This document shows, one piece after another, positions 1 through 64,000 of a stretch of DNA of 64,000 nt; position 1 is the first letter of the stretch, and each line of letters opens with the position of its first letter. The notes beneath the pieces are model-generated. The model was not told where the DNA came from and made no database searches. It was given only the letters and a program-made list of their open reading frames with translations. This stretch comes from Turneriella parva DSM 21527 (GTDB lineage: Bacteria > Spirochaetota > Leptospiria > Turneriellales > Turneriellaceae), in assembly GCF_000266885.1 (NCBI RefSeq), contig NC_018020.1, positions 1,488,001 to 1,552,000 on the forward strand, written 5' to 3'. The position numbers and the translations under genes were made by a program.

Positions 1-378
1 GTCTTCTTCGACCGTGCTGTGAAAAGTCAGCTTGGTGATCGCGCGGTCAATGATGCGCAGCCGCTGCGAAAAGTAGCGAATGATCTTCATCGCGATCGGC
101 GCGTTTTTTTGAATCAACACGCCAAATTGGTCACGCCCCACATTGATCATCGACGTGTTCGCAAGGCACTGTGCCGTCTCAATATGCGGGTGGCCACTCA
201 TCGAAGATACCACCCCGAAGAAGTCGCCAGGGTTAAGAATCAGGTTGGGTTCTTCGCCGGGTATCGGCATCTCGGCCGTAAGGCGTACTTTGCCCTGCCG
301 AACGATGTAAAAGCCCGGTGCGGCTTTGCCTTCGACAATTACAAAGGCATTTTGCTGAAAATTGGCGATCTGAAACAT
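1..378 (-). CDS. Cyclic nucleotide-binding domain protein (Crp-like), partial
   Basis: The reverse strand is open from an ATG at 378 to the window edge (126 codons, C-terminus missing). The translation begins MFQIANFQQNAFVIVEG and contains GFYIVRQGKVRLTAE, NPGDFFGVVSSMSGHPH and AQCLANTSM. This is the beta-roll and phosphate-binding cassette pattern (G-D-F-F-G) of cNMP-binding domains. A helix-like stretch (FSQRLRIIDRAITKL) follows, as in Crp-type regulators. Whether a DNA-binding domain follows cannot be seen. It is divergent from the next gene. Confidence 0.75.
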   Translation of the reverse strand, partial: MFQIANFQQNAFVIVEGKAAPGFYIVRQGKVRLTAEMPIPGEEPNLILNPGDFFGVVSSMSGHPHIETAQCLANTSMINVGRDQFGVLIQKNAPIAMKIIRYFSQRLRIIDRAITKLTFHSTVEED

Positions 379-485
379 ATGTCGGCGAGTTTATCCCTCT
401 TAATTATCGGCACATGCCTTGGCAAGGTGAAGAACAGATTAGGTGTTTTTGGTTTTCGGCATATGGTGGCGATTGCCGGTCGGCC

Positions 486-917
486 ATGCGAAGGGCCGGC
501 CTGCTCATTTTTATTGCTGCATTTCAGGTGCTCTGCGCCAAACCCTATTCACAGCGCATCAAACTCGCCGATGAGACGCTGGTGCAGGCCCGCGACCAGG
601 GTATACCCTATGAGGCTATGCTCGATGCAGCCTTAGACAAGGGGCCAGAAGCATTTGAGAGGTATATCCTACTGATGCGAAAACTCGACACATCGGGCGC
701 ATATTTTCATTTCTTTCATGTCTATGAAGCCGCCGAAATCGCAGGCGATGCGAAATTTGCCCCCGCGACCTCGAAGCTGAAAGCCGACGATGCCAAAATG
801 CTGGTGCAGGGGCTCGGAGAGGCGCATGGTTGGCTCAAAAGAAAGACGGCATTCGCGGCGCGTTTTCCCAAGGCGGCGAATCAGTTTCGCGCTTTGGGTA
901 TCAAGGTGGATTTCTGA
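486..917 (+). CDS. Small exported protein of unknown function
   Basis: About 143 residues from the ATG at 486. I chose this start because the N-terminus MRRAGLLIFIAAFQVLCAKP is a signal-peptide-like stretch; the open frame continues upstream to 318 without adding anything recognisable. The mature part is helical and charged, with no family I recognise. The 3' end overlaps the start of the following permease frame, depending on which permease start is used. Confidence 0.5.
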   Translation: MRRAGLLIFIAAFQVLCAKPYSQRIKLADETLVQARDQGIPYEAMLDAALDKGPEAFERYILLMRKLDTSGAYFHFFHVYEAAEIAGDAKFAPATSKLKADDAKMLVQGLGEAHGWLKRKTAFAARFPKAANQFRALGIKVDF

Positions 918-2293
918 CATTCACGAACCCTGCGGCACCTCGCAGGGCATTGGGGCTCTTCACCGCAATCAGTCTCGTTGCCGGCTGCATGATCGGCACG
1001 GGTGTTTTTCTGAAGCCCGCGATCATGGCGCAGCACGCCGGTAGCGTGGCGATCGTGCTTCTGGCTTGGCTCGTGGCGGGTTTGCTTTCATACGCGGGTG
1101 CACTCACGTACGCTGAACTCTGTTCGCGCATGCCCGAAGCAGGTGGCGAGTATGCGATCTTGCGCAATGTCTATGGCAGGTTTCCCGCTTACATGTATGG
1201 CTGGATGCGCTTCACCATCGGCGCACCGGGCAGCGCCGCTTCTTATGCAGTCGGCGCGGCAGCGTTTCTGCATGTGGTTGTGCCCTATTCGGCAATGGGC
1301 ATCAAGGTTTGGCAGATGGCCGTGGTATTCATCGCGCTCTTCACGATTATCAACAGCCTCACGATATTCGTGAGCTCTTCGGTGCAGGTGACGCTCACCG
1401 CAATCAAGATCATTAGCCTCAGCGTGCTCGTCGGCACGCTGTTTTTTCTCGCCCCCGAAGCGGCCCGTGATGCCGCGCCGGTAAAATGGCCTGGCATGGT
1501 GTCTTTTTCTGCCGCGCTCTTGGCGGCGCTCTGGGCCTATGACGGCTGGAACAACCTGCCGATGCTCGGTGGCGAAGTCAAGAATGCGCAGCGCAACCTG
1601 CCTATCGCTCTCGCCGTCGGTCTTGGCCTCGTGATCGTTGTCTATCTGCTGGTGAACCAGGCGTTCTTTCATGTTCTCACCTTTAACGAAGTGCTCGCCG
1701 CCAACCCTTCGGTGAAACCCGATGCCGAACCCGTTGCCACCGCTGCGATGCACAAGGTTATATCCGATGCGAGCGTGAAGGTCATCGCAGCAATGATGGT
1801 CGTGTCAGCGCTCGGCGCGATGAGCGGTTCGATTCTCGCGAGTGCGCGTGTGCCATATGCAATGGCGCATGACGGAGTCTTCTTCAAACCGCTCGGCCGT
1901 CTTTCGCCGGTGAATGCGATTCCGGTTGTGTCGACGATCACGCAGGGTTCAATCGCCGCGTTGCTCGCCGTCTCGGGCACTTTCGACGAACTCACCGATT
2001 CGGTTGTCTTTGCTTCGTATATATTCTATGGACTCACTGCAGGTGCGATCTTTAAGATCAGGGGTTTCAGAAAAACTGCTGCCGAGCCGGGCATATTCAG
2101 AACGCCGCTATATCCGATTTTGCCTTTGCTATTCTTGCTCTGCTCGGCCGGCTTCATTATCTATGCAGCGATTGCAATGCCATACCTCACGGCGATCGGC
2201 ATCGGCGTTATTCTGCTGGGCGTGCCGGGCTATTTCTGGTTCACGAAGAAGAAACCATCTTCAGCCCCACAATTGACGCAATCAGCGTCGTGA
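830..2293 (+). CDS. APC-superfamily amino acid permease
   Basis: An inner-membrane amino acid transporter of the APC family. The GxGIF-like signature appears as AGCMIGTGVFLKPAIM in the first membrane helix. About 12 hydrophobic segments follow, including ALWAYDGWNNLPMLGGEVKNAQRNLP, the conserved helix 6 to loop region of LAT/basic amino acid permeases. The start is uncertain. The ATG at 830 lies inside the preceding gene and adds about 40 non-homologous residues, while a TTG at 950 (LGLFTAISLVAG) would fit the family better. Substrate is not predictable from sequence. The 3' end overlaps the convergent SMR gene by about 50 bp. Confidence 0.85.
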   Translation: MAQKKDGIRGAFSQGGESVSRFGYQGGFLTFTNPAAPRRALGLFTAISLVAGCMIGTGVFLKPAIMAQHAGSVAIVLLAWLVAGLLSYAGALTYAELCSRMPEAGGEYAILRNVYGRFPAYMYGWMRFTIGAPGSAASYAVGAAAFLHVVVPYSAMGIKVWQMAVVFIALFTIINSLTIFVSSSVQVTLTAIKIISLSVLVGTLFFLAPEAARDAAPVKWPGMVSFSAALLAALWAYDGWNNLPMLGGEVKNAQRNLPIALAVGLGLVIVVYLLVNQAFFHVLTFNEVLAANPSVKPDAEPVATAAMHKVISDASVKVIAAMMVVSALGAMSGSILASARVPYAMAHDGVFFKPLGRLSPVNAIPVVSTITQGSIAALLAVSGTFDELTDSVVFASYIFYGLTAGAIFKIRGFRKTAAEPGIFRTPLYPILPLLFLLCSAGFIIYAAIAMPYLTAIGIGVILLGVPGYFWFTKKKPSSAPQLTQSAS

Positions 2294-2570
2294 TGAAAAA
2301 GACTCTCCAGAATGTCACTGGGTCTTTGAATACCAGAATGCCGACCACCACCGTGCCCACCGCGCCGATGCCTGTCCAGACTGCATAGGCGGTACCGATC
2401 GGCAGCGCTTCGACCGCTTTCATGAGCAGAAGCATGCTGAGGCTGAGCGCGGCAAAAAAACCGGCGTACCAGAGAGTTCTCTCGAAGCCCGCGGTTTCTT
2501 TCGCTTTCGCGAGGCATGCGGCGAATGCGACTTCGAAAAGGCCTGCGATGATTAAGGTGAGCCAGGGCAT
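2241..2570 (-). CDS. Small multidrug resistance (SMR) family transporter, SugE/EmrE-like
   Basis: About 109 residues from the ATG that gives MPWLTLIIAGLFEVAFAACL; six further upstream codons are open but look non-coding. There are four membrane segments and the membrane-embedded Glu of SMR proteins (GLFEVAFA). The motif AYAVWTGIGAVGTVVVGILVFKDP is typical of the family. SMR proteins are dimeric proton-coupled exporters of cations or guanidinium; this sequence does not decide which subtype. It is convergent with the amino acid permease. Confidence 0.87.
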   Translation of the reverse strand: MPWLTLIIAGLFEVAFAACLAKAKETAGFERTLWYAGFFAALSLSMLLLMKAVEALPIGTAYAVWTGIGAVGTVVVGILVFKDPVTFWRVFFITTLIASIVGLKMVSSS

Positions 2571-2758
2571 TCTTGGGTTTCTAACCAATTCACTTTCAGT
2601 GCGGGCACCACTTTTTTATGCCAGAGGTAACGCGAATCTGACGAACCAGCACATATTCAACCTGCTTTACGCCTTGAATCAGCATAAGGTGTCAGGCGTC
2701 AGACAGAGCATCTTGCAGGGTGCTCTGTGCAACATCTATCATGAGAGGAGTATCTAAA

Positions 2759-3364
2759 ATGAAAAGATTCAGCATCTTCTGCTTCTTACTGCCAACCGTA
2801 TTCACCTTCTCGGCATGCGTCACTTTTCTTGATCTTGAAAAAAAAGAGACAGCAAAAAACGAAACAAGCGTTTCAGCCAAAAAAAACCTGACGATCACCT
2901 ATGCGCAATACCAGCAGGTCGACTCTGAGAAGACCAAATCACCAGAGAAAGACAGACTCATCACTGAGCAGAGAATCGTCAAGATTTTGAACCGCAGCAA
3001 CCAGTTTACCGAGGTAAAGGTTGCAGAAAACGAAAATTCACCCGCAACCTCTGACCTCACGATGAAGTTTACAGTGGTTTCGAACGTGAACAACAAAATT
3101 GGCCCACTCAGAATTCTCTCTTTTCTGACGCTCGGTGTCGTGCCCATGCAGTTTAAACAAGAAACGAAACTCACGACCGAAGTTTTAGACAAAAGCGGCA
3201 AGCGGTTGAAATTGACAGAAAGCTCTTTTCAGTCTGATACCTGGATAGGCTGGCTCTTTCTGCCCCTCGCGCCATTCTTTTGGCCCGATTCTCAGGCAGA
3301 TAAGGCATTTGAGAACATGGTAGGCTCCACTCTTGCTGAAATGAAGAAAGAGAATCTTCTGTAA
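2759..3364 (+). CDS. Lipoprotein of unknown function
   Basis: The start at ATG 2759 is supported by a GAGAGGAG ribosome site just upstream. The N-terminus MKRFSIFCFLLPTVFTFSAC has a type II signal peptide with lipobox FSAC, so it is probably membrane-anchored. The roughly 180-residue mature part has a Lys-rich stretch, a hydrophobic patch (LRILSFLTLGVVPM) and a C-terminal hydrophobic patch (WIGWLFLPLAPFFWP). No family recognised. The next lipoprotein follows at once, so the pair is probably co-transcribed. Confidence 0.65.
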   Translation: MKRFSIFCFLLPTVFTFSACVTFLDLEKKETAKNETSVSAKKNLTITYAQYQQVDSEKTKSPEKDRLITEQRIVKILNRSNQFTEVKVAENENSPATSDLTMKFTVVSNVNNKIGPLRILSFLTLGVVPMQFKQETKLTTEVLDKSGKRLKLTESSFQSDTWIGWLFLPLAPFFWPDSQADKAFENMVGSTLAEMKKENLL

Positions 3365-3419
3365 TTTGGCAAGCGGCTTACATAATTCGTCGAAGCTAAA
3401 GGCACGGGTCATTCGGCCC

Positions 3420-3959
3420 GTGCGACAGCGAAAAATTCGATTCTTTGCACTGTGTACAATCTTGTCGTTGCTCACCGGTTGTTCGGCCATTAGCCGGTGG
3501 CTGCTCGTAAACCGTACCGATGAGACAGTACGCGTCACCATACAATTTGCCGATTCAGAATTTTCTCCCGAAGAAATACGGTTATACAAGATTCAATTTC
3601 TTCTCGACGACGATGTGGGCGGCATAGACTTCTTTACAGTTTTTGAAGACACGGCGGTGTCGAAGCCCGTAGAATTCGATAAGTTGCGCAAAACCTTCAT
3701 TTTTGACTTAGCCCAGAACGAATATGCAGATATTCTGCTGTCGAGTTTCGCCCCGGCAAACCGCGTATCTGTGCGAATTCAAGGTGAATCGGGCAGATAT
3801 GCAGAAATCTCTGGTACGGTCGCGCAGCCCACGAGCGCGTATATCAAACCATCTGATTTACTGATTACCCGGGGCACCTCGTGTACGCCGGTACGCAATG
3901 CTTATCGGTGTGTGACGAAGATAAAATCGGATATGCTCGCGGCGCAGCCGAACAAATAA
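3420..3959 (+). CDS. Lipoprotein of unknown function
   Basis: The frame opens at TTG 3366, but a GTG at 3420 gives a compact lipoprotein signal (RQRKIRFFALCTILSLLTGC, lipobox LTGC) and is preferred. The mature domain is beta-rich (NRTDETVRVTIQFADSEF, RVSVRIQGESGRYAEISG) with no recognised family. It lies directly downstream of another lipoprotein gene on the same strand, suggesting an envelope operon of two. Confidence 0.55.
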   Translation: MRQRKIRFFALCTILSLLTGCSAISRWLLVNRTDETVRVTIQFADSEFSPEEIRLYKIQFLLDDDVGGIDFFTVFEDTAVSKPVEFDKLRKTFIFDLAQNEYADILLSSFAPANRVSVRIQGESGRYAEISGTVAQPTSAYIKPSDLLITRGTSCTPVRNAYRCVTKIKSDMLAAQPNK

Positions 3960-4123
3960 CGCGGACTCAGCTCACTACTGAATATCGCGGCGTTTGCAGA
4001 CTGTTTATCCTGGGAAACATTGCTTCAGAACGATGCTTTTACAGCCACCTGTCGCTAAAATATGCGCTCCCGCGACGCTCATTTGCTGAAAATCTTGCAC
4101 GCTGGCGAAAAGCCTCTTCTACA

Positions 4124-4591
4124 TCATTCGGGCAACGCCTGAAATTCGGCAACGAATAATGTATGGGTATTATCAAAGGTATTGTATAGGCCATGCATGC
4201 AGAAAAGCAAAACATTCTTACCGATGAGTTGTTCTTTCTCCAGGTATGGCAACAGTTGTTTCTGAAAAATCAGACGAAAATTTACGCCATCTGCGCGAAT
4301 CATGAGCTCGTGGGTATAGGCTGAAGCATGTTGCGGATCTTGCCACACAAAGTGGTTATAGTGTTTAATCGCCCATGCGCCCTTTTTATCGACACGGGTC
4401 GGCTTTGCGCTAATGGGTAATACCAGACGAAACTTATTCGAAAATGAGCCTACGCCCGGGCCATCTTGCTTTTCATAATTCTCAGAGATGTTCTGAAAGA
4501 ATTTCATTTCGACGGGCGCGTAAGAATCGTAGTTGAATGCGAATGCGCCCGTGGCGGTAAGTGTGGTGATGAGTAGCGAGTATTTTAGCAT
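4124..4591 (-). CDS. Exported protein of unknown function (has a decayed paralogue nearby)
   Basis: 155 residues starting MLKYSLLITTLTATGAFAF, a cleavable signal peptide ending near AFA. The mature part includes ENYEKQDGPGVGSFSNKF, RLVLPISAKPTRV and HYNHFVWQDPQHAS. It has no family I recognise and is probably periplasmic or secreted. A truncated, stop-containing copy of the first half lies at 5340-5576 on the same strand, beyond the PagL-like gene, so the gene was duplicated locally. Confidence 0.6.
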   Translation of the reverse strand: MLKYSLLITTLTATGAFAFNYDSYAPVEMKFFQNISENYEKQDGPGVGSFSNKFRLVLPISAKPTRVDKKGAWAIKHYNHFVWQDPQHASAYTHELMIRADGVNFRLIFQKQLLPYLEKEQLIGKNVLLFCMHGLYNTFDNTHTLFVAEFQALPE

Positions 4592-4730
4592 GGCGTACCT
4601 CTATTTGCTTTTGGGAAAAGTGAAATTTATCGTATGCCAGACAACGCAGACCTGATAATTTCTATGTGTAAAGCTATTTTGCTGCTTCAATTCGGCCAAT
4701 AGCTGTTGCATATGGGTCTACGGAGAATAG

Positions 4731-5270
4731 TCAAAAATACCGAACGAGACCCAGGCCAGCACCCATCGCCTCGTAAGAGGGGTTAAACGGGCCTAAGCCC
4801 TGACCATTTGAAACATGCATCCAATGACTAGAAAGGCGTAAGTGCGTGTCAGTGCTGAGTTCAACCCCGACAGTGGGGCCAATGCGACCCATGAAATTGT
4901 ATATGTCGCCCCCTGCGGGAAAATGGTTGCTGTAGATTATGAATCCCCCCAAAGTTTCAATGCCAAAGCGCCAGCCTTTGATATCGAATGGCTCAAAACG
5001 CAATAAGCCGCTCGCGCCCACCCCTGTGGCGCTGCTACCGTAAGTGGCGCTTCGAAATGTGCCATCACTGATTGAACCTTCTAGCCGAATAATTTCGCCC
5101 CAGGCCCGGGTCACCGTGACACCGCCACCAACCACCAGCCAGCCGTTACGGGTTACATTTCTGCCGAATATGACGTCGGCCGTGACCGTGTAAATCGGGC
5201 GGTCAGTCTTTGTCGGCGAGAGGTATTGAACGCTCGGCTGATAGAAGCGCCCGCCGCCAGCAGAAAACAC
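4731..5270 (-). CDS. PagL-like lipid A 3-O-deacylase / acyloxyacyl hydrolase
   Basis: Outer-membrane beta-barrel with aromatic and Gly alternation and a terminal Phe (GAGLGLVRYF). Near the C-terminus it carries SSHWMHVSNGQG followed by NPSYEAMG. The H-x-S-N pair and the following Asn-Pro...Glu match the catalytic His/Ser/Glu arrangement of PagL lipid A deacylases. The only in-frame start is GTG 5270 and it leaves no signal peptide. A good signal peptide (MAIVTYALASLLPLCFL) is encoded immediately upstream in another frame, so a frameshift near 5275-5300 is likely. Confidence 0.6.
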   Translation of the reverse strand: MFSAGGGRFYQPSVQYLSPTKTDRPIYTVTADVIFGRNVTRNGWLVVGGGVTVTRAWGEIIRLEGSISDGTFRSATYGSSATGVGASGLLRFEPFDIKGWRFGIETLGGFIIYSNHFPAGGDIYNFMGRIGPTVGVELSTDTHLRLSSHWMHVSNGQGLGPFNPSYEAMGAGLGLVRYF

Positions 5271-5339
5271 AACGGCAGAAGGGAGGCTAAGGCATAGGTC
5301 ACTATCGCCATAATTGGCAGCGCTGACCGAAATTTCGAC

Positions 5340-5576
5340 TCAGGGGTTCCAGAGTGTGGCGTGTGGTTTTGATTCGATGGGGCTAAATCGATGCTGCTTT
5401 CGTACGCAAGCGGGGACATGCGCCACTGGGGCTGGTTTCGCGGTAACGGGCAATAGAATGCTATACTCATTCGATGAACGGCTGACCTCTCGGCCACATT
5501 GCTTTGCATAATTCTGGGTCATGTTCTAAAGGAGGCGAATTTCGGCGGGTACGTAATCATATTTGAAAGCAAAGGC
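5340..5576 (-). pseudogene. Decayed, truncated duplicate of the exported protein at 4124-4591
   Basis: Read on the minus strand from 5576 the translation is AFAFKYDYVPAEIRLL, stop, NMTQNYAKQCGREVSRSSNEY then SILLPVTAKP. It matches AFAFNYDSYAPVEMKFF-Q-NISENYEKQ...LVLPISAKP of the intact gene. The intact CAG (Gln) is a TAG here, and similarity ends near a TGA at about 5340. I see no other coding content between 5271 and 5669. Confidence 0.7.
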
Positions 5577-5669
5577 CCACCAAAAGTAGGTACCCTAAGC
5601 ACGTATTGCAGGTGTATTCGTCGCCGGCGTATTGTCCAAATTTGGCTGGCTAACGTGCGGTTATCTACC

Positions 5670-6335
5670 TCAAATTATACCTTCATATCTATCATAATTC
5701 CATCTCAAGTTCGCTTTTTGGGCCATCTCGTAATCTTGGATTAGGCGCTTTATGGCCCCGCGATGAGCTGCACCGATATAAAAGACCGCTGTCTCAAATG
5801 GTTTCTGTTCAAAGTAGCGATATATGTTAGCCACCATGGTCGATTCACGTTTCTTCATGTGCTCGTTCCAGGATTTGTGTATCTCCCAGAGCTCAACCTC
5901 ATTAATTATTTGCAAAGCTTGTTCGATCGCATTTTCCAAGTTTCTGTTTACTTTTTCGAAGTGAGCGCTGTTAAGATAACCGAAACCATACATCCGCTTA
6001 TCCACCGCGTCGGTATCTATGATGGAGCTATAGCCAAAGCTAACCGCCTCTACTCGTTCATGCATCTGCCGGTGCAGTTTGAAAAATGATTCTGGCGGCA
6101 AAACATCTAAGTCCACTGGAATATGCTCGACTGGATACTTTTGGATATAGAGATTAATGGCCTCGGTTTCTAGCTGTCTTCTTGTTTTATCAAGATAATG
6201 CGCATCAAAATCTGATGGCATAAGCTCTTCAAAAATTACCTCGGGTCTGATCTTCTCCAGAATCTGGTAGAAGCTTTGGATGTTGCAGGCTCCGGCTTCC
6301 CTGTGCATGGTGCCGATGAGTGTAATATTGTGCAT
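5670..6335 (-). CDS. TraB/TIKI-like (GumN/PrgY-type) domain protein
   Basis: The start is taken at the internal ATG giving MHNITLIGTMHREAG; the open frame extends seven codons further. The N-terminal IGT-x-H motif, the conserved acidic pair in PEVIFEELMPSDF, and a C-terminal FYIGAAHRGAIKRLIQDY (G-x-x-H) are the landmarks of the TraB/Tiki/PrgY superfamily. These are putative metal-dependent peptidases or erythromycin-esterase-like hydrolases. No signal peptide or membrane segment is visible, so it is probably cytosolic. It sits at the edge of the AT-rich defence island; a link is not shown. Confidence 0.6.
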   Translation of the reverse strand: MHNITLIGTMHREAGACNIQSFYQILEKIRPEVIFEELMPSDFDAHYLDKTRRQLETEAINLYIQKYPVEHIPVDLDVLPPESFFKLHRQMHERVEAVSFGYSSIIDTDAVDKRMYGFGYLNSAHFEKVNRNLENAIEQALQIINEVELWEIHKSWNEHMKKRESTMVANIYRYFEQKPFETAVFYIGAAHRGAIKRLIQDYEMAQKANLRWNYDRYEGII

Positions 6336-6716
6336 ACTAATAGGTTGTCTGCCCAATGGCGGGCAAAGAGTCGGTTATCGAACGCTTAGCGAGGTAAACC
6401 TCGTAAAATCTATCCGCAAAGCCATTTTCTGCGCTCTCAACGCCGACTTTGGTTGAGCCCGTCTCACGCCTATGTCTTGATCTCGCCGAATATAACCCTT
6501 GCCAACAGTTCTTAACGGCACTCAATAGAGGAGCCGGTGTAACATATCGCAGGCGACCTCAACCAGTGATGCGAATCACTAGGAGCCCCAGCCCTAGTCA
6601 CGACAATATTCAGAGCACGTTTTGGCCTCCCAAAACGTACGCAGCCTTAAGATATTGTCAGTTTTGTATGTTCAGAGTTTAGCGCACCAAGAGGTCCAGA
6701 ATTTAGCGAAATAGGA
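6336..6716. other. Intergenic stretch, no gene seen
   Basis: No open frame here looks coding on either strand; short frames at 6337-6525 and 6449-6682 lack family features. Base composition shifts to AT-rich towards 6720. The stretch may be the boundary of the acquired island. Confidence 0.4.
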
Positions 6717-9152
6717 TTACTTGCATTCGGAAATATCATTTACCTTTCCCGTGATAAACGGAAGGTACTTGGGGGCCAGTATGTTGAGTTTAATTATGCG
6801 CCAAAGTTGCGAGTTGATTATTACTCGATTGTTTCCAAAGTATCTTCTAATCGGGCTTGCTGAATTTTTCATCAACACGTCTAAGCCAATGATTGATTCT
6901 GCATTTTCGTCATAGCATTGAATGAACTCTTTTTCGATAAGAATTTTCAGCAGATGGTCGCTACGCGACTCTGCGCACTTAGCTTTTTTCGCGATGTTTC
7001 TAAACTTTGCTAAACCAATGAGGGTACCCTCATATGGGGTTAGTTCATAAAGAAGATCGTTCATTTCCGAACAGTCAGCAATGGTTTCGTCCACCAAATT
7101 ATCTCGGACAAAATACATATACTCTTTTATGGCGTACACGACATCCGCGTCCAAAATACTTCTATGACCATTGTCGATTGCTTTTACGAAAAGTGTTCGA
7201 ATGAAGTAAATAATATCACGTGGTTTTTTGTAAATTATGTTGAATATCTGATTATAAGGGTGATCGCCATTTCCAAAGTGGAAGTATTTTGACCAAATTT
7301 CAAATGGGTCGTGTCCCTCAGGCAAATTCAATGTGAATGCAAATCTCTTCTCGATTATTGTTTTCAATAGATTTGGGTAAAGCCCCCAATTAATCTCGTG
7401 ACAGAGCGTCCTGAATTTCCCTTTTTCATTTGAATATTTTCGAAGATATTCAAGTATGTCGGTTCTCAAAAAGATGATGTTCTTAATCTCAAGCTTCATT
7501 TCACCTGGCAAATTTAGTTCATCTCTGACCTTGTTGCTCATGTCGATCAATGAATTTATCATTTCAGCTTGATAGTCGAACCTATGATCCGTATCCCAAG
7601 TTCTATCTAAATTATCTGCAATAATTATAATCCGATAATACTTTGATTTTTTCGATTTGAAATATTGGTTCAAGATCAACACCAGTGGACTCAGGAACGT
7701 CCTGTGTAAGGTTTCTAATGAATTTGGTTCGATTGATCTATGAGAGGTGTGCCCGCCCCGCAGTACGTGTTTCAGCAAGGCCAAAAAGCTAAGATTTACA
7801 ATATCTTTGTTTTTCTTGGCAAAATCCAAAAGGTTTAGTTCTTCCGTACTGTTTTGGTCTGTTGTCTTTGCTTGCGTCTTATTCGATAAGAATATGAGCA
7901 GTCGTGAGAAAATGATCAGTTTCCATACCGTATAGAAGAAAGATTTCCTAGAGGCTTCTTTAAACAATTCAGCTATGGAGATGTTTTCTTCAAGTTCGTC
8001 CGGATCAGGCTTAATATTAACAATTAGATTATTGTCATCTTCTTTTAGGTGATTGTGGAGAATGATGTTGATGGCTGTCTTTCCGGAGCCTTTCGGGCCA
8101 GAAATAATTACTTTCGACATGTTGATTGCCGCGTTATAGGCCGCATTCTCTGCAAAATAATAGATAAGCTTATCTTGTTCGTTTTCTGCGACGTCATCAC
8201 CTATGCCCAGCTTTATCAAATTAAGTTCATGCTCATGTTCTTGAGGTATTATTTGAGTTGTACGTTCGGCGCTCGGCTGTAATAGTTGATTTAGCCACGG
8301 ATCGACATCTAGAATTAGGTCATTGGAGTCTGTATATTGATAGAGAATATCATGGTAATCCAATGGCGCTTTGAAAATGGCCGGGGCAATTAGTTTTACA
8401 TTGCGATCTAACCCGCAAGCAACACCGGCCAAAAAAGAATTTGTGGCATTCTCAGCACGGTGATTTTCTATCCGATCATTCAGGAAATGAATTAAGACCC
8501 CCTTTGACTTTATTATATTTTGAAAATAGAACTGAATTGGACGGTACGAAATCTCACTTTTGTTATCAGTGGTGATGTTTAAATTCTTTTCCGTACGATA
8601 TAATTCGACATATTCCCAGAGATCAATAAGATATTGACTTTTCAACTTTGTCTGGACATAGAAAATGTCATTCGTACATGGCGCAATTAGTGTAGAGTCG
8701 GTGTATTGATTCAGTAGGTTATCGTTGTAATTTTTTTGTTTGATGTCTTCTGCTATTTCTTTCCCGGTCATTGCCGTTGAGTAGCGTATGTCTTTAAAGA
8801 TCGAATCCTTATAGAGTTTTTCCGCGCCTTCAATGCTTTTGTTAAGCAAGATCAACAGTTTTTTATTTCGCGCCAACGCATACCCGAGTTCAAACAATAC
8901 ATTATGGTTAAAATACGTTACATCACAAACAAATATCGAGCATTCATTAATGTTTGCCAAGACTTCTTTGGTGATTGAATTTGTTCGTCGAAATTCTTCC
9001 CAACTAACGGCTTTATATTTTGGATGATAGGCATTGATAGTCTGAATAGCCTTCTTAATTCCCCCGATATTGGGATCTGATTGAGTTCCTTGTTGCCCTT
9101 GGTAAGCAAAGAAAATTAATTCCTTTTGGCTCGATAATTGATCAGAACTCAT
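6717..9152 (-). CDS. P-loop NTPase (Sll1717-like) with N-terminal TIR/deoxyribosyltransferase-like domains; putative defence protein
   Basis: About 811 residues from ATG 9152; a TTG 33 bp upstream is an alternative. The N-terminal domain has ELIFFAYQG near the start and CDVTYFNHNVLFELGYALA followed by RNKKLLILL. This is the strand, N-x-x-x-E-L-G-Y helix and strand pattern shared by nucleoside deoxyribosyltransferase-like and TIR-like NAD/nucleotide-cleaving folds. A second related domain follows (NATNSFLAGVACGLDRNVKL). The NTPase has Walker A GPKGSGKT near residue 355 and Walker B RIIIIADNLDR near 508; the D-N-L-D-R form is seen in Sll1717-type ATPases. A helical C-terminus follows. The gene is visibly AT-richer than its surroundings, suggesting transfer. 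Defence role inferred from architecture and neighbours. Confidence 0.6.
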   Translation of the reverse strand: MSSDQLSSQKELIFFAYQGQQGTQSDPNIGGIKKAIQTINAYHPKYKAVSWEEFRRTNSITKEVLANINECSIFVCDVTYFNHNVLFELGYALARNKKLLILLNKSIEGAEKLYKDSIFKDIRYSTAMTGKEIAEDIKQKNYNDNLLNQYTDSTLIAPCTNDIFYVQTKLKSQYLIDLWEYVELYRTEKNLNITTDNKSEISYRPIQFYFQNIIKSKGVLIHFLNDRIENHRAENATNSFLAGVACGLDRNVKLIAPAIFKAPLDYHDILYQYTDSNDLILDVDPWLNQLLQPSAERTTQIIPQEHEHELNLIKLGIGDDVAENEQDKLIYYFAENAAYNAAINMSKVIISGPKGSGKTAINIILHNHLKEDDNNLIVNIKPDPDELEENISIAELFKEASRKSFFYTVWKLIIFSRLLIFLSNKTQAKTTDQNSTEELNLLDFAKKNKDIVNLSFLALLKHVLRGGHTSHRSIEPNSLETLHRTFLSPLVLILNQYFKSKKSKYYRIIIIADNLDRTWDTDHRFDYQAEMINSLIDMSNKVRDELNLPGEMKLEIKNIIFLRTDILEYLRKYSNEKGKFRTLCHEINWGLYPNLLKTIIEKRFAFTLNLPEGHDPFEIWSKYFHFGNGDHPYNQIFNIIYKKPRDIIYFIRTLFVKAIDNGHRSILDADVVYAIKEYMYFVRDNLVDETIADCSEMNDLLYELTPYEGTLIGLAKFRNIAKKAKCAESRSDHLLKILIEKEFIQCYDENAESIIGLDVLMKNSASPIRRYFGNNRVIINSQLWRIIKLNILAPKYLPFITGKVNDISECK

Positions 9153-9185
9153 AATGATCAGCTGTGCATGCGTACCAACGCTCAA

Positions 9186-9834
9186 TTAATTTATTGCGCA
9201 AAGAATCCGCCACGAACAGCGCAATTGAAGCCGCTCAAGTTGCGGCGTAAAGTCCATTCTTGCAGCCAGTAAGATTAGTAGGTGAATTGAGTAAATGAGC
9301 TTGGTTGTGGCTTTCCGACATCGTCTGTAACCTTTGCGCTTCGTTTCCCAACTTGATAAGCCGATGCAAGTCGCGTCGGTTTGCTAACAGCTAGCGGGTG
9401 CTTGTCCCTAAATTTCTAGCCTTTGCGTCGGGCTTTCATCGTCGATTTTTCTGATTGTGATGCGAAAATAGAATCACTCAACCGCCGCCATTCCCAATTC
9501 TTGTTCGAAAAATTTTGCCAAGTTTATCGTTAAGGAAATATCCAGATCAAATAAGGATTGCAAATACGGCCGATTCAAACTTTAGCGCAATTCGAAGGTC
9601 ACCAATAAATAAGTAACTGAACGCACCTGGCATTTGCACCTTGGCGCTGAAAGACGCGCCAGCGGCGAGCGCCTATTGACTTCTTATACGACAATCGGTT
9701 TTACCGCCTCTAGATTTGCCGGGGATTCCTGAGCTACAACCGTCAAAAAAACCAGAGAACACATACCACCACCCAAGATTTCAGCTGCGTGGGAATTAGA
9801 ACGCTGTTGTAGTTGTTTTCAGTGGTTTGGCGGC
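9186..9834. other. 650-bp AT-rich stretch without a recognisable gene
   Basis: No open frame of convincing length or content on either strand. It separates the NTPase gene from the SLATT gene, both on the minus strand, and could hold the NTPase promoter or remnants of a lost gene. Confidence 0.4.
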
Positions 9835-10692
9835 TCAGTTATCCTTGCGCGCTGCCCATTGAGTATGCTCCCGGGAGAATGCGCTTTCAGCATCGCTTAC
9901 AAACAACGAAAATTGTTCTTGGGTCTTAACGTCATAAATTGCACCACGAATTAGGGTTATCTCGTTTGCGGTCAAATTATAAGCTGAAGTTAGATCTCTG
10001 TATCTTTGAATCTGAAGCCAAGACAAGATCGCACCAGCAATTGTTGGGGCAGTGTCGATAATCAAGGTATGCAGGGACGGTATTATCAAATAAAAAAAGA
10101 AGCAAACTATAAGAATCAAATGATTTAAGAAAAACAAGCCATACCAGAATTTTGAACCCCGACGGTTCAATCTCGCCTTTTCTGAATACCAATTCAATTG
10201 CTCTTTTATGCGGTTATTCAAGTAAAATGACTTCCTATGAGCTAAAGTCGCCGACCGAAGTGTCTTCATGGATTCCGAAATAACTGCATGTTGATCGAGT
10301 TCTGTTAGCATTTGTTGAGATACATTCTGATTTTGTTTCAATAGATCGCCAAGATGCCGGGTAAACAATACTTGTGCATTATTATTGTCAAAAGGCTCTG
10401 CGCGCATTACGAACCGCCATGTCATCGTTTTTACAGATTCGGCCAATGCCCTTGCGGTGTACCATACAGTATTCTTGTCATCGAAAGTCAGGAAGATGTT
10501 CAAGACGAAAGAAATTAGGATCAAAATTGCCGAAATAATCTTTCCAACCGGGATCTCTTTGAACATTGAAAAAATGATGCAAAAGGCCACAAGGCACACA
10601 GTGTGCCATTTGAAAATGCGTTTGTATAAAGCCTGAGTGCGATTTGATAGCTTATCCGCTGAGGAGTATAAGCTCGGATACTCTAATGCCAT
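9835..10692 (-). CDS. SLATT / DUF4231-type membrane protein, putative pore-forming defence effector
   Basis: 285 residues. Two membrane helices lie near residues 31-70 and a second pair near 182-232. After the first pair comes DKNTVWYTARALAESVKTMTW, the conserved W-x-x-A-R-A-x-A-E-S-x-K motif of SLATT (SMODS- and SLOG-associating two-TM effector) domains, and the second pair follows a long helical region. Family members are predicted membrane-disrupting effectors of nucleotide-signalling defence systems. Before IS481 insertion its ATG lay 3 nt after the stop of the TIR gene, so the two formed one operon. The element now separates it from its promoter unless the insertion supplies one. Confidence 0.7.
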   Translation of the reverse strand: MALEYPSLYSSADKLSNRTQALYKRIFKWHTVCLVAFCIIFSMFKEIPVGKIISAILILISFVLNIFLTFDDKNTVWYTARALAESVKTMTWRFVMRAEPFDNNNAQVLFTRHLGDLLKQNQNVSQQMLTELDQHAVISESMKTLRSATLAHRKSFYLNNRIKEQLNWYSEKARLNRRGSKFWYGLFFLNHLILIVCFFFYLIIPSLHTLIIDTAPTIAGAILSWLQIQRYRDLTSAYNLTANEITLIRGAIYDVKTQEQFSLFVSDAESAFSREHTQWAARKDN

Positions 10693-10693
10693 A

Positions 10694-10700
10694 CATTAGG
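10694..10700. repeat. Target-site duplication of the IS481 element, left copy
   Basis: CATTAGG directly abuts the element's TGTAATAG end; the identical heptamer abuts the right end at 11836-11842. Confidence 0.85.
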
Positions 10701-11835
10701 TGTAATAGTTTTTACTTTATCTGACACTCTCTTAACAAAAAGGAGTGTTTATGACGACAGAACAGAAAATTATCAAGAACAAGGTTGGTCTGCTGAAACT
10801 GGCAGAGCAGCTGGGCAGCGTATCGAAAGCTTGCAAGGTTTTCGGTTACTCAAGAGACAGTTTCTACCGGTTTAAGGAGCTTTACGACAAGGGTGGCGAG
10901 CTCGCATTGCAGGAGATCAGCCGCAGGAAGCCTTTGCTGAAAAATCGTGTAGCTCCAGAGGTCGAGGAAGCGGTACGGGAAATTGCATTTCAATACCCCG
11001 CGTACGGTCAGGTTCGGGCGTCCAACGAGTTGCGCAAGATAGGTATCATCATCTCCCCTTTTGGCGTGCGCGGCGTTTGGCTGCGCCATGATCTTGCGAC
11101 GTTTAAAAAACGGCTGAAATACCTTGAAGCGCGAATGGCTCAGGAAAAGGGGATCTTTACCGAGGCACAATTGGTTGCGCTCGAACGCGCAAAAGATGAG
11201 AAGGAAAGTCACGGTGAAATTGAAACGGAGCACCCTGGTTATTTGGGGTCACAAGACACGTTTTACGTGGGAAATATGAAGGGTGTGGGTAAAATTTATC
11301 AGCAGACCTTCATCGACACGTATTCGAAAGTCGCTTTTGCGAAACTCTATGATCGCAAGAATTCTCTGGTTTCAGCCGATATGCTTAACGACAGAGTCAT
11401 CCCGTTTTTTGACGAGCATGAGATTCCGCTGTTGCGCGTTCTGACCGATCGTGGCAGCGAGTACTGTGGCAACCGGGAAGAGCACGATTATCAGCTGTAT
11501 CTGGCCTTGGAGAATATCGACCACACAAAAACCAAGGCCAAGAGCCCGCAGACGAACGGCATTTGTGAGCGCTTTCACCGGACTATATTGAATGAGTTTT
11601 ACAATGTTGCATTCAGAAAGAAGGTTTACACTTCTTTGGAGCAATTGCAGGCAGACCTTGATGAGTGGATTTACGATTACAACACGCAGCGCACTCATCA
11701 GGGGAAATATTGCTTCGGCAAAACGCCTCTGGCAACATTCAAAGACTCGCTCAGTATAGCGAAAGACAAAATGCTGGATTTGAAATTACAGACAGCATGA
11801 AAATGGGTGTGTCAGGTCAAGTTCAGACTTTTACA
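10701..11835 (+). mobile_element. IS481-family insertion sequence, 1135 bp, apparently complete
   Basis: Its ends read inward as TGTAATAGTTTTTACTTT and TGTAAAAGTCTGAACTTG, both running on into CTGACAC: imperfect terminal inverted repeats matching at about 21 of 27 positions. They begin with TGT as usual for IS481. It contains a single full-length DDE transposase and is flanked by 7-bp direct repeats (CATTAGG). It lies exactly between the TIR and SLATT genes. Confidence 0.88.
10751..11800 (+). CDS. IS481-family transposase (DDE integrase)
   Basis: About 349 residues. Start chosen at ATG 10751 behind AAAAAGGAG. An N-terminal helix-turn-helix (GSVSKACKVFGYSRDSFYRFKE) is followed by an integrase core with the catalytic triad visible as GSQDTFYVG, LTDRGSEYCG and SPQTNGICERFHRTI. 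The length is normal for the family and no frameshift is seen, so it may be active. It is transcribed against the flanking defence genes. Confidence 0.92.
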   Translation: MTTEQKIIKNKVGLLKLAEQLGSVSKACKVFGYSRDSFYRFKELYDKGGELALQEISRRKPLLKNRVAPEVEEAVREIAFQYPAYGQVRASNELRKIGIIISPFGVRGVWLRHDLATFKKRLKYLEARMAQEKGIFTEAQLVALERAKDEKESHGEIETEHPGYLGSQDTFYVGNMKGVGKIYQQTFIDTYSKVAFAKLYDRKNSLVSADMLNDRVIPFFDEHEIPLLRVLTDRGSEYCGNREEHDYQLYLALENIDHTKTKAKSPQTNGICERFHRTILNEFYNVAFRKKVYTSLEQLQADLDEWIYDYNTQRTHQGKYCFGKTPLATFKDSLSIAKDKMLDLKLQTA

Positions 11836-11842
11836 CATTAGG
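11836..11842. repeat. Target-site duplication of the IS481 element, right copy
   Basis: CATTAGG follows the right end (CTTTTACA). It overlaps the stop codon of the TIR gene, whose TAA lies at 11840-11838 on the minus strand. Confidence 0.85.
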
Positions 11843-12245
11843 CGAGTCTGCGAATCGCGTCCACGATACTATCAGTATTCCAACCCACAATTTCGTTTGC
11901 AATCTGAGAGATTTGACGTGGCATATTTGTTGAACCCCAAGGCTGAATCGCAAGTATCGGTTTATGCAGTGAGTATGCACAATCCATCTCATACTGAATC
12001 CATTCGCTGTAGTTCACGTACAAACCGGAAATGATCAAGACTACTTGGACAGGCCGAATTTGAGCTTGTATCTGATCTGTCAGTTGCGCGCTGGTCATTT
12101 CGGCAAAAGCATCATGTTCTGGCACGCTGTAGTTTGCATAAATAAAATAGGGGGCCCGATCTAGTAACTCAACCAAACGGTAATATTCTTCATTGTAACG
12201 CCAAGCATGGCTGATGAATATTCTATAGTTACGGAGTTCCGGCAT
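11838..12245 (-). CDS. ThsB-type TIR-like protein (MTH538/DUF1863 family), putative defence sensor
   Basis: 135 residues, essentially one domain. The N-terminal RNYRIFISHAWRYNEEYYRL, then LLDRAPYFIYANYSVPEHDAF, VVLIISGLYVNYSEWIQYEM and a terminal VGWNTDSIVDAIRRL match the MTH538-like TIR family that includes Thoeris ThsB. ThsB proteins sense phage infection and make an NAD-derived cyclic signal that activates a partner effector. No SIR2-SLOG ThsA is present; the downstream partner is a SLATT membrane protein. The pair was a tight operon before the IS insertion. Confidence 0.8.
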   Translation of the reverse strand: MPELRNYRIFISHAWRYNEEYYRLVELLDRAPYFIYANYSVPEHDAFAEMTSAQLTDQIQAQIRPVQVVLIISGLYVNYSEWIQYEMDCAYSLHKPILAIQPWGSTNMPRQISQIANEIVGWNTDSIVDAIRRLA

Positions 12246-12300
12246 CGGTTAATTTTACCCGTTCGCCAAGTATGTAAAGTGCATTACCACCGCCGCCCCC

Positions 12301-13419
12301 CTACCTCAACTCAAACACCAACTCCTCTTCTACTGTGTCCCCCACAGCCGTCGCTCGTGCCGATGCGTCTGTATAGATATCCACCACAAAGAAGCCGTTC
12401 TTTTCCCACGCGAGCAGCGTCTGGTCGTTGTGCGTGACCGCGTCGCGTTTGCTGCCCGAGCCTGAGATGAGATGGTATTTCACGGGGCCGGTGCCAGAGA
12501 AGAGCTGCAGGTTGTGGTCGTGGCCGGCGGCGTAGAGAAAGACCTCGCGGTTTTTGAGAATGGCCGCGATTGAGTTCAGGTATTTGCGGTATTTCGAGTG
12601 CGAAATATCCGTTGAAGTGATCCATCCCCATTGGCGGGTGAACACGACGAGCGAGGCCACCACGGGCAACGGAAAATATTTGTTATAGTTATAGACCGGG
12701 AAAATGTGGTGCGGCCAGTCGAAGAAGCCGCCGTGCGAACCTTCGCTGACGAGCGGGTGGTGCGCGGCGAGAATAATGCGCGTGCCCGGTTTGATGTTCT
12801 TCTGCAGGTAGTCGCTCGCGAAGCTCTCGAACTGGCGTTTGTGTTTAATCGCGCAATCGCTCGCCGGGGCCTTCGCTGCGGCGGCCCCGTCGTCGGGCAA
12901 ATCGATCACTGCCTGCGAGTCGATGAAGAGCATCACGCTGCCTTTGCCCACCGGCTCGGCGGCAATGCCCGCGCAGCCGTTTTGCGGCGCAAAGTGCGCA
13001 CCGCGATCGGTCACAAAGCGCTGCTGCGCCAGAATTCTTTTGCGTCCGTTGCTGCGCGAACTGTTCCAGTCGTGGTTACCGGGAATAAAAATCGTCTTGC
13101 GCGCCTTTTTCGCGGCGTTAATCTGCGCGCTTAAGCGTGCGGCATAGAGTTCGTAAGAGCCGTCGTTTTCGCTCGCGTCGGGCAGGCCATATTCATAGAC
13201 ATTGTCGCCCAGAAACACGACGAGTGCATCTTTCGTGAGGTAGCGATCAAGTTTTGCCCAGACTGCATCACCCGGTGTCGCCTTGCCCGCATCACCCACA
13301 AAGATGATGCGCTGCTCGATAGCTGAGCTTTGAGGATTCACCACGCGAGTGCGGGTATAAGGCTGCGTGTGGCTGCACGCAATTGTTACGAGGGCTAAAC
13401 TTATCAGAAGGGCTTTCAT
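12301..13419 (-). CDS. Metallophosphoesterase, probable lipoprotein
   Basis: 372 residues. The N-terminus MKALLISLALVTIACSH is a lipoprotein signal with lipobox TIAC. Calcineurin-like metal-binding motifs appear in order: IIFVGDAGK (GDxG), VVFLGDNVYEYG (GDN), IFIPGNHDWN (GNHD), ILAAHHPLVSEG and YAAGHDHNLQLF (GHDH). This resembles the purple acid phosphatase or tartrate-resistant type of the superfamily. It is probably an envelope-facing phosphatase. Substrate unknown. Confidence 0.85.
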   Translation of the reverse strand: MKALLISLALVTIACSHTQPYTRTRVVNPQSSAIEQRIIFVGDAGKATPGDAVWAKLDRYLTKDALVVFLGDNVYEYGLPDASENDGSYELYAARLSAQINAAKKARKTIFIPGNHDWNSSRSNGRKRILAQQRFVTDRGAHFAPQNGCAGIAAEPVGKGSVMLFIDSQAVIDLPDDGAAAAKAPASDCAIKHKRQFESFASDYLQKNIKPGTRIILAAHHPLVSEGSHGGFFDWPHHIFPVYNYNKYFPLPVVASLVVFTRQWGWITSTDISHSKYRKYLNSIAAILKNREVFLYAAGHDHNLQLFSGTGPVKYHLISGSGSKRDAVTHNDQTLLAWEKNGFFVVDIYTDASARATAVGDTVEEELVFELR

Positions 13420-13472
13420 GTTTCTTTCTGCCTCTTTTCGCAGAGCGATTGCCGCATCAGCGGAAACCGCGC

Positions 13473-14150
13473 CTATTTGCGTGCTTCAGCAATTGCCTTT
13501 TCGATGTCTTTCGCCATCTGCACGAGCACCTGCGCACGAAACTGGTCTAGGTTGGCGGGGCGAAGGCTACCACTGTCGGCAGTAAACGTGCGCACAGGGT
13601 ATTCATTCTGTACCGTCAGAATTGTCTGCGAATCGATATTGGATATCAGGCGCACGACCACCTGAAACTGGTAAGTGTCTTGTTTATCTTTTTTGAACCA
13701 TTTGTCGCCGCGTTTCAGAAAGACTCCGTTGCCTTTGTCGAGCGTCGCGTCATATTTGCCGGGGCCATCTGCAGGCATCTCGTGCTCGAGAGTCTCTGTC
13801 TTCACTTCGTGCGCAGTCACTTCGCCCAGCATAGTGGCTTCGGCGCCCAGAAACGTGCCGGCTTCGAGAACTTTGTTTTCAATGAGGCCTGTCTGCGCCA
13901 GTTCTTTCTCTTTCAGAATCTTGTCGATTTTCTCTCGTTCGACAACCTTAAAACCCGAAGCGACCATCGCGCCGCGAAAGGTCTCTGTGCTTTCGCGCGT
14001 TGCTTTGGCGTCGGCAACCGTCGAGGTGAACGGCATCACAGCGATGGTCTTGACCTGCGCCAGCGCCTCTTTGCGGATTGAGATTTTTGAAGTCGAGCAA
14101 TTTGTAAGGGCAATGGCGCACGCCATTACCACGAATATTTTTTTCATCAT
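13473..14150 (-). CDS. CsgG/GNA1162-like lipoprotein
   Basis: Start chosen at the Met giving MMKKIFVVMACAIALTNCS (lipobox LTNC); the frame is open further upstream. The mature protein has KTIAVMPFTSTVADAKATRE, GFKVVEREKIDKILKEKELA and LGAEATMLGEVT, the early-domain pattern of CsgG/HfaB-like lipoproteins. Those assemble or support outer-membrane secretion channels. No curli-type neighbours are present, so the substrate is unknown. Confidence 0.65.
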   Translation of the reverse strand: MMKKIFVVMACAIALTNCSTSKISIRKEALAQVKTIAVMPFTSTVADAKATRESTETFRGAMVASGFKVVEREKIDKILKEKELAQTGLIENKVLEAGTFLGAEATMLGEVTAHEVKTETLEHEMPADGPGKYDATLDKGNGVFLKRGDKWFKKDKQDTYQFQVVVRLISNIDSQTILTVQNEYPVRTFTADSGSLRPANLDQFRAQVLVQMAKDIEKAIAEARK

Positions 14151-14226
14151 AGCGTTATATTGACCGTGCATCTGCCGAGTCAACGTATTTCTTGAGCATC
14201 AACGTTCGCACCTGAGGTGCGAATGC

Positions 14227-17200
14227 TTATGCTTTTTCCAGCAGGGCGGCAATGTCGTCCCGCGTGATGCGGTTAGACTTGGCCTCTTCACCGTCGATCA
14301 GCTCGTTGAACAGCTCGCGCTTTCGGCCCTGCAGCGCGAGCACCTTTTCTTCGACGCTGCCTTCGCTGATCAACTTATAAACCATCACATGCTTCTTCTG
14401 GCCAATGCGGTGAGCACGGTCGGTCGCCTGGTTCTCGGCGGCCGGGTTCCACCAGGGGTCGAGGTGAATCACCGTGTCGGCGCGCGTGAGCGTCAAAGCC
14501 GTGCCGCCTGCCTTGAGGCTGATCAGAAAGAATTTCGCGCTGCCTGCTTGAAACTTTTCAACGAGCGTGCGCCGCGTTCTTTCAGGTGTCTTGCCGTCGA
14601 GATAGAGCGGCAGAATGCCCCGGCTCTTCATCAGCGTCTGCAAGACCCGCAGCACCGAAGTATACTGGCTAAAAACGAGAACTCCCTCTGAGGCGACCGA
14701 AAGCTCAATCAGCTTGCTGTCGAGGTATTCAAACTTGCCCGACTGATACGGGTCGGGTGCTTCGGCCTCGAGGTATGGGTGGCAGGCAATGCGGCGCAGG
14801 TTCGTGAGGTGCTTCAACAGATCAAAAAGCGGCGACCCGGTCTTGCCGAGGTTCGCCATCGCCCGAATTCGAGCGGCTTCATATACCTTTGCCTGCTCGC
14901 GCGTCATGGGTATCTTCACGACCATTTCGGTTTTTGCCGGCAGTTCTGTGAGCACCTCGGCCTTGCGCCGCCTCAGCATAAACGGTCGGATTTTTCTCAT
15001 TAACCCTTCGCGGTCGTTCAGCTCGAGATGGCCCCCATAAGCGTCTTTGAAACTCTGCGCCGTGCCCAAATAACCCGGGAATATCAGATCAAACAGGGCC
15101 CACAGATCTTCGAGATAGTTCTCAAGCGGCGTGCCGGTGAGGCAGACAATCGAACGCGCATTGATTTTGCGTAAAGCATGCGCCGCCTTGCTGCGAAAAT
15201 TCTTCACAAACTGCGCTTCGTCGACAAATGCCATCTGCCAGTTTACACCCGCAAATTTCTCTGCATCGAGCGTGAATGTCGCGAAGGTCGTGATTACCAC
15301 ATCTGAGTCCAGGGCCTCTTTATAAGACCGCTCAGGCCCATGCCAGCGATAGACAGAGAGGTTGGGCGAGAATTTCTGAACTTCACCTTCCCAAACCCCC
15401 AAAGCAGCGAGGGGACAAACAACCAAAAAGCGATTTCGACTGGCGCCAGCGGCGCCAGTCGAAATCGCGTTTATCACTGCAATTGCCTGCACTGTCTTGC
15501 CCAGACCCATGTCGTCGGCCAGAATGCCGCCGACTTCTGAGCGGTGCAGGTGCAGAAGAAATTGAAATCCTTCTAATTGATAATGCCTGAGCTTCGCGAG
15601 CAATGACTTGTGAGGTTTTGCCGCGGTTTCAAAATTCTCGAGCAGTTGGTGAATTTTGGCGAGCGCCATGCCGGCACCCGCTTCGGTGCGCAGCGCTGCC
15701 TCTTTTTCGGCTTCGAGGCTCGCGAGCTGCGCGAAGCTAATGCGGCCGAGGTTGCCCTCGGCGTCGGCAGTGATACCGAGGCGCTGCAGCGACTTCAGCA
15801 CATCACCGATGCCCGAGCCCTGCACCGAAAGCCAGTTGCCGTTTTTGAGCTTCACGAGTTCTTCTTTTTGGCGGTATGCCTTGATTACCTCTTGAAGCTG
15901 GCCCGTTTCAAGACCGGCAACCTGTATTCGCCCTTCGAACCAGTCGATACCCGACGCGCCTTTTACATCGACGGTCACCGCCGACTTCACGAGCAGGCCA
16001 AGAATGTTATCATTGATGCGCACGAGAATGCCCGCTTCTTTAGCAAGGGGGATCTCATGCGTCATGAAATCGGCGTAGTTCTTTTTGGCGACGCGCACCC
16101 GCCCCAGACTCGTGAACTTAAACGGAATCTTCTGCTTTAAGAGCGCCGCTTCTTCGCGCCCGCGCCGCGCGATCAGCACACCCGTTTTGTGCTGCACGAT
16201 CTCATTGACCGGCGCGCCATGGGTCTTTTGCTGGCTGACCGAAATGCCATAGACAGGTCTGGCACCTTCGGCGACCTCGCTGCCCCCGTCGTTGCTCTTG
16301 AGGTGATCGCTGCTCTGCGCATAGGCAAACTCGAGTTTGCCCTCGAGCGTCAAGCGGCCTGTTTTCGGGTTCTCTACCCCCATAACCGACAGCATCAGCT
16401 TCGGGCCGGCCTTCGCCATCGTTTCAAACGCGTGCTGCCATTTGCGCCGCACCTGGCTGCCCTGCATGCGCTCTATGTTTTCAAGAAAATATGGGCGCAC
16501 CGAACTCGCGATGTCGTGCGGCACCGCCATCACGTAGAAATAGCTGCCATCGGCCCCGCGCTTCACCGTAGGGTAATACATGTTATATTTGAACGTGAAT
16601 GGCTCGCCCGTCACCGGGTCGAACGCCGTGTGGCTGCGTTCAAACCGCACCCGGCGATAGCCAAACTTCTCATAGTTGGCCTCATCGTTCGGGTCTTCAA
16701 GTTCATGAATCTCTGACTGTGGTTTTACCAAACCCGCAAACCGGCAGGGTTGTTCTTCAAGGTCGAAATAGAACAGCACATCTTTGTCTTTAACGACGCG
16801 CTCGAGCAGCACATAACCGAAGTCACGGTAGGGCATACCCCGCTGCGCGACGTGCGCCACATACGAACCGATGTGGTTCAAGATTTCGCGGTGTGCGGGT
16901 TTCAGATAGCGAAAGTTATTGCGCGTCACGGGTATCACCTTGCCCGTCGGCGAGGTCGCATTTAAGAGCACCGTATGCGTTTCCATGAACCTGACAGTGA
17001 GCACAAACTCTTCGTCGGGCAACGAGGCCACTTCGGTGGTTGGCGTGCTCGCCGCCTCGCGCAGCAGCACGATCGCAAAAGCACCGATGTGTTTGCACGG
17101 TTTTTCAGCCGGGCAGGTGCAGGTCGAGGTGCCGCTCTCTAGCCGAATCGCCACGTCATAAATTTCATTGCCAAAGACCTTCGCCGTCGCCCGGCCGCTC

Positions 17201-17322
17201 AGTACATTCGTTGGCGAAACATAACCCGAACGCGCATAGTCCGTCGCGCGCCTGTGTGTCGCCGGTGGCATGCTCGCGAGAAGCCGGTGCAGGGCGTCGA
17301 TTTGGCTTTCGGTCAGGGACAT
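14227..17322 (-). CDS. SWIM zinc-finger SNF2-family helicase
   Basis: 1031 residues. An N-terminal SWIM zinc finger (STCTCPAEKPCKHIGAF, C-x-C...C-x-H) lies near residue 85. A central variable region is followed by a complete SNF2 ATPase: motif I GGILADDMGLGKTVQA near 600, motif II FVDEAQ, motif III TGTPLEN, and helicase-C motifs VFSQYTSVL, SLKAGGTALTLT and DRAHRIGQKKHV. It is an ATP-dependent DNA translocase probably acting in DNA remodelling or repair. A 39-nt palindrome inserted in frame just after motif I encodes NAISTGAAGASRNR, a segment not expected in the family. Confidence 0.92.
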   Translation of the reverse strand: MSLTESQIDALHRLLASMPPATHRRATDYARSGYVSPTNVLSGRATAKVFGNEIYDVAIRLESGTSTCTCPAEKPCKHIGAFAIVLLREAASTPTTEVASLPDEEFVLTVRFMETHTVLLNATSPTGKVIPVTRNNFRYLKPAHREILNHIGSYVAHVAQRGMPYRDFGYVLLERVVKDKDVLFYFDLEEQPCRFAGLVKPQSEIHELEDPNDEANYEKFGYRRVRFERSHTAFDPVTGEPFTFKYNMYYPTVKRGADGSYFYVMAVPHDIASSVRPYFLENIERMQGSQVRRKWQHAFETMAKAGPKLMLSVMGVENPKTGRLTLEGKLEFAYAQSSDHLKSNDGGSEVAEGARPVYGISVSQQKTHGAPVNEIVQHKTGVLIARRGREEAALLKQKIPFKFTSLGRVRVAKKNYADFMTHEIPLAKEAGILVRINDNILGLLVKSAVTVDVKGASGIDWFEGRIQVAGLETGQLQEVIKAYRQKEELVKLKNGNWLSVQGSGIGDVLKSLQRLGITADAEGNLGRISFAQLASLEAEKEAALRTEAGAGMALAKIHQLLENFETAAKPHKSLLAKLRHYQLEGFQFLLHLHRSEVGGILADDMGLGKTVQAIAVINAISTGAAGASRNRFLVVCPLAALGVWEGEVQKFSPNLSVYRWHGPERSYKEALDSDVVITTFATFTLDAEKFAGVNWQMAFVDEAQFVKNFRSKAAHALRKINARSIVCLTGTPLENYLEDLWALFDLIFPGYLGTAQSFKDAYGGHLELNDREGLMRKIRPFMLRRRKAEVLTELPAKTEMVVKIPMTREQAKVYEAARIRAMANLGKTGSPLFDLLKHLTNLRRIACHPYLEAEAPDPYQSGKFEYLDSKLIELSVASEGVLVFSQYTSVLRVLQTLMKSRGILPLYLDGKTPERTRRTLVEKFQAGSAKFFLISLKAGGTALTLTRADTVIHLDPWWNPAAENQATDRAHRIGQKKHVMVYKLISEGSVEEKVLALQGRKRELFNELIDGEEAKSNRITRDDIAALLEKA
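15430..15468. repeat. Perfect 18-bp-arm hairpin inside the SNF2 gene
   Basis: Left arm GCGATTTCGACTGGCGCC, loop AGC, right arm its exact reverse complement. It is in frame with the helicase gene, between motif I and the next conserved strand (FLVVCPLAALG). Confidence 0.85.
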
Positions 17323-17332
17323 GCGGTAGAAA

Positions 17333-17695
17333 TTAATCGGCCATGCCGAAAAACCGCATTACCTGCGCTTTCACCCGTTTCATGTCGCCGGCCGGCAGTT
17401 TGCCGATTTTCTTCAGAATCAGCGCGTTGGCAATCGTGACAAATTTCATGCGCACGAGTGTTGGCTTCGGTAGCCCTGCCTCTTTGAACTTTTGCACCAG
17501 CACATCACCCTCGCGGGCGGGCGCAGCCGTATTTGAGGTCATGAAGAGAATTGTGGTATCGCCTGCTTTATTGAAAACCTTGGGTGAGATTACCAATCCA
17601 GGGCGGCGCTTGGTGGTCTTCAGATTGGTAAATGGAAAAGGCAACAGAACAATATCGCCTTTGTCGAAGGCGTCATAACGAATTATAGACTTCAT
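17333..17695 (-). CDS. MazF/PemK-type toxin (endoribonuclease)
   Basis: 120 residues from the ATG giving MKSIIRYDAFDKGDIVLLPF; the longer open frame upstream is antisense to nothing recognisable and overlaps the antitoxin. GDIVLLPFPFTNLKTTKRRP followed by GLVI is the signature N-terminus of the MazF/PemK fold. A conserved serine/threonine segment (TTILFMTSNT) and a C-terminal helix follow. The start lies 20-25 bp inside the antitoxin gene, so translation is coupled. It is predicted to cleave mRNA when the antitoxin is lost. Confidence 0.85.
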   Translation of the reverse strand: MKSIIRYDAFDKGDIVLLPFPFTNLKTTKRRPGLVISPKVFNKAGDTTILFMTSNTAAPAREGDVLVQKFKEAGLPKPTLVRMKFVTIANALILKKIGKLPAGDMKRVKAQVMRFFGMAD

Positions 17696-17915
17696 CTTCT
17701 TCGTTGTCCCATTCGGCGAAACCTGTTTCGGCATATTTATACCAGGCGTCGTCTTCGGGCGTATACTTGCGCAGCACGAGCTCATTGCCGTGTGCGACGA
17801 ATAACACAGCGTCGCCGTCGTGCATGTCGGCAATCTGCCGCATCGCCGAGGGTACGGTAATCTGTGCTTTAGAAGAGATGTGTGTCAGGGTTGCGGGCAT
17901 CGAGAGAATTGGCAT
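17673..17915 (-). CDS. AbrB/MazE-type antitoxin
   Basis: 80 residues. The N-terminal swapped-hairpin domain (HISSKAQITVPSAMRQIADM then HDGDAVLFVAHGNELVLRK) is a SpoVT/AbrB fold and an acidic C-terminal tail (EDDAWYKYAETGFAEWDNEEDE) would wrap the toxin. The ATG at 17915 has AAGGAG upstream. It overlaps the toxin gene. A 16-bp inverted repeat upstream probably serves autoregulation. Confidence 0.85.
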   Translation of the reverse strand: MPILSMPATLTHISSKAQITVPSAMRQIADMHDGDAVLFVAHGNELVLRKYTPEDDAWYKYAETGFAEWDNEEDEVYNSL

Positions 17916-17925
17916 GAGAAAAGCT

Positions 17926-17981
17926 CCTTACTTTTTCTGGAATATAGACACCATAAAAGTGCCTGTCCAGAAAAAGTAAGG
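17926..17981. promoter_or_regulatory. Putative operator of the MazEF-type module (16-bp inverted repeat)
   Basis: CCTTACTTTTTCTGGA at 17926-17941 is repeated as its exact reverse complement at 17966-17981 with 24 nt between. It covers the antitoxin ribosome site and the expected promoter region. AbrB-type antitoxins bind such repeats. Confidence 0.5.
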
Positions 17982-17984
17982 AAA

Positions 17985-18018
17985 CTTGTAGGGGTAGGTT
18001 TAAACCTACCCCTACAAG
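17985..18018. terminator. 34-nt perfect palindrome, possible bidirectional terminator
   Basis: CTTGTAGGGGTAGGTTT followed at once by its reverse complement. It lies between the divergent toxin-antitoxin operon and the aspartic protease gene. No T-run follows, so terminator function is uncertain. Confidence 0.45.
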
Positions 18019-18071
18019 TTTTCCAGTCCGAAAAGACTCGACATGGCAATTTGATCACGCTAAAACGAATC

Positions 18072-18422
18072 ATGGGTCTCACATTCATCGAGGGCAAAGT
18101 CAGCCACAACAGGGTCAGCGTGCCCTTGCGGTTGCTGGTTGATAGTGGCGCAACATACACAGTGCTGCCCCAGCCAGTTTGGAAAAAGCTCAAACTAACA
18201 CCTAAACGCGAACAGAGCTTTATTCTCGCCGATGGCACCGTCATGAAGCGATCTGTCTCTGAATGCCTCATTGTTATACCGCAGGGCTCATGCCACACGC
18301 CGGTAATTCTGGGCGAAAAAAACGATGAGGCTCTCTTGGGTGCTGTGACCCTCGAAGAGCTGGCAGTTGTTTTGAATCCCTTTGAGCGTACTCTGCAGCC
18401 GATGCAGGCGCGGTTGGGGTGA
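18072..18422 (+). CDS. Retropepsin-like (clan AA) aspartic protease
   Basis: 116 residues from ATG 18072. LRLLVDSGATYTVLPQPVW carries the catalytic D-S-G-A motif of retroviral-type aspartic proteases. ALLGAVTLEELAVVLNP near the C-terminus matches the second conserved hydrophobic-Gly motif. No signal peptide. One such domain would need to dimerise to be active. It stands alone between a palindrome and a PAP2 gene. Confidence 0.75.
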   Translation: MGLTFIEGKVSHNRVSVPLRLLVDSGATYTVLPQPVWKKLKLTPKREQSFILADGTVMKRSVSECLIVIPQGSCHTPVILGEKNDEALLGAVTLEELAVVLNPFERTLQPMQARLG

Positions 18423-18509
18423 CCCGACACACGCCATTGTCACACCTGCCCGGCCAAATCTCTTTACACCCAAAGTTGCACGCCAGCCGTCGAAGGTGGG
18501 CGTTAAACC

Positions 18510-19415
18510 ATGACCATGAGAGCAGTTCTTCGTCGGCTTACAATCTTCTTGCTTTTGATCTCCTCACTATCTTTGGCGGCTGCAGACACCGCTGACACCC
18601 AGCACGCGGGTCGTCGACTGCACCCGTGGCATAATGTCTTCGGCAACCTGTACGATTCGTACGCTGGTTATAACAGCCTTTGGCATCTCGGCGCATTCGC
18701 CTCAACGTATGCAATCGTCAAAACCGGTGCCGATGACGAAGCCCAGCGCATTTTTTGGCGCGACCCGATCGGCCGCGACTTTGGCAGAACCGGGCTTTTT
18801 CTGGGTTGGTTTTTTCAGATTCTGCCCGCGACCGGCATGTACCTCTGGGGTCTCAAGGCTAGCGACAACGAACTTGTTGGGGCAGGTTCAGCGACAATTC
18901 AGGCAATCGCGACGACGGGCCTCGTCACCATGGCGCTTAAATTTATCAGCGGCAGGCAGGCGCCGCTCAAAGATGGCGACCCGAATGCGCCATCGACTTT
19001 CACGCGCACGACAGACTCGTCAGACTTTCGCTTTTTTAATACGGATTTCTCCCGCGGCGAAGGCCGTTTCTTCTGGCCGTCGGGGCACACCTCTTCGACC
19101 ATCACTTTTGTCTCTGCGCTCTATGCATATTATCCCAACAAACACTGGATAGCCTGGGTGGGGTATCCGGTGACGTTGGCGATGGGCGTGTCGATGATTG
19201 AGAACGATTCGCACTGGCTTTCTGACGTCGTCGCCGGCGCAATGATCGGCCACATCATCGGCTATACAACCGGCGCCAACTTTCGCCGCGACTTTAACGG
19301 CAGCCGTGGCAAAGGCGAAGAATCGGCCAGTTCGCGCGAAAAGATCCGCTATGCGCAGGCGTCGATCGTGCCCCGGCGCGACTCGACGTATCTTGCTCTG
19401 TCGTTTGAGTTTTAA
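18510..19415 (+). CDS. PAP2-superfamily membrane phosphatase
   Basis: 301 residues starting MTMRAVLRRLTIFLLLISSL with a signal-like segment. The acid phosphatase motifs are present: KFISGRQAP (K-x6-R-x-P), WPSGHTSSTITF (PSGH) and SMIENDSHWLSDVVAG (S/N-x5-H-x3-D). Several membrane segments surround them. Its active site should face the periplasm and hydrolyse lipid phosphates or pyrophosphates. It could serve undecaprenyl-pyrophosphate recycling or lipid A dephosphorylation. Confidence 0.85.
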   Translation: MTMRAVLRRLTIFLLLISSLSLAAADTADTQHAGRRLHPWHNVFGNLYDSYAGYNSLWHLGAFASTYAIVKTGADDEAQRIFWRDPIGRDFGRTGLFLGWFFQILPATGMYLWGLKASDNELVGAGSATIQAIATTGLVTMALKFISGRQAPLKDGDPNAPSTFTRTTDSSDFRFFNTDFSRGEGRFFWPSGHTSSTITFVSALYAYYPNKHWIAWVGYPVTLAMGVSMIENDSHWLSDVVAGAMIGHIIGYTTGANFRRDFNGSRGKGEESASSREKIRYAQASIVPRRDSTYLALSFEF

Positions 19416-19619
19416 TTGGATTTAATTTATTCGGGGATTCCCGTTTGTGCCCCCTCCGCCGGCCGCACTCGCAGGCTCCGCGCGCCGGAGCGCGCGCTTG
19501 GGAGGGAGGCCGCAAGAAAAGTCGCGGCTGCGCTTGCCACACCGCCACATAACTGGTGAGGAGTTTGTGACGGCAGAATTTGCTTTACGCAAGCTTAGTG
19601 GCTGGTAAGAATTGACGCC
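19416..19619. other. GC-rich intergenic region without a gene
   Basis: Contains a GC-rich block with short inverted repeats (GGCTCCGCGCGCCGGAGC near 19472). No coding frame was recognised. It precedes the apparently truncated start of the first large toxin-like protein. Confidence 0.4.
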
Positions 19620-21716
19620 GTGGTCTGTCGGGGTGTGCAGCAGCCAGTACTTGAAAAATCCCCATTGTCAACCTTTGACTTTATGGCGTATCGCTACGCC
19701 GATATTGAGGGCATCATGAACCGTGCGATGACTGAGGCGGGGCTTGATATGGATACGCTGACCGATGGGCAGAAGGTTGTTGAGCTGTTAGAGAAGAAGT
19801 CTGACATCGATGTGAAGCTGTTCTTCGAGGTGCAGACGATGGCGCTTGAGCAGGCGTTTAAGCTGGCGGGCGGTCAGAGGGGCAAGAAAGGTTATTATCA
19901 GGAATATTCGGGTGAGCGCGCGCTGTGGAAGGGTTATGGCGGTGATTTGATTTCTGAAGGTTCGGGCGAACAGGGCGGCTGGGAGAACGGCGGCAAGAAC
20001 CACAAGCTCGCGTGGCGCGGGCTGCAAGAAGAAGAGTCGAAGCTGGCGAAGGCGCGGGCTGACTGGCAGACTGCGGCTGCGGTGACGAATGGAGCTATTG
20101 TCGCGGCGGCCGGTGCTGTTGCAACAATTGCAACCGGGGGAGCCGGCGCGGCACTCGCAATAAGCCTGCTCGCATCGCTGCAGACGACCACCATACAGGT
20201 CGGCACCTCGGTCTCTTCAAACAGGGCCGACCAGGCGATGGGCCAGATCGGTATGGGGCTTATACAGATGGGAGTTAGCACGCTAGGTAGCTTCTTGGGT
20301 AACTGGCAGATGTTCGGTAAGATTACCGAGGCATCATCGACGACCATGAAAATAGGCACCTCTGTCACACAATCGGTATTGCAAAGCTCGGTCGCTTACG
20401 CCGGCTCTGGATTTCAAATGGATGACGATGGTTCGATCGGCTACAAAGGACCTTCACGTGGCGCAGGATTCAGCGCGCTTGTCTCTGGGGCATTTTCCGC
20501 TGCAGGCTCGGGCATCAACGCCGGTGCTGGCTGGGGGTCTATGACGTCTGGCTTTGTGTCGACGACTGCCAACGCCATCGGTTCGGGATTTCAGTTCGAC
20601 GACGATGGTTCGTCAAAAGCGTTTGACTGGAAAAAAACCGGCACCAGCTTCGCTGCCAACCTGGCATCGACGACCACAAGCTTTGCGGCACAAGAGGGCG
20701 GCATGAATAGCCTTTTCGCCAGCCAGATCGGTCGCGCGGCAAACGTTGTGACCGCTTCGCTCTTAGGCGACCAAAACGCTGTCAATGCCTACAGGCCTGA
20801 AGGCCTCTTCAACATGATCGGCTCTAACCTGGGCGATTACCTCGGCGATCGAGCCAATGGCGGCAAGAGTTCTAACGAACCGATGCGCGAACTTCTTGGC
20901 GGTGGCACAATCTTGACCGCACGGCGTGAACAAGAGTTGGCTGATGAGGCAACAGACCCCAAATCGGGAGCAAAGAAGATCAGCGACCCGATGGCAGATC
21001 TTTTCGGCGCAATCGGCAGTGGCATTGCGAGTGGGGCGTCGAGCGTTTGGTCGGGTATCAAGAGTGGCGCGAGCGCGGTGGGGAGCTTCTTCAAAGAACA
21101 AATTGGTGAGAGATTTGCGAATCTCTTCGGCAGCGCCGGTAGTTTTTCAACTAATGCCCAGGTTGATGCAAAGGCAGTGCAAGCTGCCGCATCAAACCTT
21201 GCTGCTATTGTGGCACAGCTACCAAAAGGTGCGATGACGCGAGATGCCGCGATCAGCGTCGGTATGGCCGAAGATGAGATTGAAACTTTGGTTGCTGCGA
21301 AACGTGCTGGCAAAGTCGCCAAGCCTGAATTGGATGAACTAATCAGTAGATTAGCGCCCGAAAGATTAACTTCGTTGCTCGATCAGGATGAAGAGGATAC
21401 GCTTGTTGCAGGTAAAGGCGTACCTCGCGGAAATTACGGTGTAACTCGCGCATGGATTCGCTTCAAGCATATGTTTAGCTCTGACACCGAGAATGCGCTG
21501 CTCAACGAAATTGCGCGCACAGAGTCAGTAGCCAGAGCAAAATATGGCAAAAATATGGTGCCTGAGATGGAAGACGATCAATTCTTCTACCTAAAAAATA
21601 ATGAAGGTAAAATCGTTGGTCGCATCGTTAAGGGCGCACCTAGAGTTGATCAGCGCGATAACGCGACAGATGATTTATTGGGCTATAAGATGGTTAAAGA
21701 TAAAAGAACAGTGTAG
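19620..21716 (+). CDS. Large polymorphic-toxin-like protein 1, N-terminal part (interrupted by IS3)
   Basis: 698 codons from GTG 19620; an ATG at 19683 is the likelier start if it is translated. No signal peptide, so the 5' end is probably truncated. Residues 140-480 carry the region shared by all three cassettes: LAKARADWQTAAAVTNGAIV, AGSGFQMDDDGSIGYKGPS, IGRAANVVTASLLGDQNAVN, ILTARREQELADEATDPKSG and DPMADLFGAIGSG. It resembles the large Gly/Ala-rich proteins of Leptospirales (TIGR04388-like). The last two codons and stop (GTG TAG) come from the IS3 end. Without the element the frame runs on into the peptidase at 23024. Confidence 0.6.
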   Translation: MVCRGVQQPVLEKSPLSTFDFMAYRYADIEGIMNRAMTEAGLDMDTLTDGQKVVELLEKKSDIDVKLFFEVQTMALEQAFKLAGGQRGKKGYYQEYSGERALWKGYGGDLISEGSGEQGGWENGGKNHKLAWRGLQEEESKLAKARADWQTAAAVTNGAIVAAAGAVATIATGGAGAALAISLLASLQTTTIQVGTSVSSNRADQAMGQIGMGLIQMGVSTLGSFLGNWQMFGKITEASSTTMKIGTSVTQSVLQSSVAYAGSGFQMDDDGSIGYKGPSRGAGFSALVSGAFSAAGSGINAGAGWGSMTSGFVSTTANAIGSGFQFDDDGSSKAFDWKKTGTSFAANLASTTTSFAAQEGGMNSLFASQIGRAANVVTASLLGDQNAVNAYRPEGLFNMIGSNLGDYLGDRANGGKSSNEPMRELLGGGTILTARREQELADEATDPKSGAKKISDPMADLFGAIGSGIASGASSVWSGIKSGASAVGSFFKEQIGERFANLFGSAGSFSTNAQVDAKAVQAAASNLAAIVAQLPKGAMTRDAAISVGMAEDEIETLVAAKRAGKVAKPELDELISRLAPERLTSLLDQDEEDTLVAGKGVPRGNYGVTRAWIRFKHMFSSDTENALLNEIARTESVARAKYGKNMVPEMEDDQFFYLKNNEGKIVGRIVKGAPRVDQRDNATDDLLGYKMVKDKRTV

Positions 21717-21772
21717 CGACCCCCTAAATCACCGGACACCTTATCCTGCTCCTAAGACATAGGAGTAGTGAT

Positions 21773-22168
21773 ATGAATAATGATAGTACTAAGGCTAAGG
21801 TAGAGTTAGTCACAACCGTCCAGCGGCGGCGCAGATGGTCGGTCGCGGAGAAACTGGAGATTCTGGTAGAGGCCGAACAGCCCGGTATGAGCATGTCGTA
21901 TGTGGCCCGAAAACATGGAATCGCAGCGACGCAGATTTTCAAATGGAAAAAGCTGAAAGAGGCTGGCGCTCTGACGGCTGTTGGCAGCGAAGAGGAAGTA
22001 TTGCCCGTATCGCAGGTCAGGCAGCTCCAAGAGCGCATCCGTCGGCTGGAGAGCATTTTGGGTCGTAAGACGGAAGAAGTTGAAATCCTCAAGGAAGCCG
22101 TGCGTATTGGACGCGAAAAAAAACTGATCTCGCACAAGCCATTGCGCGGCATCGAGGGTTTCGAGTGA
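21773..22168 (+). CDS. IS3-family transposase OrfA
   Basis: 131 residues. The helix-turn-helix RRWSVAEKLEILVEAEQPGM through YVARKHGIAATQIFKWKKL is followed by a leucine-zipper-like coiled coil (VRQLQERIRRLESILGRKTE). This is the DNA-binding subunit of IS2-group elements. It overlaps OrfB by 4 bp (GTGA). Confidence 0.9.
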   Translation: MNNDSTKAKVELVTTVQRRRRWSVAEKLEILVEAEQPGMSMSYVARKHGIAATQIFKWKKLKEAGALTAVGSEEEVLPVSQVRQLQERIRRLESILGRKTEEVEILKEAVRIGREKKLISHKPLRGIEGFE

Positions 22169-22986
22169 ATCAGGTAGCGGATGTATTGCGCGTATCTCGA
22201 TCCAACCTCTATGAAAGCTTGAAATCCTCACGACGCGGAAATAAAACCGACCAGACGGTAGATGAACGAGTACTGCCGGAAATCCGACGCATCTGTGATG
22301 AAAGACCGACTTACGGGTATAGACGCGTGACAGCAATGCTCAACAAAACCCTTGAAAAACAAGGCTTTTCACGCGTGAATAAGAAGCGCGTCTACCGATT
22401 GATGAAGGTGCACCAGTTGCTGCTGCAAAAAGTTGCAAGCCGTCGCACCCTTGTGCATGATGGCAGAATCATCACGGCGAAAAGTGACGTGCGCTGGTGC
22501 ATGGATATATTTGGCGTGCTTACCTGGGATGGCACTCACGTCTGGGTGGCGTTTGTTCTGGATTGCCACGATCGGCAAGTCATCAATCACTTTAGCAGCA
22601 CCGTCGGCATCGACGGTCTGAACATTCGCGACATGCTGCTCGGTGCAGTCGAAGAGCGCTTTGGCAAGGCTGAATGCCCACACACCATTCAACTGCTCAG
22701 TGATAATGGCCCACAATTCACGAGCCGTGAAACGGTTCATTTTGCATCTTCCATCGGCTTTCAAGTCTGCACGACGCCTGCCTATAGCCCTGAAAGCAAC
22801 GGTATGGCCGAAGCATTTGTGAAAACATTCAAGCGCGATTACGTTTACATAAATCGCCTTGAATCCGCGTGGAAAGTAATGCCGCAGATTTCAGACTGGA
22901 TGCATGACTACAACCATCATGCGCCCCATAAAGGCTTGAAGATGCGTTCGCCGGTTGAATACAGGAACCTAATGGCAGCAGGTTAA
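22165..22986 (+). CDS. IS3-family transposase OrfB (DDE integrase)
   Basis: 273 residues with GTG start inside the OrfA stop. The HTH_21-like segment DERPTYGYRRVTAMLNK and the rve core carry the D, D, E residues: RWCMDIFGVL, LLSDNGPQFTS and ESNGMAEAFVKTFKRDY. It appears complete. OrfB is reached here by a stop/start overlap; the fused OrfAB normally made by frameshifting was not tested. Confidence 0.9.
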   Translation: MNQVADVLRVSRSNLYESLKSSRRGNKTDQTVDERVLPEIRRICDERPTYGYRRVTAMLNKTLEKQGFSRVNKKRVYRLMKVHQLLLQKVASRRTLVHDGRIITAKSDVRWCMDIFGVLTWDGTHVWVAFVLDCHDRQVINHFSSTVGIDGLNIRDMLLGAVEERFGKAECPHTIQLLSDNGPQFTSRETVHFASSIGFQVCTTPAYSPESNGMAEAFVKTFKRDYVYINRLESAWKVMPQISDWMHDYNHHAPHKGLKMRSPVEYRNLMAAG

Positions 22987-23023
22987 GCTGTCCGGTTTTC
23001 GGGGGTCACTGCAAACAGGAAAA

Positions 23024-23572
23024 ATGGTTCAAAAAGAGATTAGAGTAGACTGGAAAAATACCTGTAACCTGACAATTGGCGCAGCCCTACTTGCTGAGAA
23101 GCGAGCGACCAGTAGCAGTATTAACAACCAGCTTGAGGATGAGTTGTATCAGTACTTCAAGAAAGAGCTGCCAAACAATCCAAAATTTCCCGGCAAAAAG
23201 CCGTCCGGGGATGTGGTTGCTGCGATGAAAATGGCAATTGATCCAAATTTCAATTATAACGTCAAATTTGCTATACCGAACAAGCAGAACGACAATGATT
23301 TAACGTCGATCATTAAGGCCAAAATAGATTCAGGTACAGTCGTAGGGGTCTCCGGTCTATTTAGGCGCCCCGGCCATAAGAATGGAGATGCCAAACACAT
23401 CATTGAAATAGTTGGGTACAATGACAAAGGCTGGATTGTTAACGATCCTTTCGGAAAGTTTGAGAATGCCAAATGGGGGCATAGCGGTATGCAAGGTACA
23501 ATGGAACTGTATGAGTATGGTCAACATGATTTAACAAAAAGAAAAGCTTACTGGTTGGAGCAAAAAAAATGA
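23024..23572 (+). CDS. C39-like cysteine peptidase domain, severed C-terminus of toxin 1
   Basis: 182 residues. The likely nucleophile is Cys14 in WKNTCNLTIGAALL. The catalytic His lies near residue 125 in GDAKHIIEIVGYNDKGW and the Asn/Asp in IVNDPFGKF, the C...H...N/D-P order of papain-fold C39-like peptidases. ATG 23024 lies 10 bp after the IS3 end and is in frame with the upstream toxin once the IS and one target duplication are removed. It was therefore the effector domain of that protein. It overlaps the next gene by 4 bp. Confidence 0.7.
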   Translation: MVQKEIRVDWKNTCNLTIGAALLAEKRATSSSINNQLEDELYQYFKKELPNNPKFPGKKPSGDVVAAMKMAIDPNFNYNVKFAIPNKQNDNDLTSIIKAKIDSGTVVGVSGLFRRPGHKNGDAKHIIEIVGYNDKGWIVNDPFGKFENAKWGHSGMQGTMELYEYGQHDLTKRKAYWLEQKK

Positions 23573-24183
23573 AAGCAGCCATGTATTTTGTCGTTATTCT
23601 GCTCTTAACGCCCTATATACACGCTAAGCAGAATTGGCGTCAGGTTATCGAAAACGATTGGAAGAGTAAAGCATCTGAGATTTATTCAACAACAGCATTG
23701 CCAGGCGCAAAACCCAAATATGTCAAAGGTGATCAATACTATACAGGGTTTTATGGCGGCTGGTGCTTTAATGTAAAGAAATCACCTTCAATGCTTTTTG
23801 AGCCAAATACCAAAAATGGCCTTAGCTATTATGATTTTAAAGGCGGTGCTTATGGTAAGGCAATTCGTATTCGTACGGAAATTAAGAGCAGAAGTGATGC
23901 GCAAATCAAGAAATTCCGACTTCATTTTTATGATTTTACCGTAGTTGATAATCAATACAAACCCTATATCGGCGATCGCGCTAAGGAAGTCTTTAGTAGA
24001 GAGTTTGAGACGAGAGGTCCAAATTTTGAGTATATCTTCGAGTATATACCGCATAACGTCAGCAAAGGGAGTGAGCTGCACTTAGTCGGGCGTCTTGAAG
24101 TACTTTCGGTTGCAGATAATGTTGCCAAGGCCAATGTAGGGTGCATCGCGGAATTGCAAGCCACTCTGCCGGATCAGCAATAA
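23569..24183 (+). CDS. Exported protein, putative immunity protein of cassette 1
   Basis: 204 residues starting MKAAMYFVVILLLTPYIHAK, a cleavable signal peptide. The mature part is beta-rich (YYTGFYGGWCFNVKKSPSML, IRIRTEIKSRSDAQIKKF, LHLVGRLEVLS) with no recognised family. The ATGA overlap with the peptidase-domain gene and the periplasmic targeting fit an immunity protein protecting the envelope. That role is inferred only from position. Confidence 0.55.
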   Translation: MKAAMYFVVILLLTPYIHAKQNWRQVIENDWKSKASEIYSTTALPGAKPKYVKGDQYYTGFYGGWCFNVKKSPSMLFEPNTKNGLSYYDFKGGAYGKAIRIRTEIKSRSDAQIKKFRLHFYDFTVVDNQYKPYIGDRAKEVFSREFETRGPNFEYIFEYIPHNVSKGSELHLVGRLEVLSVADNVAKANVGCIAELQATLPDQQ

Positions 24184-24244
24184 AAATGCAAATTGACTCC
24201 GAACCGCAATACCATGCCGACCTGTCTCGTGCAAAATAGTTTTC

Positions 24245-24358
24245 ATGTCGACAAGAAACGATTTTGAAAATGCACCCTTGACTCAGACAAAATACGACGG
24301 CAAGGTGGGCTATGTGATCGGCGGGTTGCTGGGTGCGTTGGCGAGAGATGATTTGTGA
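24245..24358 (+). pseudogene. Remnant of an SH3-domain protein C-terminus
   Basis: The frame from ATG 24245 reads DFENAPLTQTKYDGKVGYVI then GGLLGALARDDL, stop. It matches EFETAPWVKVR...GYVFGGFLDSLERNDL at the end of the SH3 protein at 29922-30764, including identical bases around GAGA-GATGATTTGTGA. Upstream similarity is lost, so this is a 3' fragment of a lost gene. Confidence 0.6.
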
Positions 24359-24372
24359 GTGTGACGCAACAC

Positions 24373-24514
24373 CCAGCACAACGCGTTAGGGATGCGCAGG
24401 GCTTGGTCGCGGATGCGACCGGAGCGATAGCGGAGCCCGTAGCAGCCCGACCCTTGCCACGGGGTGGTTGGTGAGCCTGTCGAACCACAACCCGTGGCAA
24501 GGGGAACGCCCAAC
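24373..24514. repeat. Dispersed hairpin repeat at the 5' junction of cassette 2
   Basis: Begins CCCAGCACAACGCGTTAGGG and ends AACGCCCAAC. In between are GAGCGATAGCGGAGCCCG, GCCCGACCC and a hairpin of CTTGCCACGGG with its complement. The same element, shorter, lies at 27547-27655. Similarity between the large proteins starts immediately after each copy. Confidence 0.65.
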
Positions 24515-26720
24515 TGAGCTCGCGAAAGCGCGCGCTGACTGGCAAACTGCGGCTGCGGTGACGAATGGGGCTATTGTGGCGGCGACGGGTGTGATTGCGT
24601 CGATCGTTACGGGCGGCGCAGCAGCGCCGGCGGTGATTGGGCTTCTGGCGGCCGCGCAGACGACGACGATTCAGGTCGGCAGTTCGTTTTCTTCGAACCG
24701 CGCCGATCAGGCGTGGGGTCAGTTGCAGATGGGCATTCTGCAAATGGGGATTTCAGGTTTGGGCGCGTTCTTGGGGCGAATCGATTATCTTGCCGACGCG
24801 GGTAAGCTAACTAAAGTCGCCAATGCCATGACCAAGGTCATGGCACAGAATGCAGTGTCTTATGCGGGGTCTGGTTTTCAGATGAGTGAAGATGGTTCGA
24901 TTGCGTATAAATCGCCGAGTAAGGGTGCGTTGTATTCGACTCTGGTTTCGACTGGTTTTGGCGCTGCGGGTGCGGGTATCAATGCGGGTGCTGGCTGGGG
25001 CTCTCTGACTTCGGGTGTTGTTTCAACCACCGCCAACGCCCTCGGTGCGGGGTTTCAGTTCAATGACGATGGTTCGTCGAAGGCGTATGACTGGAAAAAA
25101 ACCGGCACGTCTTTTGCCTCGAATATTGCATCAGTAACAGCGAGTTATTATGCCACAGGTGCGTTGAATCGTGCTGGCATCAATGATGAAGTTAATGAGG
25201 TTCTCTCTAACCAGATCGGTCGTGCGGCGAATGTCGTTACCGGTTCACTTTTGGGTGACGAGAACGCTGTCAACGCGTACCGCGTTCAGGGTCTCTTCAA
25301 CACCATCGGCACGAATATCGGCGACATTCTGGGCCACCGCGCGAACGGCGGCAAAGGCACCGGCGAACCCCTACGCGAACTTTTGGCCGGCTCTGCAATC
25401 TTGACGGCACGGCGTGAACAAGAGCTGGCCGATGAACAAGCAGACCCCAAATCGGGCACCAAGAAGATCAGCGACCCGATGGCAGATCTTTTTGGCGCAA
25501 TTGGCAGTGGTATTGCGAGTGCGGCGGGCGCTATGGGAAGTTTTTTCAAGGAGCAAGTCGGAGAGAGGTTCAGCAATCTGGTCAATAGTCGAGGCTTTCG
25601 GACAGATGATGAATTTTATGCGAAAGTATCAGGTATGCTTGGGACCTTAGGAAATTCCGGTATGCTGACCGCTGGTGATGGCAATCCTTATGCCGGCTTA
25701 TCGCAAGATCAAATTGCGACAATCAAAGCACTGAAACGGTATTCAATTGTATTAAGTAATGAAGGTAACCGCCTTATGCTGGTGCCTGGTACGAACATGA
25801 GCAAACTGAGTAAGCTCTCATCAAGTGCCGCTGGCTTAGAAATGCTGCTGCCTCAAGTTCTTCAAAATGAACAGGCCACTAACACGATATTTGAGAGATA
25901 TGATGTCTTAGATGCCGGCGGGTCTACGGCGAGCCTTAGACGAAACGGGGCCTATGTGAATGAAATCAGCAACGATAGCTACGTCGACGACGGTGGTGCG
26001 ATTTACAGAGGGCAAGATGGCAAATACATTGCACTGAATCAACCAAAACAAATTGCGGATTTCATAAAAGGCCTAACCCCCAAGCAGCGGGGCGCGTTGC
26101 TCGTGACACAGAACGGCATGCAGAACACAATCATGGGCGCCATCGACATGATGGAGCGCGCAAACGAGGTTGCGCGTCACGATGGTCAATTCAAAGGTTC
26201 GAGTTTGATGATATTTAACGACACTGGCGGTTATTCAGAAGATGGAACCAAGTACCTGAAAAGTAGTGAACAAGCTCAGAAAACTGTGGCATTCCTGTTG
26301 CGCGAAAACATTTTCAAACAAGGAGACATCCTTATCGGTCACAGTCAAGGTGGGCAGATTCTTACGAACGCAATCCAGGCGAACCAGAAAAAAATCGACG
26401 TTCAACTACTCGTGTTCGGTAGCGCACACACTGTCACACCCAATCAATATGTGGAAAAAATGATAGATTTCCGAAATGTTCATGATCTTGTTGCAGGTGA
26501 CAAAGTTGCGGGCATATTTGATCGCAAAGAGGCTGATAATTCCGTGAATAATTACGAACGCTATGAACAGGTAACCTATCCGTCGCTTTCGCTGCCTAAG
26601 GTGCATTGGGGGGGCAGTGCCTCATCTTCAAAATATGGTGGTGGTACATTTCACGGCTTTACGGAAAACTATCGAGACGCATTGTCTTGGTATCTTTCAC
26701 AAAAAGGTGGCCGCTTTTAG
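24468..26720 (+). CDS. Large polymorphic-toxin-like protein 2, C-terminal lipase-like hydrolase
   Basis: 750 codons; the first 15 come from the preceding repeat, so the true gene is 5'-truncated and its start is doubtful. Residues 17-360 match the shared region of toxin 1. The unique C-terminus has ILIGHSQGGQIL (G-x-S-x-G nucleophile elbow, about residue 624), an Asp in RNVHDLVAGDKVAG (about 671) and a His in GTFHGFTENYRD (about 727). This is a plausible alpha/beta-hydrolase triad of a lipase or esterase acting on membranes. An exported small protein follows 1 bp after the stop. Confidence 0.65.
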   Translation: MVSLSNHNPWQGERPTELAKARADWQTAAAVTNGAIVAATGVIASIVTGGAAAPAVIGLLAAAQTTTIQVGSSFSSNRADQAWGQLQMGILQMGISGLGAFLGRIDYLADAGKLTKVANAMTKVMAQNAVSYAGSGFQMSEDGSIAYKSPSKGALYSTLVSTGFGAAGAGINAGAGWGSLTSGVVSTTANALGAGFQFNDDGSSKAYDWKKTGTSFASNIASVTASYYATGALNRAGINDEVNEVLSNQIGRAANVVTGSLLGDENAVNAYRVQGLFNTIGTNIGDILGHRANGGKGTGEPLRELLAGSAILTARREQELADEQADPKSGTKKISDPMADLFGAIGSGIASAAGAMGSFFKEQVGERFSNLVNSRGFRTDDEFYAKVSGMLGTLGNSGMLTAGDGNPYAGLSQDQIATIKALKRYSIVLSNEGNRLMLVPGTNMSKLSKLSSSAAGLEMLLPQVLQNEQATNTIFERYDVLDAGGSTASLRRNGAYVNEISNDSYVDDGGAIYRGQDGKYIALNQPKQIADFIKGLTPKQRGALLVTQNGMQNTIMGAIDMMERANEVARHDGQFKGSSLMIFNDTGGYSEDGTKYLKSSEQAQKTVAFLLRENIFKQGDILIGHSQGGQILTNAIQANQKKIDVQLLVFGSAHTVTPNQYVEKMIDFRNVHDLVAGDKVAGIFDRKEADNSVNNYERYEQVTYPSLSLPKVHWGGSASSSKYGGGTFHGFTENYRDALSWYLSQKGGRF

Positions 26721-26721
26721 T

Positions 26722-27348
26722 ATGCAAAGCAATTCTATCAGCCTCTTGGCTTTATTAGTTTTATGGCTTTCACCATCGATTTTCTGTGCTGAGCCGGGGA
26801 TTCCAGAAAACCATATCAATGGCGACAGCATTGAATCGCTGCCAATCGAGCGCTTGGCTGAGCTCAAGATAGGGAAATCGACTTTGACCGATGTACACCG
26901 CCTTTTCGGCTTAAGAGAGCATTTGCGCCGTACGTACAAGAAAGCCTTGCTTCCGAAATTTTATAAAAAGAAAGAGTACTCAGTTTATCGTATGATCACA
27001 TACAACTCTTACAGTGCGAACCGTAAGGACTTTGGGGGCATTATTGAAACAACCTGGAAAGAAAGCCTAACAGTTGCCTTTTTCTTCGACCGGAACGATG
27101 TCTTGCTGCTGCACACCACACGCCACCGACACAATGATGGCGATAGCAAAGACCATGCGGGCAAATATCATGACATGATAGGTGATCCGGCCGAATTCTG
27201 GCCCGGCGCCGTCTGTGATGGTATGTTTCACGACATCTATGAGACATCATGGGTCAAAGGTTCAGATTACTTCGGGCCCGTTGAAACGCAAAAATGTATC
27301 TGGTTAAAAAAACTCAAGGCAGATGTCGCGAGCGGGGTTGTGAAGTGA
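26722..27348 (+). CDS. Exported protein, putative immunity protein of cassette 2
   Basis: 208 residues from ATG 26722, one base after the lipase-like gene's stop. The N-terminus SISLLALLVLWLSPSIFCAE is a signal peptide. The mature domain includes LKIGKSTLTDVHRLFG, a pattern seen in small BamE-like beta lipoproteins. It continues with TVAFFFDRNDVLLLHT. No SH3 or known immunity family recognised. The adjacency and export suit protection from a periplasmic or outer-membrane lipase. Confidence 0.55.
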   Translation: MQSNSISLLALLVLWLSPSIFCAEPGIPENHINGDSIESLPIERLAELKIGKSTLTDVHRLFGLREHLRRTYKKALLPKFYKKKEYSVYRMITYNSYSANRKDFGGIIETTWKESLTVAFFFDRNDVLLLHTTRHRHNDGDSKDHAGKYHDMIGDPAEFWPGAVCDGMFHDIYETSWVKGSDYFGPVETQKCIWLKKLKADVASGVVK

Positions 27349-27382
27349 GCCACGCCGCCGTGCGGTCGCCACCGTGGCACAA

Positions 27383-27500
27383 CCCTCACCCCCGACCCCT
27401 CTCCGAAGGCGGAGACCTTGCGGTCGCCCGCAGGGAGAGGGGAGTTTCGTACACCCCTTCTCTTTTCAAGAGAAGGGGCCGGGGGATGAGTTCGGCGCCC
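27383..27500. repeat. Dispersed GC-rich repeat, copy A
   Basis: CCTCACCCCCGACCCCTCTC, an imperfect stem using GGCGGAGACCTTGCGGTC, then CCCCTTCTCTTTTCAAGAGA and AGGGGCCGG. A second copy about 90% alike by eye lies at 30795-30912, also downstream of an immunity-like gene. Confidence 0.7.
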
Positions 27501-27517
27501 CAAAGCATTCATGAATC

Positions 27518-29944
27518 ATGAAAACATATGCATCACAATCTCAACCCCCAGCACAACGCGTTAGGGGCTCGAAGGGTTTAGCCCACGCGCGCGTGGGCCG
27601 AAGCGAAGCGCAGCCCGAAGAGACCCGACCCCGCACATGGTGCGGGGTAACGCCCGCGGGTTCTGGTTTTCAAATGGGCGAAGATGGTTCGATTTCTTAT
27701 AAAGCCCCGAATAAGGGTGCGCTGTATTCGACACTGGTTTCGACTGGTTTTGGCGCGGCGGGCGCGGGTATCGGGGGCGGCTTTTCGAACACGAGTCTTG
27801 GCAAAGGCATCGTGAGCACGACGTTCAACGCGCTGGGCAGTGGCTTTCGGTTTAACGACGACGGCAGCGCTGGTGCGTACGACTGGGGCAAAGCGGGGAT
27901 TTCATTCGCGGCGAACATGGCGTCGACGGTTGCGGGGCTGCACGGCAGGTCGCAAAACGACGAATTTCAGGAAAAGTTCCGCGATTTTCGAAGCGCAAAT
28001 CGCTCTATGAACGGGCTGGGGCCCGCTTTTCCCGAATTTCGTCGTTTTGCAGTAGCTCCAAAAATTCGAATATGGCGACCTGCCGCGCAGCCCCTTAGGG
28101 GTACTTACGTGGCAACTGAAATGTATAATGACGGCTTAACGCGGTTGGGCGGCAAGGCAACCGAGGCTGATTTGAAAGTTCTCGATTCAAACACTTCGCT
28201 CATGGGACAACAGGTCGGCCGCGCGGCGAATGTGCTGACTGCATCGCTCTTGGGCGACCGCAACGCCGTCAACGCCTACATGCCGCAGGGCCTCGGCAGC
28301 GCAATCGGCACCTACCTCGGCGACCGTCTGGCGCAGCACGTGAATACGCAAGGCGCGCCAGCAACACCTGCGACACCCGCGAACAACGGCCAACCGGTAC
28401 GCGAACTCATCGGCGGCGGGGCAATCATGACCGGTCGCAGAGAGAGGGAGTTTGATTTCCTCGGTGGTCTCTTAGACGCAGGCCAGGCAATCGGCGGCGC
28501 GGGTGCTGCGGTGGGCAGTGGCTTGGGGTCGCTGGCTGCGGGTGCTTGGAGTGGCGCAAAAGATGCGGCAAATTGGGGCTTCAACAAGCTCGTCGATGGC
28601 CTCGACTACACTTTGGATAAAATCATCAGAATGCCTGAAATGTTGGCTAGTCTGCCGAGCGCATTGATGAGTCAGCTCACTGGCGGCCGGCTCGGTACGT
28701 CGTTAGACGTGAGCCTAAAGAATTCATTCGGTGGCATGGCCTTGCAGCCTTTTCCAGTCGTTTCAGGCGGCCAGACTCTGACGATACCTGCGGCGCAGAA
28801 AGCTGGCATCATGAGCGCCTTGCTTGGCAGAACTCACGACACCGAGTATTCAATTTTTGAACACCGTGGCGGCAAAGTGCAAATTCGAAACACTTCATCG
28901 CGCGAGACCCTAACGAAGAATGAGATGACACTCATCAACAAATTAGACACCTTCACCGACAAAGATGGCAATGAATACAAGCGCGTTCAATTTGTCGACA
29001 AAGCGAATGGCGTCGATCTACCGCAGAACATAGCGGTGTTTGAAGGCCCCAACGGCACGAAAATGATGATTATGAAAGATGGGTCAGTAATTCAATCGGT
29101 TAAAGACAATGCTGGTAAAATCACGAACAAGCTTTGGACAGCCAACGGGCAAGAGAAGGCATGGACGCTCAATGCGAATAGCGCAAAGGGAGCCGCTGTG
29201 GTGAACTATAGCGAAACACGCAATAGGCAAGGCATCATCACATCAAGAGGCACGGTGGTAAGCGGAGTACGATACAATTTTGGGCCAACTGATCCTGTTG
29301 GTAATGGACTTGTCTTTGAAGATTTTGCATTAGACCCTGGTCAATATGGCCCGCGTCAAGGCGGCGAATTTGACAAGCAATGGAAGGGCACAAGTGGCGA
29401 GCTATGGCTAAATATGACCCAAGTTGGTCTGCAGCAGGGCGTGACCGAATACGGTGTATTTGCATTAAATTATGGGAATCATAACGGCTCTTTGTCCCAT
29501 GCGCGAGGTAAAGGCATGGATTTAACTTCCCTGTCTTCGACAACTTTGGGGAACATAAACTTCTCTCACACAGGTTTTGAAAGCAGATCAATGCGAGAAG
29601 CCATGCAAACTTTCAACAACGCGGTGAAAAATCATGTTAGCGGTGCTGTAGATATATATACGAGCTTAAGAATGCACGGTGAATCGTACCCTGGTAGTGA
29701 ATGGGTCGATAATGCTCTGGCAAATACCCGTTATGTGAGGCCAAGAAGGGAAAATAACCCATACCCATCGGCGCCACAGATCGCCGCACTCAAGGCAAAT
29801 TCTTTCGCGCAGCAAGTTCAAACTATGCAAAGCAACGGGGCGACACCTGAGGCCATAGATGACTTTATCAGAAGGCAAGCCAGAACAACCAAATACAGTC
29901 TGATGAATGAGCATTTAACCCATGAACATATTAGCTTTCATTAA
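27518..29944 (+). CDS. Large polymorphic-toxin-like protein 3, C-terminal M15-like zinc peptidase
   Basis: 808 codons from ATG 27518, but roughly the first 46 are encoded by the repeat at 27547-27655, so the gene is 5'-truncated like its neighbours. Shared segments include AGSGFQMGEDGSISYKAP, GRAANVLTASLLGDRNAVNA and GRRERE. The unique C-terminus carries GSLSHARGKGMDLTSL (S-x-H-x-x-G-x-x-x-D, about residues 657-668) and ends NEHLTHEHISFH. These look like the zinc-binding H...D...H-x-H pattern of M15 D-Ala-D-Ala peptidases that cut peptidoglycan. It overlaps the next gene by 23 bp. Confidence 0.6.
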   Translation: MKTYASQSQPPAQRVRGSKGLAHARVGRSEAQPEETRPRTWCGVTPAGSGFQMGEDGSISYKAPNKGALYSTLVSTGFGAAGAGIGGGFSNTSLGKGIVSTTFNALGSGFRFNDDGSAGAYDWGKAGISFAANMASTVAGLHGRSQNDEFQEKFRDFRSANRSMNGLGPAFPEFRRFAVAPKIRIWRPAAQPLRGTYVATEMYNDGLTRLGGKATEADLKVLDSNTSLMGQQVGRAANVLTASLLGDRNAVNAYMPQGLGSAIGTYLGDRLAQHVNTQGAPATPATPANNGQPVRELIGGGAIMTGRREREFDFLGGLLDAGQAIGGAGAAVGSGLGSLAAGAWSGAKDAANWGFNKLVDGLDYTLDKIIRMPEMLASLPSALMSQLTGGRLGTSLDVSLKNSFGGMALQPFPVVSGGQTLTIPAAQKAGIMSALLGRTHDTEYSIFEHRGGKVQIRNTSSRETLTKNEMTLINKLDTFTDKDGNEYKRVQFVDKANGVDLPQNIAVFEGPNGTKMMIMKDGSVIQSVKDNAGKITNKLWTANGQEKAWTLNANSAKGAAVVNYSETRNRQGIITSRGTVVSGVRYNFGPTDPVGNGLVFEDFALDPGQYGPRQGGEFDKQWKGTSGELWLNMTQVGLQQGVTEYGVFALNYGNHNGSLSHARGKGMDLTSLSSTTLGNINFSHTGFESRSMREAMQTFNNAVKNHVSGAVDIYTSLRMHGESYPGSEWVDNALANTRYVRPRRENNPYPSAPQIAALKANSFAQQVQTMQSNGATPEAIDDFIRRQARTTKYSLMNEHLTHEHISFH
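27547..27655. repeat. Dispersed hairpin repeat at the 5' junction of cassette 3
   Basis: Starts with the same CCCAGCACAACGCGTTAGGG as the copy at 24373. It contains CGAAGCGCAGCCCG, CCCGACCC and the hairpin CCGCACATGGTGCGG, and ends GGTAACGCCC. Toxin similarity resumes at once with GCGGGTTCTGG. Confidence 0.65.
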
Positions 29945-30764
29945 GAACCAATTAATTTTAGGCTGTGGGCTATGCTTGTTCGCGGGTAGCCTCTTGCTGG
30001 CTCAAGAACGGCTATCAAGGCCACAAAATGTACCGCGCGATGCAACACCAGAAGACATTCATGGTAAGCATACCGGCAATTGGTCAAAAGAAGAAATAAG
30101 CGGTTTGCTTAAGATAACACAATTCTGGAATCAAAAGGGAATTCGTACCGTGCTTAGTGTTGAGCATGGAGATATTCGAAAGGGTGTGAGCTATGACCCG
30201 ATAAATGGCTCTATAACCGTCAAATGGCAATCGAAGCGCAAGGCAGATTTTAATTTTCACATCTACGGCAAAGAAACAACTTTTAGGCAGTTTAATAAGA
30301 ACAGATTCAGCCAAATAGCAAAATGTTGGGTTGTGTTGCCACAGAAGGCAACATGCCCGACTTGTGTTGATGATTCGACACTGTGCGGCGAAGAAATCGA
30401 ATACAACCTCGACGGCTCTGTGAAGAGCCGCAAACAGCACCCCCACAAATGCCTTCAAGGCTGCGGCGAATTCAAACCCTTCATGCCACCCGGCAAATAC
30501 AAGGTGCACGCCACCAACGTCATCTTGCGCGACAAACCCAGCACGAAGGGCAAGTCACTCGGCACGCTTCAAAAAGGCACCGAGCTGCAAGTCATCGAAG
30601 ACACGCACAAGATCGAAACGCACGAATTCGAGACCGCCCCTTGGGTGAAGGTGCGCGTGTCCCCCTCCGCCTGCGGCACCTCCCCCGCATGCGGGGGAGG
30701 CCGGGAGGGGGAAGGCTATGTATTCGGCGGGTTTCTGGATTCGTTGGAGAGAAATGATTTGTGA
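29922..30764 (+). CDS. Exported SH3b-domain protein, putative immunity/accessory protein of cassette 3
   Basis: 280 residues. The N-terminus MNILAFIKNQLILGCGLCLF is a signal peptide. A Cys-rich middle follows (CPTCVDDSTLC, CLQGCGEF). The C-terminal bacterial SH3 domain reads YKVHATNVILRDKPSTKGKS, LGTLQKGTELQVIEDTH and a closing GYVFGGFL. A GC-rich dispersed repeat is inserted in frame in the last strand (SPSACGTSPACGGGREGEG). SH3b domains often bind peptidoglycan, which fits a guard against the M15-like toxin. The ATG lies inside the toxin's last codons. Confidence 0.6.
   Translation: MNILAFIKNQLILGCGLCLFAGSLLLAQERLSRPQNVPRDATPEDIHGKHTGNWSKEEISGLLKITQFWNQKGIRTVLSVEHGDIRKGVSYDPINGSITVKWQSKRKADFNFHIYGKETTFRQFNKNRFSQIAKCWVVLPQKATCPTCVDDSTLCGEEIEYNLDGSVKSRKQHPHKCLQGCGEFKPFMPPGKYKVHATNVILRDKPSTKGKSLGTLQKGTELQVIEDTHKIETHEFETAPWVKVRVSPSACGTSPACGGGREGEGYVFGGFLDSLERNDL
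30657..30713. repeat. GC-rich palindromic repeat inserted in the SH3 gene
   Basis: Contains CCTCCCCCGCATGCGGGGGAGG, nearly identical to the palindrome at 54448-54469. It adds about 18 residues between KVRV and GYVFGG relative to the remnant at 24245-24358. Confidence 0.65.
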
Positions 30765-30794
30765 TGCCCCAGCCGCGCGATCACCACGACGCCC

Positions 30795-30912
30795 AACCTC
30801 ACCCCCGACCCCTCTCCGAAGGCGGAGACCTTGCGGTCGCCCACGCGGGAGAGGGGATTTTCGTGCACCCCTTCTCTTTTCAATAGAAGGGGCCGGATGA
30901 TGTGTCCGGCGG
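30795..30912. repeat. Dispersed GC-rich repeat, copy B
   Basis: Same order of blocks as copy A at 27383-27500, differing in the first stem (CCCACGCGGGAGAGG) and by scattered substitutions. It occupies the gap between the SH3 gene and the BrnT remnant; nothing else is visible there. Confidence 0.7.
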
Positions 30913-30962
30913 CGGTTTTCGGTTGACGGGCCTCTGCACGGTTCGAACCAAAGGATACCAAT

Positions 30963-31236
30963 ATGTCGCCAAGGCTCGATCTCGAATGGGATGAAAAAAA
31001 AGCGCAAGGCAACCTGGCGAAACACAACGTTTCTTTTCCCGAGTCGGGCACAGTTTTTGGCGATTACGTTTCCTGATCCAGACCATTCGAAAAATGAAAA
31101 TCGGTCTATCACATTCGGCCAGTCACAGGCGGGCCGTTTTTTGGTTGTCGCCCACACTGAGAGGGGTGAAAAAATCCGAATTATCAGCGCGCGCCTAATG
31201 ACCAAGCAAGAGAGAAAAATCTATGAAGAAGGGTAA
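30963..31236 (+). pseudogene. brnT: BrnT-like toxin, frameshifted
   Basis: Starts MSPRLDLEWDEKKAQGNLAK then HNVSFPESGTVFGD, the BrnT N-terminus. It hits TGA after YVS, while the next frame reads LAITFPDPDHSKNENRSITF and RFLVVAHTERGEKIRIISAR, the rest of BrnT. The break lies in TTTGGCGATTACG, where an intact copy would read T-V-F-G-D-x-L-A-I-T-F. Loss of 11 bp between two TTTGGCGA copies would explain it. It overlaps the next gene. Confidence 0.8.
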
Positions 31237-31438
31237 GAAAGACGAACTGCGGGCAGAATACGGTCGCGAAGACCTGATTAAAGGTGTCCGTGGCAAATAC
31301 TTGAATGCCTACCGCAGCGGAACGAATCTTGTCTTGCTCGATCCGAAAATTGCTTCTGCCTTTCCCAATGCGCGGGCTGTGAACAAAGCGTTAGGCGCCC
31401 TCATCGAAGCCGCTGGCGAAATAACGCATAAGCGTTAA
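31223..31438 (+). CDS. Putative antitoxin partner of the BrnT-like gene
   Basis: 71 residues, MKKGKKDELRAEYGREDLIK then GVRGKYLNAYRSGTNLVLLD. It starts 14 bp before the end of the broken BrnT frame, in the place of the antitoxin. The C-terminus (AFPNARAVNKALGALIEAA) is helical. The gene is intact although its partner is not. I know this small family only as genes sitting beside toxin genes. Confidence 0.55.
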   Translation: MKKGKKDELRAEYGREDLIKGVRGKYLNAYRSGTNLVLLDPKIASAFPNARAVNKALGALIEAAGEITHKR

Positions 31439-31648
31439 CCCTTCGGCAGGGGCGCAGCAGAAATTCACAAATCTGCCATTGCAACAAGAGCTTACACCCG
31501 CTATCAGAAATTTCTGCGCCTGAAAGATTCGCAAAACGCCGACGAATAGGCGAAAGCCGTGCTCGATCTGTCGGGCCACCCTGAAGAGATGCAGCGGCAG
31601 AATCTGAAAAATACTTGTCTTCCCATGCCGGGGCGCGTATCATAAAAC

Positions 31649-31888
31649 ATGAGCACTGCGACGCTGGCCAAGGCACAGGAATACGCGGCTAATCTGACCT
31701 CTGCTGATCAAGCCGCTCTGCTGGATTTCTTGCTCGTGAAAATGGAAAATGAAATGCCGCCCGAGATCGATGCACTTTGGCGAAAAGAGATCAGGCGTCG
31801 CGCTGCCGATTTAGCTTCAGGTGAAGACCCGGGCACTCCTTGGGAGGCAGTTCAAGCCAATATTAAGAAGAAATTTGGTTTTTCTTGA
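31649..31888 (+). CDS. Addiction-module component (antitoxin) protein
   Basis: 79 residues. Helical with DQAALLDFLLVKMENEMPPE, LWRKEIRRRAADLASGED and PWEAVQANIKKKFG. The W-x-x-E-I-x-x-R-x-x-x-x-x-x-G pattern and its place 4 bp over a ParE-like gene are typical of the putative addiction-module component family (TIGR02574-like). Intact. The 210 bp upstream (31439-31648) hold no gene I can recognise. Confidence 0.7.
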   Translation: MSTATLAKAQEYAANLTSADQAALLDFLLVKMENEMPPEIDALWRKEIRRRAADLASGEDPGTPWEAVQANIKKKFGFS

Positions 31889-32182
31889 AATCTCTTGCCT
31901 TCAGTAAAGCTGCAGCAGCAGATCTGGAAGCTGTCCTTCACGATTATCAGACAATATCGGTCAAACTTGCAAAGAGATTTCACTCCTTAATTAAAAGAGT
32001 CAGTTCAAAATATCCACATGCATCCGAAAGCGTGGCCGCCGTATTTTGACGACTTTCGCAAGATAAATTTGGATCCATTTCCGTTTGCCGTCGTCTACCA
32101 AGAAGTACCAGAAATCATTCACATTGTCGCTATCATTGACTTGCGTCGCGCACCGCGCTATTGGCGCAGGCTAGAGCAATGA
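31885..32182 (+). pseudogene. RelE/ParE-family toxin, frameshifted
   Basis: The frame from TTG 31885 gives KSLAFSKAAAADLEAVLHDY then QTISVKLAKRFHSLIKRV. After a one-base shift near 31995-32010 another frame continues VQNIHMHPKAWPPYFDDFRK, FPFAVVYQEV and IIHIVAIIDLRRAPRYWRRL, the standard ParE C-terminus. The total is one base over a multiple of three, so the toxin is probably dead. Confidence 0.8.
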
Positions 32183-32234
32183 CGCCGCAATCTCATTAAA
32201 CTTGACATCCTGATTTTCTTCCCGAAAGTATCAC

Positions 32235-33770
32235 ATGGCGCGCAGCACTTCAGCAAAATCGGGCAAAACTCTTCAAGACGGCTTCTCGGCCTCTACCATT
32301 TTCGAAAAAGACCAGGGCATCACCTATAAAGACTTTCTGATACTGCCGGGGTATATCGACTTCGCCCCGCAAGACGTGAATCTCGAAACGCGCATCACGC
32401 GCAACGTCAAGATCAAGCTGCCCCTCATCAGCTCACCAATGGATACCGTGACCGAAAGCCGCATGGCGATCACCATGGCGCTTTTGGGCGGCATTGGCAT
32501 TATACACAACAACCTCTCGATCGAAGACCAGGCGGCGCAGGTCGAGCGCGTGAAGCGGTACGAAAACGGCTTTATCACCGAACCGATCGTGCTTTCACCG
32601 AAGAATACCATTGCCGATATCGACAACATTTCGGAGCGTTATGGTTTCAGTGGGGTGCCAATCACCGAAGACGGTACGCTGCGCTCGAAACTCGTGGGCA
32701 TCGTCGCGAACCGCGATGTGGATTTCGAGCGTGACCGAACCATTTTGCTCTCAAAGGTCATGACGACCGATCTGATTACCGCGCCGAAAGGCATATCTCT
32801 GGTGCAAGCGAACGAAATTCTGCGCAAGTCGAAGAAAGGCAAGTTGCCGATTGTCGACAAAGAAGGGCGTTTGGTGGCTCTGATGAGCCGCTCAGACCTG
32901 GTGAAAAACCGTGAATATCCTTTTGCGACTAAAGATGAACAGAAGCGCCTGCGCGTGGGAGCGGCGGTTTCGACCCACCCGCACGACCGTGAGCGCATCG
33001 ACATGCTCGTCGCACGCGGTGTTGATTTGCTCGTCGTCGACTCGGCGCAGGGTTATTCGAAGTTTCAGATCGACCTCTTGAAAGAACTAAAAAAGAAATA
33101 TCCCAATGTCGACGTGATGGCGGGCAATGTCGTCACACGCGAGCAGGGCGACGCCCTCATTCGCGCCGGCGCCGATGGCCTGCGCATCGGCATGGGCCCG
33201 GGTTCAATCTGCATCACACAAGACACCATGGCTTGCGGCCGTTCGCAGGCAACAGCGGTCTATTACACAGCGCAGATGGCGGCAAAGCATAAGATTCCCG
33301 TGATCGCCGACGGCGGCATCGCCAACATCGGCGACATCGCCAAAGCCCTCGCAGTGGGTGGCAGCGCAGTCATGGTCGGGTCGCTGCTCGCCGGCAGCAA
33401 AGAAGCACCGGGTGAATACTTTTATGAAAACGGCGTGCGCCTCAAGAAATTTCGCGGCATGGCCTCGATCGAAGCGATGGAAGGCGGCGGTGGTGCAAAG
33501 CGCTATAACGTCGAAGACCAGAAGATCAAGGTCGCGCAGGGTGTCTCGGGCGCAGTCGTCGACAAAGGCTCTCTCTTCGAATTTATTCCCTATCTGATGC
33601 AGGGTGTGCGCCATGCGCTGCAAGACATGGGCTATCGTGACATACCGTCACTGCACAAGGCGCTGCACGCCAGCAAGCTGCGCTTCGAGCCACGCTCGCT
33701 CGCCGCACAGGCGCAGGGCGGGGTACATGGATTGTATTCGTATAAAAAGCCCATTATTGGTGCCGAGTGA
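32235..33770 (+). CDS. guaB: Inosine-5'-monophosphate dehydrogenase
   Basis: 511 residues, normal length. Oxidises IMP to XMP with NAD+, the first committed step to GMP. The TIM barrel starts [14 protein letters not shown]. Paired CBS domains occupy about residues 115-235 ([20 protein letters not shown]). The active-site loop is [17 protein letters not shown] with the catalytic Cys, followed by [20 protein letters not shown]. Monocistronic or with the GST gene 10 bp downstream. Confidence 0.97.
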
Positions 33771-33780
33771 GGGTAAATTC

Positions 33781-34389
33781 ATGAAGCTCTACGGAAGCAT
33801 AACCTCACCCTTCGTGCGCCGGGTGCGCTACCTGTGCCATGAACTTGGCCAGTCATTTGAGCTGGTTGATTCTCTGACCGACGCCGGCCAGTCGGCCATG
33901 CGCGAAAAAAACCCAATCTGGAAGGAGCCCTGCGCCGAGATCGATGGTCTTGTGATATGGGATAGTCACACTATCATCGACTACCTCACCGAAAAATATG
34001 CAGATAGCCCCAATGGTCTCAGAAAACCGACGGGCGTCGAAAAGTGGCGCGAGCGCAATCTGGTGAGCGCTGCCGACGGCTGCGTCGAGTCGGCCATAAA
34101 TGTGTTTTACCTGAAAAAAGACGGGGTCGCGGTCGGTGATGTGGCATACCTTGTTAAACAGCGTGCGCGCGTTGAATCGATTTTAACCTGGCTCAAGTCG
34201 CAGCTAGAGGGCAATTTTTTCACTCCAGAGGCCAAAATCGGCCTTTCAGAACTGACCCTCTATTGTATTCTTGACTGGCTCAGGTTTCGTGAAATGTACC
34301 CGGTGGGTGACGACCCGGTGCTGAGTGCCTATATGCAATTTCACAGCAGCCAGCCTGGCTTAGTGGCGACGCGTTTGCCTGAGAAATAG
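33781..34389 (+). CDS. Glutathione S-transferase family protein
   Basis: 202 residues from ATG 33781; the frame is open back into guaB but homology starts here. The N-terminal thioredoxin-like fold is MKLYGSITSPFVRRVRYLCH with the Ser/Pro GSH-site pattern and IWDSHTIIDYLTEKY (D-S-x-x-I). A helical C-terminal domain follows. It could be a detoxification or stress GST. It begins 10 bp after guaB, so co-transcription is possible. Confidence 0.85.
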   Translation: MKLYGSITSPFVRRVRYLCHELGQSFELVDSLTDAGQSAMREKNPIWKEPCAEIDGLVIWDSHTIIDYLTEKYADSPNGLRKPTGVEKWRERNLVSAADGCVESAINVFYLKKDGVAVGDVAYLVKQRARVESILTWLKSQLEGNFFTPEAKIGLSELTLYCILDWLRFREMYPVGDDPVLSAYMQFHSSQPGLVATRLPEK

Positions 34390-34518
34390 ATCCTCATTTT
34401 TTTGCTGGTTTGGAGCGCGGGCAGCTGCATAAGATTTGCCCGCCTGCTTCAGTATTCAGACGTGCACTATTAAAAAATAGCTAATAAAAGCCGATACTTA
34501 AAACTAGGTAACAAAACG

Positions 34519-36381
34519 ATGAGAATAACTTTGCTTCTGAGCGTGTTTTTGGGCGCACCACTGGCGGTTTTCGCCTCGGGCGATGCGCACGACCCGGTGC
34601 ATGACTTGCTCATGCACATTGGCCTGACGATTCTCGTTGCCACGATTGTTGCCTATCTCGGTAACCTCGCAAAGCAACCGCTGATTCTGGCTTACCTCGC
34701 GGCAGGTGCACTCATCGGGCCTAACTTCGGTTTTGGTCTTATCAAGAGCGAGAAGGATATCTCAACCATCTCAGAGCTGGGCCTCGTGTTGCTGCTCTTT
34801 ATGATTGGTATGGAGATCGACCTCAAGAAGATCAAAGCTTCAGGCAAGTCTCTCATCGTCACCGGCGTTACGCAGTTTGCGATTTGTGCCGGCCTCGGCA
34901 TCATGTTCTTTCAGCTGATCGGCTTCGCGCTCGGCGGTGGTAAATATGACGCCTTTTATCTGGCCATTGCGTGCGGTATTTCATCGACGGCGATCGTCGT
35001 GAAGCTACTCTACGGCAAGTTCGAGCTCGACACCCTCGCCGGCCGATTCACGCTCGGCACCCTCGTCTTTCAGGATATCTGGGCGATAGTGATTCTTGGT
35101 GTGCAACCCAACCTCGCCGACCCCCAAATATTGCAGATTCTGTTGTCGTTCGCCAAAGCCGGCGCACTCGTTGCTGTGAGCATGGCGCTCAGCAAATATG
35201 TTCTACCCACCCTCTTTAGCCGCATTGCGAAGATTCCCGAGATGACGCTGCTCATGTCGGTCGGCTGGTGTTTTGCCGTCTGTGCCGCCGCGCTCGCGAT
35301 GGGGCTCTCTATTGAAATGGGTGCGCTGATTGCCGGCGTTTCGATTTCGACTTTCCCTTATAACCTCGACGTGGTCGCGAAAATCACGACGTTGCGCGAT
35401 TTTTTCGTAACGATCTTCTTTGTTTCGCTCGGTATGAAAATACCCAACCCGATTGCGCAGGCAAGCCTTGTCGGTATTGCGTTTATCGCCGCGATGTTCG
35501 TCATTCTCACACGCTTTCTTTCGATCTATCCGGTGTTGTTTTCGCTTAAGAATGGCAACCGTGTCAGCATTCTCACTTCGCTCAACCTTTCGAATATCAG
35601 CGAGTTTTCGCTGGTGATCGCCGCGCTGGGTCTCGCGGCCGGCCACATCAGCGCCGACATTCTTTCGATCATCATCTTTACTTTTGTGATCACTTCGATT
35701 TTCGCCCCGTACATGATCAAGTACAACCAGCAGCTGCAGCCACGTGTAACCCGGTTTTTTGAAATGTTTGGTCTTCGCGACAAGAAGAAGTACGTCGAAC
35801 CCAGCGAAGAAGAGCTGCAGAAAGATGTGGCACTGCTCGGCTTTTTCAAAGTCGCCAGCTCATTCGTAACCGACGCCGTCGAGACCACCGGCAAGAACAG
35901 CCTTAAAGACAAAATAGTCGTTGTTGACTTCAACCAGACGGTACACGCAAAACTCAAGAGTCTGGGGATTCCCGCCGTTTACGGAGACATCGGCCACATT
36001 GACACTCTGCACCATGTCGGCCTTCACCATACCAAGGTGGCAATTTCGACGATACCCGATACGATTCTTGTCGGCACCAGCAACACGAAGCTGATTAAAC
36101 AGATCGAAGAAATTGCACCGCACGCGAAGATTATCGTGACGGCTGAAAATCCTCAAACTGCGCTCAAGATGTACGAAGATGGCGCTGACTATGTATTTCT
36201 ACCGCGCCAGCTCGCTTCGTCTCACCTGACGCCGATTGTACGCGACATGCTCGTCATCGCCGACGAAGAAGATAAGTCAGCCGCAGCAAAGGCGCGCAGA
36301 AAAAAGGCGCAGGCAAGACTCGATAAACTGCGCGAAGACGCGATCGCCGAACTAAAAGAACGGCACGAAATTATTAATTAG
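34519..36381 (+). CDS. CPA2-family monovalent cation:proton antiporter
   Basis: 620 residues. The N-terminus MRITLLLSVFLGAPLAVFA is signal-like, followed by 11-12 membrane segments with the CPA2 core (KQPLILAYLAAGALIGPNFG, LLLFMIGMEIDLKKIK, IACGISSTAIVVKLL, IEMGALIAGVSISTFPY). Residues 440-570 resemble a degenerate TrkA-N domain (DKIVVVDFNQTVHAKLKSLG, AVYGDIGHIDTLH) and a basic helical tail follows. Similar to KefB/C-type K+/H+ antiporters. The regulatory ligand is unknown. Confidence 0.88.
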   Translation: MRITLLLSVFLGAPLAVFASGDAHDPVHDLLMHIGLTILVATIVAYLGNLAKQPLILAYLAAGALIGPNFGFGLIKSEKDISTISELGLVLLLFMIGMEIDLKKIKASGKSLIVTGVTQFAICAGLGIMFFQLIGFALGGGKYDAFYLAIACGISSTAIVVKLLYGKFELDTLAGRFTLGTLVFQDIWAIVILGVQPNLADPQILQILLSFAKAGALVAVSMALSKYVLPTLFSRIAKIPEMTLLMSVGWCFAVCAAALAMGLSIEMGALIAGVSISTFPYNLDVVAKITTLRDFFVTIFFVSLGMKIPNPIAQASLVGIAFIAAMFVILTRFLSIYPVLFSLKNGNRVSILTSLNLSNISEFSLVIAALGLAAGHISADILSIIIFTFVITSIFAPYMIKYNQQLQPRVTRFFEMFGLRDKKKYVEPSEEELQKDVALLGFFKVASSFVTDAVETTGKNSLKDKIVVVDFNQTVHAKLKSLGIPAVYGDIGHIDTLHHVGLHHTKVAISTIPDTILVGTSNTKLIKQIEEIAPHAKIIVTAENPQTALKMYEDGADYVFLPRQLASSHLTPIVRDMLVIADEEDKSAAAKARRKKAQARLDKLREDAIAELKERHEIIN

Positions 36382-36501
36382 CAGCCGACCATAGATTATT
36401 CCGGCGCTTGCTTAAAGGTTCTTAGCCGCTGGCCGGCATTTTTTGGGCGGGTGGTTCATTCACAGCTCGCTGTGTGCCGACAATCTGCATAGGTTTCGGC
36501 C

Positions 36502-37359
36502 ATGATCATCAGGCAAGATAACGTCTATAAACGCTATTTCGATGCTTTCTTGCTGATTTTTACCCTATTCGCGGCGCTCGAAGTGCCGCTGCACCTCGCA
36601 TTGCAGTATCCGGCACCACCCTGGATTCGGGTAATTAACCTTTTATACCCGATTATCTTCACGTTCGATATTATCACCTCATTTTTCACGACGATCATGA
36701 TCGACGGTGAAGAGGTCACCTCGAAGAAACGCATCGCCATACACTATCTGCGCAGCTGGTTCATTGTCGACCTGATCGCCGCGACCCCTTTCGATCTGAT
36801 CTTTGCCGATGGCTGGCTTTCAGAGGCGAGCAACGCCGCCCGATCGCTGAGGCTCTTTTCACCGCGCTACATACAGATTCTGCTGCTCGTGCGCATGCTC
36901 AGAATCTATCACATCTTTCCGTTTCTAGAGAAGACGCGCAAGAAGGAGCTCTTTAATCCCGGATTAGTGCGTCTCTTCTTCACCATTTTTGTCGTTCTGA
37001 TCATTGCGCACTGGGTCGCCTGCGGCTGGATGGCGCTCGGCAAGAAAGACCCGAATTTGGACTTTTTTACCAACTATGTCAAGGCTTTGTACTGGTGTAT
37101 CACCACGATTACGACGATAGGGTACGGCGACATCACGCCTTCGACGAATGCCCAGACCATCTATACCATGTTCGTGCAGCTGACGGGCGCCGGGATGTAC
37201 GGTTATATCATTGGTAATTTAGCCAGTATGTTGGCGAACAGCGACCTCGCAAGAACGCAGTTTCGCGCCAAGATGGAAAAGATTCAGACGTTCATGCAGT
37301 ACCGCGACGTACCGGGCGATCTGCAAGACAGCATTCGTACGTACTATGACTATCTCTGA
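36502..37359 (+). CDS. Cyclic nucleotide-gated K+ channel, membrane part (ends at an in-frame TGA)
   Basis: 285 residues: six membrane helices, a voltage-sensor-like segment (RSLRLFSPRYIQILLLVRML) and the K+ selectivity filter in CITTITTIGYGDITPS. It ends ...GDLQDSIRTYYDYL at TGA 37357-37359. The same frame continues NNRRGFEESAVLEELPSSLK, the C-linker that follows a Trp in related channels. One base change (TGG to TGA) would account for the stop. As it stands the product lacks its ligand domain. Confidence 0.85.
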   Translation: MIIRQDNVYKRYFDAFLLIFTLFAALEVPLHLALQYPAPPWIRVINLLYPIIFTFDIITSFFTTIMIDGEEVTSKKRIAIHYLRSWFIVDLIAATPFDLIFADGWLSEASNAARSLRLFSPRYIQILLLVRMLRIYHIFPFLEKTRKKELFNPGLVRLFFTIFVVLIIAHWVACGWMALGKKDPNLDFFTNYVKALYWCITTITTIGYGDITPSTNAQTIYTMFVQLTGAGMYGYIIGNLASMLANSDLARTQFRAKMEKIQTFMQYRDVPGDLQDSIRTYYDYL

Positions 37360-37983
37360 AACAACCGCCGCGGCTTCGAAGAATCGGCGGTGCTCGAAGA
37401 GTTACCGTCTTCGCTCAAGCTGAAAGTCGCGCTGCACCTAAACAAAGATATTATCGAAAAAGTGCCGATGTTCCGCGGCGCATCTGAAGAGTTCATTCGC
37501 CAGATTGTGCTGAACCTCAAGGCCGTGCTCTACACCCCAGGAGATTATATCTTTCGCAAAGGCGAAATGGGCGACCAGATGTACTTTATCAGCCGCGGTA
37601 AGGTTGAAATCGTTTCTGAAGACGGGGGTACAGTATTCGCAACCCTGTCAGAAGGGGGATTTTTCGGCGAAATCGCATTGCTCTTCAGCAGCGAACGGAC
37701 TGCCAGCGTTCGAGCAGCTGAGTATTGCGACCTGTACACCCTGGATAAATTTACCTTCGATAATGTCTTGCAGAAGTTTCCCGAAATTGCTGAGCAGGTG
37801 CATGCGATGGCCGAAGAGCGCCGGCAGAAGACAATCGCGGAAAAACGTAATTTGCCTGCGGTCGCCGCACAGAACGCCCGCATTGAAAATATCCACCTTT
37901 CACATGAACAGGGTAAAGTCTTGCTCAACTGGCAAGACGTTGCCGGCGTTACGGGCTACCAGGTCGCCCGCATGTCACGTTAA
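37360..37983 (+). pseudogene. C-linker and cyclic nucleotide-binding domain severed from the K+ channel
   Basis: In frame with the channel gene after its TGA. A GTG at 37390 is the only plausible restart and has no clear ribosome site. It contains KVPMFRGASEEFIRQIVLNL, GDYIFRKGEMGDQMYFISRG and GGFFGEIALLFSSERTASVR, the complete phosphate-binding cassette (G-E-I-A-L...R-T-A-S). A short tail (KVLLNWQDVAGVTGYQV) resembles one fibronectin-III-like strand pair. Confidence 0.75.
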
Positions 37984-37990
37984 TCTTTAG

Positions 37991-38629
37991 TTAGATCTCG
38001 CCGGCGGCTTCGCGTTTCTCGCGCCGTTTCTTCAAGAAATACTTCAGCGTGAAATAGCCAATCACGCCGACGATCACGAGTACAATGCCATTTTCAATAT
38101 TCTTGATCACCGTCACCGCATGGTTGATCTGGTCGCCAAAGAAGTAACACGATAGCACGATCGCCGGCACCGAAATAAGCGCTGCCAGACCATCGAACAG
38201 TAAGAAGACCCTGAACGGAATACCCAATGCCCCTGATGAGAGAAACACGAGCGACCTTAGTCCCGGCATAAATCGCGCTGAGAAGATTACCTTGTTGCCA
38301 TGGTTCTTGAGCTTGTCTTTGACTGTCTCGAGCCGTTCGGCGTGCATGATTTTCGCCATCCATTTCCATTCGAAAACGCGATAACCAAAGCGCTTACCAA
38401 TCTGAAACATTGCACCGTCGCCGAGCATGACCCCGGCGAGGCCAACGGCGACCATGACATAAGGGTCGGCCTTCTGGTAATAGGCCATGAGCCCGCCGGC
38501 AATGAGGGTGATGTCTTCAGGTATTGGCAGGCCAAAGCCGCAGAGCAGCAGTATACCGAAGACAAGCAGGTAGCTCCACGGTTCGTGAATCGATTGAATT
38601 GTATGGATAATGCCGTCGATGTTAAACAT
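37991..38629 (-). CDS. DedA/SNARE-associated family membrane protein
   Basis: About 212 residues; the start is taken at the Met giving MFNIDGIIHTIQSIHEPWSY. The family motifs are GFGLPIPEDITLIAGGLMAY (E-x-x-x-x...G), MLGDGAMFQIGKRFG and FSARFMPGLRSLVFLSSGAL (R-F-x-P-x-x-R). DedA proteins help flip undecaprenyl phosphate or phospholipids. Convergent with the channel remnant. Confidence 0.88.
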   Translation of the reverse strand: MFNIDGIIHTIQSIHEPWSYLLVFGILLLCGFGLPIPEDITLIAGGLMAYYQKADPYVMVAVGLAGVMLGDGAMFQIGKRFGYRVFEWKWMAKIMHAERLETVKDKLKNHGNKVIFSARFMPGLRSLVFLSSGALGIPFRVFLLFDGLAALISVPAIVLSCYFFGDQINHAVTVIKNIENGIVLVIVGVIGYFTLKYFLKKRREKREAAGEI

Positions 38630-38712
38630 GTATACCGAGAACAAATGCGTTTGTGAAAGGCGCTGTCAACCGAATGCGCCCGTGACGCTGTTCATCGCCA
38701 GGGTAGACCGGC

Positions 38713-39096
38713 TTAAGGGCGAAGGTAGGGCTTTAACCATTCGAGCGCCGCAGGTTCTTCGTTAAAGAGTTTTGTCGGCAGCCGCGGCCGGTTGAACTGG
38801 ATAAAGATGTTACCCACCATGCGCTGAAAATTGGAGTGTATCAAGAAGGCGAAGGCATTGATATCTGACTCGCGGTCGCGCGCCGAAAAATAAGAGCGCG
38901 CCTGCGGTGTAATCGACTTGAGATTTTTGAGATCGATCAACAGCGGGCGCTTTCGGCCGCGGCACAGTTCGTTGACGACCAGGCTGTTTTCTATGGCAAA
39001 ATTGAGCACGATGTCGACACCCGCCTTCGCCTCAGTGCGAATATAGCCTTCAGGCGTGCGCCAGGTTCTAAAACCGTGAAGGTCGTGTACTTTCAT
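38713..39096 (-). CDS. STAS-like / DUF-type small cytosolic protein
   Basis: 127 residues. The pattern NFAIENSLVVNELCRGRKRP, LLIDLKNLKSITPQARSYFS and MVGNIFIQFNRPRLPTKLF, ending EEPAALEWLKPYL, matches small SpoIIAA/STAS-like proteins common in Leptospirales and Bacteroidetes. Function unknown. It is divergent from the EF-hand gene. Confidence 0.6.
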   Translation of the reverse strand: MKVHDLHGFRTWRTPEGYIRTEAKAGVDIVLNFAIENSLVVNELCRGRKRPLLIDLKNLKSITPQARSYFSARDRESDINAFAFLIHSNFQRMVGNIFIQFNRPRLPTKLFNEEPAALEWLKPYLRP

Positions 39097-39186
39097 ATTT
39101 CATTACGTTCGGCCGCAGTGAGCCTGCATCATCCCACGCAGGTGAAAAGCAAAAAATGGCTTGTCCGCCGGCTGAGGGGGATATAG

Positions 39187-39597
39187 ATGCTTACTATGAC
39201 CCAAGCACATTTTGCCGCTCTGCTCTTTGTAGCCATGACATTTACCGTCTCGGCAAAGAACCATAAAGGCGGCCATGCGGGTATGAAAGGCCCAATGCAC
39301 GCAAAAATGCTCGAAAAAATGGACGCCGATAAAGACGGCAAAATCTCAAAACAAGAATGGCAGGCGCACCATGACAAGAAATTTATCGAACTCGACGCCG
39401 ACAAAGATGGCGTAATTTCGCAAGACGAATTCAAGGCGCACCACGAGAAAATGATGAAAGACCACCACTCGAAAATGGGCAAGAATAATGGGGCTGTGGG
39501 TGACGCAAATCGCAAGTACAAGAAGCCACCACGCAAAAAGAAAAATAAAGATGACGATCTGCAATTTGACGGCCCGGCAGCCGACGAGAAAGAGTAA
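39187..39597 (+). CDS. Exported EF-hand calcium-binding protein
   Basis: 136 residues with signal peptide LTMTQAHFAALLFVAMTFTV. Two EF-hand loops, DADKDGKISKQEW and DADKDGVISQDEF, have all the usual oxygen ligands. Histidine-rich stretches flank them and the tail is very basic then acidic (RKKKNKDDD). Probably a periplasmic Ca2+ binder. The alternative start at ATG 39196 makes no difference to the domain. Confidence 0.82.
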   Translation: MLTMTQAHFAALLFVAMTFTVSAKNHKGGHAGMKGPMHAKMLEKMDADKDGKISKQEWQAHHDKKFIELDADKDGVISQDEFKAHHEKMMKDHHSKMGKNNGAVGDANRKYKKPPRKKKNKDDDLQFDGPAADEKE

Positions 39598-39623
39598 AAT
39601 CGGCAAAAGTGAGAACAGCGCCC

Positions 39624-40343
39624 ATGGAAACCGAACGTTCTGAATCCTCATCGTCTGTGCCTCCCGAAGCACCGGGTATGATGCTGCAGGTACTCGATGG
39701 CGCTTACACGCAGGTGTTAAATGGTTTTGGCCTCTTTCCCTCGGCCGAAGCAGTTGCCCGGGAATACCTGACGCAGAACAACAACGATGCCCGCAAGGCG
39801 GCAGCTGACCTGATAAACTGGCAAATGACGAAAGCAGCCACCTCTGGGTTCTTGACGAACCTCGGCGGTGCGGCGACGTTACCGATTTCAATACCGGCGA
39901 ATATTTCGAGTGTGCTCTATTTGCAGCTGCGCATGATCGCGGCAATCGCCATCATGGGTGGCCATGACATTCGATCTGACAAAGTGAGAACGCTCGTCTA
40001 CGTGACGCTGCTCGGCTCAGCCGCTGCAGACGTGCTCAAAGACGCAGGCATTCAGCTGGGACAAAAACTCACGGTTGCGGCGATTTCACGCCTCATGGGA
40101 CTTGTTGCGCGCAAGATGGCGACGAATGTCGCCGCAAGGCTGCTCGGTAAGCTAGGCCTTTCAAGCGCCCGCAATTTTATGAAGCTCGTGCCCATTGCAG
40201 GCGGGCTCGTCGCTGCCGCAACCGACGCCGCAGCGACAAAGGCCATAGGCGTCGTCGCGACTAAACTGTTCGTTGGCGAAGAATCAGGCGAAGCCGGCAA
40301 AAGTCTTGACGCTACCCTTGGTGCGCAGACCGTCGGCGTATGA
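39624..40343 (+). CDS. EcsC family protein
   Basis: About 239 residues from ATG 39624. The conserved core is DLINWQMTKAATSGFLTNLG then GAATLPISIPANISSVLYLQ, followed by RMIAAIAIMGGHDIRSDKVR and hydrophobic Gly/Ala-rich helices (RNFMKLVPIAGGLVAAATDA), as in EcsC/DUF697-like proteins. Biochemical role unknown. The stop overlaps the aquaporin start (ATGA), suggesting a coupled pair. Confidence 0.75.
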   Translation: METERSESSSSVPPEAPGMMLQVLDGAYTQVLNGFGLFPSAEAVAREYLTQNNNDARKAAADLINWQMTKAATSGFLTNLGGAATLPISIPANISSVLYLQLRMIAAIAIMGGHDIRSDKVRTLVYVTLLGSAAADVLKDAGIQLGQKLTVAAISRLMGLVARKMATNVAARLLGKLGLSSARNFMKLVPIAGGLVAAATDAAATKAIGVVATKLFVGEESGEAGKSLDATLGAQTVGV

Positions 40344-41017
40344 AAGTTTATATCGCTGAAATAATCGGCACGGCAACGCTTGTGCTTTTCGGCTGCGGCA
40401 GCGCAGTTTTTGCTGGTGCCAGCATCGGCATCGTCGGTATTTCGCTCTCTTTTGGTCTTGTAATCGTCGGCATGGCCTATGCATTGGGCCCGATCAGTGG
40501 TTGCCACATTAACCCCGCGGTGAGTGTAGGCGCTTACATTGCAGGTCGGCTTTCGGGAAAAAAGCTGCTCGGGTATATCGCCGCGCAATCGCTCGGCGCA
40601 GTCACCGGTGCCGCGCTTGTCTACGCGATTGCAACGGGTGATGCGAATTTCAAAATTGCCGTTAATGGTCTGGGTCAAAACGGATTTGGCGCAGGGTACC
40701 AGGCTGGTTACAATATTGAATCCGCATTTTTGTTCGAAGCAATCGCCACGTTCTTGTTTGTTGTGGTTGTACTCGGGTCAACTTCGGGAGCGGCCTCGAA
40801 AAAATTTGCCGGGCTTGCGATCGGTTTTTTTCTCGTGTTGATTCACCTCGTCGGTATTCGCATTACAGGCGTATCGGTTAATCCCGCGCGCAGCCTTGGG
40901 CCCGCCCTTTTTGTTGGCGGTCAGGCTGTTTCTCAGCTTTGGCTTTTTATTGTCGCCCCGCTGTTGGGTGCGGCCTTTGCCGGGCTTCTCTATCGCGCAG
41001 GCGTGCTCGAAGATTAA
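40340..41017 (+). CDS. Aquaporin (MIP family), AqpZ-like
   Basis: 225 residues with six helices and two NPA half-helices, SGCHINPAVSVGAY and GVSVNPARSLGPALFVG. His in the second half (VLIHLVGIRITG) and Arg after the second NPA fit a narrow water-type selectivity filter. It is start-coupled to the EcsC gene. Predicted inner-membrane water channel. Confidence 0.92.
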   Translation: MKVYIAEIIGTATLVLFGCGSAVFAGASIGIVGISLSFGLVIVGMAYALGPISGCHINPAVSVGAYIAGRLSGKKLLGYIAAQSLGAVTGAALVYAIATGDANFKIAVNGLGQNGFGAGYQAGYNIESAFLFEAIATFLFVVVVLGSTSGAASKKFAGLAIGFFLVLIHLVGIRITGVSVNPARSLGPALFVGGQAVSQLWLFIVAPLLGAAFAGLLYRAGVLED

Positions 41018-41083
41018 TCTCGGGCAGAAATTGCTGTGCATTCAACCGTTCTGACTTTTGTGCTAAACCGCTGCCGTGTGCTC

Positions 41084-42910
41084 ATGGCGACCGCGGTATT
41101 TATGGCGGTGTTGCCGCTGGCGGCGCAGCGCCTTAAACCCAGCGACGAAAAGGGTACGCCAGAACAACCGGCCAAAACAAAAATCACTAAGCCCGATTCG
41201 CCAGAAGAGTTTGCCGTGCCCGGGCAACAGCCGCAGGGCGAAGAAGCCGCAAAACCGCCTGAAATGATTCGGGCGAAGAAGCTGAAAGCCGACGGCGAAA
41301 AAGAAGCCGACGAGTTGCCATTCGGGGCACCGCAGATCGAAAAGCGCGAAAATGTTTTCGGCGACAAGAAAGAAAAAGACGAAATCATGAAGCGTATGGA
41401 ATACCAGATCGGCTTCATTTCTGAAGGCGCTGGCTTCAACAACACCGATCTCAGAAAACTCGACGAATCTACAGTTGCAACCATTCAGAATACCGACGAC
41501 AAGATGACGCTGGCTTTTTCGCGCTTCTATGTTAACCTTTTCTTTCCGCTCACAGACGACCTGTACTTTCGTGTCGATATCTTTAAGAACGGCTTTTGGG
41601 GGCATGATCAGCTCGCCGGCGCCAGCACGAACAACAGTTCATCATCGACACCAGTCGGGGCAGACCCGTTTAACTTTGGCGAACTGTACATGCACTACAT
41701 TATCTATAAAAATGAACGCAATGATGTTTCGGTCAAGATTGGCCGGCAGTTCTTTGAGATTGGCGGCGAAATTTACGACTATTTTCTAAAAGACTATATC
41801 GATGCAGTCACGTTCAACTACGCGAATTCAACGATCGGCGGCTTTCGCATTATGGCCTTTGACGCGTTTCAACTCGGCGCCGACCCAACGCTGCATGCCA
41901 ACTATGTGCGCTTTTTCTCACACGACAACCAGCGTGTGCGCTATTTTGACGGTGATACCAATGTCTTGCGCGCCGGCTTTGTCTACGATTCGCGCAACCT
42001 TTTGAACTGGAAAGGGCCGCTGACCGGCGATGTCTTGCAGAATAAGCTCTATGCATTTGGCGCTCGGTATGGCGCAGTAAACCGGGGCGGTTCTGATCGG
42101 TCAAATCTCGGTGCTTCTGGCAACTTTGCAGATAACGACTTCAACATGATGTTCGGCACGCGCTTCTTGTTCAATCTGCCTCGCAAGCGCTACGTCATCA
42201 AGACGTTTGCAGATGCGGCGATGTCTACGGGCATCGACCGCCGTCTGCCGACGGCCGCGAATGAAAGTCAAGATGTCGATACCAACGGCTACGGCCTTGG
42301 CGGGGGAGCCAGCATCGAGCTGCCGCGCGTCGTCTCGACTCTTGACCTCGACTTCAATATCGACGGCCTCTATGCCTCTGGCAGCAAATATGACCAAAAT
42401 GGCAACCAGACCTCGCACGGTTTTACGAGCTTCAAAGGCAGTCGTCTCGGTGGTTTGATCATGAGCAAATTCTACGGCTTCAGGCCGACAAGCTATACCG
42501 ATTCGGCCGGCATCGGTGACTTCGCGCACGACTATGAACGCAAAGCGGCGACAACCTTTGGTCACATCGGTGTTGGTGCGACGCTGTGGCAAAAGCTGCG
42601 TTTTGGACTCGACTATTGGCTCGCAATCGACACCAGCAGCAGCCAGCTCTATGAACAGGCCCGCGCCAATGGAACGACCTCAACGATTACGAGCACGGTG
42701 CTCAAAGCGCAAGACCGTCTGGGTAAACTTCTGGGGCAAGAAATCAATTTCACCACCGACTTCGCAGTCAACAAATTCTGGACGCTCTACTTTAAAGCAG
42801 GCATCTTTTTGCCCGGTTCGTTTTATTCGACGCCGGGCATTGTCACCGACACACCGTATGGCACCGACAACGCTATGGGCGTGCAACTCGGGTCGAAGCT
42901 GATTTTCTAA
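41084..42910 (+). CDS. Outer-membrane porin-like beta-barrel protein
   Basis: About 608 residues from ATG 41084 (MATAVFMAVLPLAAQRL signal peptide); GTG 41036 is an alternative. A Pro/Glu/Lys-rich linker (about residues 20-110) precedes a barrel with alternating aromatic strands (LYFRVDIFKNGFWGHD, DVSVKIGRQFFEIGGEIYDY, RVRYFDGDTNVLRAGFVYD). It ends GVQLGSKLIF with a C-terminal Phe. The OprO/P-like layout suggests a solute or phosphate-type porin. Specificity unknown. Confidence 0.75.
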   Translation: MATAVFMAVLPLAAQRLKPSDEKGTPEQPAKTKITKPDSPEEFAVPGQQPQGEEAAKPPEMIRAKKLKADGEKEADELPFGAPQIEKRENVFGDKKEKDEIMKRMEYQIGFISEGAGFNNTDLRKLDESTVATIQNTDDKMTLAFSRFYVNLFFPLTDDLYFRVDIFKNGFWGHDQLAGASTNNSSSSTPVGADPFNFGELYMHYIIYKNERNDVSVKIGRQFFEIGGEIYDYFLKDYIDAVTFNYANSTIGGFRIMAFDAFQLGADPTLHANYVRFFSHDNQRVRYFDGDTNVLRAGFVYDSRNLLNWKGPLTGDVLQNKLYAFGARYGAVNRGGSDRSNLGASGNFADNDFNMMFGTRFLFNLPRKRYVIKTFADAAMSTGIDRRLPTAANESQDVDTNGYGLGGGASIELPRVVSTLDLDFNIDGLYASGSKYDQNGNQTSHGFTSFKGSRLGGLIMSKFYGFRPTSYTDSAGIGDFAHDYERKAATTFGHIGVGATLWQKLRFGLDYWLAIDTSSSQLYEQARANGTTSTITSTVLKAQDRLGKLLGQEINFTTDFAVNKFWTLYFKAGIFLPGSFYSTPGIVTDTPYGTDNAMGVQLGSKLIF

Positions 42911-42919
42911 GTCGTAAGG

Positions 42920-43810
42920 TTACAACTTCGATTCGACTTCTGCGCGCGGGTAATGGAATACGTTGGCGCAATAGCCGCATTTAACTTCGAGCTCGGTCAG
43001 GTCGCCGAAAACCTCATCGATGTCGCGACGCGCCAGGTCGACAATGCGCTCGAGATAACCCTCACGATTGCACCTGCAGCGGTAGACGAGTGCAGTCTCA
43101 GAAGTCTGAATCCACTGCTCGCCGGGGTAGATATCGTCGAGCAGATCCATAATGTCTTTCTCGGCTTCATCGTTAAAGTATTGCGTCAGCGATTCCAGTC
43201 GTTCGAGATTGTCGGTAATCACGAACTTTTTATTGTCCGAGACGCCGGGCAGAGCTTCGATCAGCAGCCCAAAACTCTTGTCGGCGATGACTCCGCGCTC
43301 AGGGTCGGGGCATAGCCGCGTGCCAGTGAGCATCAGCGTTGAAATCTGCTCGCTCTCATGCAGGTATTGCTGCACCAGATTCGGTATCGAGTTGCTCTTG
43401 CTGCCGATGGTGCTGCGAATCTGGTCGGCAATATGAGGATATCGTTTGGTCACGACTAATTTTGCGGTAAGAATATCTGCATCGACCACCTGGGTATTCT
43501 GCACTTCGTCGATTAAATCGTTGGGTTGGCACGCGGCCCTGAATATACCTTCTGGCGTTGACTCAACGATGAGGCTGCGGAAAAACCTGTCGGTTGTCAC
43601 TTCGAGCGTCAGGTCATGCACATCACGAAAGAGGCCTGCGAGCAGGTTGGCGCAGACTGCCATTTCACTGAACTGGTAGAGTACCCTGTTATCGACCTGA
43701 ATCTGCGCGGTTGCGGCGTTAATTGCGCCAGCCGCGCTCACGAATACGGCGCGAAAGTCTGCACCCTTAGTGTGAAATGACATGCAGTGTGATTGCTTCT
43801 TGTCGGGCAT
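42920..43810 (-). CDS. hslO: Hsp33-type redox-regulated chaperone
   Basis: 296 residues. The C-terminal redox switch is YRCRCNREGYLER (C-x-C) and VKCGYCANVFHY (C-x-x-C), the four zinc-binding cysteines of Hsp33. The N-terminal domain includes SEMAVCANLLAGLFRDVHD and STIGSKSNSIPN. The protein becomes an active holdase on oxidation. Start at ATG 43810; an internal Met (MSFHTKG) is possible. Confidence 0.88.
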   Translation of the reverse strand: MPDKKQSHCMSFHTKGADFRAVFVSAAGAINAATAQIQVDNRVLYQFSEMAVCANLLAGLFRDVHDLTLEVTTDRFFRSLIVESTPEGIFRAACQPNDLIDEVQNTQVVDADILTAKLVVTKRYPHIADQIRSTIGSKSNSIPNLVQQYLHESEQISTLMLTGTRLCPDPERGVIADKSFGLLIEALPGVSDNKKFVITDNLERLESLTQYFNDEAEKDIMDLLDDIYPGEQWIQTSETALVYRCRCNREGYLERIVDLARRDIDEVFGDLTELEVKCGYCANVFHYPRAEVESKL

Positions 43811-43819
43811 GGTCGAATG

Positions 43820-44785
43820 TTATAACTTAGCAGAATGCCGGTCAGTGCCATTGAGTCTGCCGATCAATTCTCTCGGTAGAAAGCGCGCTGGCGTCAAACC
43901 GCATATCAAATTTCTATCCTCATCTTCTTCGCCCACCAACCACTGCGCGACTCTTGTGGCGAGAAACGGTGCATATGTCATTGCATGATAACCCATAGCC
44001 GTAAAAAAAAAGGGCTGCCTGGGGTCGCCCGGTAGTCGCCCGACAATGGGCAGGCGGTCCCGCGAGGTGAGGCGGGTGCCGCCAAACAGATACGGCCTGT
44101 TTGTTGGGTACATCTGCTGTGCCATCGCCAGAGCATCACCCGGTGTCTCGTTGTTGCGGTGTATGAAGCCCGCGCGGCGACCATGGCGTATGTAGTTGGT
44201 CGTGACGGCCACCCGGGCCTGATCTTCGGGTGAAAATTCTGCGTCTGCCGTGACATTGCCGAAATAGGTTTCGATACCGGGCAGAGGTTTTACGGCGCCT
44301 TCAGCTAAGGCATTCAGAGCAGGCTGGCTTGCGATGCCGACTGCGGTGATTGCTTCAACAAACCCCGTTGCCGCCAAATCGAATTCAGCCTTCACGAAGT
44401 TTACCCCCTGCTGTTTCAAAAAACGCCGCAGCGCGCGCAGATAGGGTCGGGCGAGAATCGTGAAGCCCTGGCCGAATGCAGTCTTGTGGATTAATACTGC
44501 GGTAGTGGCAAACGGCAGGTTTGTATACCAGCCCCGTGACCACGCAGCAGCAGCCTGCCAAAGCCCTGAGCGAGGCTTGACTGTGTTACAGGCATGCATC
44601 AACGGCACGCGCAGCCCGCCGAACGGCAGCGGGTCGAACACCGTCACTTCAAAGCCGCGTGTGACCAGTGCATAGGCGAGATGCAAACCGCTCGTGCCCG
44701 CGCCGGCGATTGCAATTTTGCCGCGTGCCCCTAACTTGCCGTGATCTTGTTGCCAAAGCAATTCAAAGTAATCGCGGCGCTTCAT
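43820..44785 (-). CDS. mnmC: MnmC-type FAD-dependent tRNA-modifying oxidase, separate gene
   Basis: 321 residues from the ATG inside the mnmD stop; the open frame further upstream is in mnmD antiphase. GKIAIAGAGTSGLHLAYALV is the GxGxxG FAD site. RPYLFGGTRLTSRDRLPIVG and FFFTAMGYHAMTYAPFLA are DAO-fold motifs of the MnmC C-terminal domain. It removes the carboxymethyl group of cmnm5U34 in tRNA. In E. coli this is fused to the methyltransferase; here the two overlap by 4 bp. Confidence 0.82.
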   Translation of the reverse strand: MKRRDYFELLWQQDHGKLGARGKIAIAGAGTSGLHLAYALVTRGFEVTVFDPLPFGGLRVPLMHACNTVKPRSGLWQAAAAWSRGWYTNLPFATTAVLIHKTAFGQGFTILARPYLRALRRFLKQQGVNFVKAEFDLAATGFVEAITAVGIASQPALNALAEGAVKPLPGIETYFGNVTADAEFSPEDQARVAVTTNYIRHGRRAGFIHRNNETPGDALAMAQQMYPTNRPYLFGGTRLTSRDRLPIVGRLPGDPRQPFFFTAMGYHAMTYAPFLATRVAQWLVGEEDEDRNLICGLTPARFLPRELIGRLNGTDRHSAKL

Positions 44786-45381
44786 GGTTTGTAACCCAAG
44801 AGCATCTCTCGCTTGCCACCGAAGCCTGCAGCTTTCTCCACGACAAACCCGGCGTTTTGTAAATTTCGGCGCACCCAGCCCGCGGCGCTGTAGGTTGAAA
44901 AAGTGCCCAGAGGTTTCGTCAGGGCAAAGGCGCGAGCGAATACGGCTTCGCTCCACATCGCGGGGTTCTTGGCCGGTGCGAAACCGTCGAAGTACCACAC
45001 GTCGGCCGCGAATGTCGCTTTTTCTAAGAAAGCGAGAACGTCGCCGTGGTGTACCTCACCCCCCTGTGGGGGTGTGGTAAACTCTGCCTGACAAATGCTC
45101 AACTTTTCAGCCAAAGCCCTCACCGAAGCCTCTTCGGGAAAATCTTCTTCGACAGAAAAATAGTGCAACTTGTGCAGGCTCTGCACTTGCCTGGCCGCGT
45201 GCCGCGTGAGGGCATAGTTAAGGCCGAAGCCGAAGCCGAGTTCGGCGACTACGAAATCGTCTGCTGCCGAAATGCGATCTTTTATGCGGTTGGCTTCAAT
45301 GAAGACGAACTGCTTTTCGGCTTCAGGGTCGGCCTGGCTGAAATAGATGTCGTCGTATTTTTCAGAGAGAAACTGCGTCAC
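44782..45381 (-). CDS. mnmD: tRNA 5-methylaminomethyl-2-thiouridine methyltransferase (MnmD)
   Basis: 199 residues. [37 protein letters not shown] (SAM-binding G-x-G-x-G), [20 protein letters not shown] and [20 protein letters not shown] are signatures of the MnmC N-terminal/MnmD methyltransferase. It overlaps speD upstream by 4 bp and mnmC downstream by 4 bp. Confidence 0.9.
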
Positions 45382-46202
45382 ATTTTGGGAATGTTACGGC
45401 CGTAGAAAATTTCATTCATCTCTTTTTTGAGGCTCTGCTTGATCTTCTTTTTATCGCCTGGCGCGAAGTCTTTTTTCGCCGAGCCGAAAAGGTAATTGTC
45501 GAGATCGAATTCTTTCAGAATCATCTTGGTATGAAAGATGTTCTCTTGATAGATGTTGATGTCGACCATCTGGTACATCTGCCGAATATCTTCTGAAATG
45601 AAATTCTGTATTGAATTAATCTTGTGATCGATGAAGTACTTCTTGCCGTCGACGTCACGGGTGAAGCCGCGCACCCGATAGTCGCTCATGACGATGTCGG
45701 GGCTGAACGAATGCAGCAGGTAGTTGAGCGCTTTCAGCGGAGAAATCTGGCCGCAGGTTGAAACGTCGATGTCGGCCCGAAAGGTACTGATACCGTGGTC
45801 TGGGTGGCTCTCGGGATAGGTGTGAACAGTAATATGGCTCTTGTCGAGGTGTGCAACCACCGCCTCAGATTCAGGGCCTGGAATCTCATGGTCGGTGTCG
45901 AAGCGATTGCGCTGCTCTACCTCGAGGTGGTTTTCAGACACCAGCATTGTCACCGAGGCACCCTGTGGGTCATAGTCTTGCGAGGCAATATTCAGAATGT
46001 TGGCGCCGATAATCTTGGCGACATTCGTCAGAATCTCTGTCAGGCGTTCGGCATTATATACTTCGTCGATATATTCGATGTACGCCCGCTGGTTTTTCGG
46101 ACTCACCGCATAACAGATGTCGTACATGTTGAAGCTCAGGGTCTTTGTCAGGTTGTTAAAGCCATAAAGCTTCAGCTTTTTCTTGAGGGGTTTGATTTTC
46201 AA
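45378..46202 (-). CDS. speD: S-adenosylmethionine decarboxylase proenzyme, E. coli type
   Basis: 274 residues if started at TTG 46202, which has GGAGAG 8 nt upstream and matches E. coli SpeD in length ([17 protein letters not shown]). GTG 46244 is the alternative. The self-cleavage site is [18 protein letters not shown], where the Ser becomes the pyruvoyl group. [19 protein letters not shown] and [13 protein letters not shown]-like segments are also conserved. Supplies aminopropyl groups for spermidine; no speE is in view. Confidence 0.93.
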
Positions 46203-46434
46203 AGTTCGATACTCTCCGCACAGAAAGGATGAGAAAAAGCCCACCGAATAATCTGCGACTCTCGGCTCATCGGGTGCAAAAAACAGGGGGTCAATTCTAT
46301 TTGGTAAAGTGTTGACGCCCTATTTTGGCTCTGCGTAGTTCTTTGAGACAGGGCTGTAAACTTTCGGCATAGGCCATGCCGATACTTGAAGGGCACACTC
46401 CTGATTTTGCGCAAAAAATTTGAAGAGGTATTGA

Positions 46435-47265
46435 ATGAAAAAAATTCTGGCAATATTTCTTTCGGCAGGCTTTAGCTTCTCCCTAATCGCACAGGCAGCA
46501 GGCACCGAACCGAAAGAATCACAACCAATTGTCGTAGAGAGCGAAGATACGGGTCCTAAGTCGACTCCAGTCGTCCGCACTATCACAACTAAAAAAGGTT
46601 ACGCTACCACAACTACCGTACCCGAAACCGTCACGACAGTAACGGCTCCCGAAAAGGTGCTTGTTCGTGAAGGCCTTCTGACATGGCTGAGCATCGGTCT
46701 GAGAAGTTCGATCGACTATCACCTGACACCCAAAGAGGGTTCACTGAGCTCCCTTTGGCTCTATGGCGAACTCTACAACACAAGCTGGGGTATCCAGGCT
46801 GGTGTTGGTTACCTTTGGACTCCGGTAACAACATACACGAGCCAGCTCGGTACAACGTTTAACGGTACCGGCGATCGTGGCTATGTCACATTCGACCTGA
46901 TCGGTAAATATTACTGGTGGTTCGCGCGTTTCTGGTGGATTGGCGCCGGTGCGAACTACGCAGCTCTGCTCGGTGGCCAGCTGAAGTGGTACGACTCTGC
47001 AACAGCAGCGGCGGCGGCAGCCTCAGCAACCAACCCAACAGATGCAACGCAGCAGGCAGGTTATGCTCGCTGGGTCGACATCAATGCTGGTGGCGGCGTT
47101 CTCTACGCACAGGTCGGTACGGGTCTTAAAATCGCGATGGGCAATGGTTTCAATGTTGTAAACTTTGAACCCGAATTTCGCGCTCTGATTCCTCTCAACG
47201 CACCAACGGGCTACGGCACGATTCTCCGATTCAACATCGGTTTCTCGTACGCTTTCGGCCTTTAA
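46435..47265 (+). CDS. Outer-membrane beta-barrel protein of unknown function
   Basis: 276 residues with signal peptide MKKILAIFLSAGFSFSLIAQ. A Thr/Val-rich spacer (TTTTVPETVTTVTAPEKVLV) precedes about eight amphipathic strands (SLWLYGELYNTSWGIQAGVG, KYYWWFARFWWIGAGANYAA). It ends NIGFSYAFGL. The ribosome site is GAAGAGG before ATG 46435. It is followed by two hairpins, the second a clear terminator. Probably abundant. Confidence 0.7.
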   Translation: MKKILAIFLSAGFSFSLIAQAAGTEPKESQPIVVESEDTGPKSTPVVRTITTKKGYATTTTVPETVTTVTAPEKVLVREGLLTWLSIGLRSSIDYHLTPKEGSLSSLWLYGELYNTSWGIQAGVGYLWTPVTTYTSQLGTTFNGTGDRGYVTFDLIGKYYWWFARFWWIGAGANYAALLGGQLKWYDSATAAAAAASATNPTDATQQAGYARWVDINAGGGVLYAQVGTGLKIAMGNGFNVVNFEPEFRALIPLNAPTGYGTILRFNIGFSYAFGL

Positions 47266-47274
47266 TGGTATTCT

Positions 47275-47301
47275 CATTGTGTGAGCGAAGCTCACACAAT
47301 G
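47275..47301. repeat. 12-bp perfect hairpin downstream of the barrel gene
   Basis: CATTGTGTGAGC, loop GAA, GCTCACACAATG. No T-run. Confidence 0.75.
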
Positions 47302-47313
47302 AACCAAAAAAAC

Positions 47314-47337
47314 AAGCCCCGCAAGGGGCTTTTTTAT
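47314..47337 (+). terminator. Rho-independent terminator
   Basis: Stem AAGCCCC with loop GCAA and GGGGCTT, followed by a run of T. It ends the outer-membrane protein gene. Confidence 0.85.
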
Positions 47338-47477
47338 TTGCCGGGTGAGTCTTGCATAGTGGTTGGATATATACCTGACATGCGGCGGGAAATGTCCGAA
47401 GTTGCGTCGCGCGTTGCATCGGCGCGGCGGCTGTTGAAACGAAACCTGCCCGGCCCCATCTCAGGTCACCAATTTCT

Positions 47478-48152
47478 ATGAGTGATACAAAATTTGGCGC
47501 CGTGACGGCTGCAGCGGCGACTGCAGGGAAAAACGCCGCGCTCTACGCTCAGCAAAAAACAGCAATTGAAACGAGCACGGTAGCGAGCAAAATTCTGCGC
47601 GCTGCCTGGCCTGAGGCTTCTGCGCCTGCTGGTTTGACGCAGGCGCCCATATTCAAAGACGGTATAAATCCTGTTGCTATCGATATGCCGACTCTCGTCG
47701 TCGCAAAAGAAAACCTTCTTGCCGTCGTCGAGTTTGTGCGCACGGCCCCGGTGCTCTCATACGATTACTTGCTCGATCTCACAGCCGTTGATCTCTTGGG
47801 TTCGCCGCGCGCGCAAGATGCGGTCGACAATATCGGCTGTCGCTTTCAGGTGGTGTATCTGCTGCGCTCGATGCTGTCTGAACGCCGCAGCGCAACGCTG
47901 CGCATCACGGTGCCGGTGAACGACGGCGAAGAAGTGCCCACACTGACGAGCGTTTGGCCGGGTGCCAACTGGCCTGAGCGCGAAGTATTTGACCTTATGG
48001 GTATCCGCTTTTCTGGCCACCCGAACCTGCGGCGTATCGTACTGCCCGAAAACTATCGTGGCCACCCGCTGCGTAAAGATTTTCCCGTGAAGGGCATCGG
48101 TGAAGACTACCTGATCGAAGATCTCTTGTACAAGCGCCGCAACGTAGATTGA
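47478..48152 (+). CDS. nuoC: NADH-quinone oxidoreductase subunit C, isolated copy
   Basis: 224 residues. The C-terminal half carries [20 protein letters not shown] followed by [20 protein letters not shown] and KDFPV, the NuoC signature. The N-terminal 75 residues are less conserved. NuoC is part of the peripheral arm of complex I. No other nuo gene lies in the window; neighbours are an outer-membrane protein and purC. The stop (TGA) overlaps the purC ATG by one base. Confidence 0.9.
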
Positions 48153-49126
48153 TGATGGAACACGGAAGTTCAAAAGTCGGCGCTGGCAAGGACGCCATCG
48201 GTGCGCCGACTATGGAACACGGAAGTTCAAAAGTCGGCGCTGACAGTCACTCTTTACCCCCAGTAACCTACCGCGGCAAGGTTCGCGACGTCTATGATCT
48301 CGGCGAACGGATGCTACTCGTTTCTTCTGACAGGCTCTCAGCCTTCGATGTCGTTTTCGGCGATACCATACCCGACAAGGGAAAAATTCTGAACAGCATT
48401 TCAGCGCATTGGTTCTCACTGCTTGGCGACATTCAGCACCACTTCATTTCGGCACAGACCGTCGCATTACCCCCGGCCTTTCGCAGCCCGCAATTTGAGG
48501 GCCGAGCAGCCCTCGTTAAGAAAACGCAGCGCATTGATTTTGAATGTGTTGTCCGCGGTTTTCTCATGGGTTCAGGCTACAAAGAATACCAGGCAAAGCA
48601 GACACTTGCTGGCGAACAGCTGCCCGCAGGGCTTGCCCGCGGTGCGGTTCTTCCCGAACCACGTTTTACTCCTGCAGTGAAGAACGATTCTGGCCATGAT
48701 GAAAACATTCCATTCGCCGAGATGAGGGCTCGGCTGCCGACCTATGCGGATGAACTTAAAGCGAAGAGTCTTGGCCTTTTCGCGTTTGCATTTGCTGCCC
48801 TCAAAGAGCGCGGCATCTACCTGCTCGATACAAAGTTTGAATTCGGCCTTTTGAACAATGAGCTCTTGCTTATCGACGAAATTTTCACTCCTGATTCTTC
48901 GCGCTTTGTCGAGATCGATGCGTATAACAAGGCAATCGCAGCAGGCACTGAAATACCGACGATGGATAAACAGATAGTTCGCGATTATGTCGAGAGTATT
49001 GGCTGGAACAAGCAGCCCCCCGCGCCGAAACTACCGGCAGATGTGATTCAGAAGACCGTTGCCCAGTACCGAAAGATGCAAGAAATAATACTTTCCATTA
49101 AGCCTGAGGCTATCTCAAGAAAATGA
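48152..49126 (+). CDS. purC: Phosphoribosylaminoimidazole-succinocarboxamide synthase
   Basis: 324 residues from ATG 48152. The first 35 or so come from a duplicated 31-bp segment and a spacer, absent from normal PurC. Real homology starts at PVTYRGKVRDVYDLGERMLL, then SDRLSAFDVVFGDTIPDKGK, RIDFECVVRGFLMGSGYKEY, LLDTKFEFGLLNNELLLIDE and EIFTPDSSRF. Makes SAICAR in purine synthesis. First gene of a purC-purS-purQ-rsgA run. Confidence 0.94.
   Translation: MMEHGSSKVGAGKDAIGAPTMEHGSSKVGADSHSLPPVTYRGKVRDVYDLGERMLLVSSDRLSAFDVVFGDTIPDKGKILNSISAHWFSLLGDIQHHFISAQTVALPPAFRSPQFEGRAALVKKTQRIDFECVVRGFLMGSGYKEYQAKQTLAGEQLPAGLARGAVLPEPRFTPAVKNDSGHDENIPFAEMRARLPTYADELKAKSLGLFAFAFAALKERGIYLLDTKFEFGLLNNELLLIDEIFTPDSSRFVEIDAYNKAIAAGTEIPTMDKQIVRDYVESIGWNKQPPAPKLPADVIQKTVAQYRKMQEIILSIKPEAISRK
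48155..48242 (+). repeat. 31-bp direct repeat at the 5' end of purC
   Basis: Identical copies at 48155-48185 and 48212-48242, each beginning ATGGAACACGGAAGTTC; period 57 bp (19 codons, in frame). AGTCGGCGC and GCGCCGACT also form an inverted repeat between them. Confidence 0.9.
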
Positions 49127-49136
49127 GGATTTCTCA

Positions 49137-49421
49137 ATGAAAAAATTCTACGCCACAGCGACGGTCAGATTCAAGAAATCGGTACTCGAGCCGCAGGGTA
49201 AGGCAATTCAGCTCTCACTCGCAGAGAAAGGCTCGCATGAGTTTACGCTCGTGCGTGTCGGAAAATACATCGAAGTTGAGCTTGAAGCGCCCTCAGTTGA
49301 CGAAGCAAAACAAAAAATGGAAAAGATCGCCGGTGACATGCTCTATAACGACGTGATGGAAACCTGCGAAATTCACGTTTCTGAAAGAAAGGGACTCGCC
49401 CCGAGCGGAGCCGAGGGGTGA
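49137..49421 (+). CDS. purS: Phosphoribosylformylglycinamidine synthase subunit PurS
   Basis: 94 residues, small alpha/beta protein. FYATATVRFKKSVLEPQGKA and VGKYIEVELEAPSVDEAKQK fit PurS, with a C-terminal CEIHVSE strand. It forms a complex with PurQ and the small PurL, which is not in the window. Its last bases overlap the GTG of purQ. Confidence 0.88.
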   Translation: MKKFYATATVRFKKSVLEPQGKAIQLSLAEKGSHEFTLVRVGKYIEVELEAPSVDEAKQKMEKIAGDMLYNDVMETCEIHVSERKGLAPSGAEG

Positions 49422-50083
49422 AAGCGGCAATTCTCACATTTCCCGGCAGCAACTGCGATCAAGATCTGGTCGCCGCACTCAAAGATGAATATAACATCGC
49501 GGCTGATCTATTGTGGCACACCAGCGCCTTCGATGTAACGCATGACATCTACTTTGTGCCCGGTGGTTTTTCATACGGTGACTACCTTCGCACCGGGGCT
49601 CTTGCGGCGCAGAGCCGTTCACTGGCTTCTCTGCGTGATGCAGCGGCAAAAGGTAAGCCGATCGTCGGCATCTGCAATGGTTTTCAGATATTGTGCGAAG
49701 CAAAGCTCTTGCCGGGGGCTTTGATACGCAACGAGAATCTGCAGCACATCTGTGAATGGGTTGGCCTTAAGGGCGACGGTGACTGGCAGGGGGGGTATCC
49801 GCCAGGTTATGCGCTGCCGATCTCGCACGGTGAAGGTAACTACATCTGCTCTGACGATGAATTGAAATCGATCAAAGACAACGGGCAGGCGTTGCTTCGC
49901 TACACGCAGAACCCCAATGGCTCGACGTATGACATTGCCGGCCTTGCTTCGAAGAATAAGCGGGTCATAGGGCTGATGCCGCATCCCGAACGCGCGCTGA
50001 AGCCCCAACCTGACGCTGCGGTATCTGCCGCCCGTTACGGCACGGCATTCTTCGAAAAGATCTTTTCGCTCGTCTCGGCCTGA
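49418..50083 (+). CDS. purQ: Phosphoribosylformylglycinamidine synthase subunit PurQ
   Basis: 221 residues, GTG start overlapping purS by 4 bp. A class I glutamine amidotransferase: nucleophile in IVGICNGFQIL (Cys), with His and Glu in MPHPERAL. The family's AILTFPGSNCDQD start and GGFSYGDYLRTGALA motif are present. Supplies ammonia for FGAM synthesis. Confidence 0.95.
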   Translation: MKAAILTFPGSNCDQDLVAALKDEYNIAADLLWHTSAFDVTHDIYFVPGGFSYGDYLRTGALAAQSRSLASLRDAAAKGKPIVGICNGFQILCEAKLLPGALIRNENLQHICEWVGLKGDGDWQGGYPPGYALPISHGEGNYICSDDELKSIKDNGQALLRYTQNPNGSTYDIAGLASKNKRVIGLMPHPERALKPQPDAAVSAARYGTAFFEKIFSLVSA

Positions 50084-50084
50084 A

Positions 50085-51068
50085 ATGTCGCGGGCGCTCG
50101 TTGCAGGTGTCTTCGGCGCTTACCACCATGTTCTGCCTTACCCGTTAGTCAGCCGCGCCGAGCGGTTTAAGGCCAAGGCGCGCGGCAAGCTGCGCATCGA
50201 ATACCGCGAGCGCAACGAAGGCTACAAAAAGCTGCGCGAGTCTCTGCTTGCTGTCGGCGACATGGTCGAAATTTCAGAAGATAAAAAAAATCCCGACACG
50301 TGGATTATCGAATCCGTTGAAGAGCGGCGTAACGCAGTGCACCGCGCGTCTTTTGGGCGCCAGCAATGTCTAGCCGCCAATATCGACGGCGTTGTGATCA
50401 TGGCGAGCGTGAGGTCACCCGAGTTTAATCTCGGGTTTGTCGAACGCTGCCTCGCAGAAGTGCAAATATCGGGAGTTGAAGTTTTGCTGATCGTCAACAA
50501 GTATGACCTGATCACCGAACCCGACGAAGAGACAGAGAAAGTCTTGCGCTGGTATGAATCCATCTCGATCAGCGTACAGCGCGAAACTTTAAAAGGAGGC
50601 CTGTCGCCTTCGTTGCGAGAACGCTTCGCCGCAGGCACCTGGCTCTTGCTGGGCCAGTCGGGCACCGGCAAAAGCACTTTGCTGAACCAGTTGTTCGGTC
50701 AGTCTTTACAGGCTGTGGGTGAGGTGAGCCTCATCAACAAAGGTCGGCATACGACAACCAACCCCGCGCTCTACTGCGACCCCGGGAATTCAAGACTCGT
50801 GCTGATCGACGTGCCTGGCCTGCGCGAATTCGGCATGCACCACCGTGATGCGCATGAGATTCGACAAGCTTACCCTGATTTTCTGCGCTACCAGTGCCGC
50901 TTTGAGAACTGTCTGCATCTGAACGAGCCGGGCTGCGCAGTTAAAGCCGCCGTTGAGCAGAACGAAATTCCCGAATTTCGCTATCGGTATTATGTCTCCA
51001 TGCTCGATACGGTGCAAGAAAATTTCAAGCCGCGCAAAGGCGATTACTGGCGCGGTATTCGCAAATAG
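50085..51068 (+). CDS. rsgA: Ribosome small-subunit-dependent GTPase A
   Basis: 327 residues with circularly permuted GTPase motifs: G4 LLIVNKYDL before G1 LLGQSGTGKSTLLNQLFG and G3 VLIDVPGLREFGMHH. A zinc site follows (CRFENCLHLNEPGC, C-x4-C-x-H-x5-C). An OB-like N-terminus precedes the G domain. Acts late in 30S maturation. It starts one base after purQ, so it is probably in the purine operon. Confidence 0.93.
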   Translation: MSRALVAGVFGAYHHVLPYPLVSRAERFKAKARGKLRIEYRERNEGYKKLRESLLAVGDMVEISEDKKNPDTWIIESVEERRNAVHRASFGRQQCLAANIDGVVIMASVRSPEFNLGFVERCLAEVQISGVEVLLIVNKYDLITEPDEETEKVLRWYESISISVQRETLKGGLSPSLRERFAAGTWLLLGQSGTGKSTLLNQLFGQSLQAVGEVSLINKGRHTTTNPALYCDPGNSRLVLIDVPGLREFGMHHRDAHEIRQAYPDFLRYQCRFENCLHLNEPGCAVKAAVEQNEIPEFRYRYYVSMLDTVQENFKPRKGDYWRGIRK

Positions 51069-51096
51069 GCCGCCGCCTTCAAATGGCGCGCAGTTT

Positions 51097-51744
51097 TCAA
51101 TCTGTAGAGTCTTCAAAAAGCCTCTCGCGGTACATGAGTGTCCACAAATGAATCTGTTCGGGTTGCAGTGACAGGGCGGTCTGTAATAACCAGGCTGCGT
51201 GTCCCAAGGTTGCGCCCGTTGTGAACACGTCGTCGCATAAGATGTAGACCTTCGCCGGTGGCACGAGTTTAACGTTCAGTTTCAGGGTTTCGGCTATTCG
51301 TCTGAACCTCTCTGCTTCTTTTAGCAGTTTGTTTTGCCCTGGGGTTTTCGATCTTTCGAAAGCGAATACACTCCGTACTGTGCTTGTGTTCGGTAGCAGC
51401 CGCGAAACCAGCCTATGCAAGAATGGCCTGCTTGAAGGCATTTCAACAAAGCAGGATTCAGGTGCGATCAGGTTCTGCAGGCCTGTGGCGGCCCATGGCA
51501 CCAGTTCATGCAATGCGCGACGCCTGTTCGAAAACTTAGCCGCTGCAAAAAGGTCTTTGGCAGCCCCCTCATAATAGAGAGCGTGGTGTCTTGAAAAACC
51601 ACCATGGCTTGCTGAAGCAGCGTCATATCGGCGCAGCGTCTTGGCGCATGCCTCGCACAGCAGCCCACGCACAGCCACTTGCCGCCGGCAGTGCAGGCAG
51701 CTTTCAGGAAAAAGCTGCTCTAGGGCTGCTGAGAACAGGCGCAT
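51097..51744 (-). CDS. comF: ComF family phosphoribosyltransferase-like protein
   Basis: 215 residues. Zinc ribbon (ESCLHCRRQ, GLLCEACAK) and a PRTase site VYILCDDVFTTGATLGHA. ComF proteins serve DNA uptake or recombination. Located 1 bp after ruvA, so likely co-transcribed. Confidence 0.85.
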   Translation of the reverse strand: MRLFSAALEQLFPESCLHCRRQVAVRGLLCEACAKTLRRYDAASASHGGFSRHHALYYEGAAKDLFAAAKFSNRRRALHELVPWAATGLQNLIAPESCFVEMPSSRPFLHRLVSRLLPNTSTVRSVFAFERSKTPGQNKLLKEAERFRRIAETLKLNVKLVPPAKVYILCDDVFTTGATLGHAAWLLQTALSLQPEQIHLWTLMYRERLFEDSTD

Positions 51745-51745
51745 G

Positions 51746-52378
51746 TCAGATATTGCGCAGGTAAAGGCGAATGTGGTCTTGCAGATTCTCGCGCGTTACA
51801 TCGGCAGGCGCGGCACCACTTCTGCGTACCTTTTCACCGGCCGACTCAATTTCTTTCAGCGCGTAGCCGAGGGAAAGCAGAGCCTGCACCACGAGGTCAT
51901 GCGATGATTCTGCTGTGGGCGCCGCGCCGCGAGCATCTGCTGGCGCTGCCAGTTTATCGAGTTTGCCTTTCTTTGACTGCGCTTCAAAACATAGCTTCTC
52001 AGCTTTGGTCTTGCCGACGCCCGGGACACTCGTCAGTGTTTTGACATCTCCCTTTTTCAGAGCGTCGACAAGGTCTGCCGCTCCAATTGTAGAAATGATA
52101 TTCATCGCAGCCTGCGGACCAAAACCATGCAATGAGCGAATAAAATCGAAGAGTGCAGCCTCACCTTCGTTGAGAAATCCGAATAGTTGCGCGTTGTCTT
52201 CAGAATAGACGCTACGCGTCGTGAGTGTGAACTCCTTTCTCGCTGTGTCAAAGCCGCCACTGACGATGGCCTGGTAAACGTTCCCTGGAATCTTCGCACC
52301 ATAACCGACCCCAGCGCAGTCAATTACAACAAAGAATGGCTCTACGCGAACCGGAATACCCCGTAACGAGAAAATCAT
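51746..52378 (-). CDS. ruvA: Holliday junction branch migration protein RuvA
   Basis: 210 residues, normal length. OB fold MIFSLRGIPVRVEPFFVVID, helix-hairpin-helix SLHGFGPQAAMNIISTIG and LTSVPGVGKTKAEKLCFE, and a C-terminal RuvB-binding three-helix domain (LVVQALLSLGYALKEIESA). Tetramer that holds Holliday junctions for RuvB. ruvB and ruvC are not in the window. Confidence 0.93.
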   Translation of the reverse strand: MIFSLRGIPVRVEPFFVVIDCAGVGYGAKIPGNVYQAIVSGGFDTARKEFTLTTRSVYSEDNAQLFGFLNEGEAALFDFIRSLHGFGPQAAMNIISTIGAADLVDALKKGDVKTLTSVPGVGKTKAEKLCFEAQSKKGKLDKLAAPADARGAAPTAESSHDLVVQALLSLGYALKEIESAGEKVRRSGAAPADVTRENLQDHIRLYLRNI

Positions 52379-52466
52379 TAGAGAGTTTGCTGCTCAAATC
52401 AGGGCGGGCAAGCGGTTTTCATTGTGCGCCGACCGTGAACGCAGAAATATGCAAGTATTCGGAGCT

Positions 52467-52691
52467 CTATTTCTTCTTGAATAGCTGGTCAAGATCAGGC
52501 GGCAGCTGTGATTCAGAAGCCGCCCTATTCTCTCTCTGAATCTCCGCGTGTATTTCGCCACGAAAGACCTTCACATCTTTCGGGGCTTTGATACCCAGCT
52601 TCACCTGGTCACCCTTGATTTCGACGACGACGATCTCGACATTATCGCCGATCACGATTGAGTCGTTCACCCTGCGCGCGAGAACGAGCAT
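52467..52691 (-). CDS. csrA: Carbon storage regulator CsrA
   Basis: 74 residues. [20 protein letters not shown] with [20 protein letters not shown] is the full RNA-binding CsrA core. Translational repressor of flagellin and other mRNAs. Its start overlaps the last base of fliW, the standard pairing in which FliW sequesters CsrA. Confidence 0.95.
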
Positions 52692-53143
52692 TAGCCGTTA
52701 CCCTGACCTTTGTCGACTAGATCAAGCAGGGGAGTGCGAACGAGATGGTTGGGGTCGTCTGACACAAACTGGCCACCCAGTTTTTTCGGGCGATTAATGA
52801 GAATCGGGCCTTGCAGGTTGAGCGTCATGGCTTCGGGTTTACCCGTCGGCACAGTGATGATTCCCCAGACTTCGGTATGGCTGAGGTTCGCGGCTTCGAT
52901 GATGCTGAGAAACTGCTCGTCGATTCGCGGCGAATAACTGGTGGTGATGCCTGAAATCAGGGTAACCAGAAATGCCAGGCGGGCTTCTTCGAGCGATTGC
53001 AGCCAGTGAAAAGTGCTGCCCGATTTCGTCGGCAACAGCCCAAAATGCCTGAAATTTTCGAAGGCAAAAAGTCCTTCGGGAAAAAAAAGCTGGTCTGCGG
53101 CATCGATTTCAATCGTGCCTAACGCCCGGGTTTCAAACTGCAT
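52691..53143 (-). CDS. fliW: Flagellar assembly factor FliW
   Basis: 150 residues. [43 protein letters not shown] and [20 protein letters not shown] are FliW hallmarks. Binds flagellin and CsrA as a partner switch. Sits between flgL and csrA, one base over csrA. Confidence 0.93.
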
Positions 53144-53167
53144 CGCCGGCCTCAGAAAAAATCCTCA

Positions 53168-54424
53168 TCATCTCAAAAAATCCATCAGTGTCTGCTTGAT
53201 GATACCTGCGCCGACGCGCAGCGCGTAGGAGTGCACGGCTTCGAGCCATTTGAGGTCAACGATTGCCTGTGTCACGTCGACACTCTCGTTTTTTGCGAGC
53301 AGTTCTTTGGTATACGTGTTATCCCAGGCGACGCGCTTTTCGTGCTGCTCGAGGCGGTTCACCCGCGCGCCGACTTCTGAACGGTAGCGCAGAACATTTT
53401 CGAGCGCGCTATCGAGTGCTTCAAGGTCGCGGCCGCCGATGAGCTTCACGTCGCCCTTTATAAGGTCGTCGCGCAGCATAATAACGACTTCAAAGATTGA
53501 GAGACCCGACACTGTCGCAGTTGTGGCGAAGTTGTTCGGCGGTTCAGGGTTTGTGCCGTCGATAAGGCCGAGGTCTTGCAGCACAGTACCGCCTTCGAGG
53601 TCTTCGAGCCAAATCTGGTGCGGCGATTTGCTCGTGAGAATGATATCGTCCTGAGAACCTTTGCTGGCACGTACCTCGACAGGGGCCGTATTAATCTTGT
53701 CGATGATGTCGTTGATCGTGTCACCTGCTGAGATCTGAATCTTCACACCGTTCAATGCGATCATCTGGTCGCCCTGCGCGACATACGCGGCGGAGTCTTT
53801 ATTCGACGCGATTGAGGTGTTTGTTCCCCAGAAAACGCGGTTGCCTGGCAGGGTGATATCCATCTGTTCGTTGCGTTCGATTTCACGGTTCTGAACCTGA
53901 ATATCGCCCTGGTATTGCACGCCGGTGACCGCATTGCCCTGGTCGATGCCCGCCGTCTGTAAGTGCGAATACACGGGCAAGAACGGGTCTCGCTCGATAA
54001 CGCTGCCGCCGAACAGGGTTCTGCCGGTGGCGTCTTTTGAATTGGCAATATCGATGAGCGCCAAAAGATGTTGGTTAATCTCTTTTGCCACAGCTTCTTT
54101 GAGTTCGAACCCGCTATTCGTTCCGTTAGCGGCCTGCACGGTGAGGTAGCGCATGCGTTGAAAGATTTCACCGACACGGTCGATCTGCCCGTCCATGAGA
54201 TTGAGCCGGTCTTTCGCTTCGGCTATATTGCGGTCGTACTGGTCGAGTTCGGTGAGCCGCGTGCGATAGAGCATTTGGTTGGCAGCACCGACCGGGTCGC
54301 TCGACGGCAGCTGAATGCGAGAGCCAGTCGCAAGCTCACGCTCTGTCTTTTCGAGCGCTACCTGATGCCGGTTGAGCGTCGACAGCATCGTATTGTTCTG
54401 CATTATGTTAGTTACTCTTATCAT
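53168..54424 (-). CDS. flgL: Flagellar hook-associated protein 3 (hook-filament junction)
   Basis: About 418 residues from the Met giving MIRVTNIMQNNTMLSTLNRH; the longer open frame upstream comes from a GC-rich repeat. The N-terminal heptad region (ERELATGSRIQLPSSDPVGA) and C-terminal helix (VDVTQAIVDLKWLEAVHSYA) pair as in flagellin-like D0/D1 domains. Second of the hook-filament junction proteins. Confidence 0.9.
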   Translation of the reverse strand: MIRVTNIMQNNTMLSTLNRHQVALEKTERELATGSRIQLPSSDPVGAANQMLYRTRLTELDQYDRNIAEAKDRLNLMDGQIDRVGEIFQRMRYLTVQAANGTNSGFELKEAVAKEINQHLLALIDIANSKDATGRTLFGGSVIERDPFLPVYSHLQTAGIDQGNAVTGVQYQGDIQVQNREIERNEQMDITLPGNRVFWGTNTSIASNKDSAAYVAQGDQMIALNGVKIQISAGDTINDIIDKINTAPVEVRASKGSQDDIILTSKSPHQIWLEDLEGGTVLQDLGLIDGTNPEPPNNFATTATVSGLSIFEVVIMLRDDLIKGDVKLIGGRDLEALDSALENVLRYRSEVGARVNRLEQHEKRVAWDNTYTKELLAKNESVDVTQAIVDLKWLEAVHSYALRVGAGIIKQTLMDFLR

Positions 54425-54447
54425 TTTTCCTCTTTTTCCCCTCCCGT

Positions 54448-54517
54448 CCTCCCCCGCGTGCGGGGGAGGTGATTCTATCACCCCTCTCCGCAAGCGGGGA
54501 GGGGCCGGGGGTGGGGA
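54448..54517. repeat. GC-rich dispersed palindrome between flgK and flgL
   Basis: CCTCCCCCGCGTGCGGGGGAGG at 54448-54469, followed by CCCCTCTCCGCAAGCGGGGA and GGGGCCGGGGGTGGGG. Related to the insert at 30657-30713 and the repeats at 27383 and 30795. Confidence 0.7.
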
Positions 54518-54523
54518 ATGTTA

Positions 54524-56428
54524 TTACAGATGGTTAATCAACTTATCGAGCATCTCGTTCATTGTCTGCATGATGCGGGCTGCTGCATTATAACCGTGCT
54601 GAAACTGCACCATCGCCGCCATCTCTTCATCGAGGTTGACGCCCATCACCGACTGGCGCAGGTTCTCGAGATTGGTGATAATGAGCTTTTGGTTGTCGAC
54701 CTGCTCTTTCGCCGTTTTCGACTCGATACCCGCTTTGGCAATCAGCGCATTGTAGAATTCGTCGCTGTTGCGGTATTCACCGACCATCGTTTGCTTATGC
54801 CGCATCGCCTGCGCGATTCGGGTCGCGTTACCGCCATCTTTCGCGCCATAAGCCATGTTGGCATCGCCGGTACCGCCGACGTCTTTGCCAAGTCCGGCTG
54901 CAATGAGCGCGGTGTTACCTTCGACTTCATTTGACAGGTGCATCGCACCTGCGGGGTGTATAATCGATGTCAGCGTGATTCGGTCGAGCGTTGACTGTAA
55001 CTTGTTAATTTCGTCTGTGCGGCGGTAGTCAAAGGCCCCCGCGGCGCCCGAATTCTGCAGCAAGCCCGAAAAGCCGGTCAAGAACTCGCCCGAGTCTTCT
55101 ACGTGGCGAATCATGAAATTCGTCAGGTAGTTGTCTGAAGCCTCACGGCCTTTCAGAACCAGGTTATTATTGTGGTTGAGGTACGCGACAACACCCGCGT
55201 CAGACCGATTGATCGCCTGAATCACATCGTTCAGCGACATATCTGGCCGATAGGTCACATAAACCGGCGTGTGTGCCGCGTCGTTCTTGACGAACGACAT
55301 AGTGCCTGCCACGCCGATGGGCCGGTCTGCCGTGAGCGCGTTCTTGCCCGCAATCTTGAATATTGCACTCGTGTCATCGATACCATCGCCCGAAAGGTCA
55401 TAATTTCCGCGAATGTTGCGTGAAAGCGGGTCAATCTTAAAGAAGTTGATGTTCGTCTCTTTCGTAAGACCAAAGCCGTCACGGTGAACTTCGTTCACCG
55501 TATCGGTGAGGTTGATCGCGAGCGAATCCATCTTTTCGATGTTTTCCCGAATCGTGATGTCGCGCATTTCAATGAGGCCCTGCGCAGCGCCCGCGCGGAA
55601 CATCGTCTTCTGTCCATTGTGCTCCCACACGGCTTTTTTCATACCTTCATTCGCAGCATCGCCCTGCAGCAAAATCTTATGCTGCACCCGACCCTGCACG
55701 AGCATTTCACCGCCAAGGTAGACAATGAACTCGTCGGGATCTTGTTTTTCCAGGGTGATGTCAGCGAGTTTAGAGAGTTCTTGCACGAGTGCGTCGCGCT
55801 TGTCGAGCAGGTCGTTGGGCCGATCGCCCACGGCCTGAGATTTCATGATGCGGTCATTGAGGTCGCGAATCTGCGTGCCCATGTCGTTGATGCGGCCAAT
55901 AGTCACTTCAAATTCGAAATCCGCCTGACGGCGCAAATCAGAGAGTTTCTGAAAAGTGTCGCGCATGCGAAACGTGACTTCGCGCCCACGCGTGCGCACC
56001 AGTTCGCGGTGGCTCATTTCTTCGGGAAACTGCGACAGTTCATGCCACGACTGCCAGAAGCGGTCGAGTTGTGCGCGCAGCGAATCGTCAGAGGGTTCGT
56101 TGTAGACAACTTCGATCTGGTGCAAGTATTTCTCGCGGGTTTCCCACTGCGACTTGGTCTGTTCGGCATTGTGAATGCGGCCATCGACGAACTCGTCGCG
56201 CATGCGCTCAACCGCGCCGGCCTTTGGACCCTGGCCGAGCTGGCCTGCGCCCGAAGCCCGGGAAAGCGACGGTTCGTAGAGTGGGTGCATCGTCTCCATG
56301 TCGACGCGCTGCCTTGCGTAATTCTTGTTATCGGCGTTCGATATATTGTGGCCCGTCGTCGTCAGCGCCTGCTGGTGAACGGAGATACCGCGCTTGGCGA
56401 TTTCGATTCCCATGAATGTAGATGGCAT
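54524..56428 (-). CDS. flgK: Flagellar hook-associated protein 1
   Basis: 634 residues. The rod/hook N-terminus GIEIAKRGISVHQQALTTTG then HNISNADNKNYARQRVDMET is the FlgK signature and the C-terminal helix (EEMAAMVQFQHGYNAAARIM) is conserved. AAGGAG precedes ATG 56428. Longer middle domain than the Salmonella protein. Lies between flgN and flgL. Confidence 0.94.
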   Translation of the reverse strand: MPSTFMGIEIAKRGISVHQQALTTTGHNISNADNKNYARQRVDMETMHPLYEPSLSRASGAGQLGQGPKAGAVERMRDEFVDGRIHNAEQTKSQWETREKYLHQIEVVYNEPSDDSLRAQLDRFWQSWHELSQFPEEMSHRELVRTRGREVTFRMRDTFQKLSDLRRQADFEFEVTIGRINDMGTQIRDLNDRIMKSQAVGDRPNDLLDKRDALVQELSKLADITLEKQDPDEFIVYLGGEMLVQGRVQHKILLQGDAANEGMKKAVWEHNGQKTMFRAGAAQGLIEMRDITIRENIEKMDSLAINLTDTVNEVHRDGFGLTKETNINFFKIDPLSRNIRGNYDLSGDGIDDTSAIFKIAGKNALTADRPIGVAGTMSFVKNDAAHTPVYVTYRPDMSLNDVIQAINRSDAGVVAYLNHNNNLVLKGREASDNYLTNFMIRHVEDSGEFLTGFSGLLQNSGAAGAFDYRRTDEINKLQSTLDRITLTSIIHPAGAMHLSNEVEGNTALIAAGLGKDVGGTGDANMAYGAKDGGNATRIAQAMRHKQTMVGEYRNSDEFYNALIAKAGIESKTAKEQVDNQKLIITNLENLRQSVMGVNLDEEMAAMVQFQHGYNAAARIMQTMNEMLDKLINHL

Positions 56429-56458
56429 ATATTCTCCTTAACTCAGCAGCCTTTTGAC

Positions 56459-57106
56459 CTAGCAGTTCGCGTCGACCAGCACCGGGCGCGCAACTTTATG
56501 TTCGTTACCCTGACCCCGCCCCGCGAGGTTCAGCATCATTGTCTTAAACAGATCGCGGCTATCGATCAGCATGCGCGTGTTCACATCGCTGAGTTTCTTC
56601 AGCTCAAAGAGTGCGCCGCGCAGCGCCGAAAGATACCGGCCCAGTTCTTGCTTCTCGGGCGCGGTTACGGCTCCCGATTCCATAATTTCAGCGAGCGCGG
56701 CGTCGGCCTGGCCCGGCATGATTCTGCCGACGAGTTTGTTGCGCCTGCTGTCGAGCAGGTCGAGGCGGTGCAGCTCATTTGCCTGCTCAGTCGCCGACTT
56801 TTTCAGCAGCTCGCCGTCGCGTGCGATGATAGCCTCGCGCTTTGCCATTTCGAGCTGCAGCAACCTGTGGTGCGCTGCCAGCTGGTCGCGCAGAACTTCA
56901 ACCAGTTCGCCCACGGGTAGATGGGGGGCTGTCGATGGGGCACCGTCAGACCCCACGCCTCCATGCGCATCACCTGCACCTACGATGCCATCCATGGCAG
57001 GCGCAGGTCTTGTGCGTCCCTGCACCTCGGTCGGCGACATAGACGGCATCGTGCCGGTCGCCGACTGCGTGCCTCCGTGCACATCAGACATAATCTGGGT
57101 TTTCAT
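56459..57106 (-). CDS. flgN: FlgN-like flagellar chaperone
   Basis: 215 residues. A low-complexity N-terminal 60 residues (Gly/Pro/Ser) precedes long helices (VGELVEVLRDQLAAHHRLLQ, LLKKSATEQANELHRLDLLD and SRRNKLVGRI), the coiled-coil pattern of FlgN. The position immediately upstream of flgK supports the assignment. It would guard FlgK and FlgL before export. Confidence 0.78.
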   Translation of the reverse strand: MKTQIMSDVHGGTQSATGTMPSMSPTEVQGRTRPAPAMDGIVGAGDAHGGVGSDGAPSTAPHLPVGELVEVLRDQLAAHHRLLQLEMAKREAIIARDGELLKKSATEQANELHRLDLLDSRRNKLVGRIMPGQADAALAEIMESGAVTAPEKQELGRYLSALRGALFELKKLSDVNTRMLIDSRDLFKTMMLNLAGRGQGNEHKVARPVLVDANC

Positions 57107-57253
57107 ATTTTAATCTTCGGCTGAAAGCTAAAACGCATGAGGATTTATTGGCCTTCTGGCGATTTGTGCCCTGCGCCAACTAGGCTTTTAAAAAATTTTT
57201 GCCGGTGAGTTTTTCATTCGATATTCTTTATGCTACTTACAGGAGGCTATTTC

Positions 57254-57733
57254 ATGAAAATGATTCAATCCCTGATTCTTTTCGGCTTAACTGCCGCTGC
57301 CATCTTTGCGGGCCCGCGAAACCGACCGGTAAACGACCTGCAACGTCTGCTCGCGATGCACCAAAGCGAGATGCAGGCTGTTTTTGCGGGTATGGCTAAT
57401 GGCAATGCTGCGCTGCCGGCATTCTTCTGCGACGTCTCGTTCACAAACGACAGGCAAGTTGAGAATTTCCTTCGCAACGTTTCTGCGAGCGCAGCGCCCG
57501 GACAGGTCTACAGCCAGGTCAGTTTCACGAAAATGGTCGCGGTGGGCGGCGATGTGCGCAGCGTGTCGTACCAGATGGTGAACGATGGGGCAAACGTGAC
57601 GTTGGTCAAAAGCAGTAACATCAACGGGCAGATGCTGCGAGCGGTTTACGAATTCGACTCAGCCGCGCGCAAACTCAAGACCGGTGCATTTGATGGCAAA
57701 AAAGCTATAAAGAATTCTGAATATTCAATTTAA
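57254..57733 (+). CDS. Exported protein of unknown function
   Basis: 159 residues from ATG 57254, which has a perfect AGGAGG 7 nt upstream. MKMIQSLILFGLTAAAIFAG is a signal peptide. No family recognised; the mature part has VYSQVSFTKMVAVGGDVRSV and a basic end. A strong hairpin follows the stop. Confidence 0.6.
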   Translation: MKMIQSLILFGLTAAAIFAGPRNRPVNDLQRLLAMHQSEMQAVFAGMANGNAALPAFFCDVSFTNDRQVENFLRNVSASAAPGQVYSQVSFTKMVAVGGDVRSVSYQMVNDGANVTLVKSSNINGQMLRAVYEFDSAARKLKTGAFDGKKAIKNSEYSI

Positions 57734-57739
57734 TCATTG

Positions 57740-57775
57740 GCCCGTATGGGTAGACTGAAATCTACCCATACGGGC
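57740..57775. terminator. 15-bp perfect stem, probable bidirectional terminator
   Basis: GCCCGTATGGGTAGA, loop CTGAAA, TCTACCCATACGGGC. It lies between two convergent genes. No T-run. Confidence 0.5.
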
Positions 57776-57783
57776 ATTAGTGC

Positions 57784-58425
57784 TCAGAAAGCATAACTGA
57801 GTCTAAAACCCTGTATTATATCCAGCGTGCGGGCAGCTGCACCAAATTCTGCGAGCCGCTCGGTATATATCTGCGCCCGCACTTCGGCAAAATGATCGAA
57901 GAGCAGCATCAGCGCCGCATCAACCATGATGCCGATGCCCACACCTGTCGTCAGGTCTGCCCCACGTGCAGCGCCAATTGTTGTGGCAAGCGCGCCAAAA
58001 CCAAAGAGTGAATACTCCGCAATGCGCAAGATTTGAAATTGCCTGTTCACCTTTTGCATACGAATATTTTCTTCGCGGCGGTAGTCGCGCGGGGCTGTCT
58101 CGAGCTGATCTTCGAGGCGACGCAGCTGGCTGTTGGTTCGAAAGTAGACAGTGCCCCCGACAATCAGCGCAACCGGAGCGAGGCCTATCAGTGCATAACC
58201 AGCGCCCCGGCCGAGATCAGACTGTGATGTCAAATAAGCACCGGCACCACCTGCAAGCGCCGCACCGAAGATGGCCATTTTCGCAGCCGACTTCTCTTCA
58301 TGAAAATATTCGCGCATCGCCCGCAGCATATGCTGGTCGACCGGTTTGGTTTGAGCCGGTGGTTCGGCGGCGAAAAGATTTTGCGCGAGCACCGTGCCGC
58401 AGAAAAAAAGCAGAAGGATTCTCAT
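57784..58425 (-). CDS. Exported or membrane protein of unknown function
   Basis: 213 residues. Signal peptide MRILLLFFCGTVLAQNLFAA, then two hydrophobic pairs (MAIFGAALAGGAGAYL / GAGYALIGLAPVALIVGGTV and YSLFGFGALATTIGAA / TGVGIGIMVDAALMLLF) separated by a charged helix. No family recognised. Its ATG overlaps the stop of the acyl-CoA ligase by 4 bp. Confidence 0.6.
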   Translation of the reverse strand: MRILLLFFCGTVLAQNLFAAEPPAQTKPVDQHMLRAMREYFHEEKSAAKMAIFGAALAGGAGAYLTSQSDLGRGAGYALIGLAPVALIVGGTVYFRTNSQLRRLEDQLETAPRDYRREENIRMQKVNRQFQILRIAEYSLFGFGALATTIGAARGADLTTGVGIGIMVDAALMLLFDHFAEVRAQIYTERLAEFGAAARTLDIIQGFRLSYAF

Positions 58426-60023
58426 GTGCCAACCTTCTTTTGATTATACGCTTCGGCAATTTTGTTCTTCTGAATCTTGCCCGTCGCTGTTTTGGGAAAA
58501 CCCGTGACGAATTCGATGACTTTCGGCATCTTGTAATTCGCTATTTTTTCCCGCAGGTAGTTGCGTACATCTGCGGCGCTGAGCGAGGCGCCTTCTTTGG
58601 CGATAATGAATGCGCCTACTACTTCTCCATATTTCTTGTCGGGAATGCCCACGATGGCGCATTCAGAGACCGCCTCATGTTTATAGAGCACTTCTTCGAT
58701 TTCTTTCGGGTAGATATTTTCGCCGCCCTGAATAATCATTTCTTTTTTTCGTCCCGAAATATAGAAATAACCTTCTGCATCGCGGTAACCGAGATCGCCT
58801 GTGTGTAACCAGCCATCAATGAGCGTCGCTCTATTCGCTTCGTCACGCTTATAATACCCCTGCATGACGTTAGGGCCCCGCACGACGAGCTCGCCGACTT
58901 CGCCGTCGGTCAGAAACTCATTTCTGCCCTCAATATTGGCGTTTGCTACCGCCATTTCTTGCCCCGCAATCGAGATACCAATCGACCCGATCTTGCGTTT
59001 GCCCCTCAGTGGATTCAGCGACGAGACGCAGGTGCCTTCTGAAAGCCCATAACCCTCAATAATCTTGCCTTTGAATTTTTCTTCGAAGCGGTTAAAGACT
59101 TCGACTGGCATGGGCGCTGCGCCGCAGATACAGGCTTTCAAAAATGACAGATCAGGACTTGCTTCTTGGTCGGTGAGCGACGTCGAACCGTTGAGCTCGT
59201 TGAGAAAATTGTAAATCGTGGGTACGCCGCTGAAGGTGGTGCAGCGGTATTTTTTAAGAGTGTCAATAAACGAACGGGGTTTAAAGCCGTCTTCGAGCAC
59301 GACCGTCGCCCCTGCCCAAAGCGTCGACATCATCGACGCAATCTGCGCATTCACGTGAAAGAGCGGCATAATGCAGAGCGCTGTGTCCACTGGCTCAAGG
59401 TCGATCATCTGGTGGGTGACATAGCTGTTGTAGAGAATATTTGCATGCGACAGCAGCACGCCTTTGGGGTGTCCCGTTGTGCCGGATGTATAAATCATCG
59501 AAGCCTTGTCGCCGCCGGCCAAATCTTCTGCTGTGAATTTTGCCGCGCCGGTTAATTCTGTGGCCAGATCTCGTGCCTGCGGAAAATCCGCATCGGGAGT
59601 CGTGAGCACGACGTGCTGAATTTTTGCCAGGCGAACCCAGACAGGTTCGAGCGCCTTGCGAAACTGGGGAGTTGTCACCAAAATGCGCGCATCGCAGTCG
59701 TTGATGATGAAATCCAACTCTTCTGCTTTGAGCAGCGTATTGATTGTTACGGCAGTGTACCCCGCAGTCATTGCTCCAAACCACAAAAACAGAAAATCGG
59801 GCGAGTTCGGTATCAGCAACGCAATATGGTCGCCCTTTTGCGCTCCCAATGCCCTGAGCATACCCGCAGCCTGCGCAATCTTTGCCCGCATCTCGGTGTA
59901 ATCGAAAGCGCGGTCTTGAAAGTACAGATAGGTTTTGGTGCCGTGTTGTTGGGTTCTGGCGTCCCAAAGCTCAGCAATCGTGGCGAACGGTGGGTTTATC
60001 TTGATATGATCGAACGCGTTCAT
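58422..60023 (-). CDS. Acyl-CoA synthetase (AMP-forming), long-chain-fatty-acid CoA ligase type
   Basis: 533 residues. The adenylate-forming motif is SMIYTSGTTGHPKGVLLSHA. GYGLSEGTCVS, DGWLHTGDLGYRDAEGYFYI and YPKEIEEVL are followed by KTATGKIQKNKIAE with the C-terminal catalytic Lys. Activates a carboxylic acid, probably a fatty acid, for lipid breakdown or uptake. The gene shares a 4-bp overlap with the next gene. Confidence 0.88.
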   Translation of the reverse strand: MNAFDHIKINPPFATIAELWDARTQQHGTKTYLYFQDRAFDYTEMRAKIAQAAGMLRALGAQKGDHIALLIPNSPDFLFLWFGAMTAGYTAVTINTLLKAEELDFIINDCDARILVTTPQFRKALEPVWVRLAKIQHVVLTTPDADFPQARDLATELTGAAKFTAEDLAGGDKASMIYTSGTTGHPKGVLLSHANILYNSYVTHQMIDLEPVDTALCIMPLFHVNAQIASMMSTLWAGATVVLEDGFKPRSFIDTLKKYRCTTFSGVPTIYNFLNELNGSTSLTDQEASPDLSFLKACICGAAPMPVEVFNRFEEKFKGKIIEGYGLSEGTCVSSLNPLRGKRKIGSIGISIAGQEMAVANANIEGRNEFLTDGEVGELVVRGPNVMQGYYKRDEANRATLIDGWLHTGDLGYRDAEGYFYISGRKKEMIIQGGENIYPKEIEEVLYKHEAVSECAIVGIPDKKYGEVVGAFIIAKEGASLSAADVRNYLREKIANYKMPKVIEFVTGFPKTATGKIQKNKIAEAYNQKKVGT

Positions 60024-60075
60024 GGCTCACGCAATAGCCGTGAGCGCCCGTGTCAATGCGTAGAAGTTGGCTTTT

Positions 60076-60462
60076 TCAGCGCTCACGCCGGGCTATTTCT
60101 TCGCGCAGCCAGTGCAGGTCGATGCCGTTGGCAGTCGCAGCGGCTCTGAGCCAGTGTTCTTCATTCTCGTGCAGTTCGTTATCGGCAAACGCGATGTCGA
60201 GAGCGTGCGTCAGAAATATCTCGGCGTTCGTCTGGCTGTTGAACCGCGGGGGTTCTTGACTGACATGAGAATTTTTCAGAATACCGTGAATACTTTCATC
60301 GATGTATTCTTCGCTGAAGCCGAATGGTTGAACCGCTTCACGCACTAACCGCTCTTCCATTTCGTGCAAATCGCCGTCAGCTGCCATGATGAGCAAAAGA
60401 CCGCGAAAATATTCGCTGCGCTCGCGAAGGTCGAGGTCGGCGTGCACGGGTTGCGATTTCAT
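60076..60462 (-). CDS. TerB-like (tellurite-resistance fold) protein
   Basis: 128 residues from the Met giving MKSQPVHADLDLRERSEYFR. LLLIMAADGDLHEMEERLVR and DIAFADNELHENEEHWLRAA repeat the A-D-G/N-x-x-x-x-E-E pattern of TerB-like domains. Probably a metal-binding or stress-related cytosolic protein. Confidence 0.68.
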   Translation of the reverse strand: MKSQPVHADLDLRERSEYFRGLLLIMAADGDLHEMEERLVREAVQPFGFSEEYIDESIHGILKNSHVSQEPPRFNSQTNAEIFLTHALDIAFADNELHENEEHWLRAAATANGIDLHWLREEIARRER

Positions 60463-60594
60463 AGGTCTTGTGAATATATGGCCGTGGCAGACATTTTGGC
60501 AAGAAATTGTGGATCTCAAAATTGTGCACTGCGCACTCGCCTGTAGACATTGGCTCGCGGCGATCTTCTAACAGTTTCCTGAAAAGGAAACTGA

Positions 60595-60713
60595 AAGCAG
60601 GCTTCCGGAACCGAAAAAGCGAAAAGCAGGCCGTTTCGGCCGCTTTAGCAGTCGTTTGCGCATGCAAACGACGAGGCCTTTCGCATTTTCGGGAGTTTTT
60701 CCGGAGCCTGCTT
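60595..60713. repeat. Long, branched palindromic element
   Basis: The outer arms AAGCAGGCTTCCGGAA (60595-60610) and TTCCGGAGCCTGCTT (60699-60713) are near-perfect complements. Inside is GTCGTTTGC-GCAT-GCAAACGAC (60651-60672) with smaller stems GGCCGTTTCGGCC and GCGAAA/TTTCGC. A separate hairpin (CAGTTTCC...GGAAACTG) lies at 60572-60593. No gene overlaps it. Confidence 0.65.
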
Positions 60714-60756
60714 AATCTCTTTGCTGTGCAGGCAGGTATCGTAAACAAGCCGGCAG

Positions 60757-62121
60757 ATGAAGACGAGCATTCAGTTTCTGGGCGGCGCAGGCACCGTCAC
60801 CGGTTCAAAGTATCTGGTTCGGCATAACGGCCAGAATATTCTCGTCGACTGTGGATTGTTTCAGGGTCTCAAGACATTGCGCGTGCGCAACTGGAACCCG
60901 CTGCCGATCAACATTGCAGAAATCGATGCCGTGGTTCTGACGCATGCGCACGTCGATCATTCGGGCTATATACCCCGACTCATCAAAGATGGCTTTCGCG
61001 GCAAAATCTACGCTTCAGAGGCGACCTTTGAGCTGTGCAAAATTCTGCTGCCCGATTCAGGCTACCTCATGGAAGAAGAGGCCGCGTACCTGAACAAGAG
61101 AAAGAAGACTAAGCACTCCCCCGCTTTGCCGCTCTTTACCCAGGCAGAGGCCGAAGATGCCTTGCGCTATTTTACTCCGGTGCCCTTTAATTCACGCGTC
61201 GACCTCGGTAAAGAAGTCTCGTTCGAGCTCGCATACGCAGGCCACATACTGGGCGCTGCGCAGATTATTTTGCAATGTGGCGAACGCAAGATCGCTTTCA
61301 CCGGCGATATCGGCCGCATGCAAGACGCGTTGCTCTACCCGCCCGCGAGGCTGCCGGGTGCAGACTATCTGGTGGTCGAATCGACCTATGGTAATCGCTT
61401 GCATAAAGAGACTAATCTTGCCGACAAACTCGAAGAGATTATTCTTGAAACGCATGCGCGCGGTGGTGTGATTATAATTCCGGCGTTTGCAGTTGGTCGT
61501 GCGCAGGTCTTAATGTACCACCTTTCAGAGCTGCGCAAAGCTGGTCGTATACCTGAGTTTCCCATGTATCTGAACAGCCCCATGGCAGAGAGCGCGAGCG
61601 ACCTGCTGATGAAGTTTCGCGATCTGCACCGCCTCAGCGTTGAGGATTGCGAGGCCACATGCAACATCGTGAAATATATTCACACTCCCGAGCACTCACG
61701 CTGGCTGAACGACCAGAAGGGCCCCATGCTCATTATTTCAGCCAGCGGCATGCTCACCGGTGGCAGGGTGCTGCACCATATCAAGGCGTTCGCCGGCGAT
61801 GAGCGAAACGTGATTCTGCTCACGGGTTACCAGGCAGCTGGTACGCGCGGCGAGGCCTTGCAGCGCGGGGCCGAACAGATTAAGATACACGGTGATTATG
61901 TCACTATACGAGCTCAGGTGCGTGAACTGGAGAATATCTCGGCTCACGCCGACTATGGCGAGATTATCAGCTGGCTCGAAAGCTGCAATATCGGCCCAAG
62001 GCGGGTTTTCGTGACGCACGGCGAACCCGTAGCAGCAGATGACCTGCGGCGCCGCCTGATCGACAAATTCGGCTGGCACGCGATGGTGCCCGACCTTGGT
62101 CAATTAGTAGAGTTAGCCTAA
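60757..62121 (+). CDS. MBL-fold beta-CASP ribonuclease-like protein
   Basis: 454 residues. Metallo-beta-lactamase motifs: VVLTHAHVDHSGYIPRL (H-x-H-x-D-H), AYAGHILGAAQI, KIAFTGDIGRM and VESTYGNRLH. The beta-CASP domain has PAFAVGRAQVLMYHLSEL, the motif III-like ISASGMLTGGRVLHH and a C-terminal HADYGEIISWLES, VFVTHGEP. Similar to bacterial CPSF-like RNases acting on RNA in the cytosol. Confidence 0.9.
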   Translation: MKTSIQFLGGAGTVTGSKYLVRHNGQNILVDCGLFQGLKTLRVRNWNPLPINIAEIDAVVLTHAHVDHSGYIPRLIKDGFRGKIYASEATFELCKILLPDSGYLMEEEAAYLNKRKKTKHSPALPLFTQAEAEDALRYFTPVPFNSRVDLGKEVSFELAYAGHILGAAQIILQCGERKIAFTGDIGRMQDALLYPPARLPGADYLVVESTYGNRLHKETNLADKLEEIILETHARGGVIIIPAFAVGRAQVLMYHLSELRKAGRIPEFPMYLNSPMAESASDLLMKFRDLHRLSVEDCEATCNIVKYIHTPEHSRWLNDQKGPMLIISASGMLTGGRVLHHIKAFAGDERNVILLTGYQAAGTRGEALQRGAEQIKIHGDYVTIRAQVRELENISAHADYGEIISWLESCNIGPRRVFVTHGEPVAADDLRRRLIDKFGWHAMVPDLGQLVELA

Positions 62122-62127
62122 AAGTAC

Positions 62128-62172
62128 GCTGCACATTCCACAGGGCGCCTTGCGCCCTGTGGAATGTGCAGC
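62128..62172. repeat. 21-bp perfect hairpin, possible terminator or REP-like element
   Basis: Arms of 21 bp (left arm begins GCTGCACATTCCACAGG) around the loop CTT, starting a few bases after the nuclease stop. A smaller hairpin (TGCCAGCC-GCCA-GGCTGGCA) follows near 62178-62197. Confidence 0.75.
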
Positions 62173-62241
62173 CCATTTGCCAGCCGCCAGGCTGGCAGTG
62201 AATTTCAAATGACGGCGCACGTCAAAAATATACCGTAGCCC

Positions 62242-62700
62242 ATGGCTCTCGTTAAAAGCTCACAAGAAATTACCAACTCGACGATCGGGGCGAACTCGTA
62301 TTTTACAGGTCGATTCTATATCAACGGCAGCCTCAAGATCGACGGCAAGTTCGAAGGCCGTGCGCTACAGGCAGACCAGCTCTATATCGGCACCACTGGC
62401 AAGGTGAAAACCAGCGTCGCGGCAAACTCGGTTTTCGTTGAAGGCGTCATCATCGGCAACATCGCAGCAAAGAGCCGCGTGATGCTTCTGCCCACAGCGA
62501 AAATATTCGGCGATATCAAAACACCTGAGCTGATTATCCAGAATGGTGTTATTCTCGAAGGCCGCTGCGTGATTGCAAACGACCTCAAAGCTTCGGCCAA
62601 AGATGTTATCGAAGCAGAATACCTCAAAGACAATCTCAATGAGAATATGCTTTTCCCCAAAAGTGCTCGCACCGAAAAAGACAAAGCCGACGCCCGCTGA
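62242..62700 (+). CDS. Bactofilin family cytoskeletal protein
   Basis: 152 residues. STIGANSYFTGRFYINGSLK then IDGKFEGRALQADQLYIGTT begins the bactofilin right-handed beta-helix (hydrophobic-Gly repeats to about residue 110). A basic/acidic C-terminal tail follows. Bactofilins polymerise without nucleotide and support cell shape and wall synthesis. The following pdxA-like frame begins right after the stop. Confidence 0.88.
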   Translation: MALVKSSQEITNSTIGANSYFTGRFYINGSLKIDGKFEGRALQADQLYIGTTGKVKTSVAANSVFVEGVIIGNIAAKSRVMLLPTAKIFGDIKTPELIIQNGVILEGRCVIANDLKASAKDVIEAEYLKDNLNENMLFPKSARTEKDKADAR

Positions 62701-62721
62701 CTTTCTTAGGGTTTCTCTCTC

Positions 62722-63771
62722 ATCGCTTCTTCTGTACCACAGCCCCCGGTAATCGTTTCGCAGGGTGACGCCGCGGGTGCCGGTTGGCACGCGTTTAAAG
62801 AAATAATCGCCGGCTATAGCAAAGCACTAGGGCCGCAATCGCAGGCCCGTTATAGCCCCCGGCGTCTCGTCGTCGTCGGCGATACTTTTGAGAGTGACCG
62901 GGCTTTCATCGAGAAATACTTTCACACAATACCGTATACCGCGAAAATCGATGCGATCGACACTGTTCTGGCTGACAGAAAAATCAAAAAACCGCTTTTT
63001 CTAAACGTCGCAGCCGGTAAGGCGATCGAACCTGGCAAAGGCAACTCGCTGGTTGCGCTACGGTCATGGCATGCCTTTCAAAAGGCGCTGAAGATATTTC
63101 ACGCGCACCCATCGGCAGCCTTCGTCACGTTACCGGTTTCGAAAGAGCTCATCATGAAAGCTGGTGTGGATTTTAATGGCCATACGGGTGAACTCGCAAC
63201 GGCATTCGGCACGCGCGTGTTCATGTGTATGTACCACAAGAAGTTCTCGGTGATACCCCTCACGGAGCATATTCCGCTGGCATTGGTGCCGCGTAAGCTC
63301 TATGAAGTGAATATTACAGAGCTCGCTTCGGCGCTTCGCCAATTCAGGGCGATATTCAAACCGGCCGGCAAAACGGCCTGGTGTGGGGTGAATCCTCATT
63401 GTGGTGAAAATGGTCGCATCGGCAACGAAGAAGAGTTTGTCGTGCGTTCAATCGATACACTCGCCAGGCAAGGCGTCGTGGTTGAGGGACCGGTGTCTGC
63501 CGACGCGGTTTTTACGAAACATGTGATCTCGCAATATTCCCTTGTGTTGGCGAACTACCATGACCAGGGCCTGATACCGTTTAAGGCGCTTGCCGGTATG
63601 GCGGGCGTAAACACGACACTCGGCCTGCCGCGGCTTCGTGTTTCGCCCGACCACGGCACAGCATTTTCGCAGACGGCTGCAAAACAGGTAGACATCACAG
63701 GGGTGCTCGCGAGTTTGCGGTTTGCATTTGATCACGCATTAACATGGCAACAGGCATCGCAACCTCATTAG
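62722..63771 (+). CDS. pdxA: 4-hydroxythreonine-4-phosphate dehydrogenase-like protein, non-canonical start
   Basis: The coding frame is continuous from a TAG at 62707-62709 to 63771. PPVIVSQGDAAGAG corresponds to the PdxA G-D-P-A-G-x-G. FNGHTGELAT, VIPLTEHIPLALVPRK and VLANYHDQGLIPFKALAGM provide the three metal-binding histidines. No ATG, GTG or TTG occurs in frame before 63154, which lies inside the fold. An ATC at 62722 behind AGGG is a tentative start. PdxA oxidises 4-phosphohydroxy-L-threonine in pyridoxal phosphate synthesis. Confidence 0.8.
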   Translation: MASSVPQPPVIVSQGDAAGAGWHAFKEIIAGYSKALGPQSQARYSPRRLVVVGDTFESDRAFIEKYFHTIPYTAKIDAIDTVLADRKIKKPLFLNVAAGKAIEPGKGNSLVALRSWHAFQKALKIFHAHPSAAFVTLPVSKELIMKAGVDFNGHTGELATAFGTRVFMCMYHKKFSVIPLTEHIPLALVPRKLYEVNITELASALRQFRAIFKPAGKTAWCGVNPHCGENGRIGNEEEFVVRSIDTLARQGVVVEGPVSADAVFTKHVISQYSLVLANYHDQGLIPFKALAGMAGVNTTLGLPRLRVSPDHGTAFSQTAAKQVDITGVLASLRFAFDHALTWQQASQPH

Positions 63772-64000
63772 CTCTCGGCGCACTCGCGCTCATTCTGCTG
63801 ACATTTCGTACAGGGCTGCCGCTCAGCCGCAAGATTCTCGGTTGGCTGACGCTTTGCGGTCTTGCATATTTCTATTCAGCTGAGCTGATGATTGCGTACA
63901 AGACAGTGAGTGGTGGTGAGTACAAGACAATTGCAAAAGAGTTTGCATCTACCCTGCAGATCGCGCTGCCCGCGCTCGCATTTGCCATGCTCGCAGTCGC
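63744..64000 (+). CDS. Membrane protein, partial
   Basis: ATG 63744 lies 28 bp inside the end of the pdxA-like frame. It runs to the window edge: MATGIATSLALGALALILLT, then KILGWLTLCGLAYFYSAELM and LQIALPALAFAMLAV. At least three hydrophobic segments. No family recognised from 85 residues. Confidence 0.55.
   Translation, partial: MATGIATSLALGALALILLTFRTGLPLSRKILGWLTLCGLAYFYSAELMIAYKTVSGGEYKTIAKEFASTLQIALPALAFAMLAV

What the first reader, a model, noticed from the sequence alone, without database searches (positions are those of the whole stretch)
6717..9152. AT-rich NTPase with two N-terminal TIR/deoxyribosyltransferase-like domains
The protein joins two nucleotide-cleaving-like folds (N-x-x-x-E-L-G-Y motifs) to a P-loop NTPase with an Sll1717-type Walker B. 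This sensor-ATPase-effector layout resembles STAND-like defence proteins. It neighbours the TIR-SLATT pair and differs in base composition from core genes.
Basis: partly seen in the sequence, partly recalled or inferred. Interest (0 to 1): 0.65.

Follow-up and report, generated by a model that had tools for sequence, protein, structure and literature searches.

The report
ATPase-gated nucleotide-cleaving defence protein
An AT-rich gene in the spirochaete Turneriella parva belongs to a widespread, mobile, untested protein family that joins a likely nucleotide-cleaving (TIR-like) enzyme domain, a dead copy of it, and an NLR/ORC-type ATPase, and it probably kills or stalls virus-infected bacterial cells.

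Summary
The 811-aa gene at 6717-9152 (-) is real and intact. The C-terminal half is a strong member of the NCBIfam Sll1717 P-loop ATPase family (E=2e-55); its predicted fold is an ORC/Cdc6/STAND-type AAA+ core plus winged helix. The N-terminal 300 residues form two TIR/NDT-class Rossmann modules (AlphaFold pLDDT 92.6). I collected 72 other full-length relatives with the same layout, patchily spread over many phyla, plasmids and prophage-like contigs. Their neighbourhoods are rich in defence genes, and all three SLATT_3 genes in 33 relative-bearing genomes lie next to the relative. Module 1 aligns best with DNPH1, but two of DNPH1's three active-site residues are replaced (Tyr to Phe, Asp to Ile/Val). 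Of the classes compared, that pattern fits TIR NADases best. Most likely mechanism: ATP-gated oligomerisation switches on module 1, which destroys NAD+ or a related nucleotide and aborts infection (inferred, untested). I found no description of this architecture in the papers searched; the components and logic (TIR-NLR, Swarozyc, Retron-Eco1) are known.

The parts
6717..9152 (-). 811-aa protein: TIR/NDT-like module 1, degenerate module 2, Sll1717-type ATPase, winged-helix C-terminus
   Evidence: ORF; NF047389 E=2e-55; AlphaFold pLDDT 86.4
8727..9131 (-). Module 1 (residues 8-142): putative nucleotide/NAD+ N-glycosidase with Glu88
   Evidence: Profile match to DNPH1/Rcl E=6e-6; structure match Z 9.6; E88 and N84 in 73/73
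8889..8891 (-). Codon of Glu88, putative catalytic glutamate
   Evidence: Invariant in 73/73; aligns with the E of the Y-E-L-G motif of DNPH1, taken to be its catalytic Glu from established knowledge
8277..8684 (-). Module 2 (residues 157-292): same fold class, no catalytic Glu; candidate ligand-binding or structural module
   Evidence: Structure match to MilB Z 10.8 and TIRs; module 1 vs 2 profile alignment E=3e-4, HHalign probability 17.6%; position 241 never Glu
7083..8243 (-). ATPase core (residues 304-690)
   Evidence: NF047389; ORC/Cdc6/TnsC/STAND structural matches Z 10.5-13
8076..8099 (-). Walker A GPKGSGKT (352-359; family consensus GRKGSGKT)
   Evidence: G352, K354, G355, G357, K358 in 73/73
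7605..7634 (-). Walker B strand and DNLD (507-516)
   Evidence: D513 and D516 in 73/73
7458..7466 (-). R-x-D (563-565), candidate sensor-1/STAND arginine
   Evidence: R563 and D565 in 73/73; role inferred
7218..7226 (-). K/R-P-R (643-645), candidate sensor-2
   Evidence: P644 and R645 in 73/73; role inferred
6783..7064 (-). C-terminal winged-helix-like region (697-790)
   Evidence: Secondary structure; ORC/Cdc6 alignments extend to residue 792
9835..10692 (-). SLATT_3 + SLATT_1 membrane effector gene, recurrent neighbour of this family
   Evidence: Pfam E=6.5e-32 and 2.3e-36
11838..12245 (-). ThsB-type TIR gene, recurrent neighbour of this family
   Evidence: PF08937 E=3.6e-12; PADLOC ThsB
10701..11835 (+). 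IS481-family element (transposase 10745-11800) inserted at the TIR/SLATT junction
   Evidence: NF033577 E=3e-83; imperfect inverted ends and a 7-bp CATTAGG duplication read
10694..10700 (.). Left copy of the 7-bp target duplication CATTAGG
   Evidence: Sequence
11836..11842 (.). Right copy of the 7-bp target duplication CATTAGG
   Evidence: Sequence

Best explanation
It is a single-gene, horizontally spread anti-phage (abortive-infection) protein with NLR-like logic. In the resting cell the ORC/STAND-type ATPase holds the protein inactive. An infection cue, not identified (candidates: a nucleotide bound by degenerate module 2, or DNA or a phage protein bound by the ATPase, its helical insertion or the winged helix), drives ATP-dependent oligomerisation. 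That brings the N-terminal modules together and activates module 1, whose Glu88 cleaves the N-glycosidic bond of a nucleotide, most likely NAD+, so that the infected cell stops supporting the phage. Shown here: architecture, fold class, conservation of Glu88 and of the ATPase motifs, loss of Glu in module 2, defence-rich context, patchy distribution. Inferred: enzyme activity, NAD+ as substrate, oligomerisation, trigger, defence itself.
For: E88 and N84 invariant in 73/73, D77 and N82 71/73. Module 1 profile matches DNPH1/Rcl at E=6e-6, fold Z 9.6 at 2.2 A; NDT Pfam model hits 46 of 64 relatives. The position of DNPH1 Tyr24 is Phe 64/73 or Leu 8/73 and that of Asp80 is Ile/Val 72/73; PMC11204291 reports that NADase TIRs usually have Phe/Ala there, while NDT/DNPH1 have Tyr. 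ATPase is ORC/Cdc6/STAND fold with fully conserved Walker motifs. Neighbours of relatives match 165, 84 and 16 PADLOC families per ~94 proteins, against 6 for 92 control proteins from the same genomes. SLATT_3 occurs 3 times in 33 genomes carrying the relative and is always adjacent; 5 of 10 ThsB_TIR genes in 21 such genomes lie within about 8 kb. Plasmid and prophage-like carriage. A distant relative of the ATPase, DS41_1, is named an anti-phage protein (E=1.1e-7), and PMC13092281 lists DS-41 among validated systems.
Against: No activity or phage data for any member of this architecture. The best sequence matches of module 1 are deoxynucleotide enzymes, not NADases. Several loci are in non-defence surroundings, e.g. 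Ensifer L013 among catabolic genes. No repeat sensor is present, unlike canonical STAND/NLR proteins. The PADLOC comparison counts matched families, which inflates genes with many models; it does not count proteins.
Confidence: 0.55

Rival explanations
1. Module 1 is a deoxynucleotide N-hydrolase (DNPH1/NDT type), and the protein defends by destroying (d)NMPs or modified phage nucleotides rather than NAD+.
For: Best sequence matches are DNPH1/Rcl, then NDTs; Pfam NDT in 46/64 relatives; DNPH1 fold at 2.2 A.
Against: Two of the three DNPH1 active-site residues are absent: the Tyr24 position is Phe/Leu and the Asp80 position Ile/Val.
Confidence: 0.2
2. The N-terminal pair is a nucleotide sensor without catalysis, and the output is ATPase- or DNA-based, as in ORC/Cdc6 or TnsC.
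For: ATPase and winged helix resemble ORC/Cdc6 and TnsC; stand-alone Sll1717 ATPases exist without N-terminal modules.
Against: E88 is 100% conserved across very divergent relatives, unusual for a pure binding module; module 2 shows what loss of catalysis looks like in the same proteins.
Confidence: 0.15
3. It is a functional third component of the adjacent TIR-SLATT system: the TIR makes a signal that both SLATT and module 2 read.
For: All 3 SLATT_3 genes in 33 relative-bearing genomes are adjacent; TIR-SLATT neighbours occur also in L105, with divergent SLATT proteins (31-36% to the window's).
Against: Most of the 73 relatives have no TIR-SLATT nearby; orientation and order differ between loci; sharing a defence island explains the association as well.
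Confidence: 0.12
4. It serves maintenance or competition of its mobile carriers rather than phage defence.
For: Frequent carriage on plasmids and in prophage-like contigs.
Against: Chromosomal members in restriction-modification, DISARM, NucC and Thoeris-type surroundings.
Confidence: 0.12

Closest known systems
NCBIfam NF047389, P-loop ATPase Sll1717 family
   Same: The C-terminal half is a clear member (E=2e-55, 188.8 bits against cutoff 75).
   Different: The NCBIfam model covers the ATPase only; many members are stand-alone or carry other extensions. No functional paper naming Sll1717 was found in the held library.
DS-41 (DefensePredictor validated anti-phage system; NF053860 DS41_1)
   Same: Distantly related ATPase region (E=1.1e-7, residues 322-438); DS-41 is named among validated systems (PMC13092281).
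   Different: Far below the family cutoff (31 against 370 bits); the profile is 448 positions long and matched only over the ATPase region, so no N-terminal TIR/NDT pair is indicated.
Swarozyc (DUF4062 TIR-like NADase) and TEP1/NWD1-type STAND proteins
   Same: TIR/NDT-class NADase domain; in TEP1/NWD1 it is N-terminal to a STAND ATPase (PMC13174449). In Rhodococcus L008 a DUF4062-STAND gene lies next to a relative.
   Different: No DUF4062 match here; the ATPase family differs; here there are two tandem modules, the second without Glu.
Plant TIR-NLRs such as RPP1
   Same: Top Foldseek hit of the whole model; TIR-like domain ahead of a STAND-type ATPase.
   Different: TM-score 0.19, no leucine-rich repeats, a second degenerate module, no sequence homology shown.
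Retron-Eco1 NDT-like effector
   Same: Known phage-defence use of an NDT-like domain; reported to hydrolyse NAD+ (title of Carabias et al. 2024, cited in PMC12548924; the paper itself was not available).
   Different: There it is a separate effector held by a retron; here it is fused to an ATPase, with no reverse transcriptase gene noted beside the window locus.
DNPH1/Rcl and nucleoside 2-deoxyribosyltransferases
   Same: Closest fold and sequence to module 1.
   Different: The active-site Tyr and Asp are not conserved.

Membership tests
NF047389 Sll1717 ATPase | Whole-protein score over the curated cutoff | tested here: met
   188.8 bits against 75
DNPH1/NDT enzymes | Fold class | tested here: met
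   Z 9.6, 2.2 A over 118 residues
DNPH1/NDT enzymes | Catalytic Glu in the E-L-G motif | tested here: met
   E88 73/73, aligned
DNPH1/NDT enzymes | Active-site Tyr (human Tyr24) | tested here: not met
   Phe 64/73, Leu 8/73; register from the aligned ranges, not residue-level superposition
DNPH1/NDT enzymes | Active-site Asp (human Asp80) | tested here: not met
   Ile/Val in 72/73
NDT Pfam PF05014 | Score over the gathering cutoff | tested here: not met
   20.3 against 28.8 bits for the window protein
TIR-domain NADases | Flavodoxin-like fold with Glu in the helix after the third strand | tested here: met
   E88 in the helix after strand 73-77; TIR matches at Z 8.5-10 are mostly to module 2
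TIR-domain NADases | NAD+ cleavage | not testable with these tools
   Needs an enzyme assay
STAND/NLR proteins | STAND-type AAA+ ATPase with winged helix | tested here: met
   ORC/Cdc6, Sso1545, CED-4, NRC4 and RPP1 among structural matches at Z 10.5-13
STAND/NLR proteins | C-terminal repeat sensor | tested here: not met
   The protein ends after the winged-helix region at 811; no repeats
Thoeris | ThsB TIR plus ThsA (SIR2-SLOG or TM-macro) | tested here: not met
   A ThsB-like TIR is present, but no SIR2, SLOG or macro domain was matched in the genes tested here
Anti-phage defence system | Protection against phage | not testable with these tools
   Context only:

The most novel reading that the evidence does not exclude
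A tandem TIR-fold pair in which the second, dead copy is the receptor for a small nucleotide signal (for example one made by the neighbouring ThsB-type TIR) and, through an ORC/STAND ATPase ring, switches on the first, live copy: an NLR-like protein whose sensor is a pseudo-TIR rather than a repeat domain, linking nucleotide signalling to ATP-gated assembly.
Probability: 0.12. Interest if true: 0.78.

Novelty: new variant of a known kind. Interest (0 to 1): 0.52.

Why it matters
It marks out a widespread protein family, annotated mostly as hypothetical in the records read, as a likely single-gene immune system and gives it testable residues (E88, K358, N235). If true, it adds an ATPase class (Sll1717) and an arrangement (live plus dead TIR-like module in one chain) to the bacterial counterparts of TIR-NLR immunity, and would suggest a role for the stand-alone Sll1717 ATPases found on enterobacterial plasmids.

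Tried and rejected
Single-sequence search of genome contigs found no relatives; the alignment-based search did. phmmer against PDB with the single sequence found nothing. Phage records: no match. E. coli genomes at DNA level, queried with the Brenneria relative: none. Rfam: nothing in 1-20000. tRNA-anchored island: no tRNA in the window. Strict TIR membership rejected as the label for module 1: TIR_2 hit only 2 of 64 and CAP12-PCTIR_TIR 4 of 64 relatives. DNPH1/NDT membership rejected on active-site residues. BFVD fold search gave no informative match. A conserved operon partner was sought and not found; the commonest neighbour cluster (5 loci) is a resolvase/recombinase.

Full report
What was checked. 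The ORF at 6717-9152 on the minus strand is intact, 811 aa from ATG 9152, with an in-frame TTG at 9185. The gene is single copy and AT-rich: GC 37.6%, with SLATT at 40.7% and TIR at 44.1%, against 52-57% for larger genes checked elsewhere in the window.

The ATPase. Residues 317-746 match NCBIfam NF047389, P-loop ATPase Sll1717 family, at E=2e-55, 188.8 bits against a cutoff of 75. The AlphaFold model made from 64 sequences has mean pLDDT 86.4. VIA-align places residues about 302-792 with Cdc6/ORC (Z 13.0), TnsC (12.6), archaeal STAND-like ATPases such as Sso1545 (11.9) and plant or animal NLR/apoptosome proteins (RPP1, NRC4, Dark, CED-4; Z 10.6-11.5). The top Foldseek hit of the whole chain is the plant TIR-NLR RPP1 (E=9e-6), but TM-score is only 0.19, so it supports a shared domain order rather than close structural identity. 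Walker A (G352, K354, G355, G357, K358), D513 and D516 of Walker B, R563/D565 and P644/R645 are invariant in 73 sequences. There is no C-terminal repeat domain.

The N-terminal half. Predicted alone from 64 sequences it reaches pLDDT 92.6 and pTM 0.91: two Rossmann modules, about 8-142 and 157-292. Module 1 aligns with human DNPH1 (Z 9.6, 2.2 A, 118 residues); module 2 with the CMP N-glycosidase MilB (Z 10.8, 3.0 A, 126 residues), DNPH1 and TIR domains (Z 8.9-10.1). By sequence, the family profile finds DNPH1/Rcl at E=6e-6, and Pfam Nuc_deoxyrib_tr hits 46 of 64 relatives. Module 1 carries D77-x-T-x-x-N82-x-N84-V-x-F/Y-E88-x-G-Y/F-A; E88 and N84 are 73/73. Module 2 keeps N235 (70/73), G243 (73/73), P263 and D265, but the position equivalent to E88 is I/V/L/A/T/F/W/M and never Glu. 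A profile-profile alignment of the two modules supports that register with a pairwise E of 3e-4, although HHalign's probability is low, 17.6%.

Which chemistry. DNPH1 and NDT use a Tyr next to the catalytic Glu, whereas NADase TIR domains usually have Phe or Ala there (PMC11204291, section 11). The structural alignments to DNPH1 start at a constant offset of 10 residues in human numbering (8-18, 9-19, 10-20), which puts F14 on Tyr24; this position is Phe in 64, Leu in 8 and a gap in 1 of 73. The DNPH1 Asp80, identifiable in the alignments because several PDB entries carry it as Ala or Asn, falls on residue 64, which is Ile/Val in 72 of 73. Module 1 therefore retains the Glu but not the Tyr and Asp. 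I read this as closer to TIR-type NAD+ cleavage than to deoxynucleotide hydrolysis; it is an inference from residue equivalences, the Tyr register resting on aligned ranges, not on a residue-level superposition or an assay.

Distribution. Full-length or near full-length relatives came from plasmids, genome contigs, IMG/VR contigs and spirochaete genomes: 72 distinct full-length sequences besides the window's. They span Pseudomonadota, Bacteroidota, Acidobacteriota, Planctomycetota, Spirochaetota, Cyanobacteriota and others. The T. parva protein groups with Planctomycetota, Melainabacteria, Margulisiibacteriota and two other spirochaete sequences, nearest relative 38% identical (quick tree). 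Only 5 of 393 genomes drawn from the window's phylum matched at E<=1e-20, and none of the listed genus- or family-level genomes did. This is a patchy distribution compatible with horizontal transfer; trees were not tested formally for transfer.

Context. Neighbours (three genes each side, 120-899 aa) of the relatives, scanned against PADLOC at E<=1e-10, matched 165, 84 and 16 families in sets of 95, 94 and 94 proteins, including type I and III restriction-modification, DISARM DrmB/C/D, NucC, ThsB, DUF4297 and HerA. A control set of 92 proteins picked the same way at arbitrary positions (contig 1, 30-45 kb) of 18 relative-bearing genomes matched 6 families, several of them housekeeping look-alikes. 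The measure counts families, not proteins, so it shows direction rather than size. Specific link: SLATT_3 was found in 1 of 296 genomes of the window's phylum, namely this one, and in 2 of 32 genomes carrying relatives; converting coordinates, both are the genes next to the relative in L076 and L080. ThsB_TIR occurs 10 times in 21 genomes, 5 of them within about 8 kb of the relative. With roughly 16 kb of neighbourhood in about 4.3 Mb, three of three SLATT genes would be near the family by chance with probability of order 5e-8. This shows non-random placement; it does not separate functional coupling from shared defence islands. In L105 a TIR-SLATT pair also follows the relative, with TPR-S, QueC, an OGG-type glycosylase and a TIR-TGT fusion nearby. 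SLATT proteins of the other three loci are only 31-36% identical to the window's, so the pairing recurred with divergent cassettes. L080 and L105 relatives are sisters in the tree, so these are about three independent lineages.

An IS481 element at 10701-11835 lies between SLATT and TIR, flanked by CATTAGG at 10694-10700 and 11836-11842. Reading across the duplication, the TIR stop would lie 3 nt before the SLATT start, as in Novosphingobium L076. The insertion separates an operon but leaves both reading frames intact.

Literature. No held paper contains 'Sll1717'. DS-41, whose component NF053860 is a distant relative of the ATPase, is among the validated systems of DefensePredictor (PMC13092281). 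Swarozyc establishes a TIR/NDT-like DUF4062 NADase in phage defence, and TEP1/NWD1 place that domain N-terminal to a STAND ATPase (PMC13174449). Retron-Eco1 uses an NDT-like effector (PMC12405507). The present layout was not found described in what could be searched; most subscription papers and all supplements were out of reach.

Verdict. A real, uncharacterised, widely spread protein family, very probably part of bacterial immunity and probably an ATP-gated nucleotide-destroying executioner. The kind is known (NLR/STAND-like with TIR-class effector); the combination, the degenerate second module and the ATPase class make it a new variant.

Noticed in passing
window 10694-11842: IS481-family element inserted exactly between the TIR and SLATT genes, with a 7-bp CATTAGG duplication; both genes stay intact but their operon is split.
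   Followed up: partly
L105:10570-16435: Prophage-like contig with a dense conflict island after the relative: TPR-S protein with an NDT-like N-terminus, ThsB-type TIR, SLATT, another TIR, QueC, OGG-type glycosylase and a TIR-TGT fusion; a similar island is in Brenneria L080.
   Followed up: partly
L131:820-2916 and other plasmid hits: Sll1717 ATPases without the N-terminal modules are common on enterobacterial plasmids (matches in 185-215 plasmid records); the E. coli one read here has about 220 extra C-terminal residues of unknown role.
   Followed up: partly
L008:9971-12364, L021, L061, L066, L088: Several relatives are split into two ORFs near the start or between modules, suggesting frequent inactivation or sequencing errors.
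   Followed up: no
L012 and L130 (NZ_AP023258.1): One Mesorhizobium plasmid carries two paralogues of the family about 100 kb apart, from different branches.
   Followed up: no
L008:8915-16393: Rhodococcus plasmid: the relative is flanked by a TIR gene and a DUF4062-STAND-TPR gene (Swarozyc-like).
   Followed up: partly
window 5670-6356: AT-richer ORF (43% GC) next to the gene with only a weak TraB/GumN-like Pfam hit (E=0.19); it may mark the other edge of the acquired island.
   Followed up: no
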